From assembly GCA_017479385.1 (NCBI GenBank), contig JAFVCE010000015.1, forward strand, positions 124,001 through 188,000: 64,000 nucleotides of DNA. Direction: 5' to 3'. The position numbers and the translations under genes were made by a program. Source of the DNA: Bacteroidales bacterium. Lineage in GTDB: Bacteria > Bacteroidota > Bacteroidia > Bacteroidales > P3. Below the pieces are notes generated by a model. It did no database searches. It worked only from the letters and a program-made list of their open reading frames with translations, and had not been told where the DNA came from. Shown here piece after piece: positions 1-64,000 of the stretch. Position 1 is the stretch's first letter. The number at the start of each line of letters is the position of its first letter.

Positions 1-1
1 T

Positions 2-190
2 GATGAAATCTACAGCACCGAATATCTCATCCACGAGGACGTGAACCTGATACAGTGTGATGCCGTTGTAAGACCATATATAAATAAGGACAGTACCTTC
101 CACGCTACAGTATTCTATCGGCTGGACAATGGGCAAAGGTATAACGAACCTCAAAACGACTCGCTAATATCTTTGATAAATAATCAATAA
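2..190 (+). CDS. C-terminal end of an unidentified protein (cut by window start)
   Basis: An open frame enters from the left edge and stops with TAA at 188-190, giving about 62 residues, beginning DEIYSTEYLIHEDV and ending SLISLINNQ. It is polar, with no membrane segment or family motif that I recognise. The stop lies only 13 nt before the ATG of the small transketolase-like fragment at 204, so the two may share a transcript. Function unknown; the frame is supported only by its length and by ending naturally. Confidence 0.5.
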   Translation, partial: DEIYSTEYLIHEDVNLIQCDAVVRPYINKDSTFHATVFYRLDNGQRYNEPQNDSLISLINNQ

Positions 191-203
191 AAACAACAAT
201 ATT

Positions 204-359
204 ATGACCCACTGCGAAATACAATCGATGAAAGAGTTTCGCGCTGGTATGGGCGATGACCTTGTGGAGGCTGTCCGTACGAACGAAAAAATCCGCCCCG
301 AAGAGAAAGATGTGATGGTAAAGGTAGTGGTGAACTTGATAAACAAGAAAAACGAATGA
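204..359 (+). pseudogene. Truncated duplicate of the transketolase 5' end
   Basis: This 51-codon ORF begins MTHCEIQSMKEFRAGMGDD. The transketolase half at 1574 begins MTHYENKSMKELRAGMGEG. About 20 of the first 29 residues match, and the DNA just before the two ATGs is also alike. After residue 30 the similarity ends; the tail (EEKDVMVKVVVNLINKKNE) is unrelated to transketolase. It lacks every catalytic part of the enzyme, so it is best read as the remnant of a partial duplication or as a small chimeric ORF. Whether it is translated cannot be told from sequence. Confidence 0.6.
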
Positions 360-413
360 CGGTTACGTTAATGAGGGTCAATATCCCTCTACTAAACAAC
401 TCAGCATAACATA

Positions 414-1106
414 TTATAACCGACCTCTACCCTTACATAATTGACACCTACCAGTCCCTCTACAAATTCCACAATCTACCAAACTTCCATCAAAAGAAGA
501 CCTCGATTCACCACGGCCTGCACAACTGTTGCATTTGCCACTGCCGCTACACACACCACATTCGTCATAGGATTTAGAACCAGAGGAATTTGAATTGTTA
601 TTATAATCAGTGCCACCAGAAGGCATATAACCAGGATTTCCGCTATTCCCTGAACCCTCAAGAGAAAAAACATTACTCCGATTTCCGAAGAGGCTGATGT
701 ATCCCAATTTTTCTTTTCCATTAATCATTGTGATCGCAGGCAATTTACCTGCTCCACCGCAAATTATACAGATTTGTTTTCCTGTAGCGCTGCAAAAGGA
801 GCATGGCTCCATCATCATTATTCCAATGACGTAATTGTAGGCCATTTTACCTCCTTGACCATAACATATAGGACACGACTGGCCTCCTTGTCCATAGCAT
901 ACATTACAATTTTTGATTTTAATAGACTCTACCCATCCGCTGCTATACTCATACCGATAGAACTCTCCGTCGTAAGATGATGATACGACTCTCCCAACTC
1001 CATTGATATACTTTGAGTGACTATATTTTTGGTGTACATCCATATAGTTCTGTGCGCTGCATGATAAAGCGATGAAGGTGGCAAATACTGTTATTATACT
1101 TTTCAT
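414..1106 (-). CDS. Secreted or lipid-anchored protein with DnaJ-type CxxCxGxG zinc motifs
   Basis: The 230-residue protein starts MKSIITVFATFIALSCSAQ, a signal peptide whose LSCS can serve as a lipobox. I chose the ATG at 1106 because the preceding in-frame Met gives no signal sequence. Eight CxxC motifs, most followed by G.G, occur as two clusters: about residues 62-105 (CNVCYGQGG, CPICYGQGG, CSFCSATGK, CIICGGAGK) and the last 45 residues (CGVCSGSGK, CNSCAGRGE, CGICRGTGR, CQLCKGRGR). A Gly/Ser/Asn-rich linker separates them. In DnaJ this motif binds zinc and helps hold unfolded protein; here there is no J domain and the protein is exported. Specific role unknown. A good promoter lies at 1373-1404. 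Confidence 0.75.
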   Translation of the reverse strand: MKSIITVFATFIALSCSAQNYMDVHQKYSHSKYINGVGRVVSSSYDGEFYRYEYSSGWVESIKIKNCNVCYGQGGQSCPICYGQGGKMAYNYVIGIMMMEPCSFCSATGKQICIICGGAGKLPAITMINGKEKLGYISLFGNRSNVFSLEGSGNSGNPGYMPSGGTDYNNNSNSSGSKSYDECGVCSGSGKCNSCAGRGESRSSFDGSLVDCGICRGTGRCQLCKGRGRL

Positions 1107-1573
1107 GTCATTCAATTGCAGATACTGCTGCAAACCCAGTTCTATTTCTCACTTGTGCCACAATGAGCAAACCAGTACAAAGCGTGGCCGATTACCACTT
1201 CTTTGACTGAAGGTCGTGAGAAAAATTACCTGTGAAGAAGATGTAGCAAACAGCCCACGCTAATACGCGCGAAGCCGTTATTGCACACACTTGCTTCTTG
1301 TTGAAAATTTCTCACGTTTTCAGTCACAAGTCGAGGCATAACGCTCCGTGATTTCGCTGTCGAAATCGAGTGCAAAAATACACACATTTTTGGACATGGC
1401 CAAATTTATTTTCGTTTTGCATGAAAATAGGCGTATGGCGAGGGCAATAATATTGTTAAATTCTCGTTAAAGTAGAGAATATTTTATAGTTGCCATAAAG
1501 AAGGTACATGGAACCCACGAAGAAGTACCGTCGAGAGAAACATTAAAACAAAAACAAATAAAACATCAATATC
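1107..1573. other. Intergenic region, divergent leaders
   Basis: This gap of 467 bases separates the minus-strand zinc-motif gene from the transketolase half. It holds the minus promoter described at 1373-1404. For the plus gene only a weak -7-like TATAGTTG at 1485-1492 was seen, without a convincing -33. I saw no transketolase N-terminal coding sequence in any frame. Confidence 0.5.
1373..1404 (-). promoter_or_regulatory. Promoter for the zinc-motif protein gene
   Basis: On the minus strand TTTG (1401-1404) is followed after 20 nt by TATTTTTG (1373-1380), matching the Bacteroidota -33/-7 pattern. It would give a leader of about 260 nt before the ATG at 1106. Confidence 0.55.
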
Positions 1574-2527
1574 ATGACCCACTACGAAAACAAATCAATG
1601 AAAGAGTTGCGCGCCGGTATGGGCGAAGGCCTTGTGGAGGCTGGCCGCAGAAACGAGAATATCGTCGCGCTGAGTGCCGACGTGAAAGGCAGCGTGAAGA
1701 TGGACGGCTTCGCCAAGGAGTTTCCTGAGCGCTTCATCCAGTGCGGCATTGCTGAAGCCAACATGGTTGGCATCGCTGCCGGGTTGAGCCTCTGCGGCAA
1801 GGTGCCGTTCTTGGGTGGCTTCGCCGAGTTTGTCACAGGACGCGTATACGACCAGATACGCCAGGTGGTTGCCTACAGCAACAAAAACGTTAAGATTTGC
1901 GGCTCGCACGCTGGCATTTCGCTCGGCGAGGACGGCGCGACGCATCAGACAATGGAGGACATCGCCCTCATGAAAGCCCTGCCGGGCATGACGGTACTGG
2001 TGCCGGCCGACTTCAACCAAGCCAAAGCCGCCACGCTGGCCGCTGCCGAGTACGAAGGCCCCGTATACCTGCGCCTCGGTCGCTCCAAGATGCCTTGCTT
2101 CCTGCCCGAAGGGGAGAAGTTCGAGATTGGCAAAGCACAGCTGTTGAACGAGGGCAAGGATGTAGCGCTCTTCGCCTGCGGACACCTCGTCTGGGAAGCC
2201 CTGCAAGCCGCCGAGCAGTTGGAGAAAGAGGGTGTGAGTGCCGAGGTAATCAATATCCACACCATCAAGCCTCTCGACGTGGAAGCCGTCGTGGACAGCG
2301 CCCGCAAGACCCGCGCTGTCGTAACCTGCGAGGAACACCTCTTCAACGGTGGTCTGGGCGACAGCATTGCACAGACCCTTGCCCTACACTGCCCAACACC
2401 GATGGAGTATGTAGCCGTTGACGACCGCTTCGGCGAGAGCGGCACTCCCGACGAGATGCTCACCAACTACCACCTGCGTGCTGCCGACATCGTGGAGAAA
2501 GTCCACGCCGTGTTGAAGCGTAAGTGA
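1574..2527 (+). CDS. Transketolase C-terminal subunit (split transketolase)
   Basis: The 317-residue product covers the pyrimidine-binding and C-terminal domains of a thiamine-diphosphate transketolase of the two-subunit kind: LSADVKGSVKMDGFAKEFP near residue 35, GIAEANMVGIAAGL near residue 58 (the Glu activates the cofactor), HAGISLGEDGATHQ near 113, and EEHLFNGGLGDSIA near 255. Transketolase moves two-carbon units between sugar phosphates in the non-oxidative pentose phosphate pathway. The N-terminal subunit, which binds the diphosphate, normally sits directly upstream; here that space contains an opposing gene and no N-terminal half. The partner must be encoded elsewhere or the gene is an orphan copy. 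Confidence 0.9.
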   Translation: MTHYENKSMKELRAGMGEGLVEAGRRNENIVALSADVKGSVKMDGFAKEFPERFIQCGIAEANMVGIAAGLSLCGKVPFLGGFAEFVTGRVYDQIRQVVAYSNKNVKICGSHAGISLGEDGATHQTMEDIALMKALPGMTVLVPADFNQAKAATLAAAEYEGPVYLRLGRSKMPCFLPEGEKFEIGKAQLLNEGKDVALFACGHLVWEALQAAEQLEKEGVSAEVINIHTIKPLDVEAVVDSARKTRAVVTCEEHLFNGGLGDSIAQTLALHCPTPMEYVAVDDRFGESGTPDEMLTNYHLRAADIVEKVHAVLKRK

Positions 2528-2532
2528 TTGCT

Positions 2533-2578
2533 ATTATAGTTGTGGTGCGGCGGCTTGCCGCCGCACCACAACTATAAT
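2533..2578. terminator. 21-bp perfect hairpin after the transketolase half
   Basis: Arms 2533-2553 and 2558-2578 are exact reverse complements around a CTTG loop. No T-tract follows, so it may terminate factor-independently or protect the 3' end rather than be a classical intrinsic terminator. Confidence 0.6.
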
Positions 2579-2627
2579 ATCTAATGTACAAGATTCTATC
2601 TACACAATATAAATAAACAATCAGGAT

Positions 2628-2879
2628 ATGAACAACAACGATAATCATCGGTTAAAGGAGGTTACTTTCCGTAATCAGTTTAAAAAGAACATCATCTTTT
2701 TCACTGTCGTGGCGGTTGTAGCCGTACTCTTGAGAGCGATTTTTACAGACATTAGTGGCAAAGGTTTGCTGGTAGAAATCATAATATGGTTGCTTACAGG
2801 CCTTGTTTTGTCCGTTGTATTCTCTGCCGTCGAGGTGTGGTTAAACCGCAGGAGCAATAAAGAGCAAAATGATGCATGA
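2628..2879 (+). CDS. Small two-helix membrane protein
   Basis: This 83-residue protein has a polar N-terminus (MNNNDNHRLKEVTFRNQFKK), a first helix at about 21-41 and a second at about 48-70, then a basic tail (RRSNKEQNDA). Both ends are predicted cytoplasmic. No family is recognised. It follows the transketolase hairpin by 49 nt and faces the minus-strand HXXEE gene tail to tail. Confidence 0.6.
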   Translation: MNNNDNHRLKEVTFRNQFKKNIIFFTVVAVVAVLLRAIFTDISGKGLLVEIIIWLLTGLVLSVVFSAVEVWLNRRSNKEQNDA

Positions 2880-2907
2880 ACTTTTTGCTGGTGTCTCAAG
2901 TTGTTAG

Positions 2908-3525
2908 TTACTTTCCGGCGAAGCGGCGGCGAACGTTACCCAGTATCGTGCCATAATTAAGGTGCAGCGGAGCCATCAAACTACGCTGCATAGCGGCGAA
3001 ACAGGCTATGAATACGAATGGGGCAAAGGTGTAGTCGTACCATGCACCGAGATGGTTTTTTATGATGTATATGACGAGGGCTATACCTGTAACCAACTCT
3101 ATTTCGGCTGTCACCATACCAGGAGAGTATGGTTTGCCAATGTGTAGAAGTATTATGCCCACAATGTGTATTATACCTTCAAATATGCAGAATGTGGCCA
3201 CTGTTAGGGCAAACATCGTAATCTGGTCGCCATAGAAGAAAGGTACGATGGTCATCACGAAGATGAACACCGCGGTTATGAGGCGGCTGGCAAGCATGGT
3301 CTCTTTTTCTACCTCCATTTGAAGTATGTTTGCCGATAGGAGTTCGAGGAAACCACCTGGGTAGCGCCCCTCCTCCCACTCGTGTAGCACAAAAAGGAAC
3401 GACATAAAGACGACGTATTTCTGAATGGTTGTCAGTTCGGGCATGAAGATGGCTACCAGCGTGATGAGAAGTATTGCCGTTACCGTGTAAATCTCCAGTG
3501 CGTAGTGTTTCATAAAATGTTTCAT
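2908..3525 (-). CDS. HXXEE-domain integral membrane protein
   Basis: The 205-residue protein has about six membrane helices. Near residue 46 it contains HEWEEGRYPGG, matching the HXXEE signature that names this family, and a second acidic helix (CIFEGIIHIVG) follows near 120. The metal-ligand-like residues inside membrane helices suggest a membrane enzyme, but no reaction is established. A longer upstream frame exists but runs into the divergent AraC gene; the ATG at 3525 lies 47 nt below a clear -7 element and is preferred. Divergent transcription suggests control by the neighbouring AraC regulator. Confidence 0.8.
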   Translation of the reverse strand: MKHFMKHYALEIYTVTAILLITLVAIFMPELTTIQKYVVFMSFLFVLHEWEEGRYPGGFLELLSANILQMEVEKETMLASRLITAVFIFVMTIVPFFYGDQITMFALTVATFCIFEGIIHIVGIILLHIGKPYSPGMVTAEIELVTGIALVIYIIKNHLGAWYDYTFAPFVFIACFAAMQRSLMAPLHLNYGTILGNVRRRFAGK

Positions 3526-3572
3526 TGTTTTTAATTTTTTATGTTCTACATATTGTGTTGTTTTTCGATTTG

Positions 3573-3580
3573 CAAAATTA
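3573..3580 (-). promoter_or_regulatory. -7 element for the HXXEE gene
   Basis: TAATTTTG reads on the minus strand at 3580-3573. It lies back to back with the AraC gene promoter about 75 nt away; no clean -33 element was seen. Confidence 0.5.
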
Positions 3581-3654
3581 CAGATAATCACCGAGGTAGC
3601 TGTTATCCGACGTGTGGAAGATGTTATCTTTTTCGATGAATGCAAAAAAAAGTG

Positions 3655-3662
3655 TATCTTTG
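3655..3662 (+). promoter_or_regulatory. -7 element for the AraC-family gene
   Basis: TATCTTTG matches the -7 consensus, with TTTC (3631-3634) 20 nt upstream as a near -33. The ATG follows 18 nt later, so the leader is about 10 nt. Confidence 0.6.
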
Positions 3663-3679
3663 CACAAAAATAGTATGGT

Positions 3680-4528
3680 ATGAGACGGCAATTAAGCACT
3701 TCGGAATTAGAGAAATACGCCGAAATCAAGGATTCGGTGGCTGTTTGTGGCGATATTGCCATTCTTCGCGATGCTGCACTCCTCAAGAGCCGCATAGTGC
3801 CTTCGTTTGTAGGCGACTTGCTCTATGTGCCAGTAGGGCGCGTGGCTCTCTTCACTGCTGGTACTGCCACCCTGCGTATCAACCTGCAACCCTGCCAAGT
3901 TTCGGCAGGTAGCGTGTTGGTTATTCCCGAGAACTGCTTTGCGGAGGTGATAGAGGTCGACGATGCCTACAATGCCCAGATTGTCTCGTTTAGCGGACTT
4001 GTGCTGCCTTTCTGCCATTGGATAAAGGTGGAGACGTGTGCAGACGACTTCGCGCGGATGTTGGCCTATGTAGACCTGCTTTGGGCTGTGGCCAAAAGCA
4101 ATACTTGCCGCAAAGCCACCCTCGAAGCGCTGCTCGCTGCGTTAGTTGCCGACATCCATAGCCTCTCATCTGCCACCGAGCAAACCCAATCGGTGGCGTT
4201 ACTTCCAGCTGCCAAAGTTCTCACACAACGGTTCTTCGACCTATTGGCCGAGAGCGATGGCAGCCGTCGCAGTGTTGCCGACTATGCCGACCGCCTCTGC
4301 GTCTCGCCCAGCCACCTCTCTGCCACGATTAAGCAGGAAACAGGCCAAACCGTAGCCCATCTCATCAACGCCCACACCGTGCTGCAAGCCAAAGCCTTGC
4401 TGTTGCACAGCAATATGTCGATAGGTGAGATTTCGGACCACCTCGGTTTCGAAAATCCACCGTCGTTCACACGCTTCTTCAAGCGCGAGACAGGCTTTTC
4501 GCCAAGCGAATTTCAGAAAAGCTGGTAG
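3680..4528 (+). CDS. AraC-family transcriptional regulator
   Basis: The 282-residue protein has a cupin-like N-terminal sensing region (about 30-120, with GTATLRINLQPCQV and SVLVIPENCFAEV) and a C-terminal AraC double helix-turn-helix (about 195-282). The recognisable end is SNMSIGEISDHLGFENPPSFTRFF followed by KRETGFSPSEFQKSW, split here for length. AraC proteins bind DNA and usually activate nearby genes in response to a small molecule. The divergent HXXEE membrane protein is the likely target. Ligand unknown. Confidence 0.9.
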   Translation: MRRQLSTSELEKYAEIKDSVAVCGDIAILRDAALLKSRIVPSFVGDLLYVPVGRVALFTAGTATLRINLQPCQVSAGSVLVIPENCFAEVIEVDDAYNAQIVSFSGLVLPFCHWIKVETCADDFARMLAYVDLLWAVAKSNTCRKATLEALLAALVADIHSLSSATEQTQSVALLPAAKVLTQRFFDLLAESDGSRRSVADYADRLCVSPSHLSATIKQETGQTVAHLINAHTVLQAKALLLHSNMSIGEISDHLGFENPPSFTRFFKRETGFSPSEFQKSW

Positions 4529-4698
4529 AAGCCCGTCGTCGCCAGAATTGAACTCGCTCTACGTGTTTTTTTTGTGATTAGCAATAACAAGGCTACACCG
4601 CCCTTTCGCGCCACGTGGCACCTCGGTAAACAAAACTGTTGCCGCAACACAATAAATTGTTGAAAATGGCGTTACCTAAAAAAAGGAGGTTGAAAAAA

Positions 4699-4911
4699 AT
4701 GAAAGGGTTACAGAACGCTGCCAAAAAGTGGCTTAGTGCGGACTCCATGGCCAGCAGCGAGGCGCAGGCGCTTAGTTTGTCTCGCTGTACCCGCCATTGG
4801 GTTGATGTGCCCCGTGAGGCCTCCACGCAGGCGACCTATGTTCGGCAAGCCAAGCCTGGGGGAATTGTCATCACTGCGGTCCGCGGCTGCGCCGAAATTA
4901 ATAGAGTTTGA
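4699..4911 (+). CDS. Doubtful 70-residue ORF with an unusual strong ribosome binding site
   Basis: The ORF starts MKGLQNAAKKWLSADSMASS and ends RGCAEINRV. It is basic, with no signal peptide or recognised domain. The reason to list it is the AAAAGGAGGT at 4681-4690 placed about 9 nt before the ATG; true Shine-Dalgarno sequences are otherwise almost absent in this window. The frame also extends upstream to an ATG at 4639. It could be a small protein, a leader peptide of the lipoprotein gene 20 nt downstream, or non-coding RNA. Confidence 0.3.
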   Translation: MKGLQNAAKKWLSADSMASSEAQALSLSRCTRHWVDVPREASTQATYVRQAKPGGIVITAVRGCAEINRV

Positions 4912-4931
4912 AACAATAACACACGCTGAAT

Positions 4932-5342
4932 ATGATGAAAAAACTGATTTTATGTGTAGCGATAGTTGCCTTTGCCGGAATGTTCACATCGTGCCACGAC
5001 AAAGACGACTCTAACCTCCTCGTCGGTGCTTGGACCAGCACAGACCAGTCGTTCGACATAACAATAGCCGGTGCCCAGTCTATCCCTGCTGGTGCCATTG
5101 TCATGGAGTTTACAGCCGACTCGGTGCTGATTTCGGATATGCGTTGCAACTGTGTTCCCTCGTGGCACCGCTATTCCCTAACCATGGCAGACGGCAAGCA
5201 AATGCTGTTCGTGGAGGGGCTTTATGACGAAGGATTTGTTGTGAGCGAACTTACCAGCAACAAATTGTCGCTTACCGACAACTATCAAAGCTTCGACATG
5301 GGATACATTTATGTCATGACACGCACAACATCGAAGAAATAG
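4932..5342 (+). CDS. Small lipoprotein, lipocalin-like size
   Basis: This 136-residue protein has a lipoprotein signal peptide ending FAGMFTSC near residue 21, so the mature form starts at Cys with the HDKDD that often follows in Bacteroidota surface lipoproteins. The rest is short beta-prone stretches (LLVGAWTSTDQSFDITIAG, ADGKQMLFVEGLY), as in small lipocalin-like lipoproteins, though I cannot assign a family. Two adjacent ATGs (4932, 4935) are possible starts. It is followed after 1 nt by the LOG-family gene, so these are probably co-transcribed. Confidence 0.65.
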   Translation: MMKKLILCVAIVAFAGMFTSCHDKDDSNLLVGAWTSTDQSFDITIAGAQSIPAGAIVMEFTADSVLISDMRCNCVPSWHRYSLTMADGKQMLFVEGLYDEGFVVSELTSNKLSLTDNYQSFDMGYIYVMTRTTSKK

Positions 5343-5343
5343 C

Positions 5344-5904
5344 ATGAATATATCAGTTTTTTGCGCCTCGTCGCACCCGAACGACTATGCCCATACCGCC
5401 GCAGCGCGCGAGTTGGGTAGCAACCTTGCCAAAGGTGGCCACACGCTGCTATATGGCGGCAGCAATCTCGGATTGATGGGCGAGGTGAGCGGTGCCGCAT
5501 TGAGCGAGGGCGGCCGTGTGGTGGCCGTGATACCCACCTTTTTCAGCGAGGAGATTATCAATTCGCAACCAGTAAGCCAAATTGTACGCGTCTGCTCTAT
5601 GGCCGAGCGCAAAGAGTATCTCATCGCCCACAGCGACGCGTTCGTTGCCCTTCCAGGCGGTATTGGCACACTCGACGAGGTGTCGGAGGTGATGGTTTAC
5701 AATCAGCTTGGCCCGCTGAGCAACGCAGCCCACCGCGACAAACCTGTGTTGCTGCTCAACATCGGCGGATTCTACGACCCGCTGCTCGCCCAGTTGCAGG
5801 CCATGCGTGACGCTGGATTTTTGCGCACCAGTGGCGGACTCGTCGCGCCGACCACCGTCGGCGAGCTGATGCGAGAACTAAAAAGCTGTCTTGAACTGCC
5901 ATGA
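5344..5904 (+). CDS. LOG-family (TIGR00730) nucleotide 5'-monophosphate nucleosidase
   Basis: The 186-residue Rossmann-fold protein contains GGSNLGLMGEVSGAAL near residue 40 and the signature PGGIGTLDEVSEV near residue 102, the PGGxGTxxE motif of the LOG/YgdH family. Plant and bacterial members release cytokinin bases or hydrolyse nucleoside monophosphates to a base and ribose 5-phosphate; the natural bacterial substrate is often unknown. Length is typical. Its last 4 nt overlap the start of the Cas4-like nuclease (ATGA), which implies translational coupling. Confidence 0.88.
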   Translation: MNISVFCASSHPNDYAHTAAARELGSNLAKGGHTLLYGGSNLGLMGEVSGAALSEGGRVVAVIPTFFSEEIINSQPVSQIVRVCSMAERKEYLIAHSDAFVALPGGIGTLDEVSEVMVYNQLGPLSNAAHRDKPVLLLNIGGFYDPLLAQLQAMRDAGFLRTSGGLVAPTTVGELMRELKSCLELP

Positions 5905-6575
5905 GCCACGTCCTCTCCAAAAGCCGATACATACGTGGCCTGCAGTGCCACCGTGCGCTCTACTTCGATGTGTATGAGCCCAAACTGGCGCACTACAGTT
6001 CCGAAACACTTGCCTTATTTCGTGCAGGACGTGAGTTTGAATATACCTATAAAAGTCTGTATCCCAATGCGAAAGATGTTAGCGCTGAGCTCGGGCGCAG
6101 TGTCGACAGTTACCCCGACTTCACCCAGCGCCAGTTGCTCGATAGGGGAGAGGTGGTACTTTTCGAAGCCGGTTTCCTCTTCAACGAAGTGCTCGTTTTG
6201 GCCGACGTGGTGGTCAAACAGGCCGACGGCAACGTTGCCATTCACGAGGTCAAAAGTGGCTCGCGCCTCACAGAGACCTACGTCCGCGACGCTTCGGTGC
6301 AATACTATGTTGCAGTCAATGCTCTTCGTGCTATGGGATTAAGACTCAGCACTTTCGATGTTGTTTACAACAATGGTGAGGGCGGTTTTTCGGTTGCAGA
6401 CCTCACAGTCGAGTGCCAAGTTGCGCTCGGCGATGTGGCTCGCACGGTCGAGGAGTTAAAGGATGTTGTTCAAGGTTTCGAGCCACAAGTCGAGCTCGGC
6501 CCCCATTGCTCGCAGCCCTACCCATGCCCATACCTCGACCACTGCTTGGCGCTGAAGCGCGCAGCAGCCAGCTAA
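5901..6575 (+). CDS. PD-(D/E)XK nuclease of Cas4/RecB type with C-terminal cysteines
   Basis: The 224-residue protein begins MSHVLSKSRYIRGLQCHRAL, the SKSR-x-GLQC opening typical of RecB/Cas4-like and DUF2779 proteins. ADVVVKQADG and IHEVKSGSRL (about 95-115) supply the Asp and the E-x-K of the nuclease core. The C-terminus has HCSQPYPCPYLDHC, which together with the N-terminal Cys could hold an iron-sulfur cluster as in Cas4 and AddB. Full DUF2779 proteins are much longer; this is the nuclease module alone. There is no CRISPR locus nearby. Predicted DNA exonuclease; role unknown. Confidence 0.75.
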   Translation: MSHVLSKSRYIRGLQCHRALYFDVYEPKLAHYSSETLALFRAGREFEYTYKSLYPNAKDVSAELGRSVDSYPDFTQRQLLDRGEVVLFEAGFLFNEVLVLADVVVKQADGNVAIHEVKSGSRLTETYVRDASVQYYVAVNALRAMGLRLSTFDVVYNNGEGGFSVADLTVECQVALGDVARTVEELKDVVQGFEPQVELGPHCSQPYPCPYLDHCLALKRAAAS

Positions 6576-6705
6576 CCGAAGTCGCCTTTCGCAAGCCCTC
6601 TTTCAATCCTAAAAGCAGCCACGTGCGAGTGTTAAAATTTTTTTAACTTAAAAACTCTTAAATTGACTTAATGTTTTGGAAATCAATGCATTACGATTGT
6701 TGGTG

Positions 6706-6775
6706 TAAGTGCTTGATTTTCAGTGTATTGAATAGGTTAGGGTCGTGTTGAGGTCGTATTAACATCGGCCTTGGG
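6706..6775 (+). repeat. Dispersed 11-nt-unit repeat, copy A
   Basis: The copy starts GTAAGTGCTTGATTTTCAG and continues with GGTTAGGGTCGTGTTGAGG and GGTCGTATTAA units. The right end is degenerate. It belongs to the family described at 23869-23958. Confidence 0.7.
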
Positions 6776-6844
6776 TCGAGCAGCACCACAAAACCAGTCG
6801 ATACAACCCCTCTTCATGGTGTTATCGGGCTGGTTGATAGAGGC

Positions 6845-7318
6845 TTAGGGGTGCATATCATGCTGGTCGTGCTCCGACCCCCGTTTGTTTTTGAAATAAT
6901 TCTCTATGGCTTTCAGTCCCCAGTTGATGAGCAGCACGAAGACCACCGCCACGGCGGCTTCGCGCCACATGCCGTAGCCACAGAGGCATCCGGTGGCTGC
7001 CGAGCACCAAATGGTGGCAGCCGAACTAAGGCCGTGGATGTTGACACCGTTTTTCATTATCACGCCGGCGCCGAGAAAGCCAATGCCCGTCACTACCTGC
7101 GACAGTACGCGCAAGTTGTCGTTGTTCACTGGGCCGCCGGCCGCTTGGGCGGCCATGATGACCGATTCGGATATGAGTATGAAAGCGCAGGCCCCCACGG
7201 CTACCAAGGCGTTGGTGGTGAGGCCCGCCTGGCGTTGGCGCAACTGGCGCTCGGTGCCTATGGCAGCGCCGGCAAGCATGGCGCACAGCAGGCGGAAGAT
7301 GAACGTAGAGAGTGGCAT
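6845..7318 (-). CDS. MgtC/SapB-family membrane protein
   Basis: The 157-residue protein has four membrane helices and the conserved MgtC start: RLLCAMLAGAAIGTERQLRQ near residue 8, then GLTTNALVAVGACAFIL, GIGFLGAGVIMKNG near 95 and GLSSAATIWCSAATGCLCG near 112. MgtC relatives aid magnesium homeostasis or modulate ATP synthase in some pathogens; members of this size lacking the C-terminal ACT-like domain are common. It starts 21 nt after rsmI and is probably its operon partner. Confidence 0.88.
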   Translation of the reverse strand: MPLSTFIFRLLCAMLAGAAIGTERQLRQRQAGLTTNALVAVGACAFILISESVIMAAQAAGGPVNNDNLRVLSQVVTGIGFLGAGVIMKNGVNIHGLSSAATIWCSAATGCLCGYGMWREAAVAVVFVLLINWGLKAIENYFKNKRGSEHDQHDMHP

Positions 7319-7339
7319 AGTAGTATGAATGTCAGTGTG

Positions 7340-8011
7340 TTATGATTGTTTGCCGGCCACGACGACCACAAATTCGCCTTTAGGTTGATGTTGCTCGAAG
7401 TGGGCTTTGACCTCGGCCACGGTGCCGCGAATGGTCTCGGCGTGGATTTTGCTTATCTCGCGCGACACGGCCACTTGGCGCTCCTCGCCCACGGTGGCAG
7501 CGAGCTCGTCGAGCAGTTTGCACACGCGGAAGGGCGACTCGTATATCACCATCGTCCGCTCCTCGTCGGCCAAGTTGCGCAGAGCGGTGAGGCGCCCTTT
7601 CTTGTGTGGCAAGAAACCTTCGAACACAAAACGGTCGCAGGGCAAGCCACTGGCCACCAGTGCAGGTACGAAGGCCGTGGCTCCGGGCAGGCACTCAACC
7701 TCAATGCCTGCCGCAACGGCCTGGCGCACAAGCAAGAAGCCTGGGTCGCTAATACCAGGGGTTCCGGCGTCGGTCACCACGGCAATGGTGGTGCCGGCAA
7801 GCAGGCGCTCCACCAAGCCGTCGACCGTTTGATGTTCGTTGAATATGTGGTACGACTGCAGTGGGGTGCCTATTTGGTAGTGGTTGAGCAGCACGCGCGA
7901 GGTTCGGGTGTCTTCGGCAAGGATGAGGTCGACGCTCCGCAACACTTCGACAGCGCGGTAAGTCATGTCGGCCAGGTTGCCGACGGGCGTGGGCACGAGG
8001 TAGAGTTTCAT
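7340..8011 (-). CDS. rsmI: 16S rRNA (cytidine1402-2'-O)-methyltransferase
   Basis: The 223-residue protein opens MKLYLVPTPVGNLADMTYRA, the RsmI signature, with LILAEDTRTSRVLLNHY (about 31-47), VTDAGTPGISDPGFLLV (about 80) and a later TMVIYESPFRVCKLLDEL. RsmI methylates the ribose of C1402 in the decoding centre with S-adenosylmethionine. Length is slightly below the usual 230-290 residues. The -7 element lies so close (8016-8023) that transcription would begin at or within a few nt of the ATG. Confidence 0.95.
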   Translation of the reverse strand: MKLYLVPTPVGNLADMTYRAVEVLRSVDLILAEDTRTSRVLLNHYQIGTPLQSYHIFNEHQTVDGLVERLLAGTTIAVVTDAGTPGISDPGFLLVRQAVAAGIEVECLPGATAFVPALVASGLPCDRFVFEGFLPHKKGRLTALRNLADEERTMVIYESPFRVCKLLDELAATVGEERQVAVSREISKIHAETIRGTVAEVKAHFEQHQPKGEFVVVVAGKQS

Positions 8012-8015
8012 GGTG

Positions 8016-8045
8016 CAAAATTAAGAAATTATTTTGAAATTTCAA
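8016..8045 (-). promoter_or_regulatory. Promoter of rsmI, apparently leaderless
   Basis: TAATTTTG (8023-8016, minus) with TTG (8045-8043) 19 nt upstream. The start codon occupies 8011-8009, leaving essentially no 5' leader. Confidence 0.6.
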
Positions 8046-8078
8046 TAAAAATTGGCGTCAGAGTCAAAACAATTTCAT

Positions 8079-8114
8079 AATTTTGAGCTGGCACGGCCGT
8101 GCCAGCTCAAAATT
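8079..8114. terminator. 36-nt perfect palindrome between yebC and rsmI
   Basis: Arms of 18 bp (8079-8096 and 8097-8114) pair without a mismatch and without a spacer. It lies 35 nt past the yebC stop on the minus strand and probably ends that transcript, or forms a 3'-protective hairpin. Confidence 0.65.
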
Positions 8115-8149
8115 GGTGGGTCGTTGTGTGCGATTTCTAAAGAGTAGGG

Positions 8150-8887
8150 TTATTCTTCGAAGTCGTCGGGAATTTCCATATCGTGGTAGACGTTGGTCAC
8201 GTCGTCGTCCTCCTCGAGAATGGAGATAATGCGCAGCACCTTGCGAATAGAGTCTGGGTCGAGTTCGCGAGTGGTGTTGGGTATGCGTTGCAGTTCGGCG
8301 CTCTCGTACTCAATGCCTTTCTCGTCGAGCATCTTGACCATGTTGCCGAAGTCCTCGTAGGCGGTGTAGAGGGTGAGGTATTCGTCGTCGGCCTCCATCT
8401 CTTCGAGACCGCCATCGATGAGTTCCATCTCCAGTTCGTCGACATCCATGTCGGGTTTGCGCGGAACGACGAAGACGCCCTTGCGGGTGAAGAGGAAGCT
8501 GAGGCTACCGTTGGTTTCGAGGGTGCCGCCGTTTTTGTTCATAATAGATTTCACGTTGGCCACAGTGCGGTTGTTGTTGTCGCTCAAAGCTTCGATGAAG
8601 AGGGCGATGCCGTGGTTGACGTGGCACTCGAAGGTGAGTTCCATCATCTGGGCGGCGTCCTTGTCGCCGGCCTTGTTTATGGCGCGTTGCAGGGTGTCTT
8701 TAGGCATATTGCAGCCGCGGGCGTTTTGCACGAGCAGACGCAGACGGGGGTTGCTGTCGGGGTCGGGACCACCTTCGCGAACGGCGATGGCCACCTGTTT
8801 AAGGATGTTGCTGTATTGTTTCGAGCGTTTTGCGTCGGCAGCGCCTTTGGCGCGTTTGATTTTAGACCATTTGTTGTGTCCTGACAT
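8150..8887 (-). CDS. YebC/PmpR-family regulator
   Basis: The 245-residue protein starts MSGHNKWSKIKRAKGAADAK, diagnostic of YebC, followed by GPDPDSNPRLRLLVQNARG and NMPKDTLQRAINKAG. The acidic C-terminal tail (EEDDDVTNVYHDMEIPDDF) is typical. YebC proteins are DNA-binding regulators, and some help ribosomes through difficult proline stretches. The gene lies 29 nt after the divergent-free trmB-SPOR-kdsB group's end? In fact it lies upstream of rsmI and downstream of trmB on the same strand, separated from trmB by 28 nt, so it may be read through from that group. Confidence 0.93.
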   Translation of the reverse strand: MSGHNKWSKIKRAKGAADAKRSKQYSNILKQVAIAVREGGPDPDSNPRLRLLVQNARGCNMPKDTLQRAINKAGDKDAAQMMELTFECHVNHGIALFIEALSDNNNRTVANVKSIMNKNGGTLETNGSLSFLFTRKGVFVVPRKPDMDVDELEMELIDGGLEEMEADDEYLTLYTAYEDFGNMVKMLDEKGIEYESAELQRIPNTTRELDPDSIRKVLRIISILEEDDDVTNVYHDMEIPDDFEE

Positions 8888-8915
8888 AATGATAGTTTTT
8901 TATATTGATTTTTAT

Positions 8916-9578
8916 TTAATTGATTTTGAATTTGAGGTATGTTATAGGCTTGCCTTCGGCAAGAAACATTCGTTCGTAGAAGGTCTGAGTCAGTTTGGCC
9001 TCGCCTTCATAGTTTGATTGGTATAGGTCGGCGGTGGCCACCTCCACTTGGTAGCCGCCAGCGGGTATGACCTCGTTCAGGGTGTAGTCGTAGAGTTCTT
9101 GCGAGTCGGTCTTTAGGTGGATTGGTGCCCCCAGGCAGACAAAGTTTTTGTAGTGAGCAAGGAACCGCTCACTCGTAAGGCGTTTGTTGGCTTTTTTCAA
9201 CTGTGGGTCGGGGAAGGTTATCCAAATCTCGCTCACTTCGTCTGGGGCGAAGAAGTTTTCTATCAGCTCGATACGTGTGCGGATAAAGGCAACGTTGCCC
9301 ATCTTCTCTTCGACCCCCGTCTTGGCGCCGCGCCAGAGGCGTGCCCCTTTGATGTCGACCCCGATGTAGTTTCGGTCGGGATGAATGCGAGCCAAGGCAA
9401 TGGTGTAGTCGCCCTTGCCACAGCCCAGTTCGAGGGTTATTGGGTTGTCGTTGCCAAAATGGTCACACCAGCGGCCTCGCAGGTCGAATCCGCCTTGCTG
9501 CAACTGCTCGAACGAGACCTGAAAGAGGTTCGGAAACGTCAAGTTCTCGGCAAAATGTTCCAGTTTGTGGTGTCCCAT
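8916..9578 (-). CDS. trmB: tRNA (guanine46-N7)-methyltransferase
   Basis: The 220-residue protein contains ITLELGCGKGDYTIALA (SAM-binding motif I, about residue 47), NYIGVDIKGARLWRGAK, and WITFPDPQLKKANKRL (about 120), the conserved TrmB substrate loop. It methylates G46 in the tRNA variable loop. The frame is open far upstream into the SPOR gene, but family length and the start MGHHKLEHFAEN point to the ATG at 9578, 7 nt after the SPOR gene stop. Confidence 0.93.
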   Translation of the reverse strand: MGHHKLEHFAENLTFPNLFQVSFEQLQQGGFDLRGRWCDHFGNDNPITLELGCGKGDYTIALARIHPDRNYIGVDIKGARLWRGAKTGVEEKMGNVAFIRTRIELIENFFAPDEVSEIWITFPDPQLKKANKRLTSERFLAHYKNFVCLGAPIHLKTDSQELYDYTLNEVIPAGGYQVEVATADLYQSNYEGEAKLTQTFYERMFLAEGKPITYLKFKIN

Positions 9579-9585
9579 ACTGCGA

Positions 9586-11328
9586 TTACCATTCTTTGAT
9601 GGCGGCGTCGCCGTCATACCAACTTTTGATGTGTTTGAACAGGGCTTCGGCCGCGGTGCGGGTCGGGGCGCTGCCCATACTGACGTAGTAGAGCCCGTTT
9701 TTGTCGATGATATAGGCGTCGCAGCCGAGCGATTTGAGACGGCTGGCCAGTTGCACAGCGCGGTCGCGGTTGACGTTGAAGCCGGCAATGATGTCGAATC
9801 CCTGCTTGCTGGCAGTCTCGAAGTGGGCTGTGGCCACCGGTTTGGGCTCTTCAGACTTCTTGACGGCCGCCACCTGCTTGGCGTCGAATCCGGCACCGTC
9901 TGGTTCAAGTCCGAGTTCGGTCACAAGTTGGTTGAGCATTTGGTCGAGCAGAGAAAGGTTCATAAGCTCGGTTTGTACGGTTACGCGCGAGCGACCGGCG
10001 CGGATGTATTTAAGGAAGTCGTGGTTATATTCGTATATGTAGTCGGTATAGGGCAAGAAGCGTTGTACGGCCATTTGGTCGCCCAGCAACTCGTCGAGGC
10101 GCACTTGGGCGTATTGGTTCACGCGGTCCATCATCGCGGCACGGGCCGAGGTGTAGTGGCGCGAAGCGAGGTACTCGCTAATGTAGGGGGCCAAGAAACG
10201 GCACACTTTGTCGCGATTGGCTACAACGTCGCGCTGCGAATACTCTATCATGTCGGTGTTGTAGGTAAAGGCGTTGGTTCGTGGGGCGTCTATGTGGTTG
10301 ATGGGGCGCGAACTGCCATCGGCGTTGGTGGCGTTGGGCAGGTAGACATATTTATATATAGCGTATCCGCCGCCGCAGAGTAGCAGCAGGAGTAGCAGTA
10401 TGAGTAGCCAGGGGAAGCGTTTCTTTTTGCCGTCGTCGTTTTGTTTTTGTTTCTTTTCGCGACGTGGTTTTTCGGGCTTGGGCTCGGGTTGTGGTTTGGG
10501 TTCGGGCTTGGGTTTGCTGGCTTCTTTGGCTTCTTTGGCTTGGTCCATGGCAGCCTGTTTGGCGGCTTTTGCCTGGTCTTTAGCGGCCAACTTGGCGGCT
10601 TTCTCTTGGTCTTTGGCGGCCTGTTTGGCAGCTTTGGCGGCTGCTTGCTCGGTTTTGCGACGCTCTTTCTCGGCTCGAGCCTCGGCTTTGGCGCGCTCTT
10701 TGGCGGCGCGTTCTTCGGCCTTGATTTCGGCTTTCGATTTAGGCATCTCTTCGAGTTGGCGCAGTGCGTCTTCGACCACTTCGGGCATGGGTTCGGGCTC
10801 GGCAGGTTGGTTGGGTTGGGGTTCAGTTTCGGTGGGTTGAGGTTCGGGCTCTTCGGGTTGCGGCATTTGTGGCTGGTCGAATATGGCGAAGGGGTCTTCT
10901 TCGTTGGGGGCGGGGGCGTATTGCTTGATGTCTTCGATGGGCTGTTCGTGGGTGTTGGCGGCCACGCCGGCAAAGTCGTCGGAGGTGATGAACGAGGCTC
11001 GCTCGCCCGAGTAGTTGATTGTTCCTACGCCAGTAATTTCGTGACTACCAACGCGCTGCAGTTTGTCGCTGAGGGCGTCGATGTAGTTGCGCCACATTTG
11101 CTCGGCCACGTCGGCGTTGACGCACTCGCGCTCGGCTATGGCGGCTTTTATGTCGTCGGCTTGGCCGTCGGGCTCTGCGCACACTATGGCACGGCCGGCA
11201 GGGTAGAACACTCCTTTTTGTTTGTCATGGTAGGCTTCGCGCTCTTCGCATTTGAGGGTGAAAAGCCCAGGCAGGGTTACGCTTTTGCCTTGCTGGAGGA
11301 ATTCGGCTAATAATTCTGTTATATTCAT
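9586..11328 (-). CDS. HU-CCDC81-like and SPOR domain membrane protein
   Basis: The 580-residue protein begins with an HU/CCDC81-like module (about 1-110: NITELLAEFLQQGKSVTLPG, GVFYPAGRAIVC). A Pro/Glu/Gln-rich stretch (140-180), a Lys/Ala/Glu/Arg-rich helix (195-270) and a Pro/Lys linker follow, then one membrane helix (about 305-328, after a KKKR stop) and a periplasmic part ending in a SPOR domain (about 508-575: GFDIIAGFNVNRDRAVQLA). SPOR domains bind peptidoglycan lacking stem peptides, usually at division sites. The architecture is common in Bacteroidota; function is inferred. The ATG at 11328 sits 5 nt after kdsB. Confidence 0.85.
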   Translation of the reverse strand: MNITELLAEFLQQGKSVTLPGLFTLKCEEREAYHDKQKGVFYPAGRAIVCAEPDGQADDIKAAIAERECVNADVAEQMWRNYIDALSDKLQRVGSHEITGVGTINYSGERASFITSDDFAGVAANTHEQPIEDIKQYAPAPNEEDPFAIFDQPQMPQPEEPEPQPTETEPQPNQPAEPEPMPEVVEDALRQLEEMPKSKAEIKAEERAAKERAKAEARAEKERRKTEQAAAKAAKQAAKDQEKAAKLAAKDQAKAAKQAAMDQAKEAKEASKPKPEPKPQPEPKPEKPRREKKQKQNDDGKKKRFPWLLILLLLLLLCGGGYAIYKYVYLPNATNADGSSRPINHIDAPRTNAFTYNTDMIEYSQRDVVANRDKVCRFLAPYISEYLASRHYTSARAAMMDRVNQYAQVRLDELLGDQMAVQRFLPYTDYIYEYNHDFLKYIRAGRSRVTVQTELMNLSLLDQMLNQLVTELGLEPDGAGFDAKQVAAVKKSEEPKPVATAHFETASKQGFDIIAGFNVNRDRAVQLASRLKSLGCDAYIIDKNGLYYVSMGSAPTRTAAEALFKHIKSWYDGDAAIKEW

Positions 11329-11333
11329 ATATA

Positions 11334-12104
11334 CTATTTTTGTCTTTTTTGCGTTATTATGTTGTTGGCGGCGAGTAGGTCGTCGGGAGTGTCGATGCCA
11401 ATGTTGGCGTGGTCGGTTTCGACCACGCGTATGGTGTAGCCTGCTGCGAGCCATCGCAATTGTTCGAGCCGTTCGGCCTCTTCGAGTGGCGAGACGGGTA
11501 GGGTGCAGATGGCTTTGAGCACTTTGGCGCGGAAGGCGTAGATGCCCACGTGCTTTTGGTATTGGCCTTGTGTGAGCCATTGTTCGGGCTCGGCTTCGCG
11601 ACGGTAGGGGATAGGCCAGCGGCTGAAGTAGAGGGCTTGCCCTTTGTCGCCGCGCGCCACTTTGACGTTGTTGGGCGAGAGCAGTTCGTCGGTGCTGGTT
11701 ATGGGGGTGCAAAGTGTGGCTATCTGCACTTCGGGGTCGGCAAAGGTCTTGACGAGTGCTTCGATTTGGTTGGGGTCGACGAGGGGTTCGTCGCCCTGCA
11801 CGTTGACCACAAGGTCGTAGTTGTCTTGTTTTTCGTCGTGTATGCGCTGAAGGACTTCGCCACAGCGGTCGGTGCCACTTTGGCAGTTGACCGAGGTGAG
11901 CATGACGTTGGCCTGGAACTGCACTTTGGCTGCACAGGCAATGCGGTCGTCGTCGGTGGCGATGATGGTATCCCAGTTGCCACGGCCCGAGAGGGCGTCC
12001 CACACCCATTGCAGTATGGGCTTGCCGCCGAGCAGGGCAAGGGGCTTGCCTGGGAAGCGGGTCGAAGCGTATCGGGCTGGGATTACAACGAGGGTTCGTG
12101 GCAT
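11334..12104 (-). CDS. kdsB: 3-deoxy-manno-octulosonate cytidylyltransferase
   Basis: The 256-residue protein starts MPRTLVVIPARYASTRFPGK and contains KPILQWVWDAL, IIATDDDRIA, VNCQSGTDRCGEVL and VVNVQGDEPLVDP, the CMP-Kdo synthetase landmarks. It activates Kdo with CTP for lipopolysaccharide inner core assembly in the cytoplasm. Length is normal. It lies between the nucleoside kinase (33 nt upstream) and the SPOR gene (5 nt downstream), indicating one transcript. Confidence 0.96.
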   Translation of the reverse strand: MPRTLVVIPARYASTRFPGKPLALLGGKPILQWVWDALSGRGNWDTIIATDDDRIACAAKVQFQANVMLTSVNCQSGTDRCGEVLQRIHDEKQDNYDLVVNVQGDEPLVDPNQIEALVKTFADPEVQIATLCTPITSTDELLSPNNVKVARGDKGQALYFSRWPIPYRREAEPEQWLTQGQYQKHVGIYAFRAKVLKAICTLPVSPLEEAERLEQLRWLAAGYTIRVVETDHANIGIDTPDDLLAANNIITQKRQK

Positions 12105-12137
12105 AGTTGTTTCGCTATTGGGTTGTGGATTATTGGG

Positions 12138-12755
12138 TTAACTGAAAAGGCTGTTAAATTCGGCGTCGATGTTGTTGATTATTTCGCCAAAGTCTTCGGG
12201 GCGGTTGCAGAAGTCGAGCTTCGTGATGTCTACCACCAGCAGTTTGCCCCCGTGGTAGCCGTCAATCCAAGTCTCGTAGCGGTTGTTGAGGCTGGTCAGG
12301 TAGTCGAGACGGATAGAGCTTTCGTATTCGCGGCCACGCAGCTGGATGTGGCGGATGAGGGTTGGCACATCGCCACGCAGGTAGATGAGCAGGTCGGGTG
12401 GCTGGATGAACGACGAGAGCAGTTCGAAGAGTTGCTGGTAGTTCTCGAAGTCGCGCGTGTTGAGCAGCCCCATGGCGTGCAGGTTGGGGGCGAAGATGTA
12501 GGCGTCCTCGTAGAGGGTGCGGTCTTGGATAACGTTCTGACTTTCGCGGCGTATGTCGATAAGTTGTTTGAAGCGGGTGTGAAGGAAGTAGACGTGCATA
12601 TTGAACGCCCATCGGCGCATATCTTCGTAGAAGCTGTTGATGTATGGGTTCTCCTCGGCCGGCTCGAAAATTGGGCGGTAGCCATAATGCTTTGCCAGCA
12701 TCTTGGTCAGCGTGGTCTTGCCTGCCCCTATATTTCCTGCAATTGCAATGTGCAT
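12138..12755 (-). CDS. Deoxynucleoside kinase
   Basis: The 205-residue protein begins MHIAIAGNIGAGKTTLTKML, with the P-loop GNIGAGKTT, then the DRTLYEDAYIF motif (about 80) that carries the D-R-x-xxE residues of the dNK/dGK family, and RGREYESSIRLDYL (about 150). These enzymes phosphorylate deoxynucleosides for salvage; the exact nucleoside is not readable. An in-frame ATG 10 codons earlier exists, but the P-loop is normally at the extreme N-terminus, so 12755 was chosen. Confidence 0.9.
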   Translation of the reverse strand: MHIAIAGNIGAGKTTLTKMLAKHYGYRPIFEPAEENPYINSFYEDMRRWAFNMHVYFLHTRFKQLIDIRRESQNVIQDRTLYEDAYIFAPNLHAMGLLNTRDFENYQQLFELLSSFIQPPDLLIYLRGDVPTLIRHIQLRGREYESSIRLDYLTSLNNRYETWIDGYHGGKLLVVDITKLDFCNRPEDFGEIINNIDAEFNSLFS

Positions 12756-12844
12756 ACTTTTCTCTATCAATTTTTGGTTCGTCACTTCGCGTTTCGTACT
12801 GAAACACAGCGGTATGGCGATTTTATTATTATATTTTTAAAAAG

Positions 12845-12852
12845 CAAATTTA
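12845..12852 (-). promoter_or_regulatory. -7 element for the nucleoside kinase-kdsB group
   Basis: TAAATTTG on the minus strand, about 83 nt of leader before the kinase ATG. The -33 region (12871 onward) is weak. Confidence 0.45.
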
Positions 12853-12900
12853 CAAAAAAAAATCGAAATTCAGAATTTTTTGTGAAAAAGTTTGCTTTTT

Positions 12901-12929
12901 AGCCCGCCGCGGCCCTCCCGCGGCGGGCT
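12901..12929. terminator. GC-rich perfect hairpin
   Basis: Arms of 12 bp (12901-12912 and 12918-12929) with a CCCTC loop; TTTT follows on the plus strand. No gene ends nearby on the plus strand, so the transcript it serves is unclear; it sits just upstream of the kinase promoter. Confidence 0.45.
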
Positions 12930-13342
12930 TTTGCAGAAGGCTCCGCCCCATGCCACGACAGGGGTTCAAAGTGGTGTTGCCGCTTTTGCAAGTTCTCGCG
13001 GTCATGGTCAGAATTTTTTTCGGTATGGTTTGCCTCCCACCTCGCCATCGCTCCCCTCGCCAGACTCTCGTTTGCCAACCAAAAAACGGCAATGAAAAAT
13101 AACTCAAAATTTGGTCAAAACTTGTTCAAAACTATATCATGTCTTACGTTTGTAAGTGATGACTAAGAGCAGAATAAGAGATGACTAAGAGATGAGTAAG
13201 AGATGATATATCTACAGTGTTGAAAATGAGCCTGTTACGAAAATGCTCTTACGAGCCCTTTTTCGGAGTTGCAAATATTGTTATAATAATCTGTAAATCA
13301 ACACTTTGTGAGGTTGTGCTGAAATTTCGAGGGAAATTGACA
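12930..13342. other. Intergenic region with no convincing gene
   Basis: This is part of a 700-base gap between the nucleoside kinase and the TonB receptor. Short frames exist but none has a start context, signal sequence or recognisable motif. It holds the 11-nt tandem array at 13159-13205 and, at its right edge, the TonB gene terminator. A structured RNA is possible, but I recognise none. Confidence 0.4.
13159..13205. repeat. Four-unit 11-nt tandem repeat
   Basis: Units ATGACTAAGAG, CAGAATAAGAG, ATGACTAAGAG and ATGAGTAAGAG run head to tail, with a partial fifth (ATGAT). Exact 11-nt period. Confidence 0.8.
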
Positions 13343-13400
13343 AAAAAAGAATTCGGCCGACGTTTCGGACCCCGTTTGGGGGCGATTGGCGTCGGCCGAA
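13343..13400 (-). terminator. Intrinsic terminator of the TonB receptor gene
   Basis: Ten-base arms (13352-13361 and 13391-13400) flank an inner CCCC/GGGG pairing; on the minus strand the stem is followed by TTCTTTTTTT (13343-13351). It lies 57 nt beyond the receptor stop. Confidence 0.75.
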
Positions 13401-13456
13401 AATCGAAACTTGGGACTTCCGTTTTAGGCCCTACGGATTAAAAATTTTTCGAGGCG

Positions 13457-15484
13457 TTAGTGCAGGTTCAACTTCAAGCCAGCCATCACCGAGATGCCCG
13501 GCTGGGGCACACCGCCGTAGTCGCAGTATTGTGCGTCGAGCAGGTTGTAGCCTTCGGCAAAAACGGCCACGCGGCCAAAGTCGTACTCGGCCGATGCGTT
13601 GAGCAGTGCAGGTATGGCATAGTCGACCAACTGCCCATTTTCGTCGGTGTAGTGGCCTTCGCGCTGGCGCACGGTGAGCGAGGCGCGCAGTGTGAGCCGC
13701 TCGATGGGCGAGTAGGTAATAAACAGTTCGCCCTTGTGGCGCAGGTAGTCGAGTGCATAGTTCGAAACAAGCTCGCCTGCGTCGCGGTCGGCTTGGCAGT
13801 AAGAGTAGGCTGCGCCCACGGTTATGGGCAGCTGTTGCGGTGTCCAAACAGCCTGCAAGTCGGCTCCGAGGGCGCCCACGGCGGTGTGGTTCATGCTGTG
13901 CCACACGGTCTCGTTAGGCATTCGAACCCAGTCTATTATTTGCCGGCCCGAACGCCAGTAGAGGTCGGCTACCACGCGCAGCGAGCGGCTGTTGTAGCTC
14001 ACCGAGGCCTCGGCGTTGATGGCGTTTTCTGGCTCGAGGTCGGGGTTGCTCAGCTGCGTGGCACTGGTGTAGTAAAGGTCGGTAAACGAGGGCAGGCGGA
14101 ATGTGCGAGAAAGGGTTGCGGCCGCTTTCAATCGGCGGCTGAAAGCGTATTGAGCCGAGAGAGCAGCGCCATAGTCGAAGCCAAAACTGTTGGTGTGGTT
14201 GGCCAGCAGTCGGGCCGAGACCCCAAGGTTGCCCATATTCAAGTCGTAGCCACCAAAGAGGCTGGTTCCCAGGCGAGTAGCGCTCAGGGTGTAGGGTGGG
14301 CGAGGGGTGGCGAGCGAGTCGCCAAGCACGTTGCTCGCAATGGCGTCGCGGCGCAGGTCGAGGCCGGCAACCACCACGCCGGGGCCGGCTTCGGCCGACC
14401 AGCGCGAGCGCAGCCCTTCGCTGTTGGATAGGTGGTGGTTGTGGCCGCTGTACCAGTCTGGGGCGCTGACCATCGTTTCGCGAAAGAGCTCGAAGCGGTC
14501 CTTATGCAGGCGGCCGTAGAGCACCGTCTCGAGGCGCGAGCGGCCAAAGCGGTGGATGTTGAACACCGAGGCCTCGGCGGTGCGGGTGGCCTCGAACTGG
14601 TCGGGATATTTGGTGCTGTAAAAAGCTTGACTACCAAAGTCTTTGGTTTGCCCACCCAGTTGCAGGTGCCAGTCGTCGCGCTGGCCGTGGCGGCTGGCTT
14701 GCAGAAAGAGGTTGGCGTAGCGGTAGTCGGTGTTTGTGGTGTAGCCGTCGGAGCGGTTATAGCTGGCTGCAGCTGTCAGGGCCCAAGGCCCGAGGGTCTT
14801 GGTGGCGGCCACCGACACTTTGGCTTGGCCAAAGCTGCCGCCCTCGACCATGGCGCGCAGGTGGTCGGCATATTCCTCGTTCACCACAATGTTCACACCG
14901 CCGGCAAAGCCCATCACGCCGCGAGACAGCAGGTCGGCGGCGGTGAGCAGCTCGACACGTTGTACCATGGCAATATCGATAGGGATGTCGAGGTTGTGGT
15001 GGCCGGTTTGGGCGTCGGTAAAGTTCACCCCATTGAGCAGCACAGCCATTTGGTCGAAGGTGCTGCCGCGCATCGAGAGGTCGCCTTGCACGTCGTTGCC
15101 CCCGCGAGAGCGGAGGTCGACCCCAGGCAGGAGCGCCACGAGGTCGCCAACCGAGCGGATGGTGAGGCTTTGGATGTCGGCAGCGGTCAGTGCAACAGCA
15201 GCGTCGGGGGTGCCGAAGAGGGTGTCGGCCTGGGCCGAAATCTCCAGCACGGGCAGCTGGCGCCCACCGCTTTCGCGGTCGGTTTGGGCCAGTGCCACGC
15301 TCGTGGTGAGGGCTGTGCAGAGTGCTACCGAACACAAGGTTTTGTGCAGGCTGCGGTTGGCTATGTGGGTAGCCACCGTGCCGATTGTGACTTCACGATG
15401 CAGCGAGTTGTAGACGGCATAGTTCTTCCGCGAAAAGCGGTGGAACCTCAGTCGTAACTGTTGGTTGTTGGTTTTCTCTTGCAT
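13457..15484 (-). CDS. TonB-dependent outer membrane receptor (BtuB-like)
   Basis: The product of about 675 residues has a long N-terminal extension ending in RFSRKNYAVYNSLHREVTIG, a leader conserved in a group of Bacteroidota vitamin-B12-type receptors, then a hydrophobic signal segment (TLCSVALCTALTTSVALAQ). The plug domain follows (VGDLVALLPGVDLRSRGGND, then MRGSTFDQMAVLLNGV), and a beta-barrel of about 500 residues ends ISVMAGLKLNLH. It moves a scarce ligand, possibly cobalamin, across the outer membrane with TonB energy. I chose the ATG at 15484; another at 15523 is possible. No SusD partner is adjacent. Its promoter is at 15561. Confidence 0.88.
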   Translation of the reverse strand: MQEKTNNQQLRLRFHRFSRKNYAVYNSLHREVTIGTVATHIANRSLHKTLCSVALCTALTTSVALAQTDRESGGRQLPVLEISAQADTLFGTPDAAVALTAADIQSLTIRSVGDLVALLPGVDLRSRGGNDVQGDLSMRGSTFDQMAVLLNGVNFTDAQTGHHNLDIPIDIAMVQRVELLTAADLLSRGVMGFAGGVNIVVNEEYADHLRAMVEGGSFGQAKVSVAATKTLGPWALTAAASYNRSDGYTTNTDYRYANLFLQASRHGQRDDWHLQLGGQTKDFGSQAFYSTKYPDQFEATRTAEASVFNIHRFGRSRLETVLYGRLHKDRFELFRETMVSAPDWYSGHNHHLSNSEGLRSRWSAEAGPGVVVAGLDLRRDAIASNVLGDSLATPRPPYTLSATRLGTSLFGGYDLNMGNLGVSARLLANHTNSFGFDYGAALSAQYAFSRRLKAAATLSRTFRLPSFTDLYYTSATQLSNPDLEPENAINAEASVSYNSRSLRVVADLYWRSGRQIIDWVRMPNETVWHSMNHTAVGALGADLQAVWTPQQLPITVGAAYSYCQADRDAGELVSNYALDYLRHKGELFITYSPIERLTLRASLTVRQREGHYTDENGQLVDYAIPALLNASAEYDFGRVAVFAEGYNLLDAQYCDYGGVPQPGISVMAGLKLNLH

Positions 15485-15560
15485 TGCGTTTTCTTGTTGT
15501 TTGGTTAATCGTATGGTTATCATTGTTTTGTAGGGCCATACGGTGTCCGGTTTCGAACTG

Positions 15561-15568
15561 CAAAGATA
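15561..15568 (-). promoter_or_regulatory. -7 element of the TonB receptor gene
   Basis: TATCTTTG on the minus strand (15568-15561). It is arranged divergently with the plus-strand -7 at 15622-15629, about 54 bp apart. No good -33 seen. Confidence 0.5.
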
Positions 15569-15621
15569 GTGATTTTTTGCCGACGCTGCAGATTTTTTTT
15601 TCGTATATACATTTTTTTGTG

Positions 15622-15629
15622 TAACTTTG
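15622..15629 (+). promoter_or_regulatory. -7 element of the CD225-like gene
   Basis: TAACTTTG, with ATG 44 nt downstream at 15673. The -33 region is a T-run (15592-15601) without a clear TTTG. Confidence 0.55.
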
Positions 15630-15672
15630 CACTCGAAATCAAACTATTAATAACATTATAAACAACGCAGTC

Positions 15673-15996
15673 ATGGAAGATTACAATTTAACCCAAAACG
15701 AGGAGCGCCCCTCGATGACCGACTATAAACCCAGCAATATGCTGGTGTGGAGCATTCTGTCGACAGTGCTTTGCTGCGTACCCACTGGCATTGTGGCAAT
15801 TATCTATTCGGCCAGGGTAGACAAACTGTGGTACAGCGGCGACCGCGATGGCGCCCGAACCGCCTCCAAACGAGCCAAAACCTTTGTCATTATCGGCGCT
15901 GTGTTGGGTATAATTGTCGGTATTGTCTATGCGGCATTCATTATGAGAATGTCGCCCGAACAGATGTCCGAAATGCTCGAAATGTACGGCATGTAA
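15673..15996 (+). CDS. CD225/dispanin-family small membrane protein
   Basis: The 107-residue protein has a polar start, a first helix with KPSNMLVWSILSTVLCCVPT (about 17-45), a loop GIVAIIYSARVDKLWYSGDR, a cationic stretch and a second helix (about 70-90). The short GIVAIIYSxxV..L...GD pattern marks the CD225 domain, named after eukaryotic interferon-induced transmembrane proteins; the bacterial role is unknown. The DUF2752 gene follows with no spacer. Confidence 0.82.
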   Translation: MEDYNLTQNEERPSMTDYKPSNMLVWSILSTVLCCVPTGIVAIIYSARVDKLWYSGDRDGARTASKRAKTFVIIGAVLGIIVGIVYAAFIMRMSPEQMSEMLEMYGM

Positions 15997-16374
15997 ATGA
16001 CAGACTGGGCGAAGCTCAGATGGGCTATGGCAGTCACCGCAGTGGTGCTGTTGGTGGTGGGGTATTACCTCATCGACCCTGTTGGGGTGTGGTGGGCGCC
16101 CAAGTGCCCGTTCCACCTGCTTACCGGTCTCGACTGCCCAGGGTGTGGCAACCAACGCGCCGTCCACGCCCTGCTTCACGGCAACCTGCGCGAGGCCGTG
16201 GCGGCAAACCCTTTCTTCGTGGCCTCGATACCATACTTGGCAGCCCTCATTTTCGGAGAGGTGGGCAGAAGCCGTTTGGCCTTGTTCTTTCGCCGGTGGA
16301 CGCAACATAGGACGGTGATTTATGTCTACCTGGGACTGATTTGTGTTTGGTGGGTAGTGCGCAACTTAATTTAA
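15997..16374 (+). CDS. DUF2752 membrane protein
   Basis: The 125-residue protein has three or four helices and the family core CPFHLLTGLDCPGCGNQRA near residue 36. CPF...CPGCG is invariant in DUF2752, and the cysteines may form a disulfide or bind metal. DUF2752 genes often sit next to CD225 genes, as here, where the start codon follows the CD225 stop directly. Function unknown. Its 3' end overlaps the convergent DUF1905 gene by 4 nt. Confidence 0.88.
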   Translation: MTDWAKLRWAMAVTAVVLLVVGYYLIDPVGVWWAPKCPFHLLTGLDCPGCGNQRAVHALLHGNLREAVAANPFFVASIPYLAALIFGEVGRSRLALFFRRWTQHRTVIYVYLGLICVWWVVRNLI

Positions 16375-16649
16375 ATCAATGGTTTAAGGGTTACCTCGAC
16401 GGTATCGCCAAACGTTTTGCCGATAGCGGTGCGGACGGCCTTGGTCAAGCCAATAATGTAGCAAATATTGCCCTCGGCGTCGTGCACACCCATATTCACC
16501 ACACTACCGCTGTAGGGGTAGCCGTCGAATGTGGCCTCAACTCTAAGTCGCCCTTTGCCGTAGACTTGGCGGATGTTGATGGGAACAACGATGTAGGCGG
16601 CGTCCATTGTCCCGTTCTGTATAATCGTGGCTTCGAAATGGTGGGTCAT
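16371..16649 (-). CDS. DUF1905-domain protein
   Basis: The 92-residue protein reads MTHHFEATIIQNGTMDAAYI then VVPINIRQVYGKGRLRVEAT and a later GLTKAVRTAIGKTFGDTVEV, matching the small beta-barrel DUF1905 domain (double-psi barrel, AbrB-like topology). Function is not established; family members are sometimes fused to a YdeI-like bacteriocin-protection domain, which is absent here. Confidence 0.85.
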   Translation of the reverse strand: MTHHFEATIIQNGTMDAAYIVVPINIRQVYGKGRLRVEATFDGYPYSGSVVNMGVHDAEGNICYIIGLTKAVRTAIGKTFGDTVEVTLKPLI

Positions 16650-16749
16650 AGCGTTTCGTTTTTTTGCGGTACTTGTTTGTTTCTCGGTCGGCGGGCAGGT
16701 TGCTCACTTTCACCCACTTCGGGACGTGGCCGAGCAACACCAGACCCTG

Positions 16750-16780
16750 CAAAGATACATCTTTTTTTTATTTCTGCCAA
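16750..16780 (-). promoter_or_regulatory. Promoter of the DUF1905 gene
   Basis: TATCTTTG (16757-16750, minus) with TTG (16780-16778) 20 nt upstream; it is divergent from and interleaved with the ruvC promoter. Confidence 0.6.
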
Positions 16781-16784
16781 GAAA

Positions 16785-16816
16785 TTTGTTTAGTTCGGGA
16801 AAAATATGTAACTTTG
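16785..16816 (+). promoter_or_regulatory. Promoter of ruvC
   Basis: TTTG (16785-16788), a 20-nt spacer, then TAACTTTG (16809-16816): an exact Bacteroidota consensus. The ruvC ATG is 17 nt past the -7, so the leader is about 10 nt. Confidence 0.75.
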
Positions 16817-16832
16817 CAAAAAATTGAACCGT

Positions 16833-17414
16833 ATGTTGATTCTTGGCATAGACCCTGGCACACAGATACTTGGCTACAGTATCCTCGACACCGACCACGA
16901 CAAACCACGCATCGAGGTCATGGATGTGCTCTACCTGAAACGCATTGCCGACTTCAATATGCGCATACGCAAAATCTTCGACTCCACCCTGCGCCTCATC
17001 GACTCTTACCACCCCGACCACCTGGCCATCGAAGCCCCTTTCTTTGGCAAGAACGTGCAGTCTATGCTCAAGCTGGGGCGCGCCCAAGGGGTGGCCATTG
17101 CCGCCGCCATGAGTCGCGACCTCTCGATAACCGAATACGAACCAGCCACAATCAAACAGACCGTCACCGGCAACGGCAACGCCGCCAAAGAGCAGGTGGC
17201 CTCGATGTTGCGCACCCTGCTCGGGTTCGATGAGAACCCAGCCTACCTCGACGCTACCGACGCGCTGGCGGTGGCCTATACCTTTTATATGATAAACAGC
17301 AGCCCCGTGGCCGACCTCCGGCAGCAGTTGACACCTAAAACCAAGCGCCGCCCTCGCTCTTCGAAAAAAGCCTGGGCTTCGTTTGTCGACAGCAATCCCG
17401 ACCGTGTGGTCTGA
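16833..17414 (+). CDS. ruvC: Holliday junction endodeoxyribonuclease RuvC
   Basis: The 193-residue protein begins MLILGIDPGTQILGYSILDT, whose Asp is the first of four acidic metal ligands; HLAIEAPFFGKNVQSMLKLG (about 72) supplies the second, and EYEPATIKQTVTGNGNAAKE and DATDALAVAYTFYM the rest. It cuts Holliday junctions with RuvAB during recombination. A TTG three codons earlier is possible, but the ATG fits the family start and the promoter distance. The C-terminal tail is basic and a little longer than usual. Confidence 0.96.
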   Translation: MLILGIDPGTQILGYSILDTDHDKPRIEVMDVLYLKRIADFNMRIRKIFDSTLRLIDSYHPDHLAIEAPFFGKNVQSMLKLGRAQGVAIAAAMSRDLSITEYEPATIKQTVTGNGNAAKEQVASMLRTLLGFDENPAYLDATDALAVAYTFYMINSSPVADLRQQLTPKTKRRPRSSKKAWASFVDSNPDRVV

Positions 17415-17443
17415 AAAAAAATGAACCTCATAAAATCTTAGCC

Positions 17444-18679
17444 GTGAACCGTTTACGAACCATAGTCATCATTCTCACAGCCGCAACCTTGTTGTTCGCC
17501 TCCTGCCATCCAAAGCAGAAACTCTTCGACCCTGTGGCGGTCGACTTTAAGGCCGACTACAACCCCGTGTTCGACGGGCTGCTCTACCCTTCGATGATTC
17601 TTGCCCTTTCGGGCACCAGCGCCTCGACCACAGCCCAAAACCTTTTCACGGTAGAGGTAACCTCTCCGCGCGACAACGCAGTGCTCCGCGTGGTGATAGA
17701 CTCGTCGAACCTTAATTATGTCACTATTTTCCAGGAGGTTATGCCACGCCGAGGCGAACGCTACACTTTCTCGCCAGCCGTGAAGTGGAAGTACGACAAC
17801 CTCTACCGTATGCGCCAGCAGGGTGTTGCCGACCTAACCTTTACCTGCTTCATCAACGACGAGGAGGTGGACGTCAAGAACCTGCGCCTCAACTACCGCT
17901 CGGTCAACGAGTGCCCACTCACCCTCGTGTCGCGTGGCGAAACCTACGACTTTCGCTGGCTTTTCTCGGCCTACGTCAACGAGGAACACCCCTACATCGA
18001 CCAAATTTTGACCGAAATCCTCGACCAAGGAACCATATCGCGCTTTGTGGGCTACCAGTCGGGCGAGAAGGCTGTGTGTGACCAGGTTTTTGCCATTTGG
18101 CACTACGCCCTCAGCCGTGGAATTACCTACAGCTCAATATCTTGCACTCCCAACCCCTCGCGCAAGGCCAATGTGCAGCACATTCGTTTCTTCGACGAAG
18201 TGTACAACACCAAGCAGGCCAACTGCGTAGACGCCTGCGTCTTTTTTGCCTCGATAATGCGCAAAATAGGCCTCAAACCGGTCATCTTTGTCGAGCCTTG
18301 CCACGCTTACCTCGGCTATTATACCGACAAGAACCGCAAGCACGTAGAACTGCTCGAAACCACCATCACCTCGTGGGTGAACTATCCCGACATGGAGCGC
18401 AACCTCGACGCCGACGGCCGCCTGCCGCAAAATCAGCTCGACAAAATTTCGAAATACTTAACCGATAAGCAGTTACAGCAATACGAGGCCGGTAAAATGA
18501 CCTTCGACGAACTGAAGCTCGCCCTCTCGCACCAACTCTTCGACCGTGCCTCGACCTACAACGCCGAGACCTACACAGCCAACCTCTCGCTCTTTGCCGA
18601 CAGCACCCAGGCTCAGTACCAGCAACTCGACCTCGAACTGTTGCGCAAGCAGGTGCAGCCCATTTCGTCGCCCAGATAG
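17444..18679 (+). CDS. Transglutaminase-like lipoprotein
   Basis: The 411-residue protein starts with GTG and has a lipoprotein signal (IVIILTAATLLFASC, Cys about 21). After a beta-rich N-terminal half, QANCVDACVFFASIMRKIGL (about 265) and VEPCHAYLGYY (about 288) give the Cys and His order of the transglutaminase/cysteine-protease core. The Asp position is uncertain. Such lipoproteins are expected on the periplasmic or outer membrane face; whether it is a protease, a crosslinker or an inactive relative is open. It follows ruvC by 29 nt. Confidence 0.7.
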   Translation: MNRLRTIVIILTAATLLFASCHPKQKLFDPVAVDFKADYNPVFDGLLYPSMILALSGTSASTTAQNLFTVEVTSPRDNAVLRVVIDSSNLNYVTIFQEVMPRRGERYTFSPAVKWKYDNLYRMRQQGVADLTFTCFINDEEVDVKNLRLNYRSVNECPLTLVSRGETYDFRWLFSAYVNEEHPYIDQILTEILDQGTISRFVGYQSGEKAVCDQVFAIWHYALSRGITYSSISCTPNPSRKANVQHIRFFDEVYNTKQANCVDACVFFASIMRKIGLKPVIFVEPCHAYLGYYTDKNRKHVELLETTITSWVNYPDMERNLDADGRLPQNQLDKISKYLTDKQLQQYEAGKMTFDELKLALSHQLFDRASTYNAETYTANLSLFADSTQAQYQQLDLELLRKQVQPISSPR

Positions 18680-18718
18680 CGACACAAAAGGGCCAATTTT
18701 GGTCTAAATAAATTCTCA

Positions 18719-18727
18719 CCCCCCCCC
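18719..18727. repeat. C9 homopolymer tract
   Basis: Nine C residues lie in the gap between the transglutaminase-like gene and the subtilase promoter, upstream of the -33 element by about 100 nt. Confidence 0.8.
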
Positions 18728-18830
18728 TCGGGCCATTTTTCGCTCAAAAAGTAGTGCGATGGGCTAAAAGCTACTCTCTTGAAACTCAAAAGGTTATCAA
18801 AAAAGTTTGTGTTAAAATTGTGCGCAGGCC

Positions 18831-18861
18831 TTGTCTGTTCGAAATTTTATGCGTATCTTTG
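18831..18861 (+). promoter_or_regulatory. Promoter of the T9SS subtilase gene
   Basis: TTG (18831-18833), a 20-nt spacer and TATCTTTG (18854-18861). The start codon is about 52 nt further on. Confidence 0.65.
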
Positions 18862-18912
18862 CCGCCGAAAAGTACAGACATTAAACAAACTAACCAACTA
18901 AAACACAAAGTT

Positions 18913-21900
18913 ATGAAGAAAATTACTATCGCGTTAGTGTTTGCAATGGCAGCATTCTTCACTGTCACTGCTCAAAAAAAAGTGGTCTCGTTTCCCGATA
19001 TGTCGAAGCGTACCGTGCAAACCGCCAACCCCATTGCCGAGGGTCTTTCGGCTCAAAGTGCTTACCTCTATGTTGACCTTATGCGTGGCATGAACCACGA
19101 CGAGGTTGCCAAACGCTACAACCTAACCCGCTCGGCAGGCCGCATAACGGTGCCTGCCTTTGCCCTCCTCGCACCACAGGCCGACGCTAACCAACTTGCC
19201 CGCTACGGCGTTAGGCTCAAACAGCGCAGCGGCGATATGGCTACGCTCCAAATCCCTCTTAGCAGCTTTATCGAGTTTGCTCAGTCGGGTCTTTGCTCGC
19301 ATTTAGATATTGGCGTAAAGGCCCACACCAGCCTCGACCAGGTGCGCAACATTCTTGGTATCGACGCCATCCATGCCGGTCTGCACCTGCCACAGGGCTA
19401 CGACGGCGAGGGCGTTGTGGTAGGCATTGTAGACGTTGGACTGGAGTATGCACACCCCTCGTTCTACGACAGCGACAACTCCACCCTGCGCGTGAAACGC
19501 GTGTGGGACCAGACAGCCGATGTAGACTCGACCCAAAACCCTGCCCGCTTTGCCTATGGCGCCGAGTACACAACCCAGAGCGAGATTATTGCTGCCGCCA
19601 GAAGCCACGTCGACCAGAGCCACGGCACCCACATTGCTGGCACCGCCGCTGGCACGGGCGGAACCACCGACTATAAGGGCATTGCCCCCAAGGCCGACCT
19701 CGTTTTTGTGGCCACCACGCTCACCTCGTCAGCCATTTTCGACGGCATTAGTTACATTCGCGACTATGCCGACTCGGTGGGTAAACCTTGCGTCATCAAC
19801 CTCAGCATTGGCAGCCAAGAGGGCCCTCACGACGGCTCTTCGTCGTTCGACCGTATGTGTATCAACATGATTAGCGAACGCCCAGACAGCCTGCTCATTG
19901 TCGGCTCTGTGAGCAACGATGGCGACCGTAAAATCCACACCTCGAAGACTTTCTCGCTGGGCGACCCAACCTACTATGACGACACTGTGACGCAGCAATA
20001 CCCCTCCTTCCTCCGCGACACCATTCCCTACACCGATACTGTTGTCGTTAACGACACTGTGCTCGACTCGCTCAGCGGCGAGATAGTATCTATCCTCGAC
20101 ACTACCTATATTGTCGATACATTCCGCATTCGCGACACTTTGATTTGGAGAGACACCACCGTCGTGCGCCAGCGCGCCGTCTACTCGGGTGGCGACAGCA
20201 TGCTCTACACGCTCATCAATTTCGACGGAACCGTTGGCGGCGTGGCCACAGTGGATATGTGGGGCGAAGGCTGGGACGGCTTCGAGGCCGGCATTGCCTT
20301 TCTCGACACCACTACTGGCACCTTTGTCGACGCCGGACAGTTATACTCGTCGGCCACATACCATGAACTGACCGACACGATTTACTACGACGACTCGATC
20401 CAGGTGGCCTACGTCGATGTATACGCGAGCGGATTTACTTTCTATTCTAATCGCGAAGAAATTCACCTCATCATCGACAACAGCGCCCAAACCAACCCCA
20501 ACCTCATGCTCTGCTTGGTGGTTAAATGCAACGCCGATGCCACGGTTCATGCCTGGGCCATCGACGCCACATTCACCAACGCTGGCTACGACAGCATTGC
20601 CGACGGCAACTCTAACTACACCGCCGGCGAGGTGGGCGGCTCGTGCCCCTCTATCATCTCGGTGGGTTCCTACGTCAGCCGCGCTTCGTGGACCGACGCC
20701 AACAACCACTCATTCAGCCTCAGCGGCCTGACGGTGGGCGAACGCTCGTCGTTCTCGTCGCTCGGACCCACCACCGACGGCCGTATCAAACCCGACGTCA
20801 TGGCCCCGGGCCAATACATAGCAGCCCCCTGCAGCCGTTTCGACGCCAACTATATGAACTCTACCTATACGTGCGCTACCGAAAACTATAACGGCAACGA
20901 AGAGTACTATGGCGTCATGCAAGGCACCTCGATGTCGGCCCCCATGGTCACAGGTGTCTTAGCCCTGTGGCTCCAAGCCAACCCCTCGCTCAATGCAGAC
21001 ACCGTGCTCTCTATTATCCGCGCCACATCTATCTCCGACAACATTACGGGCGTAATCGACTCGACTGGCAGCACCTCGTGGGGCTGGGGCCGCATTAACC
21101 CCATGGGCGGTCTGCCATTGGCCGACACGCTCTACACCCTCTTTGCCAGCCCCTCCAGCGTAGACCGTGGCAGCGTGACCGGTGCGGGCGTCTACCCAGC
21201 CGATACCACCATCACCATCACCGCCACACCGCTGCCGGGCTACCACTTTGCAGGCTGGAACGACGGCGACTCGCTCAATCCCCGCACCGTCACCATTAGC
21301 AGCAATATGGCGTTAGTGGCCATCTTCGACGAGAACGAATTCGAAGAGTGCCCCCCAATCACCAGCCTCCCCTGGCAGGCCACGTTCAACGACGACTTCC
21401 TGTGCTGGAGCCGCGTCGACGCTGATGGCGACGGCTACAACTGGCGCCACTATGCCGGCTATGCCGTGTCTGAGACCTACGCCTACTTCGACCGTTCCGA
21501 CCAAGACCTCACGCCCAACAACTGGCTCATCAGCCAACCCATCGAGCTGGGCGACCAAGCTGCCATCCTGCGCTGGTCTGACAAGGCCCTGAGCGACGAC
21601 TACTACGCCGAGCACTACTCGGTCTATATCAGCACCACCGGCGACGAGTTGAGCGACTTTGGCGAACCCATCTTCAGCACCACCCTCACCGGCCCGGCCG
21701 AGACCGACCGCTCGTTCGACCTTGCCGACTATGCAGGCCAAACCATCCACATCGCCTTCCGCCACCACGACCCAGGCAACGCCTTCATCCTCGGCATACG
21801 CAAGGTCCGCATTATGCTCAATCAAGGCATAGACCAGCCGCTCTCCGACGCTGCCGCCACCGTCAGCACCGAAGGCCGCACCATCAGCGTCAGCGCGCCG

Positions 21901-22053
21901 CAACCCACCAGCGTCACCATCATCGACGCCATCGGCCGTACCGTGGCCACCTCGGCCTCGCAGGCTCAGGCCTCGTTTGTCATGCCCTCGGCCGGTATCT
22001 ACATGGTCAAAGTGGGCAACGGCCAGTACCACAAAGTTGCTATCACCCGCTAA
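18913..22053 (+). CDS. Secreted S8 subtilisin-family protease with T9SS sorting domain
   Basis: The protein of 1046 residues starts MKKITIALVFAMAAFFTVTA, a signal peptide; the ATG at 18913 is chosen over a long upstream frame that crosses the promoter. The catalytic triad is visible: Asp in GIVDVGLEYAHPSF, His in HGTHIAGTAAG (codons near 19621) and Ser in GTSMSAPMVTGVL (near 20930). After the protease come an InlB-type repeat with GYHFAGWNDGDS, a cleaved-adhesin/choice-of-anchor-J domain (about 815-965) and a short C-terminal type IX sorting domain ending YMVKVGNGQYHKVAITR. It should be exported, passed through the type IX system and attached to or released from the cell surface. An insertion between His and Ser (about residues 355-560) carries Asp/Thr-rich beta strands. 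Confidence 0.9.
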   Translation: MKKITIALVFAMAAFFTVTAQKKVVSFPDMSKRTVQTANPIAEGLSAQSAYLYVDLMRGMNHDEVAKRYNLTRSAGRITVPAFALLAPQADANQLARYGVRLKQRSGDMATLQIPLSSFIEFAQSGLCSHLDIGVKAHTSLDQVRNILGIDAIHAGLHLPQGYDGEGVVVGIVDVGLEYAHPSFYDSDNSTLRVKRVWDQTADVDSTQNPARFAYGAEYTTQSEIIAAARSHVDQSHGTHIAGTAAGTGGTTDYKGIAPKADLVFVATTLTSSAIFDGISYIRDYADSVGKPCVINLSIGSQEGPHDGSSSFDRMCINMISERPDSLLIVGSVSNDGDRKIHTSKTFSLGDPTYYDDTVTQQYPSFLRDTIPYTDTVVVNDTVLDSLSGEIVSILDTTYIVDTFRIRDTLIWRDTTVVRQRAVYSGGDSMLYTLINFDGTVGGVATVDMWGEGWDGFEAGIAFLDTTTGTFVDAGQLYSSATYHELTDTIYYDDSIQVAYVDVYASGFTFYSNREEIHLIIDNSAQTNPNLMLCLVVKCNADATVHAWAIDATFTNAGYDSIADGNSNYTAGEVGGSCPSIISVGSYVSRASWTDANNHSFSLSGLTVGERSSFSSLGPTTDGRIKPDVMAPGQYIAAPCSRFDANYMNSTYTCATENYNGNEEYYGVMQGTSMSAPMVTGVLALWLQANPSLNADTVLSIIRATSISDNITGVIDSTGSTSWGWGRINPMGGLPLADTLYTLFASPSSVDRGSVTGAGVYPADTTITITATPLPGYHFAGWNDGDSLNPRTVTISSNMALVAIFDENEFEECPPITSLPWQATFNDDFLCWSRVDADGDGYNWRHYAGYAVSETYAYFDRSDQDLTPNNWLISQPIELGDQAAILRWSDKALSDDYYAEHYSVYISTTGDELSDFGEPIFSTTLTGPAETDRSFDLADYAGQTIHIAFRHHDPGNAFILGIRKVRIMLNQGIDQPLSDAAATVSTEGRTISVSAPQPTSVTIIDAIGRTVATSASQAQASFVMPSAGIYMVKVGNGQYHKVAITR

Positions 22054-22111
22054 TCGGTCGGTAGTGGCAGCAGCAAACGGCCACGTTTGCTTGCACACAA
22101 AAGGAGTTATG

Positions 22112-22144
22112 ATTCGGGCCGCGCGCAGCGCGGCCCGAATTTTC
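22112..22144 (+). terminator. Hairpin after the subtilase gene
   Basis: Arms of 13 bp (22112-22124 and 22128-22140) around GCA, followed by TTTT. It lies 58 nt past the subtilase stop. Confidence 0.7.
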
Positions 22145-22240
22145 ACCAACAAGCTAAGCCGCAACAATTCCCACCCACAGCGTCGTCCACCCATATCGGT
22201 AATCTCCAAAACCAACGCTACTATCCAAAAACGCCCCACG

Positions 22241-22306
22241 AAAGTCGCTCATGCGTCGCCAAAAAGTCGCTCATGCGTCGCCAGAATATTGGTCCGACGT
22301 CGCCAA
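22241..22306. repeat. 22-nt tandem repeat, three units
   Basis: Units at 22241-22262 and 22263-22284 differ only in the last base (AAAGTCGCTCATGCGTCGCC core); the third, 22285-22306, is diverged but keeps CGTCGCCAA. The period is twice 11. Confidence 0.75.
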
Positions 22307-22324
22307 AAATCGCTATCCAACCGC

Positions 22325-22407
22325 TTGAAAATCAAGCCTTATTCGACCTCAATACGACCCTAATCCCTCCTTAACACGACCCCAACCCTGATAATCAGCC
22401 AGTTACA
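22325..22407 (-). repeat. Dispersed 11-nt-unit repeat, copy B
   Basis: On the minus strand it reads GTAACTGGCTGATTATCAGG, then GGTCGTGTTAAGG, GGTCGTATTGAGG and GGCTTGATTTTCAA. Both inverted ends are recognisable. Confidence 0.8.
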
Positions 22408-22519
22408 GCCGCCAAAATCACACAAAAAAACAGCCACCACCCTCCCCAAAAAAACAAAAAGCCCCCCCCCGCACACACAAAAAAACAGTGCCGAAAAATC
22501 CATTTTTTCGGCACTCAAG
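22408..22519. other. Low-complexity A/C-rich spacer
   Basis: A/C-rich sequence including a C9 tract (22462-22470) and a short GCCGAAAAATCC / TTTTTTCGGC inverted repeat (about 22491-22513) just downstream of the tRNA-Ser gene on the minus strand, which could end that transcript. No coding frame. Confidence 0.5.
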
Positions 22520-22604
22520 CGGAAAGAGAGGGATTCGAACCCCCGGACCCTTGCAGGTCAACGGTTTTCAAGACCGCCGCGATCGACCACTCCGCCATCT
22601 TTCC
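22520..22604 (-). tRNA. tRNA-Ser (anticodon TGA)
   Basis: The 85-nt gene has acceptor arms GGAAAGA/TCTTTCC, discriminator G, a T-arm containing GGTTCGAATCC, a long variable arm typical of tRNA-Ser, and an anticodon loop CTTGAAAA with TGA. CCA is not encoded. Its promoter is at 22610-22640. Confidence 0.95.
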
Positions 22605-22609
22605 GTTTG

Positions 22610-22640
22610 CAAAGATACGTCAAATTATCGATATGGCAAA
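22610..22640 (-). promoter_or_regulatory. Promoter of tRNA-Ser
   Basis: TTTG (22640-22637), 19-nt spacer, TATCTTTG (22617-22610) on the minus strand, ending 6 nt before the tRNA. Confidence 0.7.
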
Positions 22641-22647
22641 ATTTTTT

Positions 22648-22827
22648 TTATTTCTGTTTGATTTCGTGGCATTTGCAGTTTGCGCAGCGGCCTGTGCGAG
22701 GGTCGGCGTTGACGCACGGGCGGCGAAATTCGTCGCTTTTGTGGGTCAGCATTTTCAGCCCCAGTCCGGCTATCATTGCGGCCACGGCTACGATGGCCAC
22801 TATCAGTACTACAAGCAGAGTCTTCAT
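22648..22827 (-). CDS. Small membrane protein with a cysteine tail, between two tRNA genes
   Basis: The 59-residue protein starts MKTLLVVLIVAIVAVAAMIA (one N-terminal helix) and ends with a Cys-rich tail: RRPCVNADPRTGRCANCKCHEI. The four cysteines could bind metal or form disulfides. Similar short proteins with an N-terminal helix and C-terminal CxxC-like tail occur in Bacteroidales, but I know no function. It lies 34 nt downstream of tRNA-Asn and may share its transcript. Confidence 0.65.
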   Translation of the reverse strand: MKTLLVVLIVAIVAVAAMIAGLGLKMLTHKSDEFRRPCVNADPRTGRCANCKCHEIKQK

Positions 22828-22861
22828 TATACAAAAAAACCGCGTTGTTTTCCGCGGTTTG

Positions 22862-22935
22862 CTCCCCAAGCAGGACTTGAACCTGCGACCCCCTGATTAA
22901 CAGTCAGGTGCTCTAACCAACTGAGCTATTGAGGA
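22862..22935 (-). tRNA. tRNA-Asn (anticodon GTT)
   Basis: The 74-nt gene has acceptor arms TCCTCAA/TTGGGGA (one G-T pair), D-loop AGCTCAGTTGGTTAGAGC, anticodon loop CTGTTAAT with GTT, and T-arm GCAGGTTCAAGTCCTGC. CCA is not encoded. Confidence 0.95.
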
Positions 22936-22959
22936 ATGTTTCTCTCTCGAAATCGGGTG

Positions 22960-22990
22960 CAAAATTACACACTTTTTTTGGATTAGCAAA
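22960..22990 (-). promoter_or_regulatory. Promoter of tRNA-Asn
   Basis: TTTG (22990-22987), 19-nt spacer and TAATTTTG (22967-22960) on the minus strand, 24 nt before the tRNA 5' end. Confidence 0.7.
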
Positions 22991-23036
22991 ATTTTTTTTG
23001 ATATTTTTTGAATTTTATTTTTTAACAACCAGATTA

Positions 23037-23843
23037 TCAATTGAATATATACTGCAAATTTTTAACCAAATCGCTTGCAATGAGCGACGATTGCGACTGC
23101 TTTTGGGTCGCAATATCGCCAGATTTGCCATGTAGGAACACGCCTGTTTGCGCAGCCTCGAAGGGCTCTACCCCCTGCGCGAGCAGGCCGAGGATGATTC
23201 CTGTAAGTACGTCGCCGCTGCCTGCGGTGGCCATGCCGGGGTTGCCGGTGGTGTTTGTGGCCTGCTGCCCGTCGGGGCCGAAAATGTGTGTGCGATGGCT
23301 TTTGGCAACGATTACGAGGTGGTGTTGGCGCGCCATCGCAGCAGGGTCGGCTGTGCCGAACAGGCGGCGGTATTCGCCCTCGTGGGGGGTGATGATGGTC
23401 GATTGGGGCAGGGCGTTGAGCAGGTCGGGGTGGGCGGCGCAGAGGTTGAGGGCGTCGGCGTCGAGCAGTAGTGGCAGGTCGTTTTCGGCTACAGCTTTGA
23501 GTAGTGCCGCGAGGCCTCGCGCGGTTGGGTCGGCTGTGCCCAACCCTGGGCCTGCGGCCACGGCGCTGTAGCGCCCCGGCAGGCTCGGTGGCGTGGTGAA
23601 GAGGGTGGGCGAGGGGTCGAGGCTGGTCATGGCCTCGGGCAGGGCGGTTTGGAGGATGTTGACTCCGCGCTCGGGGATGTGGACTGTTAGCAGCCCTGCG
23701 CCGGCTCGCAGGCAGGCTTCGGCGGCCAGCACGGCGCAACCCATGCGGCCGTAGCTGCCGGCCACGAGCAGGGCGTGACCGTAGTGCCACTTGTAGGTTT
23801 CGGGGTCGCGATTGGTGAGCAGTTTTCGGGTCTCGGGTTTCAT
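23037..23843 (-). CDS. nnrD: ADP-dependent (S)-NAD(P)H-hydrate dehydratase
   Basis: The 268-residue protein has the YjeF C-terminal kinase-like fold: YGHALLVAGSYGRMGCAVLA (about 21), GPGLGTADPTARG (about 98), LDADALNLCAAHPDLL, TPHEGEYRRLFG (about 147) and the signature NPGMATAGSGDVLTGIILGL (about 203). It repairs hydrated NAD(P)H using ADP. Most bacteria fuse it to the NnrE epimerase; that N-terminal domain is absent here and would have to be encoded elsewhere. Start ATG at 23843 gives a normal stand-alone length. Confidence 0.93.
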   Translation of the reverse strand: MKPETRKLLTNRDPETYKWHYGHALLVAGSYGRMGCAVLAAEACLRAGAGLLTVHIPERGVNILQTALPEAMTSLDPSPTLFTTPPSLPGRYSAVAAGPGLGTADPTARGLAALLKAVAENDLPLLLDADALNLCAAHPDLLNALPQSTIITPHEGEYRRLFGTADPAAMARQHHLVIVAKSHRTHIFGPDGQQATNTTGNPGMATAGSGDVLTGIILGLLAQGVEPFEAAQTGVFLHGKSGDIATQKQSQSSLIASDLVKNLQYIFN

Positions 23844-23868
23844 CGTGAGAGGTGATTTTTTTGTCGCT

Positions 23869-23958
23869 GTAAGTGGCTGATTATTAGGGTTGAGGAGGGG
23901 TTAAAGAGGGGTTAAGGTCGTATTGAGGTCGAATAGGGCTTGATAATCAGACGGTTAG
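23869..23958 (+). repeat. Dispersed 11-nt-unit repeat, copy C (best preserved)
   Basis: The left end GTAAGTGGCTGATTATTAGG and right end TTGATAATCAGACGGTTA are inverted relative to each other (TAASTGNCTGATTATNA against TNATAATCAGNCNGTTA). Between them run 11-nt units such as AGGGGTTAAAG, AGGGGTTAAGG, TCGTATTGAGG and TCGAATAGGGC. Five related copies occur at 6706, 22325, 40244, 49085 and 59125, always between genes. Confidence 0.8.
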
Positions 23959-23969
23959 ATACTAAATTT

Positions 23970-24012
23970 AACCCACCTCACTGTCGGTTGCTGACCGATG
24001 GTGAGGTGGGTT
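23970..24012 (-). terminator. Compound hairpin after the gingipain-family gene
   Basis: Twelve-base arms (23970-23981 and 24001-24012) enclose a second stem (TCGGT/ACCGA). It begins 19 nt past the stop of the minus-strand protease gene. Confidence 0.65.
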
Positions 24013-24031
24013 TGGCCCCTCTTTGGGGCTA

Positions 24032-26452
24032 TCAGTTTTTGAGGTTTAGTTTGACGGTGGTAGATGTTTGGGCGGTTGCAATGCGAGCGAAGTATACGCC
24101 CGAGGGGAGGTTGCTTACGTCGAAGGTTTGGCTGTCGGCCTCGGCTTGGAGGGTGAGCACGGTTTGGCCCATGACGTTGACGATGGTGATGCTGGTCATT
24201 CCTTCGGCCTCGACGGTGAAGCTGCCGCTGGCAGGGTTGGGGTAGAGGCTAACCGAGGCCTGTTGGGCGGTGGCAATGGCGTCGACAGAGACCATGAGCG
24301 TTTCGTAGCGTGGGCGGAAGCCCTGGCCGGTCGAGGTGACGTTGTAGCGGCCTGGAGCGATGGCGCTGAAGTGTAGCGTGGCGGTGCCGTAGTTGTCGGC
24401 ATAGGCGCCGCTAACCCACTGGCCGTTGTCGTCGGTGAGGCCAACATAGGCGTAGGGCTCGGTGTGGGCTACGAGGCTGGTAGAGCCGTTGGCAATCCAG
24501 CTGTCGAAATAGAGGAGCATTGTGTCGGCTTGGCTAAGCCAGGGGGTGCACGAGGGGTCGCCCTGCATACTGTAGATTTCCCAGTAGTAGATAGGGAAGT
24601 GGTAGGTGTAGCTGTAGGTTTGGCCCCAATAGGTGCCGCTCTCGGTCTGGTCGCCAAGGGTTTCGATAACCATGTTGCCGGCCACTACCATGGCGCCAGC
24701 ACAGGTGGCATACTGCTCGTAGGCCTCGTCGTGGGTGTGGAAGAGGCGGTCGTATAGGCCGAGGTTGGTGCTGTCGTAGGTTGTGTTCATGTGGCACGAA
24801 ATGTTGTCGCGTATGCCGACCGACCATTCGAAGTCTTGCTCCCACATGGTCGAGTTGGTTGCTCCAACATAGACTGCGGCGCCAGCGTTGTCGGCACGGC
24901 GCAAGAAAGCTTCGCTGAGCGATTCGGCGCAGTCGAATTTGTTGCTCAAGCAGCAGTTGCCAATGACGAATGAAGGTTTGTTGGCGTTGTTCATTGCGGC
25001 CACGTCGCTGCTTTTGAGGCTGGGGCACAGCCAGAGGTTGGTGTCGCCGTGGGCGCTGTAGTTAATCCAGCCTGCGCCGCGGCTGTAGATTTGTTTGAGG
25101 GTGGCAGCGGTGGCGTCGGGGCGCGACGAGCCGCTCACCACTATGCCGTCGGGGTGGAAAGCGGTGTCGTTTTTGTAGTAATAGACATGGCCAAAGCCGT
25201 TGTCGGCGTTGATGTAGGTTTTGGCCAGGTAGTCCATCGTCGGGTCGCAGTAGTTGTAGCCGTTGTCGTTGCGGTTAACAAAGTAGGTTTGGTCTACGCC
25301 AGCAATGAGCACGGCGGTGTCGAGATACTGTGTCGTGGGCATGGTATAGGATTCGTACATGACCGTTTTTTCGATAACGGAGCTCAGTTGCTGCTCGGTG
25401 CGGACGCTGAAGCGGCCAATATAGCAGTCGGGCAGGTTGTCGCCGTCGGTCCAGGTGGTGTAGTAGAGGTCGGTAACGTGTGGGTCGACGCCGAACGTAT
25501 CGGTTAGGTAAGCACGGCTCATGCGGCTGTCGAAGGCCGGCAGCAGGTTGTGGTCGCCTACCATGAGTATGTAGGATGGGGCGGGCTTTTCGGAGGTGGC
25601 GCCAGTGTATTGCGAGCGGAGGTAGTTGGCAATAGCGTCGGGGGTGGAACCAACCTGGCTGTCGTCGGTGTAGACCACGTCGGTCATGTAGCCCATCTTG
25701 CTTTTCCAGGCCACAAAGTTGTCGAGTTGCCCGCGGAATTGTGGGGCACTCACCACGACCATACGCACCGGACGGTCGAGCACGGGGTTCTTGGTGCCCG
25801 GCAGTTTGTTGATGGTGTTGGCAGGGCTAAAAGCAGGAGTGTTGTAGCGGCTAAAAAGCTCGTCGGTGGCTTTGGGGTCGGGGTCGCGGTAGGCAACAGT
25901 GATTTCGGCTTCGCGGCACACGATGAGGCTGTTGGTTGCCGGATTGTAGCGCACGGGTGCAATCTCGAGCACACCGAGGTTGTGGTCGCGAGCGGTGCCG
26001 ATAAAGCGCACCGTGGCCAGCTCTTGGCCCACAAAGGCGTTGGTGGCGTAACAGTTGTTGTCTATCTTCGCGGGGTGGGCTGTGGTGTCGCTCTTCAGGC
26101 GCGAAGGCTGCTGTGGGGCCACCGGTTGGGTCAGGCCCAAGGTGTAGCCGTCGATGGTGTCGTAGATGGCGTGGGCCACTGCGATGTCGGTTCCGTTGCA
26201 GAATGGCACCTCAATACGGCTAAAAGCTACTGGCAGCGCGGGTTGGCCAATGACGCCGTGAGCCACGCAGCCGTCGACCACGAGTTGGGCGTAGGTTTGT
26301 CCGTCGAGGGTGGTTTCGACCACTTTGATGTTGGGTGTGCGCAGGTGCACAGAGAGTTGATTGTAGTCGCTTTCAACCACGTTCACAATCTGTGCTTCGG
26401 CCATAGGGGCTGTGGCCAGTGCAGCGATAAGCAGTAGGATGTTTCTTTTCAT
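24032..26452 (-). CDS. Gingipain-family (peptidase C25) secreted protease with T9SS domain
   Basis: The 806-residue protein starts MKRNILLLIAALATAPMAEA (signal peptide). A propeptide of about 220 residues follows, then the C25 core: VVVSAPQFRGQLDNFVAWKS, APSYILMVGDHNLLPAF, the catalytic His in WINYSAHGDTNLW and the catalytic Cys in VIGNCCLSNKFDCAESLSEA. The C-terminal 75 residues (SVSLYPNPASGSFTVEAEG ... GVYFARI) are a type A type IX sorting signal. Cleavage specificity (Arg or Lys) is not readable. With the subtilase at 18913 it implies a proteolytic, protein-degrading lifestyle. Confidence 0.9.
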   Translation of the reverse strand: MKRNILLLIAALATAPMAEAQIVNVVESDYNQLSVHLRTPNIKVVETTLDGQTYAQLVVDGCVAHGVIGQPALPVAFSRIEVPFCNGTDIAVAHAIYDTIDGYTLGLTQPVAPQQPSRLKSDTTAHPAKIDNNCYATNAFVGQELATVRFIGTARDHNLGVLEIAPVRYNPATNSLIVCREAEITVAYRDPDPKATDELFSRYNTPAFSPANTINKLPGTKNPVLDRPVRMVVVSAPQFRGQLDNFVAWKSKMGYMTDVVYTDDSQVGSTPDAIANYLRSQYTGATSEKPAPSYILMVGDHNLLPAFDSRMSRAYLTDTFGVDPHVTDLYYTTWTDGDNLPDCYIGRFSVRTEQQLSSVIEKTVMYESYTMPTTQYLDTAVLIAGVDQTYFVNRNDNGYNYCDPTMDYLAKTYINADNGFGHVYYYKNDTAFHPDGIVVSGSSRPDATAATLKQIYSRGAGWINYSAHGDTNLWLCPSLKSSDVAAMNNANKPSFVIGNCCLSNKFDCAESLSEAFLRRADNAGAAVYVGATNSTMWEQDFEWSVGIRDNISCHMNTTYDSTNLGLYDRLFHTHDEAYEQYATCAGAMVVAGNMVIETLGDQTESGTYWGQTYSYTYHFPIYYWEIYSMQGDPSCTPWLSQADTMLLYFDSWIANGSTSLVAHTEPYAYVGLTDDNGQWVSGAYADNYGTATLHFSAIAPGRYNVTSTGQGFRPRYETLMVSVDAIATAQQASVSLYPNPASGSFTVEAEGMTSITIVNVMGQTVLTLQAEADSQTFDVSNLPSGVYFARIATAQTSTTVKLNLKN

Positions 26453-26513
26453 ATTACGATTATTTTTAGTTTCTTTTATTAATAGGCTCATTATATATTA
26501 GTGCCGCAATGTG

Positions 26514-27209
26514 TCAATTTATTGCAGCAAACATATTTTCTATTTGTGGGCAGGGGGCGGTGATGGCAATGGTGGTGTGAGCCACTGGGTGCTCGAACTC
26601 TACGCTGCGGGCATGGAGCGAGATGCTGCCGTCGGGGTTAGAGCGCGGCGCGCCGTATTTTAGGTCGCCCTTGATGGGGCAGCCCATATTGGCCAGCTGG
26701 CAGCGAATTTGGTGGTGGCGGCCGGTGTGCAGGTCGACCAAAAGCAGGTGGTAGCCCCCCTCGGAGGTGGCAAGCAGGCGGTAGTCGAGTTCGGCCAACT
26801 TGGCTTGGCGTGCGCGTGGAGTATTGGCCTCGTGGTCTACCACAAACGAGCGGTTGAGCCGTTCGTCGCGATAGAGCCAGTCGCGCAACGTGCCAGCCTC
26901 GACTGCTGGGCGGTTCTTGGTCACTGCCCAGTAGGTTTTCTTGAACTGGCGGTCTTGGATAATGGCGTTCATCCGGGCCAGTGCCTTCGAGGTTTTGGCA
27001 AAAATCACCACACCCGACACGGGCCTATCTATGCGGTGAACTACGCCACAAAAAACGTTGCCTGGCTTGGCGTCGCGCTGCTTGATGAAGAGTTTCAGCT
27101 CGTCTACCAGTGCTTGGTCGCCAGTTTTGTCGCCTTGAACCAGCTGGCCGGCCAGTTTGTTGACGACAATCAGGTGGTTGTCCTCGTACAATATCTGGTC
27201 GGCAATCAT
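26514..27209 (-). CDS. RluA-family pseudouridine synthase
   Basis: The 231-residue protein contains ILYEDNHLIVVNKLAGQLVQ (about 6-25), the catalytic motif HRIDRPVSGVVIFAKT (about 64, Asp attacks the uracil), YWAVTKNRP and TGRHHQIRCQLANMGCPI (about 172). It isomerises uridine to pseudouridine in rRNA or tRNA; there is no S4 domain, so the exact site cannot be named. The ATG at 27209 overlaps the psd stop (ATGA), showing coupling. Confidence 0.92.
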   Translation of the reverse strand: MIADQILYEDNHLIVVNKLAGQLVQGDKTGDQALVDELKLFIKQRDAKPGNVFCGVVHRIDRPVSGVVIFAKTSKALARMNAIIQDRQFKKTYWAVTKNRPAVEAGTLRDWLYRDERLNRSFVVDHEANTPRARQAKLAELDYRLLATSEGGYHLLLVDLHTGRHHQIRCQLANMGCPIKGDLKYGAPRSNPDGSISLHARSVEFEHPVAHTTIAITAPCPQIENMFAAIN

Positions 27210-27868
27210 TGTTGTATGGTGGCGATTGGTGTTATAGCGTTCGAGACATGCTCTTCGAGGTCGACGCCGACCTCGAACGATTTGGGCATAAAAATGTCGA
27301 CCCTCGACCCAAAGCGAATAAAGCCCAGCTCTTGGTTCTGCTTCACGTGTTGGCCTTCGACGGCGTAGCAGGCAATGCGTCGCGCCACGGCACCGGCCAC
27401 TTGGCGTATCAGTATGCGGCTGCCGTTGGGCAGGCGTAGGCCAATCGACGTGCGCTCGTTGAGCTCGCTGGCTTTGGGGTGCGAGGCAACAAAGTAGTTG
27501 CCATGCGAGTGGTTGACGTATTCCACTACGCCATCGCAGGGGTAACGGTTTACGTGTACGTCGTTGATACTCATGAAGATAGAGAGTTGTATGCACTCTT
27601 CTTTGAGGTATTCGCGCTCGTAGGTTTCCTCTATGGTGACTATGGTGCCATCGGCAGGGGCTATGAGCTGCTGGTCGTTCTCGTTGAATATGCGTTTGGG
27701 TATGCGGAAAAAGCGCACTACGAACAATTCGAGCACTGCCAGTAGTGCCACAAGCAGGTAGTGTACCCAGGTCCAAGTGTGGGTAGTGACAATCATTGCC
27801 ACGCAGATAGCCACGACGAGCGCGGTGGCGATGATGATTATGCGGTGTCCTTCGCGGTGGAAATACAT
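27206..27868 (-). CDS. psd: Phosphatidylserine decarboxylase proenzyme (short form)
   Basis: The 220-residue protein has two N-terminal membrane helices (about 8-50), FRIPKRIFNENDQQLIAPAD, IFMSINDVHVNRYPCDG (about 92) and the self-cleavage site RFGSRVDIFMP near residue 188, where the Ser becomes the pyruvoyl group. This matches the short archaeal/Bacteroidota Psd type. It makes phosphatidylethanolamine at the inner membrane. It lies 13 nt after cdsA, whose product feeds the same pathway. Confidence 0.94.
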   Translation of the reverse strand: MYFHREGHRIIIIATALVVAICVAMIVTTHTWTWVHYLLVALLAVLELFVVRFFRIPKRIFNENDQQLIAPADGTIVTIEETYEREYLKEECIQLSIFMSINDVHVNRYPCDGVVEYVNHSHGNYFVASHPKASELNERTSIGLRLPNGSRILIRQVAGAVARRIACYAVEGQHVKQNQELGFIRFGSRVDIFMPKSFEVGVDLEEHVSNAITPIATIQQ

Positions 27869-27881
27869 GGCTTACAATATT

Positions 27882-28706
27882 TTATCTGAAACATAAATAT
27901 ACCCAAATGCAAGGTACCGAGACCAGAAGGCTGTCGAATCGGTCGAGGAATCCACCGTGGCCGGGCATGATGTTGCCGCTATCTTTTAGGCCCACCGAGC
28001 GTTTGAGCATACTCTCGGTGAGGTCGCCCAGGGTGTCGATAACGCTACAAATAATGGCCAGCACCAGCCAGTCGTACCATTCTATAGCGGTGTCGAACAT
28101 GGGGCCAAAAATCAAGGCAATGGCAATGGTGAAGAGCACTCCAATGATGGTCCCCTCCCATGTTTTGCCGGGCGAGTGGCGCTCCCACATCTTGTGTTTG
28201 CCCAAGAGCGAACCTCCCATATAGGCAAACGAGTCGTTGCTCCAAACCATGATGAGCACCATCAGCATAACGTTGCACTTGGTATGCAAGTATGGCATAA
28301 GTGCCAATGGTATAGCAATATATAACATTGGCACAAGGGTTAGTGCGGCGTCGGCAAAGGGGTTGGCAGAGTGGCGCCAAAGTTGTAAGACGAATGGCAA
28401 GATGAACAGTGCTGGAAGCAGATATATAAAGTCGTCGATTTCGACCTCGCTGATGTTTGGCAGCAGCACGATTAGGAATGTGCCCACGGCATAGGCGTAA
28501 GCAACTGCGGCGTTGGGCGATGCACCGGCAAGACGCTCTATTTTAATAAACTCGTTGGTGCAGCCGCAAGCAACAAAAAGCAGGAATGCAGCGAATATTA
28601 TTGTTCCAATCGTTTCGTTGCCAATGAGTTGCCCGCTAAGCATTGTGCCAATGAAGAGCAAAGCGTAGACGGTGGCCGAGGCGGTGCGTATCCAAAATTT
28701 TTTCAT
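27882..28706 (-). CDS. cdsA: Phosphatidate cytidylyltransferase
   Basis: The 274-residue, roughly eight-helix protein ends with the CDP-alcohol signature: LKRSVGLKDSGNIMPGHGGF then LDRFDSLL (about 238-262), with KTWEGTIIGVL upstream. It turns phosphatidic acid and CTP into CDP-diacylglycerol. Its start overlaps the ftsH stop by 4 nt (ATGA). Confidence 0.96.
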   Translation of the reverse strand: MKKFWIRTASATVYALLFIGTMLSGQLIGNETIGTIIFAAFLLFVACGCTNEFIKIERLAGASPNAAVAYAYAVGTFLIVLLPNISEVEIDDFIYLLPALFILPFVLQLWRHSANPFADAALTLVPMLYIAIPLALMPYLHTKCNVMLMVLIMVWSNDSFAYMGGSLLGKHKMWERHSPGKTWEGTIIGVLFTIAIALIFGPMFDTAIEWYDWLVLAIICSVIDTLGDLTESMLKRSVGLKDSGNIMPGHGGFLDRFDSLLVSVPCIWVYLCFR

Positions 28707-30739
28707 TGTTGAGAGGTGTTTTCGGCCAGTTGGTCGTTGTTTTGTTGTTCGGCAGGTTCGTTGCCCGTGGGTTGTTGTTCCCAGGGGCGAGGACCATAGA
28801 TTCGTTCCAAGTCTTCGCGGAAGAGTACCTCTTTATCGAAGAGTTGCGAGGCCAGTTGGTCGAGTTCGGCACGGTGGCTGGTGATGAGCTCTTTGGCTTT
28901 CTGGTAGGCCTCTTCGACCATACGGCGAACCTCGGCGTCGATTTTCTCGGCTGTCTTTTCGCTGAAGGGTTTGGTGAAGCCGTATTCGCTCTGTCCTGTC
29001 GAGTCGTAGAAGCTTATGTTGCCTATCTCGGGACTCATGCCGTAGTAGGTTACGAGGGCTTGAGCCATCTTGGTGGCGCGTTCGATGTCGTTGAGGGCAC
29101 CGGTCGATATTTTGCCAAAGACCACCTCTTCAGAAGCGCGTCCTGCCATGAGCGACACCATCTCGTCGAACATCTGCTCGTAGGTGGTAATTTGGCGCTC
29201 TTCGGGCAGGTACCAAGCAGCGCCGAGGGCTTTGCCACGGGGCACTATGGTGACCTTTACCAGTGGGTTGCCCCAGCGCAGCAGCCAGCTAACCGAGGCG
29301 TGGCCCGACTCGTGGTAGGCAATGGTGCGCTTTTCTTGTTCGGATAGAATCTTTGTGCGTTTCTCGAGTCCGCCAACAATGCGGTCGATAGCGTCGAGGA
29401 AGTCTTGCTTCTCGATTTGGTGTTTGTTCTTGCGCGCGGCGCAAAGGGCGGCCTCGTTGCAGACGTTGGCAATGTCGGCGCCCGAAAATCCGGGTGTTTG
29501 TTTGGCCAGGAAGTCGCGGTCTACGGTGCGTTCAGTACCGTCGTTGCAGAGTTTGAGGTTGCGCATATGGACCTCGAAAATAGCTTTGCGCTCTTCGATG
29601 TCGGGCAGTTCTACGTAGATTTGGCGGTCGAAACGGCCGGCTCGCAGCAGTGCTTTGTCGAGCACGTCGGCACGGTTGGTGGCAGCCAAAACAATGACGT
29701 TGGTGCCGCTCGAAAATCCGTCCATCTCGGTAAGCAGCTGGTTAAGTGTGTTTTCGCGTTCGTCGTTGGCGTTGCTCAGTCCCGAGTGGCCACGAGCGCG
29801 ACCCACTGCGTCGATTTCGTCGATAAAGATTATGCAAGGAGCTTTCTTTTTGGCCTCCTCGAAGAGGTCGCGCACTCGCGAAGCTCCGACGCCGACAAAC
29901 ATCTCGACAAAGTCGCTACCAGACATAGAGAAGAATGGCACGTTGGCTTCGCCGGCCACAGCCTTGGCGAGCAGCGTTTTGCCGGTACCCGGAGGACCAA
30001 CGAGGAGTACTCCTTTGGGTATTTTGCCACCGAGTTCGGTGTAGTGTGTCGGGTTTTTGAGAAAGTCTACCACCTCCATCACCTCCTCTTTGGCGCCAGC
30101 GAGGCCGGCCACGTCTTTGAAGGTTATATTGTTTTGCTGTTTGGCGTCGTACATCTTGGCACGCGATTTGCCCACGCCGAATATGCCGCCACCTCCGGTG
30201 CCGCCGCCCATCTGTTTGCGGCTCCAAGCGCTCATGGCAAACATCATTATGGCAATAATAATCAGAGGGCCGAACCAGATAAGCATTTCGCGCCATGCGT
30301 TGGTGCGACGCTCTATTTTGTAGCTTATATGCTCGCCAGTGCGCTCCTCGACAAGGGCAAGTTCCTTGTCGAAGTGTTCGAGGGTGCCAATGCTATAGCG
30401 GTAGTATCCTGCCGGACTTTTATGGCCAGTGAGGCCGACGCTATAGAGGTCTTTGTAGGCCTCGGTATCGGCTGCGAGCGCCGTTTTCGAAATTCTTATT
30501 TCGGCATATTCTTGGTTGATGACTGTAATAGACTCGTAGTCGTGGCGTTCGAGTATGGGCTCGAGTTTTTCCCAAGTAATTTCTTTGGTGGGCGAACCGC
30601 TACCGTCCGAAGCGAACATGTAGCCTATTGCCACAAGCAGTATGGCATAGATTACATACATCACGACCGAGCGTTTGGGCTTGTTGCCTCGCGGTTGTTG
30701 CGGCTTTATTGGGGGGCGTTGAGGGTTATTGGATGGCAT
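28703..30739 (-). CDS. ftsH: ATP-dependent zinc metalloprotease FtsH
   Basis: The 678-residue protein has two membrane helices (about 27-44 and 132-152), Walker [17 protein letters not shown] (about 246), Walker [13 protein letters not shown], the second-region-of-homology arginines in [12 protein letters not shown], and the zinc site HESGHA (about 465). The membrane-anchored hexamer degrades misfolded and regulatory proteins. The N-terminal tail is Pro/Gln-rich. Order rsfS-ftsH-cdsA-psd is standard in Bacteroidales. Confidence 0.97.
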
Positions 30740-30763
30740 AGGTGTGTAGTGTTTAGAAGTGGA

Positions 30764-31117
30764 TTAAATTTTGATGGTTTCGCCGTCGGCCCAAAGTTCG
30801 TCGAGACGGTAGAAAGCGCGCTTCTCTTTCTGGAAAATGTGGACTACCACGTCGAAGTAGTCCATCAGTATCCATTCGGCATTGGTGTAGCCTTCAAGTT
30901 TCGACGGGTTGAGGCCAGTGGCTTTTTTTATGGTCTCGTGAACGGTGTCGCTCAAGGCACTGACGTGCGAAGGCACGTTGCCCGAGGCAATGACAAAAAA
31001 TTCGCATGGGGCGTTGTGGAGGCTGGTAAGGTCGATAATTTTCACGTCTTCGGCTTTCTTGTCTTCGAGTGCTTGTGCTGCGAGGCGTGCCACTATTTCA
31101 GATTCTTTTTTGCTCAT
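30764..31117 (-). CDS. rsfS: Ribosomal silencing factor RsfS
   Basis: The 117-residue protein shows KAEDVKIIDLTSL, CEFFVIASGNVPSHVSALSD, GYTNAEWILMDYFDVVVHIF and FYRLDELWADG, the RsfS/Iojap core. It binds ribosomal protein uL14 and blocks 30S-50S joining when nutrients are scarce. Length is typical; 24 nt upstream of ftsH. Confidence 0.95.
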   Translation of the reverse strand: MSKKESEIVARLAAQALEDKKAEDVKIIDLTSLHNAPCEFFVIASGNVPSHVSALSDTVHETIKKATGLNPSKLEGYTNAEWILMDYFDVVVHIFQKEKRAFYRLDELWADGETIKI

Positions 31118-31202
31118 TGGTGTTTAGTTGTGTGTTGTTTTGTATGTACTTTCAACATTTACTGCAAATTACGTGCCAGTTGTCAGGTTGACTGCCATTT
31201 TG

Positions 31203-31622
31203 TCAGTCGATGGCAGTTGCTTGCAGAGTTCGCGTCCCGTTGTTTTCAACAATTTCTACTCTTACGTATGAGTCGGGCAATAGTTGCTCGACTTTCTCTG
31301 TCCACTCGGTAAAGCAGTATTCGCCGCTGTAGAAATATTCCTCATAACCAATGTCATAGGCTTCGTCGAGACTCTTCATGCGGTAGAAGTCGAAGTGGTA
31401 AACAGGGTCGCCAGTGGCAGTGCGGTACTCGTTGACGATGGCGAAAGTGGGGCTACACACGTTGTCGGCCACGCCAAGTTGGAGGCATATCTCTTTGATT
31501 AAAGTTGTCTTACCTACACCCATTTTGCCAAAGAAAGCAAAGAAACGTTGGTCGATGAATTGTGCGAGCAGTTGTCGGGCCACCTGTGGCAGTTCGTTTG
31601 TTGTGCTGAAAGTGAGTTGCAT
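31203..31622 (-). CDS. tsaE: tRNA threonylcarbamoyladenosine biosynthesis ATPase
   Basis: The 139-residue protein has the P-loop FFGKMGVGKTTLIKEI (about 33), VCSPTFAIVNEYRT (about 59), YHFDFYRMKSLDEAYDIG and GEYCFTEWTEKVEQLLP. TsaE powers the TsaBDE complex that makes t6A37 in ANN-decoding tRNAs. The gap to rsfS is 85 nt and holds only a partial promoter-like sequence (GTAATTTGC near 31165). Confidence 0.94.
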   Translation of the reverse strand: MQLTFSTTNELPQVARQLLAQFIDQRFFAFFGKMGVGKTTLIKEICLQLGVADNVCSPTFAIVNEYRTATGDPVYHFDFYRMKSLDEAYDIGYEEYFYSGEYCFTEWTEKVEQLLPDSYVRVEIVENNGTRTLQATAID

Positions 31623-31646
31623 AGTTGTTGGTTGAAGCAGTGTGGA

Positions 31647-32180
31647 TTAGCGCAGGCGGTCGGCGGCGCGCACTTTCTCTTCGTCGCGGCGAATGGCGCG
31701 TTGTGCTAAAAAGAAGAGAGCTATGGCGGCAATTGGTGCGTAGGCGCCGACAAACCAGGTTACTTGTGGCTGTTGGCAGTGAAGCACTTCGGTCATTGTT
31801 TTGGCATAGGAGTCGACTGCCCAAAAGAATATGAGGAATGCATAAACTACCGAAAGTACAAACCCCACGGCCACTATCCTCATCTGCCTGACGCGGTTGC
31901 GATAGAGGAAGATGCAAACCACGGCAATGACAGCGCACAGGGCTGCAATTGCTATGAGAGGCCAAGTGGTGACCAGTCCCCGTTGGCTGAACTCGACCAC
32001 GGGGTCGATGTTTGCTATTTGGTTCATCATTTCGGGGTTGTCGTTGGCTATAAGCGTCAACTCTCCTTTTGCAATTTGGTTACCCATGTCGGCGTTGTAT
32101 TTTGCCACAGGGAACATGAAACACAGCGCCATGCAGCAGGCAGCTAAAATGAGATAGAACGATTGGATGCGTTGTATCAT
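31647..32180 (-). CDS. DUF4293 four-helix membrane protein
   Basis: The 177-residue protein begins MIQRIQSFYLILAACCMALC, with helices at about 7-25, 72-92, 100-122 and 136-158 and a charged tail (RRDEEKVRAADRLR). The IQRIQ(S/T) start and size match DUF4293, a Bacteroidota-specific membrane family of unknown function. It is 24 nt upstream of tsaE. Confidence 0.82.
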   Translation of the reverse strand: MIQRIQSFYLILAACCMALCFMFPVAKYNADMGNQIAKGELTLIANDNPEMMNQIANIDPVVEFSQRGLVTTWPLIAIAALCAVIAVVCIFLYRNRVRQMRIVAVGFVLSVVYAFLIFFWAVDSYAKTMTEVLHCQQPQVTWFVGAYAPIAAIALFFLAQRAIRRDEEKVRAADRLR

Positions 32181-32207
32181 GGTTGGTGTTAGTTTTTTTT
32201 TTTATGA

Positions 32208-33356
32208 TTATTGTTCGTGGTCGTTGATGTAGTCTTGCAGCTTCATGGCGTTGTGGAAGTGCCACTTGCCGAGCACTGTCGAGTTGCGCATGAGTATAAA
32301 GCCAGGGTTAGAGCGAAGCATGGTCTCGATGGCAGTGGCATCGGCCATATAGAACTCGAGGTTTGAGAGGCCTTCGGCATAGAGGAAAGCCTGCGCGTCC
32401 TCGGGTAGGGCCGAGGTGAGTAGGACAATCTGTATGCCATTCTCTTCGGCGTAGGTTACGGTGCGTTTGAGGGCAGCGCAACCTTTCTCGCCAATTTTGT
32501 CGAGGTGGTGTATGGTGGCTATTATTAGATAGTCGCTCGAGCCAATAAATTCGCGTGCGTGGTCCTCGCCTTCGTTGTCGAGCATAGAGAAGCCGGGGGC
32601 TTGTATTTCGTGTGGGTCGACAACGTGGCTGGCTTCCCACTCCCAAGTGTTGGCCCAGTCGGGGTCTGCCATATAGTTCATGAGCTCGGACGATGCTATC
32701 TCTTTCGTCTCGCCAGTGGCGGTGTTGCGATAGGTGAAATAGGTTTGGATTGTGGCGTTCTCGTCTTGCGACATCATTATGTTGCCTTTCTTCCAGGGAC
32801 GGAAATCGATACAGGGCTCGTTATATATATTATATGTTTCAAATATAATAATAGAGAGGGTTGCAAAAATGGTTATTATTGCGTCGCGTTCAAAGCGGCG
32901 ACGATAGCGGACGTTTCGGGTAATGAAGATGATGACGGTTGGCACGTCGAGGACGACGTTCTTCCAGAATGTTTGCCAGTTGGTGAGTTTTACAGCGTCG
33001 CCAAAGCAGCCGCAGTCGGTCACTTTGTTGGTGATGGCGTCGATGAGTGTCGTGACGGTGAAAAAGAGCATCATCAATACCAGCGCCCACGACGAAAGGC
33101 GGCGGAAGCTCCCTGTTATGAGCAGCACGCCAACCACGAACTCGGCGGCAATAAGTATAACGGCGAGTGTGCTTGCTAATGGCAGCGCCCATTCGAATGT
33201 GATACTACCGATAGACCATGCGGTCATGTACTCCTGGATTTTGTATGAGGTGCCAAGCGGGTCGACACCTTTGGTGAACGACGAAAACAGGAATACCACG
33301 CCAACAATCCAGCGGCATATAATGTTCAGTGTGAGGTTTGTTTTGGTGTCTTTCAT
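32208..33356 (-). CDS. DoxX/MauE-like membrane protein with thioredoxin-like C-terminal domain
   Basis: The 382-residue protein has four N-terminal helices with FLFSSFTKGVDPLGTSYKI (about 22) and TDCGCFGDAVKLTNWQTFW (about 118), the cysteine motif of MauE-type DoxX proteins. After a further helix near 160, the periplasmic C-terminal half (about 230-382) looks like a thioredoxin-fold domain that lacks CxxC. Such proteins are thought to handle redox equivalents. Bacteroidales place it next to a DUF1599 gene, as here (15 nt). Confidence 0.78.
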   Translation of the reverse strand: MKDTKTNLTLNIICRWIVGVVFLFSSFTKGVDPLGTSYKIQEYMTAWSIGSITFEWALPLASTLAVILIAAEFVVGVLLITGSFRRLSSWALVLMMLFFTVTTLIDAITNKVTDCGCFGDAVKLTNWQTFWKNVVLDVPTVIIFITRNVRYRRRFERDAIITIFATLSIIIFETYNIYNEPCIDFRPWKKGNIMMSQDENATIQTYFTYRNTATGETKEIASSELMNYMADPDWANTWEWEASHVVDPHEIQAPGFSMLDNEGEDHAREFIGSSDYLIIATIHHLDKIGEKGCAALKRTVTYAEENGIQIVLLTSALPEDAQAFLYAEGLSNLEFYMADATAIETMLRSNPGFILMRNSTVLGKWHFHNAMKLQDYINDHEQ

Positions 33357-33371
33357 TGTAATTACCTATTA

Positions 33372-33920
33372 TTAATTTTCTTCGGCCATACGGATGAGGC
33401 AGAATATCGCATAGTTGGCAATATCCATATATCCGCTTGCTACGCCTTCCGAAATCAGCGTCTGGCCGTTGTTGTCTTCGATTTGTTTTATGCGTTTTAT
33501 TTTCATTAGGATGAGGTCTACCATCGAGCTGACTCTCATCAGTCGCCACGCTTCGCCGTAGTCGTGGTTTTTGTCGAGCATAAGGCTGGTGATGGTGTCA
33601 ATGTGATTGTCGTAGAGAGCCATGGCCTCTTTTTCGTCCAACTCTTGGGGCGCATCGTCACTGAGTTCGCCTTGGATGAGGGCAATTATAGCGTAGTTGA
33701 CCATGGCTACGAACTCGGCTTGCACAGCTTCGCCCACGCGGTTCTCGCCACTCTCTTCGATGCTGCGAATGCGGTTGGCTTTGATGAAAATTTGGTCGGT
33801 GAGCGACGGTAGTCGCAGTATGCGCCACGAGGTGCCATAATCGCGTGTTTTTTTGACAAAAATGTCGCGACAAAGGGTCACTGCTTGTGCAAATTCTTTC
33901 TTTGTTAGTTCGATGTCCAT
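33372..33920 (-). CDS. DUF1599-domain protein
   Basis: The 182-residue protein consists of two similar halves: KKTRDYGTSWRILRLPSLTD then QIFIKANRIRSIEES in the first, and KNHDYGEAWRLMRVSSMVDL then ILMKIKRIKQIEDN in the second. This internal duplication marks DUF1599, grouped with nucleotide-modification-associated domains; the reaction is unknown. It is first in the minus-strand run. Its best promoter lies inside the 5' coding end of folP. Confidence 0.88.
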   Translation of the reverse strand: MDIELTKKEFAQAVTLCRDIFVKKTRDYGTSWRILRLPSLTDQIFIKANRIRSIEESGENRVGEAVQAEFVAMVNYAIIALIQGELSDDAPQELDEKEAMALYDNHIDTITSLMLDKNHDYGEAWRLMRVSSMVDLILMKIKRIKQIEDNNGQTLISEGVASGYMDIANYAIFCLIRMAEEN

Positions 33921-34007
33921 AATATATTACTCTATAAATAACGCGTTTTTTTATTTTTTATTTTCTCATACACAATAAAAAAGACAAAAAAACGTTTTTT
34001 TAATATT

Positions 34008-34853
34008 ATGAACAAAGATACGAACTTTTCTGAATTTAGCATCAAAGTACGAAAAAAAATCGTCACTTTTTCGCGTCCGGTGGTCATGGGTATACTCAAT
34101 GTCACCCCCGATTCGTTCTACGACGGTGGACGTCACAATTCTCCGCAGGCCATGCTCGCCCACGCCCACAGCTTGCTCGACGATGGAGCCGACATCATAG
34201 ACGTGGGTGTGGCCTCGTCGCGCCCTGGCGCCATCTTCCCGACGCCCGACGAGGAGGCTCAGCGCTTGTCAGCAAATGTGTCGCTGCTCCGGACCGAATT
34301 GCCAGATGCCATCATTTCGGTCGATACCTGCCGTGCCAACGCTGCCCGTGCTGCCATCGAAGCTGGTGCCGACATTGTTAACGACATCGGTGGCGGAACT
34401 CTTGATAGTCGTATGTTCGAAACCATAGCCGACCTGCAAGTGCCTTATATTCTTATGCATACAAAAGGAACGCCAGATGTCATGGCGCAGCAGAACCACT
34501 ACGACGACATTATTGGCGACTTGGTGCGCTATTTCTCGGAGCGCATCGACCAGCTTGCACGTCTCGGTGTGTCCGACGTATGGCTCGACCCTGGCTTTGG
34601 CTTCGCAAAGGATGTGGCCCAGAACCACGAACTCTTGCGCCGGCTCGACGAACTGACAACCCTTTTCTCCCAACCGGTAGTGACAGCCCTGAGTCGTAAG
34701 AGTATGATTTATAAGCCTCTCGGCATAACCCCCGACGATGCTCTCGAGGGTACCGTGGCACTCGATACGGTGGCATTGCTCAAAGGTACGCGTGTGTTGC
34801 GCGTACATGACCCCAAACCAGCCTTGCAAACAATCAAGTTACTTGAATGTTAA
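34008..34853 (+). CDS. folP: Dihydropteroate synthase
   Basis: The 281-residue TIM-barrel protein has VVMGILNVTPDSFYDGG (about 25), DDGADIIDVGVASSRPGA (about 56), ADIVNDIGGGTLD (about 120), LDPGFGFAKDVAQNHELLRR (about 196) and a final RVHDPKPALQTIKL. It joins p-aminobenzoate to dihydropterin pyrophosphate in folate synthesis and is the sulfonamide target. It is followed by cdaA after 9 nt, a usual pair in Bacteroidales. Confidence 0.96.
   Translation: MNKDTNFSEFSIKVRKKIVTFSRPVVMGILNVTPDSFYDGGRHNSPQAMLAHAHSLLDDGADIIDVGVASSRPGAIFPTPDEEAQRLSANVSLLRTELPDAIISVDTCRANAARAAIEAGADIVNDIGGGTLDSRMFETIADLQVPYILMHTKGTPDVMAQQNHYDDIIGDLVRYFSERIDQLARLGVSDVWLDPGFGFAKDVAQNHELLRRLDELTTLFSQPVVTALSRKSMIYKPLGITPDDALEGTVALDTVALLKGTRVLRVHDPKPALQTIKLLEC
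34013..34046 (-). promoter_or_regulatory. Promoter of the DUF1599 operon, inside folP
   Basis: TTTG (34046-34043) and TATCTTTG (34020-34013) on the minus strand with a 22-nt spacer. Both lie within the first 13 codons of folP. Confidence 0.5.
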
Positions 34854-34862
34854 ACCCACTTT

Positions 34863-35645
34863 ATGATTGACAACATTCTATCTATCCGCTTCATCGATGT
34901 AGTCGACATACTGATTGTCGCCACATTTGTCTACCAAATCTATCGCTTGGCGCGTGGCACCAACGTCATGCGTATTTTTTGGGCGCTTATTGTCATCATC
35001 GTGGCTTGGCAGCTGGCTTCGGTATTCGGTATGCGTCTCACAGGCGCCATTCTGGGCTCTATTGTCAATGTTGGCCTCATTGCGTTGGTGGTAATTTTCC
35101 AGCCCGAAATACGCAAGTTTTTACTTTTTATCGGTACTAAAACACAACTGAACGAGGGCTTGGTGAAGCGCATAATGTTTTGGCGCCACAGCACCACCAA
35201 AGCCACCGGCATAAATTTCGAACCCTACATTCAAGCCTGCCGCCATATGTCGGCCTCAAAAACAGGTGCACTCATCGTCTTCCGTCGTCAGAACGAGGTC
35301 GAGGAGTTGGTTCAAACTGGCGAGCGAATAGACGCCACTGTATCTGCTCCGCTGCTCGAAACGCTGTTTTTCAAGAACTCGCCGCTCCACGATGGTGCCG
35401 TCATTGTTCAGGGAAACACCGTGCTGGCTGCGCGCTGCATACTTCCAGTCACGTCGCGTATCGACATCGACCCCAACCTCGGCCTGCGCCACCGTTCGGC
35501 CATCGGTGTTACCGAGCAACTCGACGTGGTTAGCGTCATAGTTAGCGAGGAAACCGGTGCCATATCCTACGCCGAGGGAGGCGAGATTCACCACGCTGTA
35601 ACCCCGGCCCAACTGCAGCAATACCTCGAAAACAACGTTAAATAG
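34863..35645 (+). CDS. cdaA: Diadenylate cyclase CdaA
   Basis: The 260-residue protein has three N-terminal membrane helices (about 10-80) and a DAC domain: LFFKNSPLHDGAVIVQGNTV (DGA motif, about 170) and NLGLRHRSAIGVTEQLDVVS (about 205, the RHR motif with Ser where Ala is common). It condenses two ATP to cyclic di-AMP, which controls osmolyte transport and cell wall balance. There is no CdaR gene beside it. Confidence 0.95.
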   Translation: MIDNILSIRFIDVVDILIVATFVYQIYRLARGTNVMRIFWALIVIIVAWQLASVFGMRLTGAILGSIVNVGLIALVVIFQPEIRKFLLFIGTKTQLNEGLVKRIMFWRHSTTKATGINFEPYIQACRHMSASKTGALIVFRRQNEVEELVQTGERIDATVSAPLLETLFFKNSPLHDGAVIVQGNTVLAARCILPVTSRIDIDPNLGLRHRSAIGVTEQLDVVSVIVSEETGAISYAEGGEIHHAVTPAQLQQYLENNVK

Positions 35646-35721
35646 TTCCCCCAGCTCGTGGCACAAACCATATATTTTGGAACTTTTTTTAAAAAAATAT
35701 TATTAATCAATATTTTTTGTG

Positions 35722-35729
35722 TATCTTTG
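35722..35729 (+). promoter_or_regulatory. -7 element of the M16 peptidase gene
   Basis: TATCTTTG with about 105 nt of leader before the ATG at 35836. No clear -33. Confidence 0.55.
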
Positions 35730-35835
35730 CATTTCGCTATGTGTAGTGTACAATAGTGCCGCTATGCGTATTAAATGTATTGATACTGAATATGTTGAAA
35801 CAAAGTAAAATAAATATTAATAAACAATCTACAAC

Positions 35836-38730
35836 ATGAAAAGAAACATTTTGTTTGCTTTGCTACTGCTCTTTGTGGGTAGTACAGCTTTCGCCCAGAT
35901 TGGTTTGGGCGGCGACAAACCTGCCAAAGCCACCGACCTCGGCTCTGCGGTGCCTATCGACAAGAAAGTCCGCATCGGTCACCTCGAGAACGGCTTTACC
36001 TATTACATTCGCGACAACAAAAAGCCCGAAGACCGCATCCAGTTCCGTCTGGTGAGCAATGCCGGCTCTATCCTCGAGCGCGACGACCAGCAGGGTCTGG
36101 CTCACTTCTGCGAGCACATGGCCTTCAACGGTATTAAGGGTTACCCCCACAACACTATGATTCAGAAGCTCCAAGAGCACGGTATCGAATTTGGTCGTGG
36201 CATCAACGCCTATACCTCGTTCGACCAAACGGTCTACTATGTCGACATACCCGCCTCTGACCCCGAGATGGTGAAGATGGGTATCGAAATCCTCGACGGC
36301 TGGGCTGGCAACATCCTCTTCGACCAGAAGGAGATTGAGAGCGAGCGCGGCGTTATTCACGAGGAGTGGCGCGGTGGCGTAGGCCACGGCGACCGCCTTC
36401 GTCAGAAAACTTGGCCCATCATGCTCAAAGGCTCTCTCTATGCCGAGCGCCTACCCATTGGTAAAGAAGAAGTTATTATGAACTTCGAGCGCCAAGCCAT
36501 CGTCGACTTCTTCAACGACTGGTATCGCCCCGACCTGCAAGCCATCGTTATTGTTGGCGACCTGGGCAACTACGAGTACAACGGCAAAAAAGGTGTTAAC
36601 GCCATGGAACAGCGTGTGCGCGACGTCTTCAGCACGCACCCCAAGACCCAGAACCCCAAAACCCGCCGCAACTTCGAAATTCCCGCCAACGTTGAACCCC
36701 TCGTGGCCATAGCCACCGACAAAGAGGCCACCAACGCTTCCCTGCAATTCATGTGGAAACACAAAAAAGCCCCACAAGGCACTGTTGGCGACTATCGTGC
36801 CATGATTGTGCGCAACCTTATCGACATGATGATTAACGACCGCTTCAGCGAAATCTGCGAAAAAGCCACCGCCCCCATGATGTATGCCGGTGCTGGCTAC
36901 GGCGGATTCTTGGGCCGCGAAATCGATGCTTTCACCGTGGCTGCTGCCCCCAAAGAGAATCGCATTGAAGAGACCGCCGAACTCCTTCTGAACGAGATGA
37001 AGCGCATTGACGAGCACGGTTTCCTCGAGGCCGAACTCGAGCGTCAGAAAGAAGAACTCCTGGCCAACTACACCAAAATGGCCAAAGAGGAGAACAAGAC
37101 CCAGAGCAACAGCTTGGCCGACGAATACACCAACCACTTCCTCGAAGGCGAAGTCATCCCAGGCATACGCCAAGAGTGGAAGTATGCCAAGGAGTTTGTC
37201 CCCGGCATTACCGTCGAAGAGTGCAACGCCATCGTCAAAGATTGGATTACCGACGAGAACATGATTTTCTACCTCACCGCCCCCGAGCGCGACGGCTACC
37301 GTGTGCCCGACGAGAAGGTGGCCCTCGACATCATCAAGCGTAGCAAAAACGTCGTTACCGAGCCGTGGGTCGACACTTTCAAAGATGAGCCTCTCTTCAG
37401 CGAAGAAGTTGCTCCTGTCACCCCTAAAGCCACCAAGGGCAACACTGTGCTCGACTACACCGAGTACACCTGCCCCAACGGCGTCCGCTTCGTGATTAAG
37501 AAAACCGACTATAAGGCCGACGAAATTGTCTTCTCGAGCTATGCTTTTGGTGGCACCTCGCTCTATGGTGACGAAGAGGCCTACACCGCACAGAACGCTG
37601 CCAACTTTATCGATGCTGCTGGTATTGCCCAGTTCAGCTCGACTCAGCTGCAAAAGAAACTCAAAGGCATGAACCTCAGCGTCAGCCCCAACATTAGCAG
37701 CTACACCCAGGGCTTCAGCGGTTCTTGCTCGCCCAAGGACCTCGAAACCACCCTCCAATTAGTCAACCTCTACTACACTGCTCCGCGTAAGGACCAAGAG
37801 AGCTACGACCGCATTATCGACGCCACCGTCAACCAAATCAAGTTTATTGCCGACAACCCCCAAGTGGCTTTCTCCAAGACCTACTACCAAACCGCCTACC
37901 CCAACGACCGCCGCACCGTTCTGCTCCCCACCGAGCAGCAAATTCGCAGCCTCTCGCTCGACCGTATGTACGACATCTATCGCGAGCGTTTTACCGATGC
38001 CTCTAACCAAATATTCTTCTTTGTCGGTAATGTCTCCGACGACGACATCAACCTCATTGCCAAGTACCTCAACCACCTGCCCGTCAATGGCAAGCAGAAA
38101 AACGAGACCTACGTCGACCGTTCGCCCAAGTTTGCCGAAGGCATTCAGCACGGCGAGGCTGTTAAAGGTATCGAGCGTCAGGGTATGCTCATCGTTTACG
38201 GCGAGAGCAAAGTCGACGCCAAAGAACTTACCCCCGAAGTGCGCATAGCCCTCGACGAGTTGAGCAGCGCCATCGAAATCACCACCCTCGAAATCATCCG
38301 CGAAAAGAACGGCGACGCCTATAGCCCCAACGCTTCGGTCGACTATCAGCTCATGCCCAACGGCGAGGTGAGCTGGATGTTCTACATCGGCTGCGACCCC
38401 GAGAAGGTGAAGAAGATTGAGAAAGACTGCATCAAAATCCTGAAGCAGTATATGAAGAAAGGCCCCGACGCCAAGACCCTTGCCAAAGTTCAAGAGCAGA
38501 TGATTGTCAACCGTGGCACCGCTCGCCAAAACAACGGTTTCTGGCTTGGTCAAATCAGCGCCAGCTACCGCTTCAACGAGAGCCGCGACTATGTTGAGCA
38601 ATACGACCAAATAGTCAAGTCGGTCACCGCCAAGCAGATTAAGGAACTGGCCAAGAAGTATATCAACCTCAAGAACTACGTTTCGGTCAGCCTCCGTCCC
38701 GAGGATGCCTCGGCAGGCTCGGCCGAATAA
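35836..38730 (+). CDS. M16-family zinc peptidase, secreted
   Basis: The 964-residue protein has a signal peptide (ILFALLLLFVGSTAFAQ). HFCEH at residues 90-94 is the inverted HxxEH zinc motif, with the third ligand in EIESERGVIHEEWRGG about 75 residues later. Two M16 halves follow, the second (from about 535, YTCPNGVRFVIKKTDYKAD) lacking the zinc motif, as in pitrilysin-type enzymes. It is expected in the periplasm, degrading peptides. Codons are strongly biased to C-ending forms, suggesting high expression. Confidence 0.92.
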   Translation: MKRNILFALLLLFVGSTAFAQIGLGGDKPAKATDLGSAVPIDKKVRIGHLENGFTYYIRDNKKPEDRIQFRLVSNAGSILERDDQQGLAHFCEHMAFNGIKGYPHNTMIQKLQEHGIEFGRGINAYTSFDQTVYYVDIPASDPEMVKMGIEILDGWAGNILFDQKEIESERGVIHEEWRGGVGHGDRLRQKTWPIMLKGSLYAERLPIGKEEVIMNFERQAIVDFFNDWYRPDLQAIVIVGDLGNYEYNGKKGVNAMEQRVRDVFSTHPKTQNPKTRRNFEIPANVEPLVAIATDKEATNASLQFMWKHKKAPQGTVGDYRAMIVRNLIDMMINDRFSEICEKATAPMMYAGAGYGGFLGREIDAFTVAAAPKENRIEETAELLLNEMKRIDEHGFLEAELERQKEELLANYTKMAKEENKTQSNSLADEYTNHFLEGEVIPGIRQEWKYAKEFVPGITVEECNAIVKDWITDENMIFYLTAPERDGYRVPDEKVALDIIKRSKNVVTEPWVDTFKDEPLFSEEVAPVTPKATKGNTVLDYTEYTCPNGVRFVIKKTDYKADEIVFSSYAFGGTSLYGDEEAYTAQNAANFIDAAGIAQFSSTQLQKKLKGMNLSVSPNISSYTQGFSGSCSPKDLETTLQLVNLYYTAPRKDQESYDRIIDATVNQIKFIADNPQVAFSKTYYQTAYPNDRRTVLLPTEQQIRSLSLDRMYDIYRERFTDASNQIFFFVGNVSDDDINLIAKYLNHLPVNGKQKNETYVDRSPKFAEGIQHGEAVKGIERQGMLIVYGESKVDAKELTPEVRIALDELSSAIEITTLEIIREKNGDAYSPNASVDYQLMPNGEVSWMFYIGCDPEKVKKIEKDCIKILKQYMKKGPDAKTLAKVQEQMIVNRGTARQNNGFWLGQISASYRFNESRDYVEQYDQIVKSVTAKQIKELAKKYINLKNYVSVSLRPEDASAGSAE

Positions 38731-38771
38731 GAGAGAAACATCATGTTTATTTGATGTGATATTCAGATGGT

Positions 38772-38806
38772 GTACCGGCGCCGTGAGGCGCCGGTACTGT
38801 TTTTTT
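38772..38806 (+). terminator. Intrinsic terminator of the M16 peptidase gene
   Basis: Perfect 11-bp arms (38772-38782, 38787-38797) around GTGA, followed by TGTTTTTTT. Confidence 0.85.
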
Positions 38807-38980
38807 ATACTTTTGTTATGTCGGGTTGTTATGTCGGGGCCGCCACAAATGGTTTGTCGGTTTGTGAGAGGGGGCGAGAAATGGGCTTGCCAGTTTGCGT
38901 GTGGTGCAGCGAAGTGGCGACGAAATTGGCCACTGCCTATTTTTTTGTTACAAAAAAGCCGATAATCGAAATATTTTGTG

Positions 38981-38988
38981 TAACTTTG
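38981..38988 (+). promoter_or_regulatory. -7 element of the purM-like gene
   Basis: TAACTTTG, 23 nt before the ATG at 39012. Confidence 0.6.
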
Positions 38989-39011
38989 CAATTCGAAATT
39001 TTTTGACACCA

Positions 39012-40181
39012 ATGACTGAAAAATACACTATGCGCGGCGTCTCGGCCAGCAAGGAGGATGTGCACAACGCCATCAAGAACATCGATAAGGGCCTCTACCC
39101 CAAGGCTTTCTGCAAAATTATTCCCGATATCTTGGGCGGCGATGCCGAGTGGTGCAACATTATGCACGCCGACGGCGCAGGCACCAAATCGAGCCTGGCT
39201 TACCTCTATTGGCGCGAGACCGGCGACCTCAGTGTCTGGAAAGGCATTGCCATCGACGCCGTGGTGATGAACCTCGACGACCTGCTCTGCGTTGGCGCGG
39301 TCGACAACATATTGCTCTCCTCGACCATCGGACGCAACAAGCAGCTTGTGCCTGGCGAGGTTATCTCGGCCGTCATCAATGGCACCGAAGAATTTCTGCA
39401 ACAAATGCGCGACCTCGGCATCGGTATTCACCTCACCGGTGGCGAAACGGCCGACGTGGGCGACCTGGTGCGCACCATCATCGTCGATAGCACTGTCACG
39501 GCCCGTATGCGTCGCGCTGATGTGGTCGACAACGCCCACATCCAAGCCGGCAACGTGGTGGTCGGCCTCGCCTCGTTCGGCCAAGCCACCTACGAAACAG
39601 CCTACAATGGCGGTATGGGCAGCAATGGCCTGACCTCGGCTCGCCACGACGTTTTTTCGCACCTCTATGCCGACCGCTATCCTATGAGCTACGACCACTC
39701 GCTACCGCAGGAGGTGGTATACTGTGGTTCCAAACTCATGACCGACCCCACAGAGGTACCTGGGGTCGACGCTGGCCGTATGGTCCTCTCGCCCACACGC
39801 ACCTACGCCCCCATAATCCGCCGCGTGCTCGACGCCCATCGCCCACGCATCAGCGGCATGATTCACTGCTCTGGCGGTGCGCAGACCAAGGTGCTGCACT
39901 TCATCGACAACCTGCATGTGGTCAAAGATAACCTCTTTGCCACCCCGCCGCTCTTCCGCCTCATACACGAGCAGAGCGCTACCGACTGGCACGAGATGTA
40001 TAAAGTCTTCAATATGGGCCACCGTATGGAGATTTATACCGACCCCGACACCGCGGCCGACATTATCGAGATTTCGCGCTCGTTCAATGTCGACGCGCAG
40101 ATAATTGGCCACGTCGAGGCTTGCGACCACGCTCAAGTAACCGTAAAGTCGGAACACGGCGAGTTTATCTATATCAAGTAG
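39012..40181 (+). CDS. purM: Phosphoribosylformylglycinamidine cyclo-ligase (AIR synthase), Bacteroidota type
   Basis: The 389-residue protein contains MHADGAGTKSSLAYLYWRET (about 51), MNLDDLLCVGAVDNILLSST, HLTGGETADVGDLVRTIIVD (about 143), VVGLASFGQATYET and SGMIHCSGGAQTKVLHFID (about 283), all PurM-family landmarks. It closes FGAM to AIR with ATP in purine synthesis. It is longer and more diverged than the enterobacterial enzyme. A longer frame crosses the promoter, so the ATG at 39012 was chosen. Confidence 0.87.
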   Translation: MTEKYTMRGVSASKEDVHNAIKNIDKGLYPKAFCKIIPDILGGDAEWCNIMHADGAGTKSSLAYLYWRETGDLSVWKGIAIDAVVMNLDDLLCVGAVDNILLSSTIGRNKQLVPGEVISAVINGTEEFLQQMRDLGIGIHLTGGETADVGDLVRTIIVDSTVTARMRRADVVDNAHIQAGNVVVGLASFGQATYETAYNGGMGSNGLTSARHDVFSHLYADRYPMSYDHSLPQEVVYCGSKLMTDPTEVPGVDAGRMVLSPTRTYAPIIRRVLDAHRPRISGMIHCSGGAQTKVLHFIDNLHVVKDNLFATPPLFRLIHEQSATDWHEMYKVFNMGHRMEIYTDPDTAADIIEISRSFNVDAQIIGHVEACDHAQVTVKSEHGEFIYIK

Positions 40182-40200
40182 TTGACTATCAGTCGATAAA

Positions 40201-40236
40201 CCGTCGGGAGGCCTTCTATAGAAGGCCGCCCGACGG
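40201..40236 (+). terminator. Hairpin after purM
   Basis: Sixteen-base arms (40201-40216 and 40221-40236) with one A/G mismatch and a TATA loop; CCGTTTTG follows. Confidence 0.75.
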
Positions 40237-40243
40237 CCGTTTT

Positions 40244-40341
40244 GTAACTGTCTGATTATCAAGGCTTGTTCGACCTCAATACGACCCTAACCCCTCTTTA
40301 ACCCCTCTCTAACCCCGAAAAAGCCTGATTTACTGGCAGTT
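40244..40341 (-). repeat. Dispersed 11-nt-unit repeat, copy D
   Basis: On the plus strand it begins GTAACTGTCTGATTATCAAGG and continues CGACCTCAATA, CGACCCTAACC, CCTCTTTAACC, CCTCTCTAACC. The other end is CTGATTTACTGGCAGTT. Inverted ends are partly kept. Confidence 0.8.
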
Positions 40342-40423
40342 TCGGGCTTACAAACAGGCCCGATATTTCGTTTTTTTCTGCTTCTACTCGAAATTTTGGA
40401 AAAATCAAGAGTTTCTGGCTCTG

Positions 40424-40447
40424 CGGGCTGGCCTTCAGGCCAGCCCG
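40424..40447 (-). terminator. Hairpin overlapping the chromate transporter stop codon
   Basis: Ten-base arms (40424-40433, 40438-40447) with loop TTCA. The stop codon of the minus-strand gene (40437-40435) is in the loop, so the last codons form one arm. Confidence 0.7.
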
Positions 40448-41013
40448 TAAACAATTATTCCTATCACTCCGCTGGCCAGAATCAGTGCTATTGGGCCCAC
40501 TTTGCGCCGCAGGCTCAGCACAAGCACTGCCACAAAGATTGCCACGCTCAGCCCGAAGCGGAGGTTCAGGCCGGGTGTGCCGAAACTCTCGACCGTGAGC
40601 AGCTGCAGCGCGGCAGCGGCAATGAGTCCCACCACCGTCAGGCGCAGCACGCGGAACATCGCGACCACGGCCGCAGACTGGCTATGTCGGCTCAGCAGGT
40701 GGCTCACCACCAGTATGAGCACCACTGGCAGCAGCACCACGGCCAACGAGGCTATCAGCGCCCCAATCACTCCCTGCCACTGAGGCAAACCCTGCCCAAC
40801 CACGGCGGTGTAGCCTGCATAGGTGGCGGTGTTGATTCCGATAGGGCCGGGCGTCATTTGGCTCACGGCCAAGATGTCGGTAAACTCTTGCGCCGTCATC
40901 CAGCTGTGGCGCGACACCACCTCGTCTTCTATCAGCGCCACCATCGAGTAGCCGCCGCCGAAGGTGAAGAGTCCTATTTTGAGGAACGTGAAGAAGAGTT
41001 CTGCAAAAACCAT
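40435..41013 (-). CDS. Chromate transporter, second half-subunit
   Basis: The 192-residue protein reads KIGLFTFGGGYSMVALIEDE then VVSRHSWMTAQEFTDILAVS and QMTPGPIGINTATYAGY, the ChrA (CHR) domain, with about six helices. Short CHR proteins work as pairs. Chromate export is the known role for some members, but many short pairs have no tested substrate. It follows its partner gene by 18 nt. Confidence 0.88.
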   Translation of the reverse strand: MVFAELFFTFLKIGLFTFGGGYSMVALIEDEVVSRHSWMTAQEFTDILAVSQMTPGPIGINTATYAGYTAVVGQGLPQWQGVIGALIASLAVVLLPVVLILVVSHLLSRHSQSAAVVAMFRVLRLTVVGLIAAAALQLLTVESFGTPGLNLRFGLSVAIFVAVLVLSLRRKVGPIALILASGVIGIIVYGLA

Positions 41014-41031
41014 AGGGCGTGCTCTCTATTT

Positions 41032-41574
41032 TTACTTTTTACGGTTTTGGATTTTGCCCACCACAAATCCGGCCGCGGCTGCTACCGCAATCACTGCCAC
41101 GGGGCTCACCCCGAGCAGCCAGATGAGTAGTGCCGCCGCCACGGGCAGCCAGCAGTTTCTCCAGCCAATGTGGGCGGTGCGAGCCATGCTGAACACTGGG
41201 GCAGCGATGAGGGCTACCACGGCAGGCCTCACACCCATAAAGAAGTGGTCGACCACCGCAATGGTGCGTACCTGGCGCAGTGCCACAGCCAGCAGCAGTA
41301 TGAAGACTATGGGCATAAGTATGTTGCCAACGATGGCGGCCACGCTGCCCCACAGGCCCCGCAGGCGGTTGCCCACCACAGCGGCCATATTGACGGCAAA
41401 GACGCCTGGCATGGCTTGCGACAGGGCCACCTGGTCGAGGAACTCCTCGCGCGAGAGCCAGCCACGGCGGTCTACCACCTCGCGCTCCATGAGCGGCAAC
41501 ATGGCGTAGCCTCCGCCTATGGTGAAGGTGCCTATTTTGAAAAAAATGTAGAACAAGTCACAATATTTTACCAT
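41032..41574 (-). CDS. Chromate transporter, first half-subunit
   Basis: The 180-residue protein has KIGTFTIGGGYAMLPLMERE, VVDRRGWLSREEFLDQVALS and QAMPGVFAVNMAAVVG. It is the antiparallel partner of the gene downstream. The ATG at 41574 was preferred to a TTG two codons earlier. It is divergent from the TerC gene across an AT-rich gap of 80 nt. Confidence 0.88.
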   Translation of the reverse strand: MVKYCDLFYIFFKIGTFTIGGGYAMLPLMEREVVDRRGWLSREEFLDQVALSQAMPGVFAVNMAAVVGNRLRGLWGSVAAIVGNILMPIVFILLLAVALRQVRTIAVVDHFFMGVRPAVVALIAAPVFSMARTAHIGWRNCWLPVAAALLIWLLGVSPVAVIAVAAAAGFVVGKIQNRKK

Positions 41575-41654
41575 CGTCAACGTTATTTATTAACGTATAA
41601 CGCTGAAAAATTAAAATTATTGTATAGTCAAAGTATAAAAAAACGTTAAACACC

Positions 41655-42635
41655 ATGCCGACCCATTATCTGTTTTTCATCGGATTTTTTGTCTTCATTG
41701 CCGCGATGTTGGTGCTCGATTTGGGCGTTTTCAACAAGAAGGACCACGTTGTGGGAGTGCGCGAGGCGGCCCTCACTACGGCTATGTGGGTGGCGTTGGC
41801 AATGCTTTTTGCCCTCCTTGTCCGCTTTCGCGCCGAGTGGATTCACGGTTTGTCGGCGGCTGATTTTGCGAGCCTCGAAGCACTTACGGCCTACCGCAAG
41901 GAGATGGCCAACCAGTTCTTGGCGGGTTACTTCATCGAAGAGTCGCTCTCGATAGACAATATTTTTGTGATGATAATGATTTTTGTCAGCTTCGGCATCG
42001 ATAAGCGCTACTATCATCGTGTGCTTTTTTGGGGCATTCTGGGCGCGGTGGTGCTGAGGTTCATCTTCATCTTTGCGCTTGGGGCCATCGTCACCAAGTT
42101 CTCGTGGGTGCTGGCGCTGTTTGGCGTGCTGCTGGTTTATAGCGGTGTGAAGATGTTTGCCGACAAGGGCGAGAAGCAGATGGATACCGCCAACCACCCT
42201 GTGGTGCGTTTCGCGTCGCGCCACCTGCGCGCTACCACCGAGCTCGACGGGCATAACTTTTTTTCTCGTATCGATGGACGCTTGTTTATCACTCCGCTCT
42301 TCATCGTGCTGCTGGTCATCGAGTTTAGCGACATCATTTTTGCGGTCGACTCCATTCCGGCCGTCTTCTCGGTCTCGACCGACCCGATTATTGTCTACAC
42401 TTCTAATATTTTTGCCATCATGGGGTTGCGCTCGCTCTTCTTCCTGCTGAGCGATATGGCCGACCGCTTCTGGCTGCTGCACTATGGCCTCGGCGTGCTG
42501 CTCTGCTTTATCGGGCTGAAGATGGTTGCCCACGAGTTTTTCGGGTTCGAAATCAGCACCGTGGAGTCGCTCTGCGTCATTCTTGGCATATTGGCGTGCA
42601 GTGTAGCGCTCTCGCTACTCATCAAAAAGAAATAA
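41655..42635 (+). CDS. TerC-family integral membrane protein
   Basis: The 326-residue protein has nine predicted helices, with AAMLVLDLGVFNKKDHVVGV (about 16), GYFIEESLSIDNIFVMIMIF (about 95) and LLVIEFSDIIFAVDSIPAVF (about 218), the acidic intramembrane motifs of TerC/Alx. TerC proteins are linked to tellurite resistance and to manganese or calcium export during membrane protein metalation. A weak terminator follows. Confidence 0.92.
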   Translation: MPTHYLFFIGFFVFIAAMLVLDLGVFNKKDHVVGVREAALTTAMWVALAMLFALLVRFRAEWIHGLSAADFASLEALTAYRKEMANQFLAGYFIEESLSIDNIFVMIMIFVSFGIDKRYYHRVLFWGILGAVVLRFIFIFALGAIVTKFSWVLALFGVLLVYSGVKMFADKGEKQMDTANHPVVRFASRHLRATTELDGHNFFSRIDGRLFITPLFIVLLVIEFSDIIFAVDSIPAVFSVSTDPIIVYTSNIFAIMGLRSLFFLLSDMADRFWLLHYGLGVLLCFIGLKMVAHEFFGFEISTVESLCVILGILACSVALSLLIKKK

Positions 42636-42653
42636 CGACCAAAGGCCGTTTTT
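42635..42653 (+). terminator. Weak terminator of the TerC gene
   Basis: Six-base arms (42635-42640, 42644-42649) with one mismatch and a T-run at 42649-42653. Confidence 0.45.
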
Positions 42654-42704
42654 ATTGTGTGGTCTCCGATAAAAAAAAATCTGGGGTAGGCATCAACGTT
42701 GGGC

Positions 42705-43586
42705 TCAATCGTCGGTGGCGTAGCCAAAGCGCTTCAGTGCTATTTGGCTGTTGCGCCAATCTTTCAGCACCTTGACGTGTAGACCCAAGTAGCAGCGCTT
42801 GCCGGTAAACTCCTCTATGTCTTTGCGGGCTTCTATGCCGAGGCGCTTCAGGGCCGAGCCTTGGTGGCCGATGAGGATGGCTTTTTGCGACTCGCGTTCG
42901 ACGAAGATGATGGTCGAAATGTTGTCAATGCCGTCGCGCTCCTCGTAGCTCTCTACGGCCACTTCGCAGCTGTATGGTATCTCCTTTTGGTAGAGCAGCA
43001 GTATCTTTTCGCGCACTATCTCGCTCACAAAGAAGCGCATAGAGCGGTCGGTCAGCTCGTCTTTGGGAAAGTAGGCCTCGTGTTCGGGCAGCATATCCAT
43101 AATGTGGTTGAAAATGGTGCCGACATTGAAGCCCTCGGTGGCCGAGGTGGGCACTACTATGGCGCGCGGTATGGCGGCTTGCCATTGGGCAATGCGGTCG
43201 GCTACAAATTGCTGGTTCGAGAGGTCTATCTTGTTTATGGCCACAATGACGGGCGTGTTGCTCTCGGCCACGCGTTGCAGCACGTGTTGGTTCTTGAAAG
43301 TTTCGCCCACCTCGGTCACCAGTAGGAAGAGGTCGGCGTCGACCAATGCCGAGCCTACAAAGCCCATCATCTGCTCGTGCAGTTTGTTGTGGGGGTTGAC
43401 AATGCCGGGGGTGTCGGTGTAGACAATCTGGAAGTCGTCGCCGTTGACTATGCCCATAATGCGGTGGCGTGTGGTTTGGGCTTTCGAGGTGATGATGCTC
43501 AACTTTTCGCCCACAAGGGCGTTCATGAGGGTCGATTTGCCCACGTTGGGGTTGCCAATGATGTTGACGAAGCCGGCTTTGTGCAT
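42705..43586 (-). CDS. era: GTPase Era
   Basis: The 293-residue protein has G1 GNPNVGKSTLMNAL (about 11), G3 YTDTPGIV, G4 NKIDLSN and the C-terminal KH domain with IGHQGSALKRLGIEARKDIE and KRCYLGLHVKVLKDWRNS. Era binds the 3' end of 16S rRNA during 30S assembly. It starts 5 nt after the upstream secreted-protein gene, so they are co-transcribed. Confidence 0.96.
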   Translation of the reverse strand: MHKAGFVNIIGNPNVGKSTLMNALVGEKLSIITSKAQTTRHRIMGIVNGDDFQIVYTDTPGIVNPHNKLHEQMMGFVGSALVDADLFLLVTEVGETFKNQHVLQRVAESNTPVIVAINKIDLSNQQFVADRIAQWQAAIPRAIVVPTSATEGFNVGTIFNHIMDMLPEHEAYFPKDELTDRSMRFFVSEIVREKILLLYQKEIPYSCEVAVESYEERDGIDNISTIIFVERESQKAILIGHQGSALKRLGIEARKDIEEFTGKRCYLGLHVKVLKDWRNSQIALKRFGYATDD

Positions 43587-43591
43587 CTCTA

Positions 43592-44371
43592 TTAAAAGTA
43601 TTCTATGGTGCGTTGGGTGGTGTAGACGGGTTCTTTGCGGTCGCCGTTGAGGTTATACTCGGTGCGACGAATCCAGTTGCCGTAGGCGTCGTATTCGTAT
43701 TCGAAAAGGGTGACGAAGACCTCGGGTTCGTCCTCGGTGTAGTCGAAGAGGGTGTAGCTTACGGGTTGGCGGTTCTCGTCATACTCGTAGCGACGCTCCT
43801 GGATTTTGGCCTTCGAGCGGTCGTATATAACGGCCTTGGCCACGTCGCCAGTGGGGTTGTAGGTGTAAACTTCGCGTTTATAAACATCGTTAAACTGGTC
43901 GTTGTAGCTGCGCTGGGTTATGCGGCCTGTGGCGTCGCGCTTAATGAGGAGGCGGCTCTCGACCTGGCGCTCCACATCCTCGACATAGATTTCGGTCAGT
44001 ACGAGGTTCGAGTTGTATACGTAGTAGGTGCGGCCAATGACCTGCTCCTGATTGTCTACCACATGCTCGAGGGTGGTGAGGCCAAAGCCGTCGTGTTTGT
44101 AACGTGTGCGGAAGATAATGTCTTCGGCCACAGACATATAGGTCATGCTGCGACGCTGGCCTTTGGCGTTATACTCGGTGAGTAGGTGTTCCAGCTGCTC
44201 GCCCACCACGAGGTTGTCGTGACGGTCGTATGAAACTTCGAACATCTTGGCGTCGATACGTTTCACGTTGCCCACCAGCCCGTCGTCCTCGAGGTCGCGG
44301 CCGTTTTGGGCCATGGCCGTGGTTCCAATCAGCGGCAAGATAGCAATCAGCAGTATAACGATTTTCTTCAT
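43592..44371 (-). CDS. Secreted protein with YD/Rhs-like strand repeats
   Basis: The 259-residue protein has a signal peptide (KIVILLIAILPLIGTTAMAQ). Its mature part is built of short Tyr/Asp-rich strands such as EVSYDRHDNLVVGEQL, TYYVYNSNLVLTEIY, REVYTYNPTGDVAKAVIYD, RRYEYDENRQPV and FEYEYDAYGNWIRRTEYN, resembling Rhs/YD shells in miniature. It probably forms a periplasmic or surface beta structure. Function unknown; it is a frequent kind of gene in Bacteroidales. Promoter -7 at 44517. Confidence 0.7.
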   Translation of the reverse strand: MKKIVILLIAILPLIGTTAMAQNGRDLEDDGLVGNVKRIDAKMFEVSYDRHDNLVVGEQLEHLLTEYNAKGQRRSMTYMSVAEDIIFRTRYKHDGFGLTTLEHVVDNQEQVIGRTYYVYNSNLVLTEIYVEDVERQVESRLLIKRDATGRITQRSYNDQFNDVYKREVYTYNPTGDVAKAVIYDRSKAKIQERRYEYDENRQPVSYTLFDYTEDEPEVFVTLFEYEYDAYGNWIRRTEYNLNGDRKEPVYTTQRTIEYF

Positions 44372-44516
44372 AATGCGTTGTTGTTTAGTTGTTTATCGGT
44401 TTGTCGTCGTCAAAAAAGTGCGCGTTGCGCTTTTTGAATATTATTATAATAACGTCATTTTTTTGTTTTTATTGCAGGCTCAAGGCAAATTTTGTGCGAA
44501 AATGTTAATTTTTTTG

Positions 44517-44524
44517 CAAAGATA
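44517..44524 (-). promoter_or_regulatory. -7 element of the secreted protein-era operon
   Basis: TATCTTTG on the minus strand, about 145 nt before the ATG at 44371. No well-spaced -33. Confidence 0.5.
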
Positions 44525-44543
44525 CGTTTTTTTTGCCAAATGG

Positions 44544-44573
44544 TTGGAAATTGCGAAAAAAAATGTAACTTTG
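44544..44573 (+). promoter_or_regulatory. Promoter of the sodium symporter gene
   Basis: TTG (44544-44546), 19-nt spacer and TAACTTTG (44566-44573). ATG follows at 44596. Confidence 0.65.
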
Positions 44574-44595
44574 CAGTCAAAATATTTATAAGCGA

Positions 44596-46059
44596 ATGGA
44601 ACTAACTGTACTCATCTGCTTTGTGTTATACACAGTGTTGCTGTTTGTTGTGATGTGGCTAACGTCGCGTCGAGGCAGCAGCAACGATGCTTTTTTTCGT
44701 GCCGGACGCCGTTCGCCGTGGTATGTTGTGGCCTATGGCATGATAGGGGCTTCGCTGTCGGGCGTAACCTTCATGTCGGTACCTGGCGGGGTCTATTCTG
44801 GCCAGTTTACATATATGCCGCTCGTGTTCGGCTATGTGCTTGGCTATGTGGTTATTGCCTTTGTTTTGCTGCCACTTTATTATAGGCTCAACCTCACCTC
44901 AATCTATACCTATCTCGAGCAGCGTTTCGGGGTTCGCTCCGAGCGCACTGGCGCCCTCTTCTTCGTGGCTTCGCGCCTGCTGGGTTCGGCCTTGAGGATG
45001 TATCTGGTGGTCTTCGTGCTCTACGAGTTTGTCTTCAAAGGGTGGGGGATACCCTTCTGGGTACCGGCCGTGGTTTTCATTGCCATAATCCTGCTCTACA
45101 CCTACCGCGGAGGGCTGAAAACGGTGGTTTGGACCGACACGCTGCAAACCACTTTCCTACTGCTTGCCGCCGCTGCCGCTGTGGTGGCGATACTTAAAGA
45201 ATTGGGCATTGGCTACGGCGAGCTCATGCAACAGTCGGCCGAGGCTGGCTACACTCGCATTTTCGAAACCGACGTCAACCACAACAAGTTCTGGCTCAAG
45301 CAGATACTGAGCGGTATGTTTATCACCATAACCATGACAGGGCTCGACCAAGACATGATGCAGAAAAACCTGACCTGCCCCAACCTGCGGGCGGCGCAAA
45401 AGAATGTGCTCACCTCGAGCCTGTTGTTTGTTGTGGTCAACTTGCTGTTTCTCAGCCTCGGAGCTGCGCTGTTGGCCTACTCGTCGGCCACGGGTTTTGC
45501 GCTGCCGGTCAACGAGGCCGGCGCTGTGGTGGGCGACAAGATTTTCCCCTCGGTGGCATTCCATCTCGGCCCGTTCACGGCCATAATCTTCATTTTGGGC
45601 ATGGTGGCTGCTGGCTATTCGAGCGCAGACGGCACGCTGACGGCTCTCACAACCACGGTGTGTTACGATTTTTTGCACTTCGACAAGATTGCCGACGAGC
45701 ACCGCAAGCTCGTCACGCGGCGCGTTGTTCACGTGGCGTTCGCGCTGCTTTATTTGCTGGTAATCATCGCCTTCCGCCCATTCCATAACCAGTCGCTGAT
45801 AGACACGTTGTTCGACGTGGCGGGCTTCACCTACGGCCCCCTGCTGGGTATGTATGCTTTCGGCCTTTTCACTCGCCGTGAAGTCGACGACCGCTGGGTG
45901 CCGCTGGTCTGCGTGGCGGCACCGGTCATTTGCTATGTGCTAAAAATGAATTCGGCACAGTGGTTCGGAGGCTATCGTTTTGGTTTCGAGATACTTCTGC
46001 TCAACGGTCTGCTCACATTTGTTGGACTATTGCTAATCAAACCTCGCGCAAAGAAATGA
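44596..46059 (+). CDS. Sodium:solute symporter (SSS family)
   Basis: The 487-residue protein has about 13 helices and the SSS markers: FFRAGRRSPWYVVAYGMIGA, SLSGVTFMSVPGGVYSGQFT (about 54), GGLKTVVWTDTLQTTFLL (about 172), MTGLDQDMMQKNLTCPNLRA (about 252) and AAGYSSADGTLTALTTTVCYD (split; about 335). It imports a solute with sodium; the substrate cannot be read. Its stop overlaps the rnz start by 4 nt. Confidence 0.92.
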   Translation: MELTVLICFVLYTVLLFVVMWLTSRRGSSNDAFFRAGRRSPWYVVAYGMIGASLSGVTFMSVPGGVYSGQFTYMPLVFGYVLGYVVIAFVLLPLYYRLNLTSIYTYLEQRFGVRSERTGALFFVASRLLGSALRMYLVVFVLYEFVFKGWGIPFWVPAVVFIAIILLYTYRGGLKTVVWTDTLQTTFLLLAAAAAVVAILKELGIGYGELMQQSAEAGYTRIFETDVNHNKFWLKQILSGMFITITMTGLDQDMMQKNLTCPNLRAAQKNVLTSSLLFVVVNLLFLSLGAALLAYSSATGFALPVNEAGAVVGDKIFPSVAFHLGPFTAIIFILGMVAAGYSSADGTLTALTTTVCYDFLHFDKIADEHRKLVTRRVVHVAFALLYLLVIIAFRPFHNQSLIDTLFDVAGFTYGPLLGMYAFGLFTRREVDDRWVPLVCVAAPVICYVLKMNSAQWFGGYRFGFEILLLNGLLTFVGLLLIKPRAKK

Positions 46060-46865
46060 ACTTCTACGCCACCATACTCGGTTCGGGTGCGGCCACGCCA
46101 ACCATTCGCCGCTACTGTTGCTCGCAGGTTGTGAACATCGAGGGGTTGAAATTGCTCTTCGACTGTGGCGAGGGCACACAGCGCCAGGTGCGCAAATATC
46201 GCCAAAAGTTGCAGTCGTTGGCGCATATCTTTATTTCTCATATGCATGGCGACCACTTTTTTGGTTTGCCGGGGCTGCTCTCGACCATGCACCTCTGTGG
46301 CCGCAAGGAGCCCGTCGACGTTTTTGGCCCTGCCGGTATAGAGGCTGCCACGCGCGCCATCCTATCGGCTTCGGGGCACAATATCGACTTCGAAATAACG
46401 TTCCACGAACTCGATTTTGAGAACGGAACGAAGCTGCTGCTCGACCATAAGAACTGCACTGTCGAGGCTTTCAAGCTGATACACTCGGTGCCTACCTACG
46501 GCTTTCGCGTTACCGAGAAGCCCCGCGGAAGCAAGCCTCCACGCTCGATGGCCTATTGTTGCGACACGTTGTGCGACGACTCGCTGCTGCCCTATATTGA
46601 TAAGGTGAACCTGCTGATTATTGACAGCACTTTTGACGACGACTTCGAGGCCGCGGCTGTCGAGAAGCTGCACGGCACCGCCTCGATGGCGGCTCGCCTC
46701 GCCCTCAAAGCTGACGTCGACCAGCTGTTGCTTACCCACATCAGCGCCCGCTACCACACGGCCAGCGACCTCTTGGCCCAAGCCCGTGCGGTGTTCGAAA
46801 ACACCCTTGCTGCCGAGGATGGCCTAATTGTCCCCATTGCCCACCGCGGCCGGAGCAAAAAATAG
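46056..46865 (+). CDS. rnz: Ribonuclease Z
   Basis: The 269-residue metallo-beta-lactamase-fold protein has LGSGAATPTIRRYCCSQVV at the start, LFDCGEGTQRQVRKYRQK (about 33), the zinc motif FISHMHGDHFFGLPGLLSTM (about 58), YCCDTLCDDSLL and LLLTHISARYH (about 230). It removes tRNA 3' trailers to prepare CCA addition. Neither tRNA in this window encodes CCA, so the enzyme is needed. A longer in-frame extension lies within the symporter; the ATGA overlap start was chosen. Confidence 0.94.
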   Translation: MNFYATILGSGAATPTIRRYCCSQVVNIEGLKLLFDCGEGTQRQVRKYRQKLQSLAHIFISHMHGDHFFGLPGLLSTMHLCGRKEPVDVFGPAGIEAATRAILSASGHNIDFEITFHELDFENGTKLLLDHKNCTVEAFKLIHSVPTYGFRVTEKPRGSKPPRSMAYCCDTLCDDSLLPYIDKVNLLIIDSTFDDDFEAAAVEKLHGTASMAARLALKADVDQLLLTHISARYHTASDLLAQARAVFENTLAAEDGLIVPIAHRGRSKK

Positions 46866-46897
46866 AAGGGCTGAGTCAGACAGAGACAGTCCTTCTG

Positions 46898-46927
46898 AAA
46901 AAAAACGGAGGCCTGCGATGGCCTCCG
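46898..46927 (-). terminator. Intrinsic terminator of the PepSY-like gene
   Basis: Eight-base arms (46906-46913, 46920-46927) with a 6-nt loop; on the minus strand a T8 run (46905-46898) follows. It may also serve the converging rnz transcript. Confidence 0.85.
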
Positions 46928-46947
46928 AGAGTTGGTTTGAAATCTTG

Positions 46948-47415
46948 TTACTCGCCGAGGAACTTGCCGCTGGTGTCGAAATTGAGCAGTTTTGGGTCGG
47001 CCTCTTTGCGCCACCACAATATGCCTTTTTTCTTGGCAATGCACACTTGGTAGGAGTATACGCCTTTGACTTTGCGGATGTAGACCTCGTTGATGGTATA
47101 GCCGTGGTAGTTGTTCTTCACGGTGTCTTTGATGGCGGCCGTGTAGTGCTCGGGGCGGATAATGTAGTGGGTTTCGAAGCCCTTGTTGTTGAACTGCATG
47201 GCCATGGGGTCGCCCTCGCTGTCGGTGTAGACGGCGCGGAAGGTTGTCGAGTCGATTTGGTACCATTTAACTCCCGTTGCACCTTTGGCTTTGGATTGGA
47301 AGTCTTTGATGATGCGCACGGCAACGTCTTTTTCGGAGACCTCTTTGGGCTTTTGAGCAAACGCAGCGACCTGGATGAGCAGGGTGGCGGCGAACAAAAC
47401 GAGTATCTTTTTCAT
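46948..47415 (-). CDS. Small secreted PepSY-like protein
   Basis: The 155-residue protein has a signal peptide (KILVLFAATLLIQVAAFAQ) and mature sequence with GVKWYQIDSTTFRAVYTDSE and GYTINEVYIRKVKGVYSYQV, resembling the PepSY-like (DUF2874) domains common in Bacteroidota. Those bind or inhibit unknown partners in the periplasm. The upstream frame is open for 160 codons more but crosses the promoter, so 47415 is the start. Confidence 0.72.
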   Translation of the reverse strand: MKKILVLFAATLLIQVAAFAQKPKEVSEKDVAVRIIKDFQSKAKGATGVKWYQIDSTTFRAVYTDSEGDPMAMQFNNKGFETHYIIRPEHYTAAIKDTVKNNYHGYTINEVYIRKVKGVYSYQVCIAKKKGILWWRKEADPKLLNFDTSGKFLGE

Positions 47416-47457
47416 ATTCAATAATTTGTAGTGTTCGTTGTGTTGTTCTATGGTAGG

Positions 47458-47487
47458 CAAATTTACAAATTTTTTTTCATTCCACAA
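47458..47487 (-). promoter_or_regulatory. Promoter of the PepSY-like gene
   Basis: TTG (47487-47485), 19-nt spacer and TAAATTTG (47465-47458) on the minus strand. Confidence 0.6.
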
Positions 47488-47495
47488 TTTTTTTC

Positions 47496-48212
47496 TTATT
47501 TTTGCGTTATTTTCATAAGTTGACGCATCACGTTTTCGCCGTCGCGAATGGCTTGCATGGCCCAGTTGAGTTTGAGTTCGGCCTCGTCGTCGGGGCCCAG
47601 GTGCCAGTCGATAGAAGGGTCGGCGCGCATTTTCTCGGTTAGGTAGAAGAGGCTGAGGGCAGCGCATACCGAGATGTTGAAGCTCTCGGTGAAGCCATAC
47701 ATCGGTATCTTGACGTAGGCGTCGGCGCCCGCCACCGCCTCGTCGGTCAGGCCCGTCAGTTCGGTTCCGAACACCAGCGCCGTGGGCTGGCTGATGTCGA
47801 GCTCGGTAATCATCGTGTCGCGCTCGTGGGGCAAGGTGGCAACAATGCGGTAGCCGCGGCTGCGCAGGGCGGCATAGGCTTCGCCAATCGAGGGGTGATG
47901 ATAGTAGTCTACCCACTTCGAACTGCCCACCGCCACGTCGTCGGCAGGGCAGAAAGGGTTGCGGTTCTCGACCACGTGGACGTCCTGCACCCCAAAGCAG
48001 TCGCAGCTGCGCAACACCGCCGAGGCATTGTGTGATTGGTAAATATCTTCGAGCACAACGGCGATGTGTCGCGTGCGGTTTTTTGCCAAACGGTCGAAGA
48101 GCGAACGCTTGTTGTCGCTAAACAATTCGGCCGCTCGTTCGTAGAGAGCGATTTTTTCTTCGAGCGTGTAATTGTCGAATAATCCGACAGTTCCCCATGT
48201 TCTTTTTGGCAT
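47496..48212 (-). CDS. TrmH/SpoU-family tRNA (or rRNA) 2'-O-methyltransferase
   Basis: The 238-residue protein has the SPOUT motifs: RHIAVVLEDIYQSHNASAVL then RSCDCFGVQDVHVVEN (motif 1, about 50), ALVFGTELTGLTDEAVAGAD (motif 2, about 160) and IPMYGFTESFNISVCAALSL (motif 3, about 185). This matches TrmH, which methylates G18 in tRNA, although the rRNA target of other SpoU members cannot be excluded. An upstream ATG 10 codons earlier lies too close to the -7 element; 48212 was chosen. Confidence 0.88.
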   Translation of the reverse strand: MPKRTWGTVGLFDNYTLEEKIALYERAAELFSDNKRSLFDRLAKNRTRHIAVVLEDIYQSHNASAVLRSCDCFGVQDVHVVENRNPFCPADDVAVGSSKWVDYYHHPSIGEAYAALRSRGYRIVATLPHERDTMITELDISQPTALVFGTELTGLTDEAVAGADAYVKIPMYGFTESFNISVCAALSLFYLTEKMRADPSIDWHLGPDDEAELKLNWAMQAIRDGENVMRQLMKITQK

Positions 48213-48235
48213 AACGGTGCTGTGTGTTAAATTTT

Positions 48236-48272
48236 TTTGCAAAATTACAAAAAAAAATCGTAACTTTGCAAA
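48236..48272. promoter_or_regulatory. Overlapping divergent promoters sharing their elements
   Basis: Plus strand: TTTG (48236-48239), 21 nt, TAACTTTG (48261-48268), serving the glycosyltransferase-like gene at 48292. Minus strand: TTTG (48272-48269), 21 nt, TAATTTTG (48247-48240), serving the methyltransferase at 48212. The two promoters occupy the same 37 bp, and the block is close to a palindrome (TTTGCAAAATTAC against GTAACTTTGCAAA). Confidence 0.75.
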
Positions 48273-48291
48273 CTAAAAATTAAAGAACTAT

Positions 48292-48873
48292 ATGATAGTT
48301 GGTTACGATGCTCGAAACGCTTTTAGGAACAGCACTGCGCTGGGCGAATACAGCCGAAACTTGATTACGGCCATCGCCTCGCGCCACAGCGTCGATTTCC
48401 GAGCTCTACTCTTTGCCCCCTCGATGAGGGGCGACTACCGCACTCATTTCATCAGCTACGCCAACGTCAGCACCTACCGTGCCGTCGGTATCAACAAACA
48501 CCTGCCCACTTTCTGGCACCGCTTCCGCCTCAACGCCGCTTTGATGGACAACAAGGTCAAGGTCTATCACGGCCTGAACGAGGAACTGCCCTATGGCATT
48601 GGTCGCGACATCAAGACCATCATCACCTGCTACGGTCTCGAGTCGCACCGCGCCACCTCGCCAATCGATTCGCTCATGTGGCGCCATCGTATGCACTACG
48701 CTTTCCGTGCCTCGAACATCATCGTGGCTGTGAGCGACGCGGTGCGCGACGAGCTGCTGGCCTACGGTGTGCGTGCCGAGAAGATTCGCGTCCTACCCAT
48801 GTCGCCCGACGGCAAGGTCGACGCCGCAACCGCCGACGCGTACTTCGAGATATACCAAAAACTGATAGGCTGA
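48292..48873 (+). CDS. Glycosyltransferase family 1/4-like N-terminal domain only
   Basis: The 193-residue protein begins MIVGYDARNAFRNSTALGEY, like GT-B glycosyltransferases with a glycine-poor acceptor loop, and continues with VKVYHGLNEELPYGIG (about 83), DIKTIITCYGLESHR and NIIVAVSDAVRDELLAYGV (about 143). The donor-binding C-terminal domain (about 170 residues) is missing; the protein ends EKIRVLPMSPDGKVD then AATADAYFEIYQKLIG. The last helix resembles the usual end of such enzymes, suggesting an internal in-frame deletion. Without the second domain it should be inactive as a transferase, or act with a partner. Confidence 0.7.
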   Translation: MIVGYDARNAFRNSTALGEYSRNLITAIASRHSVDFRALLFAPSMRGDYRTHFISYANVSTYRAVGINKHLPTFWHRFRLNAALMDNKVKVYHGLNEELPYGIGRDIKTIITCYGLESHRATSPIDSLMWRHRMHYAFRASNIIVAVSDAVRDELLAYGVRAEKIRVLPMSPDGKVDAATADAYFEIYQKLIG

Positions 48874-49084
48874 ACGCTCTGATTTTTAGCCATATAGAGC
48901 TGTGGCTTCGGCGTGGTGTCGGGCCGCTTTGCGATTAGGTTCACCGTGCCAGTTGTTACGCAACCTCGTCCGCCGAGGCGTGGTACTGGTAAAAAAACGA
49001 TATACGGAAATTTTTTTTCGCCACACTGCCGCGAGGCTTCCTCGAAATTGTTAATAACTTTTTTCCGAGGACTGTGGTGTTTTG

Positions 49085-49208
49085 ATTAAGTTGTTGATTT
49101 TCAGGTAGTTGTGTATTTTGATGAAAATCAATAGTTTGGAGGGGTTAGGGTCGTGTTGAGGTCGTATTAAGGTCTGGTTGAGGTCGGGGAGGGCTCGAGC
49201 TGTTGATA
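49085..49208 (+). repeat. Dispersed 11-nt-unit repeat, copy E (expanded)
   Basis: It reads TTGTTGATTTTCAGGTAG, then GGAGGGGTTAGGG, TCGTGTTGAGG, TCGTATTAAGG, TCTGGTTGAGG and TCGGGGAGGGC. It has more 11-nt units than the other copies, and its right inverted end is reduced to TGTTGATAAC. Confidence 0.75.
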
Positions 49209-49220
49209 ACTTTTTTTCGA

Positions 49221-49252
49221 GGTGCGGGCGCCGCTTTAGCGGCGCCCGCACC
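49221..49252. terminator. 14-bp perfect hairpin downstream of the PHP gene
   Basis: Arms 49221-49234 and 49239-49252 pair exactly around TTTA. A T7 run precedes it on the plus strand; neither direction has a following T-run. It lies 86 nt past the PHP gene stop. Confidence 0.55.
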
Positions 49253-49337
49253 TTATAGCGCTGATGTCGAGAGCATTAAACCCAATCCTCACCCCCTCTG
49301 CTCCCCATAGTTGGCCGCACCCTGGTGGGCCAGCTGG

Positions 49338-50114
49338 TCAGCGAGGCAGCGGCGCTTGGCGGAAGGCAACGGTGTCTATGCTCCGCCCCTCCTCGCCACG
49401 CAGCGCGGCGCTGAACTCGGCAAAAGTGCGGTGCTGCATATAGACGACGTTATACACATCGCCCACGTTGTTGATGAAATGGGCGTCGCTGTCGGTAATA
49501 AAGTTAAATCGCTTGAGGTAGGCAAACTTCTTCAGCGTCTCGTCGCGCGTCGTAAAACGGTTAATTTCCAGCGCGTCGGCACGAATGTCGGGTGGCACAA
49601 AACCCAGTTGGCTGGTGAGCGAGGTGGTGCCCTTGTTGATGTGTGCCGGAATAAAGAGCCCCCCAATGCGGTGCACCTCGTCGTAAAGGCCGTCGATATC
49701 CACATCAATGGCGTTGAGCAGGTGGTAAGGCTCTTCGCCCACAATCTCGTCGTTTTCGTCCACAATCAGCTGGTAACCAAAGCGTTCCTCATCGTTCGGG
49801 ATAGGGGGGAGGTGCTTGTCCAAAAACTCCTGAAACTCGTCCAGCTGGTCGTCGGTCTCGAAATAAGCCAAGCAGTGAGCCTCCTCCTGCGAGGTAATTT
49901 CAACCCCACCCAGCACAAAAAGTCCCTCGTCGCGGCCAATCTTCTGTGTGGTCTTAACTTGTCGGGTAGTGTTGTGGTCGGTAATGGCAATCATGTCGAG
50001 CCCGCGGTGCAAGGCGGTGTCCACAATGGCGCGCGGCGACATCTCGAGGTCGCCACATGGCGAGAGCACCGTGTGGATGTGCAAATCGGCTTTGAATGGT
50101 GTGATGGGCGTCAC
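49338..50114 (-). CDS. PHP-domain metal-dependent phosphoesterase
   Basis: The 258-residue protein has the PHP motifs: FKADLHIHTVLSPCGDLEMS (about 7, HxH), AITDHNTTRQ (about 43), VLGGVEITSQEEAHCLAYF (about 67), LFIPAHINKGTTSL (about 153, His) and FITDSDAHF (about 207). PHP enzymes hydrolyse phosphate esters with three metals. This subtype, beside a DRTGG protein, is found with [FeFe]-hydrogenase clusters of anaerobes. No hydrogenase gene is in the window. It follows the DRTGG gene by 66 nt. Confidence 0.88.
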   Translation of the reverse strand: MTPITPFKADLHIHTVLSPCGDLEMSPRAIVDTALHRGLDMIAITDHNTTRQVKTTQKIGRDEGLFVLGGVEITSQEEAHCLAYFETDDQLDEFQEFLDKHLPPIPNDEERFGYQLIVDENDEIVGEEPYHLLNAIDVDIDGLYDEVHRIGGLFIPAHINKGTTSLTSQLGFVPPDIRADALEINRFTTRDETLKKFAYLKRFNFITDSDAHFINNVGDVYNVVYMQHRTFAEFSAALRGEEGRSIDTVAFRQAPLPR

Positions 50115-50180
50115 TATCTTGCTGTTTTAGCGTTACTTACGTGGTTTTGCGCGGCTCGATTTTCCTCCCCGTTGGCCAGA

Positions 50181-50516
50181 TTAATTGTTAAGCAACTGGT
50201 AAATCTTGCCCACAGTTTCGTAGGTCTGCATCTTTGTGCTCAAGAAAGGTATACCCTCCTCGTTGCTCTGCCCCTTGGTGTCGTCGCTGGCGTCGAGCCC
50301 CTTCACCAATATCACGCAGGCCAACTCCTTCAGCGAAGCAATGGCCATCACATTCTTGTGGGTCTGCAAAGTAACCCAAACGTTGCCCATCTCGGCGTTG
50401 CCCATCACGTCGCTCAGCAGGTCGCTCACGTAGCAGCCGTCGATGTCGCGGTCCAGTCCCTTCTCGCCCGAAAGCACCTTCAGGCCCAGTTTCTCTACAA
50501 GTTCTCTGACTTTCAT
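50181..50516 (-). CDS. DRTGG-domain protein
   Basis: The 111-residue protein reads MKVRELVEKLGLKVLSGEKG, then VSDLLSDVMGNAEMGNVWVT (about 31) and LACVILVKGLDASDD. It matches small stand-alone DRTGG domains, thought to bind a ligand and common near [FeFe]-hydrogenase and related genes. A longer frame upstream crosses the promoter; the ATG at 50516 is typical for the family. Confidence 0.82.
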   Translation of the reverse strand: MKVRELVEKLGLKVLSGEKGLDRDIDGCYVSDLLSDVMGNAEMGNVWVTLQTHKNVMAIASLKELACVILVKGLDASDDTKGQSNEEGIPFLSTKMQTYETVGKIYQLLNN

Positions 50517-50554
50517 AATTTCGTCCAATTTTTTAGTAATTGTTTTTCGCGCTG

Positions 50555-50562
50555 CAAATTTA
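50555..50562 (-). promoter_or_regulatory. -7 element of the DRTGG-PHP operon
   Basis: TAAATTTG on the minus strand, with TTG (50588-50586) 23 nt upstream as a possible -33. Confidence 0.5.
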
Positions 50563-50673
50563 CATAAAAAAAATGAATTATAGCGCAACAGCCCCAAAAT
50601 ATTTTTTCACCCCGACCCCGACCCCTGCCCAAGTCTCTCCGATTAGTCAATCGCACACCTGAAGATAGAGACA

Positions 50674-50973
50674 ATGAAAGAAGCCATTACAGTTGGACAT
50701 CTTGCGATGTATTATATGGAACTTTTGCTTTCTATCGAGAATGAGCTACAGTATTCTTCCGATGACCCACATGGAAACAAACTCCGTCTTTTTTATAAAT
50801 TTTCAGAGAAACTTGGCTATTGTTTGCAAGTCGCGCTCAAGATTAATGTTGGAATCGCCCAAGACAAAATGCAAGATTCGCAAGAAGCTCGACGCAGATG
50901 TGAAGAGATGAAAAACAACCACCTTGCTATCGGAAAAGCCTACCAAGAGCCAACGCTTACATATCATTATTGA
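50674..50973 (+). CDS. Unknown 99-residue helical protein at the island edge
   Basis: The protein begins MKEAITVGHLAMYYMELLLS and is mostly helical and charged, with FYKFSEKLGYCLQVALKINV in the middle and EARRRCEEMKNNHLAIGKAY near the end. There is no signal peptide or known domain. It starts the AT-richer stretch that contains the defence genes and is closed by a hairpin at 50984-51002. Codon use differs from the core genes, consistent with transfer. Confidence 0.5.
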   Translation: MKEAITVGHLAMYYMELLLSIENELQYSSDDPHGNKLRLFYKFSEKLGYCLQVALKINVGIAQDKMQDSQEARRRCEEMKNNHLAIGKAYQEPTLTYHY

Positions 50974-50983
50974 GGATAGATTA

Positions 50984-51002
50984 CCACCGACTTTATCGGT
51001 GG
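50984..51002 (+). terminator. Hairpin after the unknown gene at 50674
   Basis: Seven-base arms (50984-50990, 50996-51002) around CTTTA, then CTTCTTTG. A weak T-run. Confidence 0.55.
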
Positions 51003-51165
51003 CTTCTTTGCTCCTTCTTTGTGGGTTCTATGTAGTTCTATTCAATGGTGCGTTGCATGGGAAGTGTAATGACATTCGCGTCGGCAACGAATTGGGGGAA
51101 TCTCAGCAGTTCCCTCGCGTAAGCATATGCGGTTAGATATCGTGCACCTGCACGCACGAGGATCT

Positions 51166-51217
51166 TCTTCGTGTGTTAATATCTTTATTTGGACTCAATT
51201 GCAAAAAAGTTGTATCT
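51166..51217 (+). repeat. Left 52-bp repeat bracketing the defence block (carries a working promoter)
   Basis: This segment matches 58972-59023 at 47 of 52 positions, with the last 28 nt identical (within it, GGACTCAATTGCAAAAAAGT). Here the -7 element continues as TATCTTTG; in the right copy it is TATCTATA. Confidence 0.8.
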
Positions 51218-51220
51218 TTG
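51188..51220 (+). promoter_or_regulatory. Promoter of the membrane protein/Cas2-like pair
   Basis: TTTG (51188-51191), 21-nt spacer, TATCTTTG (51213-51220). ATG at 51239, leader about 12 nt. Confidence 0.7.
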
Positions 51221-51238
51221 CAAAAAAAATAACAACAA

Positions 51239-51505
51239 ATGAAAGAAGAAGAGATCAACGAAAATTCTCCCGAAATCAAACCAAATGAGAAAGATGGTTC
51301 TGATCCTAAAGAGAACACTCGAAGCAAGATAGCGACGCTATATTTATGGTGCTTCTTTGCTGTCATATTACTTGTGTTTATAACGGGCTGTTGTAAAGAT
51401 TTTGGAGTAGATGATTACAAAGATTTGATTTTGACTGTGTCTGGCGTTCTGACTGGTCCGCTTGGTTTTATTGTCGGTTACTATTTTAAAGCATCTAAAG
51501 AATGA
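51239..51505 (+). CDS. Two-helix membrane protein coupled to a Cas2-like protein
   Basis: The 88-residue protein has a long acidic, Lys/Asn-rich N-terminus (MKEEEINENSPEIKPNEKDG) of about 30 residues, a helix IATLYLWCFFAVILLVFITG (about 31-50) and a second, LILTVSGVLTGPLGFIVGYY (about 63-83). The last segment, with GPLGFIVGYYF, resembles the small membrane tails of phage-defence effectors and holin-like proteins, but that is a resemblance only. The stop overlaps the next start by 4 nt, so the two are translated together. Confidence 0.6.
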   Translation: MKEEEINENSPEIKPNEKDGSDPKENTRSKIATLYLWCFFAVILLVFITGCCKDFGVDDYKDLILTVSGVLTGPLGFIVGYYFKASKE

Positions 51506-51771
51506 ATACTATCATCATATCATATCGATTGGACTCAGAGGCTCCATATCAAGAATTGAGGAACCGAATTAAAAAATACCCCAATTGGGCACGATTATTT
51601 CAAGATGTATGGATTATCCAGACTCGCCATAGTGTTAGAGATGTTCGTGACGATTTAGAAAATGCCATTCGAGGCATGGGAGAGATTTTTGTAGTCAATA
51701 TTACAGGTTCAGCATGGGCCTCATATAAAATTGATAAGGAGATGGCAGAATGGATTCATGAAAACATTTAG
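51502..51771 (+). CDS. Cas2/SinR-like small protein
   Basis: The 89-residue protein reads MNTIIISYRLDSEAPYQELR, then WARLFQDVWIIQTRHSVRD (about 29), and IFVVNITGSAWASYKI near the end. It fits the ferredoxin-like SinR family related to Cas2 and VapD: strand SYxL, helix, W-x-x-QT strand, D-E-I-F-V-V strand. The Asp after the first strand that coordinates metal in Cas2 nucleases is replaced (SYRLD rather than SYDL), so nuclease activity is doubtful. No CRISPR array or other cas genes are nearby. Coupled to the membrane protein gene before it. Confidence 0.65.
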   Translation: MNTIIISYRLDSEAPYQELRNRIKKYPNWARLFQDVWIIQTRHSVRDVRDDLENAIRGMGEIFVVNITGSAWASYKIDKEMAEWIHENI

Positions 51772-51837
51772 ATACTATAAGGTTTTAATTATGACCAAAT
51801 CTTGTAGTTTATATCCAAAACGTCAGAATACCAAATC

Positions 51838-52224
51838 CTATAATTTCGAGAATATTCTCAAAATTCCTCTTACCATTGAAGCTGCATCAATCGATTTAAA
51901 CGATAATAAGTTACTTCTATTCAGTTCGACTGCAGCTCTCATTTTCTCTATTAAGCGACAGAACTCCTCCTTTGCGGTTTGAAAATCAGCAAATCTAAGA
52001 TTTATTGATGATGTCGTCTCCTGTTGTTTCATATGAGGAGAAAATACTATTTCTCCTGACTGTATCAAATAATAATCTGCATTATCTTGCATTACTTCTT
52101 TTGTACAAAAAACGAAATCTTGTTTAAATTGCGTAATTTTAATTGGGTCTTCTGTCAGATTCTTGGCTTCCTCAAATAATGAATCTAATATTTGTATTTT
52201 CTTCTTGTATGTCATATATCTCAT
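51838..52224 (-). CDS. Unknown 128-residue protein, last gene of the restriction operon
   Basis: The protein starts MRYMTYKKKIQILDSLFEEA and is helical with two short strand-like parts (DFVFCTKEVMQDNADYYLIQ, then SGEIVFSPHMKQQET). It lies 38 nt downstream of the methylase gene on the same strand and has the same low GC content. No known domain was recognised. Position suggests an accessory or immunity role for the neighbouring system, which is inference only. A second in-frame ATG lies three codons in. Confidence 0.5.
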   Translation of the reverse strand: MRYMTYKKKIQILDSLFEEAKNLTEDPIKITQFKQDFVFCTKEVMQDNADYYLIQSGEIVFSPHMKQQETTSSINLRFADFQTAKEEFCRLIEKMRAAVELNRSNLLSFKSIDAASMVRGILRIFSKL

Positions 52225-52262
52225 TGGATTATGTTCTATATGGATGACGATGGCAGAATAAA

Positions 52263-55247
52263 TTATTGTTCTATTATTGCGATTTCTTCTTTGGTGAGGT
52301 TGTAGAGTTGATAGACTAGGGTGTCTATTTCTTTTTCCAGTGATGAAATATCAGAGTTAGGATTATTTTGCTTTTTAGCGACAATCATGTCAATCAACGA
52401 CGTTATGGCTTCTTCTTGTTCAGTATTGGCCTCGGGGATAGGCAGTTGCTCTAACTCATAGATATTAACATGGTTGTTGGTGCTTGTTTTTCGGAAATAC
52501 CAATCAATAATGCGTGAGTTGATAATGGCTAATACGTATTTGTTGTTACAATTTGGGTCAAGTGCAATTTTGTTTACAGAATTACCAAACAAACACCTTT
52601 CTTTCCTGGTTAAAGAAACATTAAATCTACGTCTATCTGTCATTCCAGATATTTGCTGACACACAAGGTACGTATTCAATGTGTTCTTCATTACAATATC
52701 ATTCTTATATCCATTTTGAACATATTCCTCCACCATTTCATCGGTATAATACCTGTGTACATGACACCCTCGGTACATCTTTACATCCGTTTGTCTTGTT
52801 GAAAAGCAGAAACACTCATTGGTGAGATTGAAGTCGCCCTGAGACGACGATTGTATCATATCGCCAAGAAAGGTTGTGCCATCGTTCATTTTTTCGACGA
52901 TAGAAAAATCGTCATGTCGAATGAGAGGGAAGTAATAACCCTGTGGATAGAAATGCAGGGGTGTTTGTTGAGGAATGACTGCGAAATCGAAACTATTGAT
53001 AGTGGTTAAGTCATTGTTCGCAGACAAGAGAAATATATGATTGTTGCAAGGCATGCCCTTTGAGAAAAGGACAATACAAGTTGCCACTAATGCGCCTTTG
53101 AACAGTTGACCTTCAGGGTGTGGTGCCACCTTGGGAAATTCAATCACCTGATATAGATTCGTTTTCTTTATTAGTAATTCTCTGGTATGCTGCGATGACG
53201 AGTCACACATCAAGGAACTCTGTGTTATCAATGCACAAATACCACCATTGCTCAAAATGTTGTACGAATGCTCTACAAATAGTTTGTAAATATTCTGTTT
53301 GCCTTTATCTTTTCCTTCTGAATATGGAAACTTTAGCTTGTCAACAAGTCCCTTTTTCATCTGGAAATATGGCGGGTTACCAATGACGATATCAAATCCG
53401 CCGCGGTCGAAGATGTCTTTGAACCAAGTGTGCCAGAGGAAGAAGTCCTGGTTGGCGGAGGGGTCGAGGGTTTGCAGGCGAGCTTCGGCGGTGGGACTGA
53501 TGCCTTGCTGGAGGATATAGCTCTTGACGGTGGAGTTAATCTGTGTGCGGTATTGCACCTTCTCGTTGTGGTCGGTGAGGGAGAAGTATTTCTTGAGCAG
53601 CAGTTGCAGGTTGTGGCGGGTGTCGGCGGAGGAGAAGTCGAGGCCATACTGCGAGGCGAGGGCTTTCTTGCGGCAGCCCACCTTGCCGTCGAGTATATGG
53701 CTGAGGTCGCAGCCCTCGAAACTCTCGATGAGGCTGTTGCCTTGCATGAACTTGTAGTCGAAGTTGGGCAACGGCTCCGGTCCAGTGGCAGGGTTGCCGT
53801 CCCATTCGGCATCCACCACTATGCTGAGCCAGAAACGCAGGCGGGCGATGTCGATGGCACCGCGCTCTATGTCCACGCCGTAGATGTTGCGCTCTATTAT
53901 CTCGCGTTTGAGCGCATAGCGCGGTGTGGTGTCGCCCACCGCCTCGCGGCAACGCCACAGCTCGTTTAGCAGTCCCATGGGGAAGGCTCCGCTGCCTATG
54001 GCAGGGTCGCAGATGCGCACCTCGCGCAACGCCTCGGCCATGGTCTCACGGCAGGGCAGCAATGTTTCCGGCAATTCGTGCTGCTCCACGAAGTGGCGGA
54101 TGGCGGGGGATGCTGGTGCCGATGAAGCACCATCCAATCTGCTTTGCAGGTAGGCAATCAGGCTCTCCTTGCACATGTAGCGCACAATCTCCTTGGGTGT
54201 GTAGAAAGCACCTTTGGCCTTGTTATCCTCGAGCAGGCTTTCGAATATCTTGCCCAGCATCTCGGGGTCCACGCCCACCTCGGCATCGTCGGGGTCGTTC
54301 TCATCCACGGTGAAGTTATATGAAGCCAAGAACTCGAAGAGTTTTTCGAACAGCTCGGCAGGCAGCTGTATCTTCCGCTTGTCCACCTCGTCGCGTTCAA
54401 AGAGACCACCGTTCAGGTATGGCAATGCCTGCCATTGCCGCAGCAGCTGCATATCCCACCCCTCGCGGTGGAATAGGGCTTCGCGTTTGGCGACTTCGGT
54501 ATTGAATATGCCGAAGAATAGCGGCTCAAGCACCTGCTCGAGGAAGTCAGCCTGTCGGTCGAGGGATTGCATGAAGAAGAGGTTCTTCAAAAACTCCGGG
54601 TCGCCATCCAGCCATCCTTTCTTTTGCAGGAAGTGGAGGAAGACTATGCGGCCGAGCATCTTCTTCACGTAGTCGTGGATGACGGCGCCGTCGTACCCCT
54701 GCTGTTTCAGCTCGCTGACGATACTGTCGTAGTGGTGGTGATATTCCTTGAAGAACTCGTTGCTGAGGGCATCGACGGAGAAGGCGCGTTTGAGGTCGTC
54801 GAGGGTGAGCGTAGCGGCATCGATGCGTTGCAGACGCTCCAACGGGGTCTTATACTGCCCCTGTGGGTCGCCCAGCACGTAGGAGTAGCGTTTGGTGGCG
54901 GTGCTGCCTTCGCGCAGGTCGCAGATATAGGAAAGCCTCCAGCGGCGACCGTCGTCGAACACGGCAATGGCAGCCTCGACGTCATACTTTAAATAAGGGG
55001 CAATCAGCTTGCGCAGCCCCACGCGCTTGCGCTCCACGCTGCTGTGCGAGCGGGTGTAGAAGAAACCAATCAAACGGCCTTCGGCATCCTCGCGATCGCC
55101 GATACAGTACACCTCGTCGCCTTCGTCGGTGGTGGCGAGATGCTCGAGGCTTTCTTGCTTATTGAGGTTGGTACAGCCGAAGAGGCGGTGCACTATCTCT
55201 TCGCTGTATGTGGTATAGTTGAATGGGGCTTGGAATATCTGTTTCAT
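52263..55247 (-). CDS. Eco57I-type N6-adenine DNA methyltransferase with C-terminal recognition domain
   Basis: The 994-residue protein has a large N-terminal region (about 1-330), then GAFYTPKEIVRYMCKESLIA (about 355), SAM motif I DPAIGSGAFPMGLLNELW (about 413) and catalytic motif IV DIVIGNPPYFQ (about 620). A TaqI-like target-recognition C-terminus follows (about 640-994, with ALDPNCNNKYVLAIINSRII and YELEQLPIP). It should methylate adenine in a specific sequence. DNA for the part after NPPY is clearly AT-richer than the part before, a sign of recognition-domain exchange. It follows the helicase-nuclease gene by 8 nt. Confidence 0.88.
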   Translation of the reverse strand: MKQIFQAPFNYTTYSEEIVHRLFGCTNLNKQESLEHLATTDEGDEVYCIGDREDAEGRLIGFFYTRSHSSVERKRVGLRKLIAPYLKYDVEAAIAVFDDGRRWRLSYICDLREGSTATKRYSYVLGDPQGQYKTPLERLQRIDAATLTLDDLKRAFSVDALSNEFFKEYHHHYDSIVSELKQQGYDGAVIHDYVKKMLGRIVFLHFLQKKGWLDGDPEFLKNLFFMQSLDRQADFLEQVLEPLFFGIFNTEVAKREALFHREGWDMQLLRQWQALPYLNGGLFERDEVDKRKIQLPAELFEKLFEFLASYNFTVDENDPDDAEVGVDPEMLGKIFESLLEDNKAKGAFYTPKEIVRYMCKESLIAYLQSRLDGASSAPASPAIRHFVEQHELPETLLPCRETMAEALREVRICDPAIGSGAFPMGLLNELWRCREAVGDTTPRYALKREIIERNIYGVDIERGAIDIARLRFWLSIVVDAEWDGNPATGPEPLPNFDYKFMQGNSLIESFEGCDLSHILDGKVGCRKKALASQYGLDFSSADTRHNLQLLLKKYFSLTDHNEKVQYRTQINSTVKSYILQQGISPTAEARLQTLDPSANQDFFLWHTWFKDIFDRGGFDIVIGNPPYFQMKKGLVDKLKFPYSEGKDKGKQNIYKLFVEHSYNILSNGGICALITQSSLMCDSSSQHTRELLIKKTNLYQVIEFPKVAPHPEGQLFKGALVATCIVLFSKGMPCNNHIFLLSANNDLTTINSFDFAVIPQQTPLHFYPQGYYFPLIRHDDFSIVEKMNDGTTFLGDMIQSSSQGDFNLTNECFCFSTRQTDVKMYRGCHVHRYYTDEMVEEYVQNGYKNDIVMKNTLNTYLVCQQISGMTDRRRFNVSLTRKERCLFGNSVNKIALDPNCNNKYVLAIINSRIIDWYFRKTSTNNHVNIYELEQLPIPEANTEQEEAITSLIDMIVAKKQNNPNSDISSLEKEIDTLVYQLYNLTKEEIAIIEQ

Positions 55248-55255
55248 CTTGTTTG

Positions 55256-58200
55256 TTATTTTACAAAGGTTTCGGAAAGGATAATATCGGGTTGTGCAAT
55301 AGCGGCAGGAATGCTAGTGGCGGAACTCTTCTCCACTTGGTCAGCATAGCGTGCTGCAAGGGCTTCCAACTGCTGCACAATCGCTATTGTCGGCAGTGGC
55401 TCTTTCTTGTGCTTGCGCGAGAGGCGGTTCAGCTGGTCGGCCAGTTGGTTGAAGGTGCCATGCTCCACGAGACGTTTCAGCCGGTCGAGGGTCTGCAGAG
55501 CCTCGGCATCGTGCATCATGCCGGGGCGCACCTCGCGCAGGAAGGCGGCAGCCTTCTTGGCGTCGTTGTCGCGTCCACCTATGCGCGGACGCTCTTCGTG
55601 CTGCTCCTGCTGTTGGTCGTGGGCATACTGAGCCATCGAGCGGCGCACCTGGTCGTAGTGTGCCTCGTTGTTGTCGCCCCAGGGGGCGGCAGGCTCCGAT
55701 GGGTCGGCCTTGAGCAGGCTGACGGCATCGAGGAACGAGAGTTCGCGCACCTGCTCGCCCACGAGGTAGAAAGCCTTCTTCTGTGGCGAGGAGAGGTAGG
55801 CAAGGGTGGATGGCACGGTGGCATCATTCGGCAACTGCACCCTCCCTGCCTCTCTGGCGCAGCGGCTCTTGGCAGGCAGCTGCTTGATGCGGCGGTAGAG
55901 CGTAGGGTTGCTGTCGTGCAGGGCTTGCACCTCGCTGCGCAGGGCCAGACGGCGGTCGGTGTCGTCGGGCATATCGGAGTTGAAGAGACGGAATTCCTGA
56001 ACAATCTCGTCGTGCGAATAGATGCGCGTGTCCTCGCCGAGTGCGGAGTGGAAGCTCTGCAACTTTATGAAGGAGTTCTTCTTCAGGCTGATGATGGCAT
56101 CGCCAGGGTCGGAGGGGTAGAACATGTAGTTGTGGATGGCCTTGGCGGTGGAGCCTATGCGGTTCACGCGGCCGATGCGTTGCATCAGTCGGGTCGCGTT
56201 CCACGGACTGTCGTAGTTCACAATCATATTGGCGCGGTGCAGGTTCACGCCCTCGGCCAGCACGTCGCTGGTGATGATGATATTATAGTCGTTGCGAGGG
56301 TCTCCGTCGTATTTGGCGTCGAAGTTCTCGCGTATTGTCTGCTGCTTGCGTTTGCGGTCGCGTGCGCATACAGGCAGTATGTCGGTGCGGTGCAGCCGCC
56401 CTTGAAGTTGCTCGGTGAGGTAGTTCACCGTGTCCACACTCTCGCTGAAGACCACCAGCTTTCCGCTGGGGTTGCGCTCGGGGTCGAACAGCTCGCCTTG
56501 CAGCATCTGCACGAAGAGGTCGAGCTTCGGGTCGGCGGTGAGGGCATCCCACCGCTGGCAGAGTCCACGTAGCAGTGTGGCATCGTATTCCAGCATGGGC
56601 AGGAAGTCGGGGTTGAAGTCGGCTGCTCGGAACACAATCCCGTCGGTGTCGTAACCCTTTGTCATGGCCAACTCGATAATCTCGTCCAGCTCCAACCCGT
56701 CGGCCTGCAACTTCTTCACGTTCATGTCAGGGGCGATGATGACCTTATCCTCGTGGAACATGCGTATCATCCCTTCGGTGGCTTCGAGCAGTGTGTGGAG
56801 CGACCGCTTGAAGGCGAAGAACGAGCTCTCCAACCGTTTCACCATGTGGGTACGGTAGATGCCGGCCAGTGCTTCGGCCATGTGCTTGGCCGACTTGCCC
56901 GAAGGCACACGATATTTGGGGCAATACTCGATGGCGCGGTAGCGGGCATAGCGCAATCCGCTGCCGTCAAATTGATCCGGGTCTACCGCCTGCAAGTTGG
57001 CCGTAGGGGTGTCGATCAACTTCTTATAGGTGTCGACAAACAGCATCAACTCGCCGGGCTGCATCTGATAGGTGCGGTCTTCGGGGTCGAGCAGTTGGGG
57101 GAAGTGTATCTCGGCGGCATAGCGCGGCTCATGCTCGATATTGCTGCGCGTGCGGCGCACCATCACCTTCTCCAACACCGTGTGGCGCAGGGCGTGGTTG
57201 ATGGCATCGATGCGCTGCTGCAGTTCGGCGGGCTTCAATTGCTGCCGCTGCGACATCAAGGCGTTGTACTCCTTAATCCACGGCGCGAAGGTGTCGGCAA
57301 CGTTCTGCACCCCGTCGATGGTGCAGCGGGCGGTGTCCTGGAAGAGGAGAAGCTGGTTCTTGATGTCCTCGGGCGTGTTGTTGAAGGGGGTGGCCGAAAG
57401 TAGCAGCACGCGTTTGCCGCCACGGATATTGCCCTTGTTGACGCGGCCCGACTTGGTGATGCGTTGCAGGAGGTCGTAGTTGCCTGTGGTGTCGTGGCGG
57501 AAGTTGTGCGCCTCGTCCACTATGATGAGGTCGTAGTACGGCGGCAGGTCGTAGCCGTCGCCGTCCACGATCTTGTCGAGGCTGCCGTTGCTCACAAAAC
57601 GACTGTAGCGGTTCTTCAAATGGAAATCGTCGAAGGTCTTCACCCAGTTACGCTCGACCGACGGGGGATAGACGACGAGGATGCGGGTGCCGTCGCCATT
57701 GGCAGCCACAAATCGCTGCGCTATCATGGCGGCAATCACCGTCTTGCCGAGACCCACCACGTCGGCGATGAAGCATCCTCCGTGGCGGAGCATGATGTCG
57801 TAGCCCTGAATGACGGCATCGCGCTGATAGGTCAGGTCGTCGTAGCCATCGGGCAGCACCGGCGCGAAGTCGTCCTCCACCTGCGTGCCGAACTGGTCTA
57901 TCAGCACACGCATATACAGCTCGTATGGCGTGGGCTGATGCTCCTGCGGAGCAAGGTGAGTACGATTCACGATGCGCTGCACATCGGCCATGGTAACAGT
58001 CAACGCGTCAGCCCACAGCTGCTGGAACTGCGCCTCGCAGTAGGCCACGTCGTCGTAGTCCTTCATCGCCACGTTGAGCTCGTAGCGCGGCGGCTCGGTG
58101 GTGCCGAGGCCTTGGGCTGAGAGGTTGCTGCTGCCCATGATGACCCAGCCGTCGCTGTGCTCGGAATGTTGCTGCGGCAGGCAGAGGTAGAACTTGGCGT

Positions 58201-58594
58201 GGAGGTCGCGCGTGGGGTGTATGCGCAATTCAAGGCGACCTGCGGCAATGTCGTCGCAGAACTGGCGTATGCCTTCGTCCACCTCGCTGCTGTATTCGGC
58301 TCGGCGCACGTCGTCAAGGAACGCCTCGCAATACTGCTCTATCGATGCTTCGCGGTCTCCGAAAAACATCTTGCCGGCAGCCTGCGCCCGGCGGAAGAGG
58401 TCGTCGATATTTATGCCGACGAGGATTTTAATCTCATGCGTGCCGGCCAGCTCCTGCCGCAGGCGGAAGTAGCCGCTACTGCGGAAATAGCCCACCACGG
58501 CGTGGAACACGTCGAAATCTGCCATGGCCGACGCAATGCCATGGAACTTGTCCATCAGAGTAGCGTCGATGTTGTTGAAGAACTTGCTACTCAT
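55256..58594 (-). CDS. Phospholipase D-like nuclease fused to SNF2-type helicase
   Basis: The 1112-residue protein opens with an HKD domain: DLHAKFYLCLPQ and VIMGSSNLSAQGL (about 130-165), a single PLD half-site like that of BfiI, so it would act as a dimer. The SNF2/superfamily 2 helicase follows: QRDAVIQGYDIM, Walker A DVVGLGKTVIAA (about 280), LIIVDEAHNFRHD (about 358), LLLSATPFNNTPED (about 400), then FSESVDTVNYL (about 705) and motif VI RLMQRIGRVNRIGS (about 805). Predicted to translocate on DNA and cut unmodified targets, with the methylase next door protecting self DNA. The pairing resembles the DrmD/DrmMI part of DISARM without drmA, drmB or drmC; I cannot assign it to a named system. 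Confidence 0.85.
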   Translation of the reverse strand: MSSKFFNNIDATLMDKFHGIASAMADFDVFHAVVGYFRSSGYFRLRQELAGTHEIKILVGINIDDLFRRAQAAGKMFFGDREASIEQYCEAFLDDVRRAEYSSEVDEGIRQFCDDIAAGRLELRIHPTRDLHAKFYLCLPQQHSEHSDGWVIMGSSNLSAQGLGTTEPPRYELNVAMKDYDDVAYCEAQFQQLWADALTVTMADVQRIVNRTHLAPQEHQPTPYELYMRVLIDQFGTQVEDDFAPVLPDGYDDLTYQRDAVIQGYDIMLRHGGCFIADVVGLGKTVIAAMIAQRFVAANGDGTRILVVYPPSVERNWVKTFDDFHLKNRYSRFVSNGSLDKIVDGDGYDLPPYYDLIIVDEAHNFRHDTTGNYDLLQRITKSGRVNKGNIRGGKRVLLLSATPFNNTPEDIKNQLLLFQDTARCTIDGVQNVADTFAPWIKEYNALMSQRQQLKPAELQQRIDAINHALRHTVLEKVMVRRTRSNIEHEPRYAAEIHFPQLLDPEDRTYQMQPGELMLFVDTYKKLIDTPTANLQAVDPDQFDGSGLRYARYRAIEYCPKYRVPSGKSAKHMAEALAGIYRTHMVKRLESSFFAFKRSLHTLLEATEGMIRMFHEDKVIIAPDMNVKKLQADGLELDEIIELAMTKGYDTDGIVFRAADFNPDFLPMLEYDATLLRGLCQRWDALTADPKLDLFVQMLQGELFDPERNPSGKLVVFSESVDTVNYLTEQLQGRLHRTDILPVCARDRKRKQQTIRENFDAKYDGDPRNDYNIIITSDVLAEGVNLHRANMIVNYDSPWNATRLMQRIGRVNRIGSTAKAIHNYMFYPSDPGDAIISLKKNSFIKLQSFHSALGEDTRIYSHDEIVQEFRLFNSDMPDDTDRRLALRSEVQALHDSNPTLYRRIKQLPAKSRCAREAGRVQLPNDATVPSTLAYLSSPQKKAFYLVGEQVRELSFLDAVSLLKADPSEPAAPWGDNNEAHYDQVRRSMAQYAHDQQQEQHEERPRIGGRDNDAKKAAAFLREVRPGMMHDAEALQTLDRLKRLVEHGTFNQLADQLNRLSRKHKKEPLPTIAIVQQLEALAARYADQVEKSSATSIPAAIAQPDIILSETFVK

Positions 58595-58724
58595 AGACGG
58601 ACAATGTTTTTATGCGCCGCACGCAAAGCGCACGGCGCAGCCCCTGCGCAGACAGCCGCCTGCACAGTGAAGTTACTGACTAAAGAAAAACGATCCTTGC
58701 CGAGCCGCCCGGCGCGCCCCGACG

Positions 58725-58784
58725 CTACACCGCCACTATGCCACAGCCTCCGCTGGGGGGGGTGATTAAGAATATCTTGGACAT
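58725..58784 (-). CDS. Putative leader peptide ORF containing a C8 tract
   Basis: In the leader of the nuclease-helicase mRNA, ATG at 58784-58782 opens a 19-codon ORF (MSKIFLITPPSGGCGIVAV). Its ATG overlaps the stop of a four-codon ORF before it (MNMA, TAATG junction). The Pro-Pro codons lie in a C8 run (58755-58762 on the plus strand as G8). With nine C the frame would run without a stop for about 50 more codons and end at TGA overlapping the helicase ATG at 58594. No conservation data are available, so this is a hypothesis. Confidence 0.35.
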   Translation of the reverse strand: MSKIFLITPPSGGCGIVAV

Positions 58785-58815
58785 TATGCCATGTTCATTT
58801 GTATAATTCATGCTG

Positions 58816-58846
58816 CAAAGTTACGCTTTTTTTCGCACTTGGCAAA
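58816..58846 (-). promoter_or_regulatory. Promoter of the nuclease-helicase/methylase operon
   Basis: TTTG (58846-58843), 19-nt spacer and TAACTTTG (58823-58816) on the minus strand. Leader to the helicase ATG is about 215 nt and contains the short ORFs described at 58725. Confidence 0.75.
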
Positions 58847-58860
58847 ATATATTTCGCATT

Positions 58861-58868
58861 GGGGGGGG
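58861..58868. repeat. G8 homopolymer tract
   Basis: Eight G residues upstream of the helicase promoter on the plus strand, about 15 nt beyond the -33 element. Confidence 0.85.
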
Positions 58869-58959
58869 ATTGTTACTCGAAGCAGCCTCAATCAGAGACT
58901 TATCAATAACCGCTTAGCGTACGTATGTCCGATTATTTAATCGCACAGATGTTCATTCT

Positions 58960-58968
58960 GGGGGGGGG
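58960..58968. repeat. G9 homopolymer tract
   Basis: Nine G residues just left of the right-hand 52-bp repeat. Confidence 0.85.
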
Positions 58969-58971
58969 ATT

Positions 58972-59023
58972 TCTTCGTGTGGTGGTATCTTTAGGTGGAC
59001 TCAATTGCAAAAAAGTTGTATCT
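58972..59023 (+). repeat. Right 52-bp repeat bracketing the defence block (decayed promoter)
   Basis: Near-copy of 51166-51217. The -7 element has become TATCTATA and the downstream ORF is seven codons long, so this copy looks non-functional. Similarity to the left copy appears to extend weakly upstream (GCGTAxGxATG near 58917 and 51117). Confidence 0.8.
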
Positions 59024-59124
59024 ATAAAAAGAAGTCAAGTGTGACAGTTGTACCCTTGATAGGTTCATAGACATGAAAGAATTGGCAGATAACTAATGAG
59101 CCTCCGATTTGTCTATTGTGCTCA

Positions 59125-59201
59125 ATTTCAGGTCAGAGACGTGTTAGGTAGGGGTTGGGGTCGTATTGAGGTCGAACAAGGCTTGATAATCAGATGGTTA
59201 C
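59125..59201 (+). repeat. Dispersed 11-nt-unit repeat, copy F
   Basis: It reads CAATTTCAGGTCAGAGACG, GTGTTAGGTAGGGG, TTGGGGTCGTATTGAGG, TCGAACAAGGC and ends TTGATAATCAGATGGTTAC. The right inverted end is intact; the left is weak. Confidence 0.75.
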
Positions 59202-59275
59202 AAAAGGGCAAAAAGGGCCTCCTAATTCGAGTCTTACTCGACACATAAGCGATAGATGGACAGTGACTTACGGTG

Positions 59276-60874
59276 TTAGAAGCCTGGCAAGTCGAGCCAC
59301 AGGGTGGGCAACATGAGCAGAAAACCCACGACGATGAGCCCCACAATGAATTTCCACGCCCACTTGAACCACACTCCGTATGGGATTTTGGCCACCCCGA
59401 GGCAGCCTATGAGTACGCCGCTGGTAGGGGTAATCATGTTTGTAAAGCCATCGCCAAACTGGAATGCGAGGACGGTGGTCTGGCGCGACACCTCAATCAG
59501 GTCGGCAAATTGGGCCATGATGGGCATGGTGAGGGCGGCTTTGGCCGAGCCTGAAGGCATAATGACGTTGAGCGCCGTCTGGAAAAGGTACATCACACCG
59601 AGCGACGCCACCTCGCCGGTGCCTGCCAGCGAGCGCGTGAGGCCATAGAGAATTGTATCGATTACATGGCCATCGCGCAGCACGAAGATGATGCCACTGG
59701 CCAGGCCCACCACGAGGGCTGCCGAGAGTATGTCTTTGCACCCCGAAAGGAAGAGCTTGGCTATGTCGTCGGCCCTCTGGCTATCGGCAATTCCGCAACA
59801 AATGCCCATGGCTAAAAACAGGGCCGAAATTTCCATCACGTACCATCCGTAGCCCAAAACTCCGGCAATAAGATATAATATAGTAAATAATAATATATCG
59901 ATAATAAAAAGGTGTACCGAGCGTTTCAAGGCGAGCGCGCCAGACAGCGCAAAAAGGGCAGCGAGCACCGGCATGAGCACCAGGTTGAAGGTGGTTTGGC
60001 CAATGGTGACCGACGTGGTGGGGTAGGCCACGGCCACGGCAATCAGCACCGCCACCATAGCGCCGTAGAGCACCCACGGCGCGGCCGTGGCATGGCGAGC
60101 CGACTGGGCGGTTGGCACCTCGGTCGCAGCCCTCTGGCGCCAATATTCGTCGAGTTTGTATACGGGCGAACTCGTGGGGTTGCGTTTCACTTTGGCGGCA
60201 TACCACAGCACGAAGGCTATGGCCAGCACCGTCAGCACCACCCAGCACACAAAGCGGTATTCCAGGCCCGAGAAGATGGGCAGCTCGGCAATTCCCTGCG
60301 CAATGCCGATGGTAAAGGGGTTGAGCATTGCGCCCGCAAAGCCCACGTGGGCAGCAACATAGCACATACAGAGGCCCACAATAGAGTCGTAGCCCATCGA
60401 GATGGCCAGCGGCACAAAAATCACCACAAAGGCAATAGTCTCCTCGCTCATCCCAAACACGGCTCCAAACAGGCTGAACATCACCATAACCAGCGCGATG
60501 ATGATGTTCTCTACCCCCAAACGGCGCAGCAACTTGTTGTTATTGAGACGTTGAACACGGCGCAGGAAGGCCATCACGGCCACGTCGATGGCATGACTAT
60601 TGTTCAAAATCCAAAAAGCTCCGCCCACCATGAGGATGAAAACAATAATGTCGGCCTTATCCACAAAACCATTGAAGAGCGACGAAAAGACCTGCCAAGT
60701 CTGCGGCGAGCGGTCCACAAAATGGAACGAGCCACCGTCGACCACCTCGCGCGAGGAGCCACCCACCTCGACAGTGTGGCGGGCAAATTCGCCAGCAGGC
60801 AACACCCAGGTGAGCGCTGCGGCTATCACAATCAGCGCGAAAACAATGGTAAAAGTGTGAGGTATGCGTTTCAT
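59276..60874 (-). CDS. YfcC-family membrane transporter
   Basis: The 532-residue protein has about 12 helices, beginning MKRIPHTFTIVFALIVIAAA, with LTWVLPAGEFARHTVEVGG (about 23), GGAFWILNNSHAIDVAVMA, FGMSEETIAFVVIFVPLAIS (about 140), MLNPFTIGIAQGIAELPIFS (about 182) and, late, NVIMPSGSAKAALTMPIMAQ and TNMITPTSGVLIGCLGVAKI. This is the YfcC/arginine-deiminase-linked transporter group of the ion transporter superfamily; the substrate (basic amino acids or C4 acids) is unproven. It stands alone. Confidence 0.88.
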   Translation of the reverse strand: MKRIPHTFTIVFALIVIAAALTWVLPAGEFARHTVEVGGSSREVVDGGSFHFVDRSPQTWQVFSSLFNGFVDKADIIVFILMVGGAFWILNNSHAIDVAVMAFLRRVQRLNNNKLLRRLGVENIIIALVMVMFSLFGAVFGMSEETIAFVVIFVPLAISMGYDSIVGLCMCYVAAHVGFAGAMLNPFTIGIAQGIAELPIFSGLEYRFVCWVVLTVLAIAFVLWYAAKVKRNPTSSPVYKLDEYWRQRAATEVPTAQSARHATAAPWVLYGAMVAVLIAVAVAYPTTSVTIGQTTFNLVLMPVLAALFALSGALALKRSVHLFIIDILLFTILYLIAGVLGYGWYVMEISALFLAMGICCGIADSQRADDIAKLFLSGCKDILSAALVVGLASGIIFVLRDGHVIDTILYGLTRSLAGTGEVASLGVMYLFQTALNVIMPSGSAKAALTMPIMAQFADLIEVSRQTTVLAFQFGDGFTNMITPTSGVLIGCLGVAKIPYGVWFKWAWKFIVGLIVVGFLLMLPTLWLDLPGF

Positions 60875-60896
60875 TTGAGGTACTTTTTTCAGAGTG

Positions 60897-60904
60897 CAAA
60901 ATTA
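60897..60904 (-). promoter_or_regulatory. -7 element of the YfcC gene
   Basis: TAATTTTG on the minus strand, 22 nt before the ATG at 60874. Confidence 0.55.
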
Positions 60905-60955
60905 CAAAAAAAAATCTTTCTGCAGAAAAATAATCGCACATTCAAAAAAAAATTG

Positions 60956-60963
60956 TAAATTTG
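60956..60963 (+). promoter_or_regulatory. -7 element of ridA
   Basis: TAAATTTG, 37 nt before the ATG at 61001. The -33 is unclear. Confidence 0.5.
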
Positions 60964-61000
60964 CATTTTAAAAATATTAATAATAATACGACATACCAGT

Positions 61001-61378
61001 ATGAAAAAAGTAATCAGCACCCCCAAAGCTCCGGCCGCTATTGGTCCTTATAGTCAGGCAATTATGGCTGGCAACACGCTCTACATTTCGGGCCAGGTGC
61101 CCATCGACCCCGCCACTGGCAAACTGGTCGAAGGAGGCATAACCGAGCAAACCGAACAGGTTTTCAAAAACATAAAAGCCATCCTCGACGAAGCTGGATT
61201 CACCTTCGACGACGTGGTTAAGAGCACCTGCCTCCTCTCTACCATGGACCACTTTAAACCCATGAACGAGGTCTACGCCAAATACTACAGCCACGACTGC
61301 CCCGCTCGCGCCGCCTTCGCAGTGGCCGGCCTACCTATGGGCGCCATGGTCGAAATAGAAACCATTGCCGTAAAGTAA
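61001..61378 (+). CDS. ridA: RidA-family enamine/imine deaminase
   Basis: The 125-residue protein reads MKKVISTPKAPAAIGPYSQA, LYISGQVPIDPATGKLVEGG (about 27) and PARAAFAVAGLPMGAMVEIE (about 100), whose Arg binds the substrate carboxylate. RidA hydrolyses reactive 2-aminoacrylate and related imines made by PLP enzymes. Length is standard. The dehydrogenase gene follows after 100 nt. Confidence 0.95.
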   Translation: MKKVISTPKAPAAIGPYSQAIMAGNTLYISGQVPIDPATGKLVEGGITEQTEQVFKNIKAILDEAGFTFDDVVKSTCLLSTMDHFKPMNEVYAKYYSHDCPARAAFAVAGLPMGAMVEIETIAVK

Positions 61379-61478
61379 CCCCAAGGCGGCAACCCGACCC
61401 ACTTTTGGCCACACAAACCCAACGGCTTGCGGCCAAAACCGAACCAAACAAGAAACAAGACTAAACAATAAAGAAAAC

Positions 61479-62618
61479 ATGGATTTTAGCTACACCAAAC
61501 AAGAAGAACTCTTCCTGCAGATGATACGCGAATTTGCAGAGAACGAGGTCAAACCCCTCGCCGCCGAAGTCGACGAGGAGGAGCGCTTCCCGATGGAGAC
61601 CGTGCAAAAAATTGCCAAACTCGGCCTGATGGGTATCCCCGTGCCTACCCAGTATGGCGGCGCTGGCGGAACCAACATCATGTATGGCATGGCCGTCGAA
61701 GAGCTGAGCCGCGTTTGCGCCACCACGGGCGTAATCCTCTCGGCCCACACCAGCCTTTGCTGCGCCCCCATCCTTGAGTCTGGCACCGAGGAGCAAAAAA
61801 TGAAATACCTGCCCAAACTCGCCAGCGGCGAATGGATTGGCGCTTTCGGCCTCACCGAACCCAATGCCGGTACCGACGCAGCCGGCCAGCAAACCACCGC
61901 CGTGCTCGAAGGCGACGAATGGGTGCTCAACGGCAGCAAGATTTTCATCACCAACGGCTCCTACGCCAATGTCTTTATCATCATCGCCATGACCGACAAG
62001 AGCCTCGGCACCAAAGGCATCAGCGCCTTCATCGTCGAGAAGACCGACCCAGGCTTCAGCGTTGGTAAGAAAGAGAAGAAGATGGGCATTCGCGGCAGCG
62101 CCACCACCGAGCTCATTTTCGAAGATTGCCGCATTCCGAAAGACCGCCAGCTGGGTCAGCTCGGCAAAGGCTTTGGCTTAGCCATGAAGACCCTCGACGG
62201 TGGCCGTATCGGTATCGCCTGCCAAGCCCTCGGCATTGCCCAAGGTGCTATGGACGAGACTATAAAATACACCAAAGAGCGCAAGCAGTTTGGCCGCAGC
62301 ATCAGCCAGTTCCAGAACACCCAGTTCCAGATGGCCGACCTCGAGACCAAGGTCCAAGCCGCCCGCCTGCTCTGCCGCAACGCCCACTACAAGAAAGACC
62401 ACGGTATGCCCTACAGCGCCGACGCCGCTATGGCCAAGCTCTTCAGTGCCGAGACCGCCATGGAGGTTACGACCAAGGCCGTCCAGTTCCACGGCGGTTA
62501 TGGCTACACTCGCGAGTACCCCGTGGAGCGCATGATGCGCGACGCCAAGATTACCGAAATCTACGAAGGCACCAGCGAGGTCCAGCGTATGGTCATCGCA
62601 GGCAAATTGTTTAAATAA
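61479..62618 (+). CDS. Short-chain acyl-CoA dehydrogenase (butyryl-CoA type)
   Basis: The 379-residue FAD enzyme has FGLTEPNAGTDAAGQQTTA (about 122), FITNGSYANVFIIIA, GIRGSATTELIFEDCRIPK (about 203), the QFGRSISQFQNTQFQMADLE stretch (about 267) and the C-terminal GGYGYTREYPVERMMRDAKI with ITEIYEGTSEVQRMV, whose Glu is the catalytic base. It oxidises or reduces short acyl-CoAs and exchanges electrons with the EtfAB encoded directly downstream. In fermenting Bacteroidales this trio fits crotonyl-CoA reduction to butyryl-CoA, possibly with electron bifurcation. No thiolase or crotonase is in view. Confidence 0.93.
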   Translation: MDFSYTKQEELFLQMIREFAENEVKPLAAEVDEEERFPMETVQKIAKLGLMGIPVPTQYGGAGGTNIMYGMAVEELSRVCATTGVILSAHTSLCCAPILESGTEEQKMKYLPKLASGEWIGAFGLTEPNAGTDAAGQQTTAVLEGDEWVLNGSKIFITNGSYANVFIIIAMTDKSLGTKGISAFIVEKTDPGFSVGKKEKKMGIRGSATTELIFEDCRIPKDRQLGQLGKGFGLAMKTLDGGRIGIACQALGIAQGAMDETIKYTKERKQFGRSISQFQNTQFQMADLETKVQAARLLCRNAHYKKDHGMPYSADAAMAKLFSAETAMEVTTKAVQFHGGYGYTREYPVERMMRDAKITEIYEGTSEVQRMVIAGKLFK

Positions 62619-62620
62619 AA

Positions 62621-62638
62621 CCTATAAGTCATTATAGG
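62621..62638. repeat. CCTATAA/TTATAGG hairpin
   Basis: Seven-base perfect arms (62621-62627, 62632-62638) around GTCA, followed by further CCTAT and TATAAG phrases up to 62665. A small hairpin in the spacer between the dehydrogenase and etfB; it may set relative expression. Confidence 0.6.
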
Positions 62639-62688
62639 TCCTATTGAGCCCTATAAGCCTTATAATCACAACAATTAAAGAAAAAATA

Positions 62689-63474
62689 ATGAACATAGTA
62701 GTTTGCATAAAGCAAGTGCCGGACACCACCGAGGTTAAAATCAACCCCGTGACCGGTACGCTCATCCGCGAGGGCGTTCCCTCCATCATGAACCCCGACG
62801 ACAAGGGCGGCCTTGAGTACGCCCTGCAGCTGAAGGATAAATACGGCGCCCACGTGACCGTTATCACCATGGGTCTGCCCCAAGCCGAGGCCATCCTGCG
62901 CGAAGCCCTAGCTATGGGTGTAGACCGCGCCATCCTGCTCACCGACCGCAAGCTTGGCGGTGCCGATACCCTGGCCACCAGCAGTGCCATCGCAGGCGCA
63001 CTGCGCACCATGGACTTCGACCTCGTCATCACCGGCCGCCAAGCCATCGACGGCGACACCGCTCAGGTGGGTCCGCAGATTGCCGAACACCTCGACCTGC
63101 CGCAGGTCTCCTATATGGAAGACCTCCAGTACGACGAAGCCACCAAGACTTTCACCATCAAAAAGCAGCTCGAAGACGGCTACCAGGTGCTGCAGATGCA
63201 GGCCCCTTGCGTCGTCACCGCACTGGCCAGCAGCGTCCACCCGCGCTATATGAGCGTCAACGGCATTGTTACCGCTTTCGACAAAGAAGTCGAGGTATGG
63301 GGCGCCGACCGCATTAACGTGCCCGACGAGCACATTGGCAAGGCTGGTTCGCCCACGAGCGTCTTCAAGTCGTTCCCCAAACAGCTCAAGCCTGCCGGCC
63401 AGACCTTCGAGGTTAGCCCCGAAGAGGCCGTAGAGCTCATCATAAACAAACTGAAAGAGAAACATATTATCTGA
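62689..63474 (+). CDS. etfB: Electron transfer flavoprotein beta subunit
   Basis: The 261-residue protein starts MNIVVCIKQVPDTTEVKINP and has GGLEYALQLKDKYGAHVTVI (about 44), AILLTDRKLGGADTLATSSA (about 80), DLVITGRQAIDGDTAQVGPQ (about 111) and PCVVTALASSVHPRYMSVNG (about 175), the AMP/FAD-binding landmarks. The AIDGDTAQVGP loop is found in many Etfs, including bifurcating ones. The ATG at 62689 is preferred to an upstream one that adds 15 untypical residues. Confidence 0.95.
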   Translation: MNIVVCIKQVPDTTEVKINPVTGTLIREGVPSIMNPDDKGGLEYALQLKDKYGAHVTVITMGLPQAEAILREALAMGVDRAILLTDRKLGGADTLATSSAIAGALRTMDFDLVITGRQAIDGDTAQVGPQIAEHLDLPQVSYMEDLQYDEATKTFTIKKQLEDGYQVLQMQAPCVVTALASSVHPRYMSVNGIVTAFDKEVEVWGADRINVPDEHIGKAGSPTSVFKSFPKQLKPAGQTFEVSPEEAVELIINKLKEKHII

Positions 63475-63479
63475 TTGCC

Positions 63480-64000
63480 ATGAACTTAGCAGAATATAAA
63501 GACGTATACGTGTTTGCCGAACAGCGCGACGGCAAACTGCAGAATGTGGCCCTCGAGCTGCTGGGCAAAGCCCGCGAACTGGCCGACGCCAACCAAGAGA
63601 AGGTCGTGGCCATGCTCCTCGGCAAGGACATTAAGGCCCTCGCACAACCCCTCATCGAGCACGGTGCCGACGAGGTGCTTGTGGTCGACAATGACCTGCT
63701 GAAGGACTACCTTACCGAGCCCTACACCGAGGCCATTACCCAAATCATCGCCGAGCGCAAACCGAGCATCATGCTCATCGGCGCCACCACCATAGGCCGC
63801 GACCTCGGTCCGCGCGTCAGCGCTCGCAATCGCACCGGCCTCACCGCCGACGCCACCAAGCTCGAAATCAGCGACGACGAGGCTCACGAGTTCCGTATGA
63901 CCCGCCCCGCTTTCGGCGGCAACCTGATGGCCACCATCCTCTGCAAAAACCATCGCCCGCAGATGTCGACCGTCCGCCCCGGCGTTATGCAGAAAATGGC
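63480..64000 (+). CDS. etfA: Electron transfer flavoprotein alpha subunit, 5' part
   Basis: About 173 codons are present before the window ends: MNLAEYKDVYVFAEQRDGKL, ADEVLVVDNDLLKDYLTEPY (about 63), IMLIGATTIGRDLGPRVSAR (about 97), GLTADATKLE and FRMTRPAFGGNLMATILC (about 139). The C-terminal FAD domain is off the edge. It starts 5 nt after etfB and forms the EtfAB heterodimer with it. Confidence 0.94.
   Translation, partial: MNLAEYKDVYVFAEQRDGKLQNVALELLGKARELADANQEKVVAMLLGKDIKALAQPLIEHGADEVLVVDNDLLKDYLTEPYTEAITQIIAERKPSIMLIGATTIGRDLGPRVSARNRTGLTADATKLEISDDEAHEFRMTRPAFGGNLMATILCKNHRPQMSTVRPGVMQKM

Follow-up and report, generated by a model that had tools for sequence, protein, structure and literature searches.

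A PLD-SNF2 protein paired with a mosaic Eco57I-type methylase: a candidate two-gene restriction-modification system in Bacteroidales

Introduction

Which of the neighboring genes in a compact, putative defence segment of a Bacteroidales genome belong together, and what could they do to incoming DNA? The segment lies within a stretch of 64,000 nucleotides that was analysed in full (the window), and the original prediction, made from the sequence alone, took five of its genes as one island: a PLD nuclease fused to a helicase, a methylase, a gene of 128 residues and a convergent pair of a membrane and a Cas2-like protein, suggested to act as a second line of defence. Restriction driven by a motor and steered by a methylase or a specificity subunit is known from the Type ISP, Type I and Type III restriction-modification systems. 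We asked which of the five genes form a unit in relatives, and where in this unit the specificity resides.

Results

Calling the ORFs again on the window gave five ORFs at the predicted positions, all of them open. According to the ORF list the core of the segment is two genes on the minus strand, the PLD-SNF2 protein (R) followed by the Eco57I-type methylase (M) after a gap of 8 nt, as originally described. The 128-residue gene and the overlapping membrane/Cas2-like pair were also found, the pair overlapping by 4 nt and being convergent with p128, M and R. The features of the segment are the following:

55256..58594, minus strand: PLD-SNF2 protein (R), 1112 aa (ORF call, Pfam and residue conservation)
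52263..55247, minus strand: methylase M, whole, 994 aa (ORF call, Pfam Eco57I and TaqI_C)
53367..55247, minus strand: N-half of M, residues 1-627; N-terminal region, SAM motif DPAIGSGAF and GNPPY; GC 57.5%
52263..53366, minus strand: C-half of M, residues 628-994; remaining methylase fold and TaqI_C-type target recognition domain; GC 37.7%
51838..52224, minus strand: p128, 128-aa ORF (ORF call)
51239..51505, plus strand: TM88, 88-aa ORF with two hydrophobic segments (ORF call; helices judged by eye from the sequence)
51502..51771, plus strand: Cas2/SinR-like ORF, 89 aa (ORF call; phrog_1090)
51165..51227, plus strand: left copy of a direct repeat, 63 nt, with a promoter-like core, upstream of TM88 (repeat search)
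58971..59033, plus strand: right copy of the direct repeat, 63 nt, 86% (repeat search)
58755..58968, no strand assigned: three C8-9 tracts that precede PLD-SNF2 on the coding strand, at distances of 168, 274 and 374 nt (sequence scan)

The borders first drawn for the segment (51166-59023) nearly coincide with the 63-nt direct repeat, which the original prediction did not mention; genome-wide the repeat has only two long copies, and the other 40 matches are shorter. Of all loci that include the start of R, the window alone has poly-C tracts ahead of it. Comparison with relatives by eye placed their copies of the flanking AbgT and PHP genes on separate contigs and yielded no empty site.

Relatives were sampled as 40 loci from a search with R and 25 (24 usable) from a search with the methylase, picked mainly by score and length. 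Loci L061 and L071, which share contigs with L012 and L014, were dropped from the locus counts, the pair comparison and the poly-C and GC surveys and kept in the alignments where long enough; L063, with a short C-half, was left out of the C-half pair comparison, the short loci L013 and L015-L044 were left out of the censuses and L100, a 3.8-kb contig, was uncounted. R and M occurred together in 69 of the 72 counted loci (window included), on the same strand and with R upstream in all 69, the gap between them being at most 40 nt in 40 of these. Two of the three unpaired loci end at contig ends, and the third (L075) has an ORF that was not recognised as M. When the methylase was the query, R was found upstream of M in 23 of 24 loci, directly or with one gene between. 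The pairing of R and M is consistent within the order, and the true unit is two genes. Several relatives have broken R or M frames, and in L112 an extra C-half stretch on the same strand was read as a split M rather than as a cassette. Distant relatives in Thermus and Meiothermus, which were not part of the census, have an annotated methylase upstream of R. A phage origin of the pair was also considered and rejected: tblastn against phages gave three records, none covering 80%. Scans of viral contigs with M, the Cas2-like ORF and p128 gave no lead, and the one IMG/VR contig with the system (L103) bears a Mob_Pre relaxase.

The gene-order search recovered the pair and not its small neighbors: in none of the 45 other loci did a homologue of p128, TM88 or the Cas2-like ORF lie closer to R than 9 kb. 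Among 190 genomes of the family, p128 was found in one, namely its own, and the Cas2-like protein in three, again with its own among them. The latter matches phrog_1090 (9e-18), several of its staphylococcal phage relatives are annotated as Cas2, and its family occurs also in plasmids and, in the two phage regions viewed, without a link to R-M. TM88 has a weak match to phrog_20796 (6.5e-7) and none by tblastn in phages, and p128 had no match in Pfam, PADLOC or NCBIfam and a non-significant PHROG hit (E 0.076). The adjacency of the five genes, the direct repeat around them and the low GC of the small ORFs (0.31-0.37, as in the C-half of M) would fit a five-gene unit with the membrane/Cas2-like pair as a back-up, but given the lack of all three small genes near R in the other loci, the rarity of p128 and the Cas2-like protein in the family, and the Cas2-like family in other settings in phages and plasmids, we find this reading extremely improbable. 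Most likely the small ORFs are cargo that has nothing to do with the pair.

R consists of one PLDc_2 stretch, SNF2 and Helicase_C in Pfam, in agreement with the predicted fusion of a single-HKD PLD domain to a SNF2 helicase. The single HxK...GSxN nuclease domain covers about residues 1-206 and the SNF2/SF2 translocase about residues 247-832, followed by a C-terminal extension. In an alignment of 42 rows the catalytic residues H132, K134, N157 and E172, Walker A, DEAH and motif VI are at least 97% conserved, and mean identity is about 80% along the length of R in a clade of 22 rows. With these near-invariant residues and with R matches in 55 of the 190 genomes of the family, the association of PLD-SNF2 with a methylase goes well beyond chance. 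The best PADLOC model for R was C3a139 'HKD+Snf2' (E 1.4e-34, residues 118-829), and no solved structure was matched when the PLD domain was used as a sequence query.

M matches Eco57I and TaqI_C in Pfam (the latter 36.8 bits against a cut-off of 26.5) and is a mosaic, which the original prediction had missed: the N-half is conserved, the C-half is exchangeable and mostly of low GC, and the two meet at GNPPY. In the 22-row clade the identity of M falls from 94% in residues 601-625 to 27% in residues 626-650, and in the window gene GC steps from 57.5 to 37.7% at GNPPY. Of 31 relatives, 29 likewise have an N-half whose GC lies more than 5 points above that of the C-half. The C-halves of 20 loci fall into 14 types at 60% identity and in 39 of their 190 pairs have no BLAST match, while R from the same loci is at least 62% identical (median 76) over the 190 pairs. 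A silent C-half of P. nigrescens is 71% identical to the C-half of L058, whereas the N-halves share 38% and R 34%. As R is conserved and M is conserved only up to GNPPY, the variable C-half appears to be a specificity cassette that travels, and R, probably lacking a sequence reader, would not read the target site itself.

Inverted C-half/TRD cassettes were found beside a serine invertase in six of the 69 paired loci (L053, L072, L090, L103, L106 and L111), a minority, where inverted repeats link the expressed M to silent cassettes and the recombinase has a resolvase domain. In L053, L090, L103, L106, L111 and L142 the cassettes score above the cut-off with TaqI_C, with the second half of the Eco57I profile, or with both. 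Inverting the repeat-bounded segment of L053 on paper leaves both frames open (1043 and 279 aa). The silent segment of L072 contains an in-frame stop, the cassette pieces of L143 and L144 are short, and L143 has no inverted repeat of at least 24 nt. A reverse search from the invertase gave seven places in six of 60 genomes, four of which adjoin C-half sequence and three lie at contig ends where a cassette would begin, with no clear counter-example. These arrangements are consistent with programmed switching of specificity in some relatives. The window copy is a fixed form without cassette or invertase: no extra C-half was found in positions 44001-64000 or in its own genome, and no invertase match in the window.

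Discussion

From the sequences we infer restriction, and consider it likely that R and M form a two-gene, ATP-dependent restriction-modification system in which the C-half of M reads the site and M recruits or licenses R, which translocates and cuts. Through its TaqI_C-type domain M would recognise a site that is asymmetric and about six bases long, and it would mark an adenine, as the fold and the cloned motif of a presumed homologue suggest. At an unmethylated site M would recruit or license R, which would move along the DNA and cut with its PLD nuclease, probably as a dimer, and cutting would likely be triggered when two motors collide, as happens with Type I/III/ISP enzymes. The occurrence of both genes in nearly all loci favors the original prediction of a minimal restriction system that translocates, in which a single polypeptide unites nuclease and helicase and has an adenine-type methylase beside it. 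Like the Type I/III/ISP systems the pair has a target recognition domain on the methylase (TaqI_C, hypervariable C-half) and an SF2 translocase joined to a nuclease, but here a PLD domain serves as nuclease, HsdS is missing, and the specificity is in the C-half of M, a chain separate from R.

It could be argued that M is instead a self-sufficient Type IIG enzyme with an N-terminal nuclease of its own, PLD-SNF2 being accessory. The best PADLOC models for M are Type IIG REase-MTases (E 3.5e-77), residues 195-283 weakly match an MmeI spacer (E 0.15), and E35, D44, K74, D110 and K119 are invariant in the N-terminus of the seven closest proteins. In addition, Pin17FIII of Prevotella intermedia 17F, a presumed homologue of M judging from the wording and coordinates in PMC5608340, was assigned there together with Pin17FORF9595 as two Type IIG enzymes. 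However, across the 39 methylase rows of the wide alignment none of the D, E or K residues ahead of D286 reaches 97% conservation, which argues against a family-wide PD-(D/E)XK centre in M, and while Type IIG enzymes have no separate helicase/restriction subunit, R is almost never missing here. We regard a self-sufficient M as unlikely.

A BREX- or DISARM-like exclusion, in which phage DNA is blocked uncut and the methylase acts as self mark and sensor, seems less probable still. M aligns by profile to the BrxX structure 9ewz and R matches DrmD and BrxH models, but the DrmD models remain far below their cut-offs (NF038317, 140 against 610 bits; NF038318, 73 against 950 bits), and PF09369 (MZB), which we take to be the mark of DrmB, has no match in the genome (control positive in 8 of 14). 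DrmA and DrmC were not found among the five ORFs. The system is in these respects distinct from DISARM, as was originally proposed. As for BREX, PglZ gave a single hit, in a frame of 540 aa that stands apart at a distance of about 66 kb, and DUF499 (PF04465) was found in none of 40 genomes tested out of the 55 that carry PLD-SNF2 (completeness of 90% or more in 28 of the 40; control positive in 1 of 14). The near-invariant catalytic residues of the PLD domain also speak for cutting by R.

The closest described system is the Type-2 BREX-related one (BR), for which an R-M-like logic has been proposed (NAR 2026, PMC12839542). Like R, it has an HKD nuclease N-terminal to a Swi2/Snf2 helicase and an N6-methylase partner, but it is described with a DUF499 ATPase and DUF3780, and with DUF499 in none of the 40 genomes membership of the pair in this system was rejected. 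Archaeal COG1743 - DUF499 - SWI2/SNF2-nuclease operons similarly combine a methylase with SWI2/SNF2 fused to a PLD or PD-(D/E)XK nuclease, and differ in having DUF499 and the COG1743 methylase (PMC7641849). SauUSI, a Type IV enzyme, is a single ATP-requiring polypeptide with an N-terminal PLD nuclease and an ATPase/helicase, but has its own SRA reader for modified cytosine, and the section describing it (EcoSal Plus 2025, PMC12707154) mentions no methylase partner. By its own terms the original prediction is half refuted, as the small genes do not co-occur with the pair and the helicase kind is already catalogued, as PADLOC C3a139, which is listed by name with no paired methylase or cassette behaviour. 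Our search of the openly licensed literature, however, turned up neither an account of the two genes with this methylase, nor a restriction or defence assay of the pair, nor an Eco57I/PLD-SNF2 shufflon. With somewhat less confidence than for restriction itself, we think it probable that the pair represents a distinct class of ATP-dependent R-M, with a PLD-SNF2 cutter and a target set by M, whose whole post-GNPPY half is a travelling, mostly low-GC cassette that is exchanged between lineages and in several Bacteroidales is flipped by a dedicated serine invertase.

In Type I systems specificity is known to be switched via hsdS inversion (PMC5903667, PMC3090145). P. intermedia 17F has three related m6A motifs, of which the cloned methylase alone gives only GGYGAB, and the authors suggested that several genes in combination, or the helicase, might lie behind the others (PMC5608340). 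According to the same account Pin17FIII resembles M as a long m6A methylase with a SNF2/RAD54-family helicase upstream, and together with Pin17FORF9595 (about 305 aa, 24 nt downstream, on the opposite strand and inactive alone) these genes have the layout of L053 and L111; the passages concerning Pin17FORF9595 do not interpret it as a silent cassette. Flipping of cassettes may explain the three motifs, although one extra cassette predicts two. The cassettes and invertase in several lineages and the motifs of this strain could also suggest that the system serves chiefly for phase-variable epigenetic regulation (phasevarion) and not for defence, but the large nuclease-translocase lies beside M nearly everywhere and the window copy has no cassette, which makes this very unlikely.

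Read as a restriction-modification pair, R and M give a definite content to the vague catalogue entry 'HKD+Snf2': two genes whose tasks are clearly divided, with the place of the specificity located. The half-gene cassettes form a natural set of interchangeable target readers, and they add to the hsdS genes another case in which specificity may be switched by a program. Caution is needed with small 'plasmids' in assemblies, such as three P. nigrescens records, which can be pieces of such a locus. The cassettes also suggest a reason, open to testing, for the several related m6A motifs that come from single systems in Prevotella and Rikenella: if true, several specificities would exist within one cell line, explaining the three motifs of strain 17F and probably those of Rikenella microfusus too.

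Genes of the segment and the recurring unit

The segment had been predicted to be a defence island of five genes, in which a membrane/Cas2-like pair perhaps formed a second line. The genes are as follows.

58594..55256, minus strand: R, PLD-SNF2 protein of 1112 aa (Pfam domains PLDc_2, SNF2 and Helicase_C)
55247..52263, minus strand: M, Eco57I-type methylase of 994 aa (Pfam domains Eco57I and TaqI_C)
52224..51838, minus strand: p128, ORF of 128 aa
51239..51505, plus strand: TM88, two-helix ORF of 88 aa (weak match to phrog_20796)
51502..51771, plus strand: Cas2-like ORF (PHROG match phrog_1090)

An ORF check confirmed the sizes and strands of all five, the 8-nt gap and the 4-nt overlap, and the three small ORFs had no Pfam matches. 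The surrounding genome comprises 2.28 Mb in 24 contigs, and the nearest named relatives found were six Bacteroidales MAGs, most of them labelled with a ruminant host.

Matches to R (E ≤ 1e-30) were present in 55 of the 190 genomes of the family. The comparison took in 45 loci found with R, 24 found with a related methylase, four further loci (L089, L090, L091 and L103) and the window, giving 72 loci after removal of two duplicate contigs. R and M occurred together in 69 of these, always on one strand with R upstream, and the gap between them was at most 40 nt in 40 loci, 41-1000 nt in 18 and more than 1000 nt in 11. Two of the remaining three (L084, L128) stop at a contig border, and in L075 the ORF at that position was not recognised as M. 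None of the 45 loci found with R has a homologue of p128, TM88 or the Cas2-like protein at a distance of up to 9 kb from R; counting the window's own genome, p128 occurs in one and the Cas2-like protein in three of the 190 family genomes. The unit is two genes, R and M: from the predicted gene order the pair recurs, but the three small genes do not travel with it.

Large gaps between R and M often contain an inserted ORF, which in L089, the only such gap scanned, encodes a Schlafen/AlbA_2 protein. In deeper branches (L089, L091, L126, L127 and similar loci) an extra gene lies between R and M or ahead of them; in both loci scanned (L089, L091) it is Schlafen/AlbA_2. Frequently another gene, of about 600-690 aa, follows downstream; in L089 it is ATPase-like as judged by eye. 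Named records of Prevotella nigrescens and Parabacteroides show R followed by an N-6 methylase. Distant relatives outside the census are arranged differently. In Enterococcus and Lactococcus plasmids (L096, L097) this nuclease-motor has other partners: R occurs with an additional ORF (DUF4391 in the Lactococcus plasmid L097), a methylase and a DEAD/DEAH helicase. In Allomeiothermus, Thermus and Thermococcus an annotated methylase lies upstream of R. Reading frames are split in R of L014, L060 and L070 and in M of L052, L056, L103 and L112, by decay, phase variation or assembly error.

A 63-nt direct repeat (86%) with a promoter-like core flanks the entire five-gene segment (51165-51227 and 58971-59033); only these two long copies occur genome-wide, and the segment could be lost if they recombined. 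Upstream of R (58755-58968) lie three C8-9 tracts spaced about 100 nt apart, a possible slippage control; the other loci having an R start show none in the 700 nt that precede R, and the 756 kb of loci contain eight such tracts in total. On the left the segment adjoins a 99-aa ORF (50674-50973) with no Pfam match, whose homologues (31% and 61%) lie 3' of M in two of the 45 other loci (L067, L068). In L073 a distant R-M pair adjoins an AbgT gene that shares 72% identity with the AbgT gene next to the window pair, possibly an insertion hotspot.

Conserved catalytic centres and a mosaic methylase

The PLD centre of R (H132, K134, N157, E172), its Walker A lysine, DEAH and motif VI were at least 97% conserved in 42 aligned rows, as were the SAM motif and NPPY of M in 39 rows (one or two duplicate contigs included in these alignments). 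HxK...GSxN was kept in all 23 R proteins of more than 700 aa found in the order's other families. In the 39 rows of M, no D, E or K before D286 reached 97% conservation, which speaks against an N-terminal PD-(D/E)XK nuclease of the Type IIG kind as a feature common to the family. In the seven closest proteins, however, E35, D44, K74, D110 and K119 are invariant, along with many other residues, so M may still carry such a nuclease.

In a clade of 22 rows (one contig counted twice), mean identity of R was about 80% throughout (57-95% in blocks of 50 residues), and that of M about 76% up to residue 625 (50-97% in blocks of 25). It then fell from 94% in residues 601-625 to 27% in 626-650, coinciding with GNPPY, which ends at residue 627, and stayed at 15-38% as far as residue 975, rising to 51% over the final 19 residues. 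Among 190 pairs from 20 loci, R identity had a minimum of 62% and a median of 76%, and the N-half of M (residues 1-627) a median of 67%. The C-halves (residues 628-994, with the target recognition domain) formed 14 types at a 60% identity threshold; seven pairs reached at least 60% over the full length and 39 had no BLAST match. Exchange of C-halves between lineages is directly visible in these sequences: the window and L012/L061 share 78% in the C-half and 63% in the N-half, a P. nigrescens cassette and L058 of the window's genus 71% (N-halves 38%, R 34%), and L083 and L081 57% (N-half 28%, R 31%). In close relatives, for example L048 and L051, all parts are alike, as expected. The GC content of the window M is 57.5% in the N-half (GC3 0.77) versus 37.7% in the C-half (GC3 0.41), and the N-half exceeded the C-half by more than 5 points in 29 of 31 relatives (exceptions L072, L078). 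Since R is conserved while the C-half of M diverges and is exchanged, R is unlikely to be the site reader, and target specificity probably sits in M. Specificity would then lie outside R as in Type I and III systems, whereas Type II differs.

Inverted cassettes and a serine invertase in relatives

Inverted C-half or TRD segments together with a serine invertase of one family were found in six of the 69 loci, all six invertases having a resolvase domain.

Inverted repeats at the six cassette loci
L053 (window's genus): 25 nt, perfect
L072: 71 nt, 86%; silent segment with in-frame stop
L090 (P. nigrescens): 47 nt, 96%, across the NPPY codons; 18 nt, perfect
L103: 101-111 nt, 95-100%; M also split in frame
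L106: 37 nt, 97%
L111: 314 nt, 95%

As at least 3 kb of downstream sequence was available in 51 of the 69 loci, cassette and invertase are a minority feature; the window has neither, and its genome holds no extra C-half. TaqI_C scored above cut-off in the cassettes of L053, L103 and L111 and in one of two each in L090 and L106, whose second cassettes match nothing but the Eco57I profile in its second half. When the L053 segment is inverted on paper, an M of 1043 aa and a silent ORF of 279 aa result, both open. The contigs of L073 and L080 stop less than 100 nt from a stretch that shares 92-96% identity with the L053 repeat. L103, an IMG/VR contig, encodes a Mob_Pre relaxase in addition to R, M, cassette and invertase; it is probably not a virus but a mobilizable element.

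A reverse search from the invertase gave seven places in six of 60 genomes of the genus that includes genome G472; over residues 6-571 the M of G472 and the P. nigrescens M share 81% identity. The invertase adjoins C-half sequence at four of them (L106; L142, a 235-aa piece with TaqI_C; L143 and L144, short pieces of 112-141 aa), and at L140, L141 and L145 the contig breaks off 77-141 nt beyond the invertase on its 3' side, at the position expected for the start of a cassette. L143 has no inverted repeat of at least 24 nt, which counts against the same anatomy at every locus. P. nigrescens DSM 13386 has three circular 'plasmids' (NZ_CP133466-8; 2630, 2697 and 2697 bp; L132, L130 and L131, respectively) that are 100% identical to L090 segments, with both ends inside the L090 repeats. 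They appear to be alternative states assembled as separate molecules, not plasmids, and suggest mixed orientations of these segments.

Relation to known systems and proposed mode of action

Fusions of HKD with SNF2 or another helicase are already described for Type-2 BREX-related systems (PMC12839542), archaeal DUF499 operons (PMC7641849), CxC/Pbe systems (PMC10853773) and SauUSI (PMC12707154), and a PADLOC model search of R added the catalogued HKD-SNF2 entry C3a139. DUF499 was absent from all 40 genomes tested of the 55 carrying R, PF09369 had no match in the window's own genome, and the sole PglZ match there lies about 66 kb from the pair. No description of half-gene cassettes or an invertase of the R-M pair was found in the open-licence literature searched.

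According to one report (PMC5608340), Prevotella intermedia 17F has a methylase gene (22231-25584) with a SNF2/RAD54-family helicase upstream, a second gene on the opposite strand (25608-26525) and three m6A motifs, GGNYAG, CCNYAG and GGYGAB. In E. coli the first gene produced GGYGAB, the second none and both together GGYGAB only; Rikenella microfusus has a homologous system with three related motifs, and the authors suggested that a gene combination, perhaps including the helicase, yields the other motifs (PMC5608340). The second 17F gene may be a silent specificity cassette in inverted orientation, like those of L053 and L111, which would account for both the layout and the inactive second gene. 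One spare cassette predicts two motifs, so the third would need another cassette or recombination point.

We propose that the pair works like a split Type I/III/ISP enzyme, in which M would methylate DNA, R would contact M, the PLD nuclease of R would act as a dimer, and the two proteins together would restrict DNA; in relatives with cassettes, these would invert in vivo.
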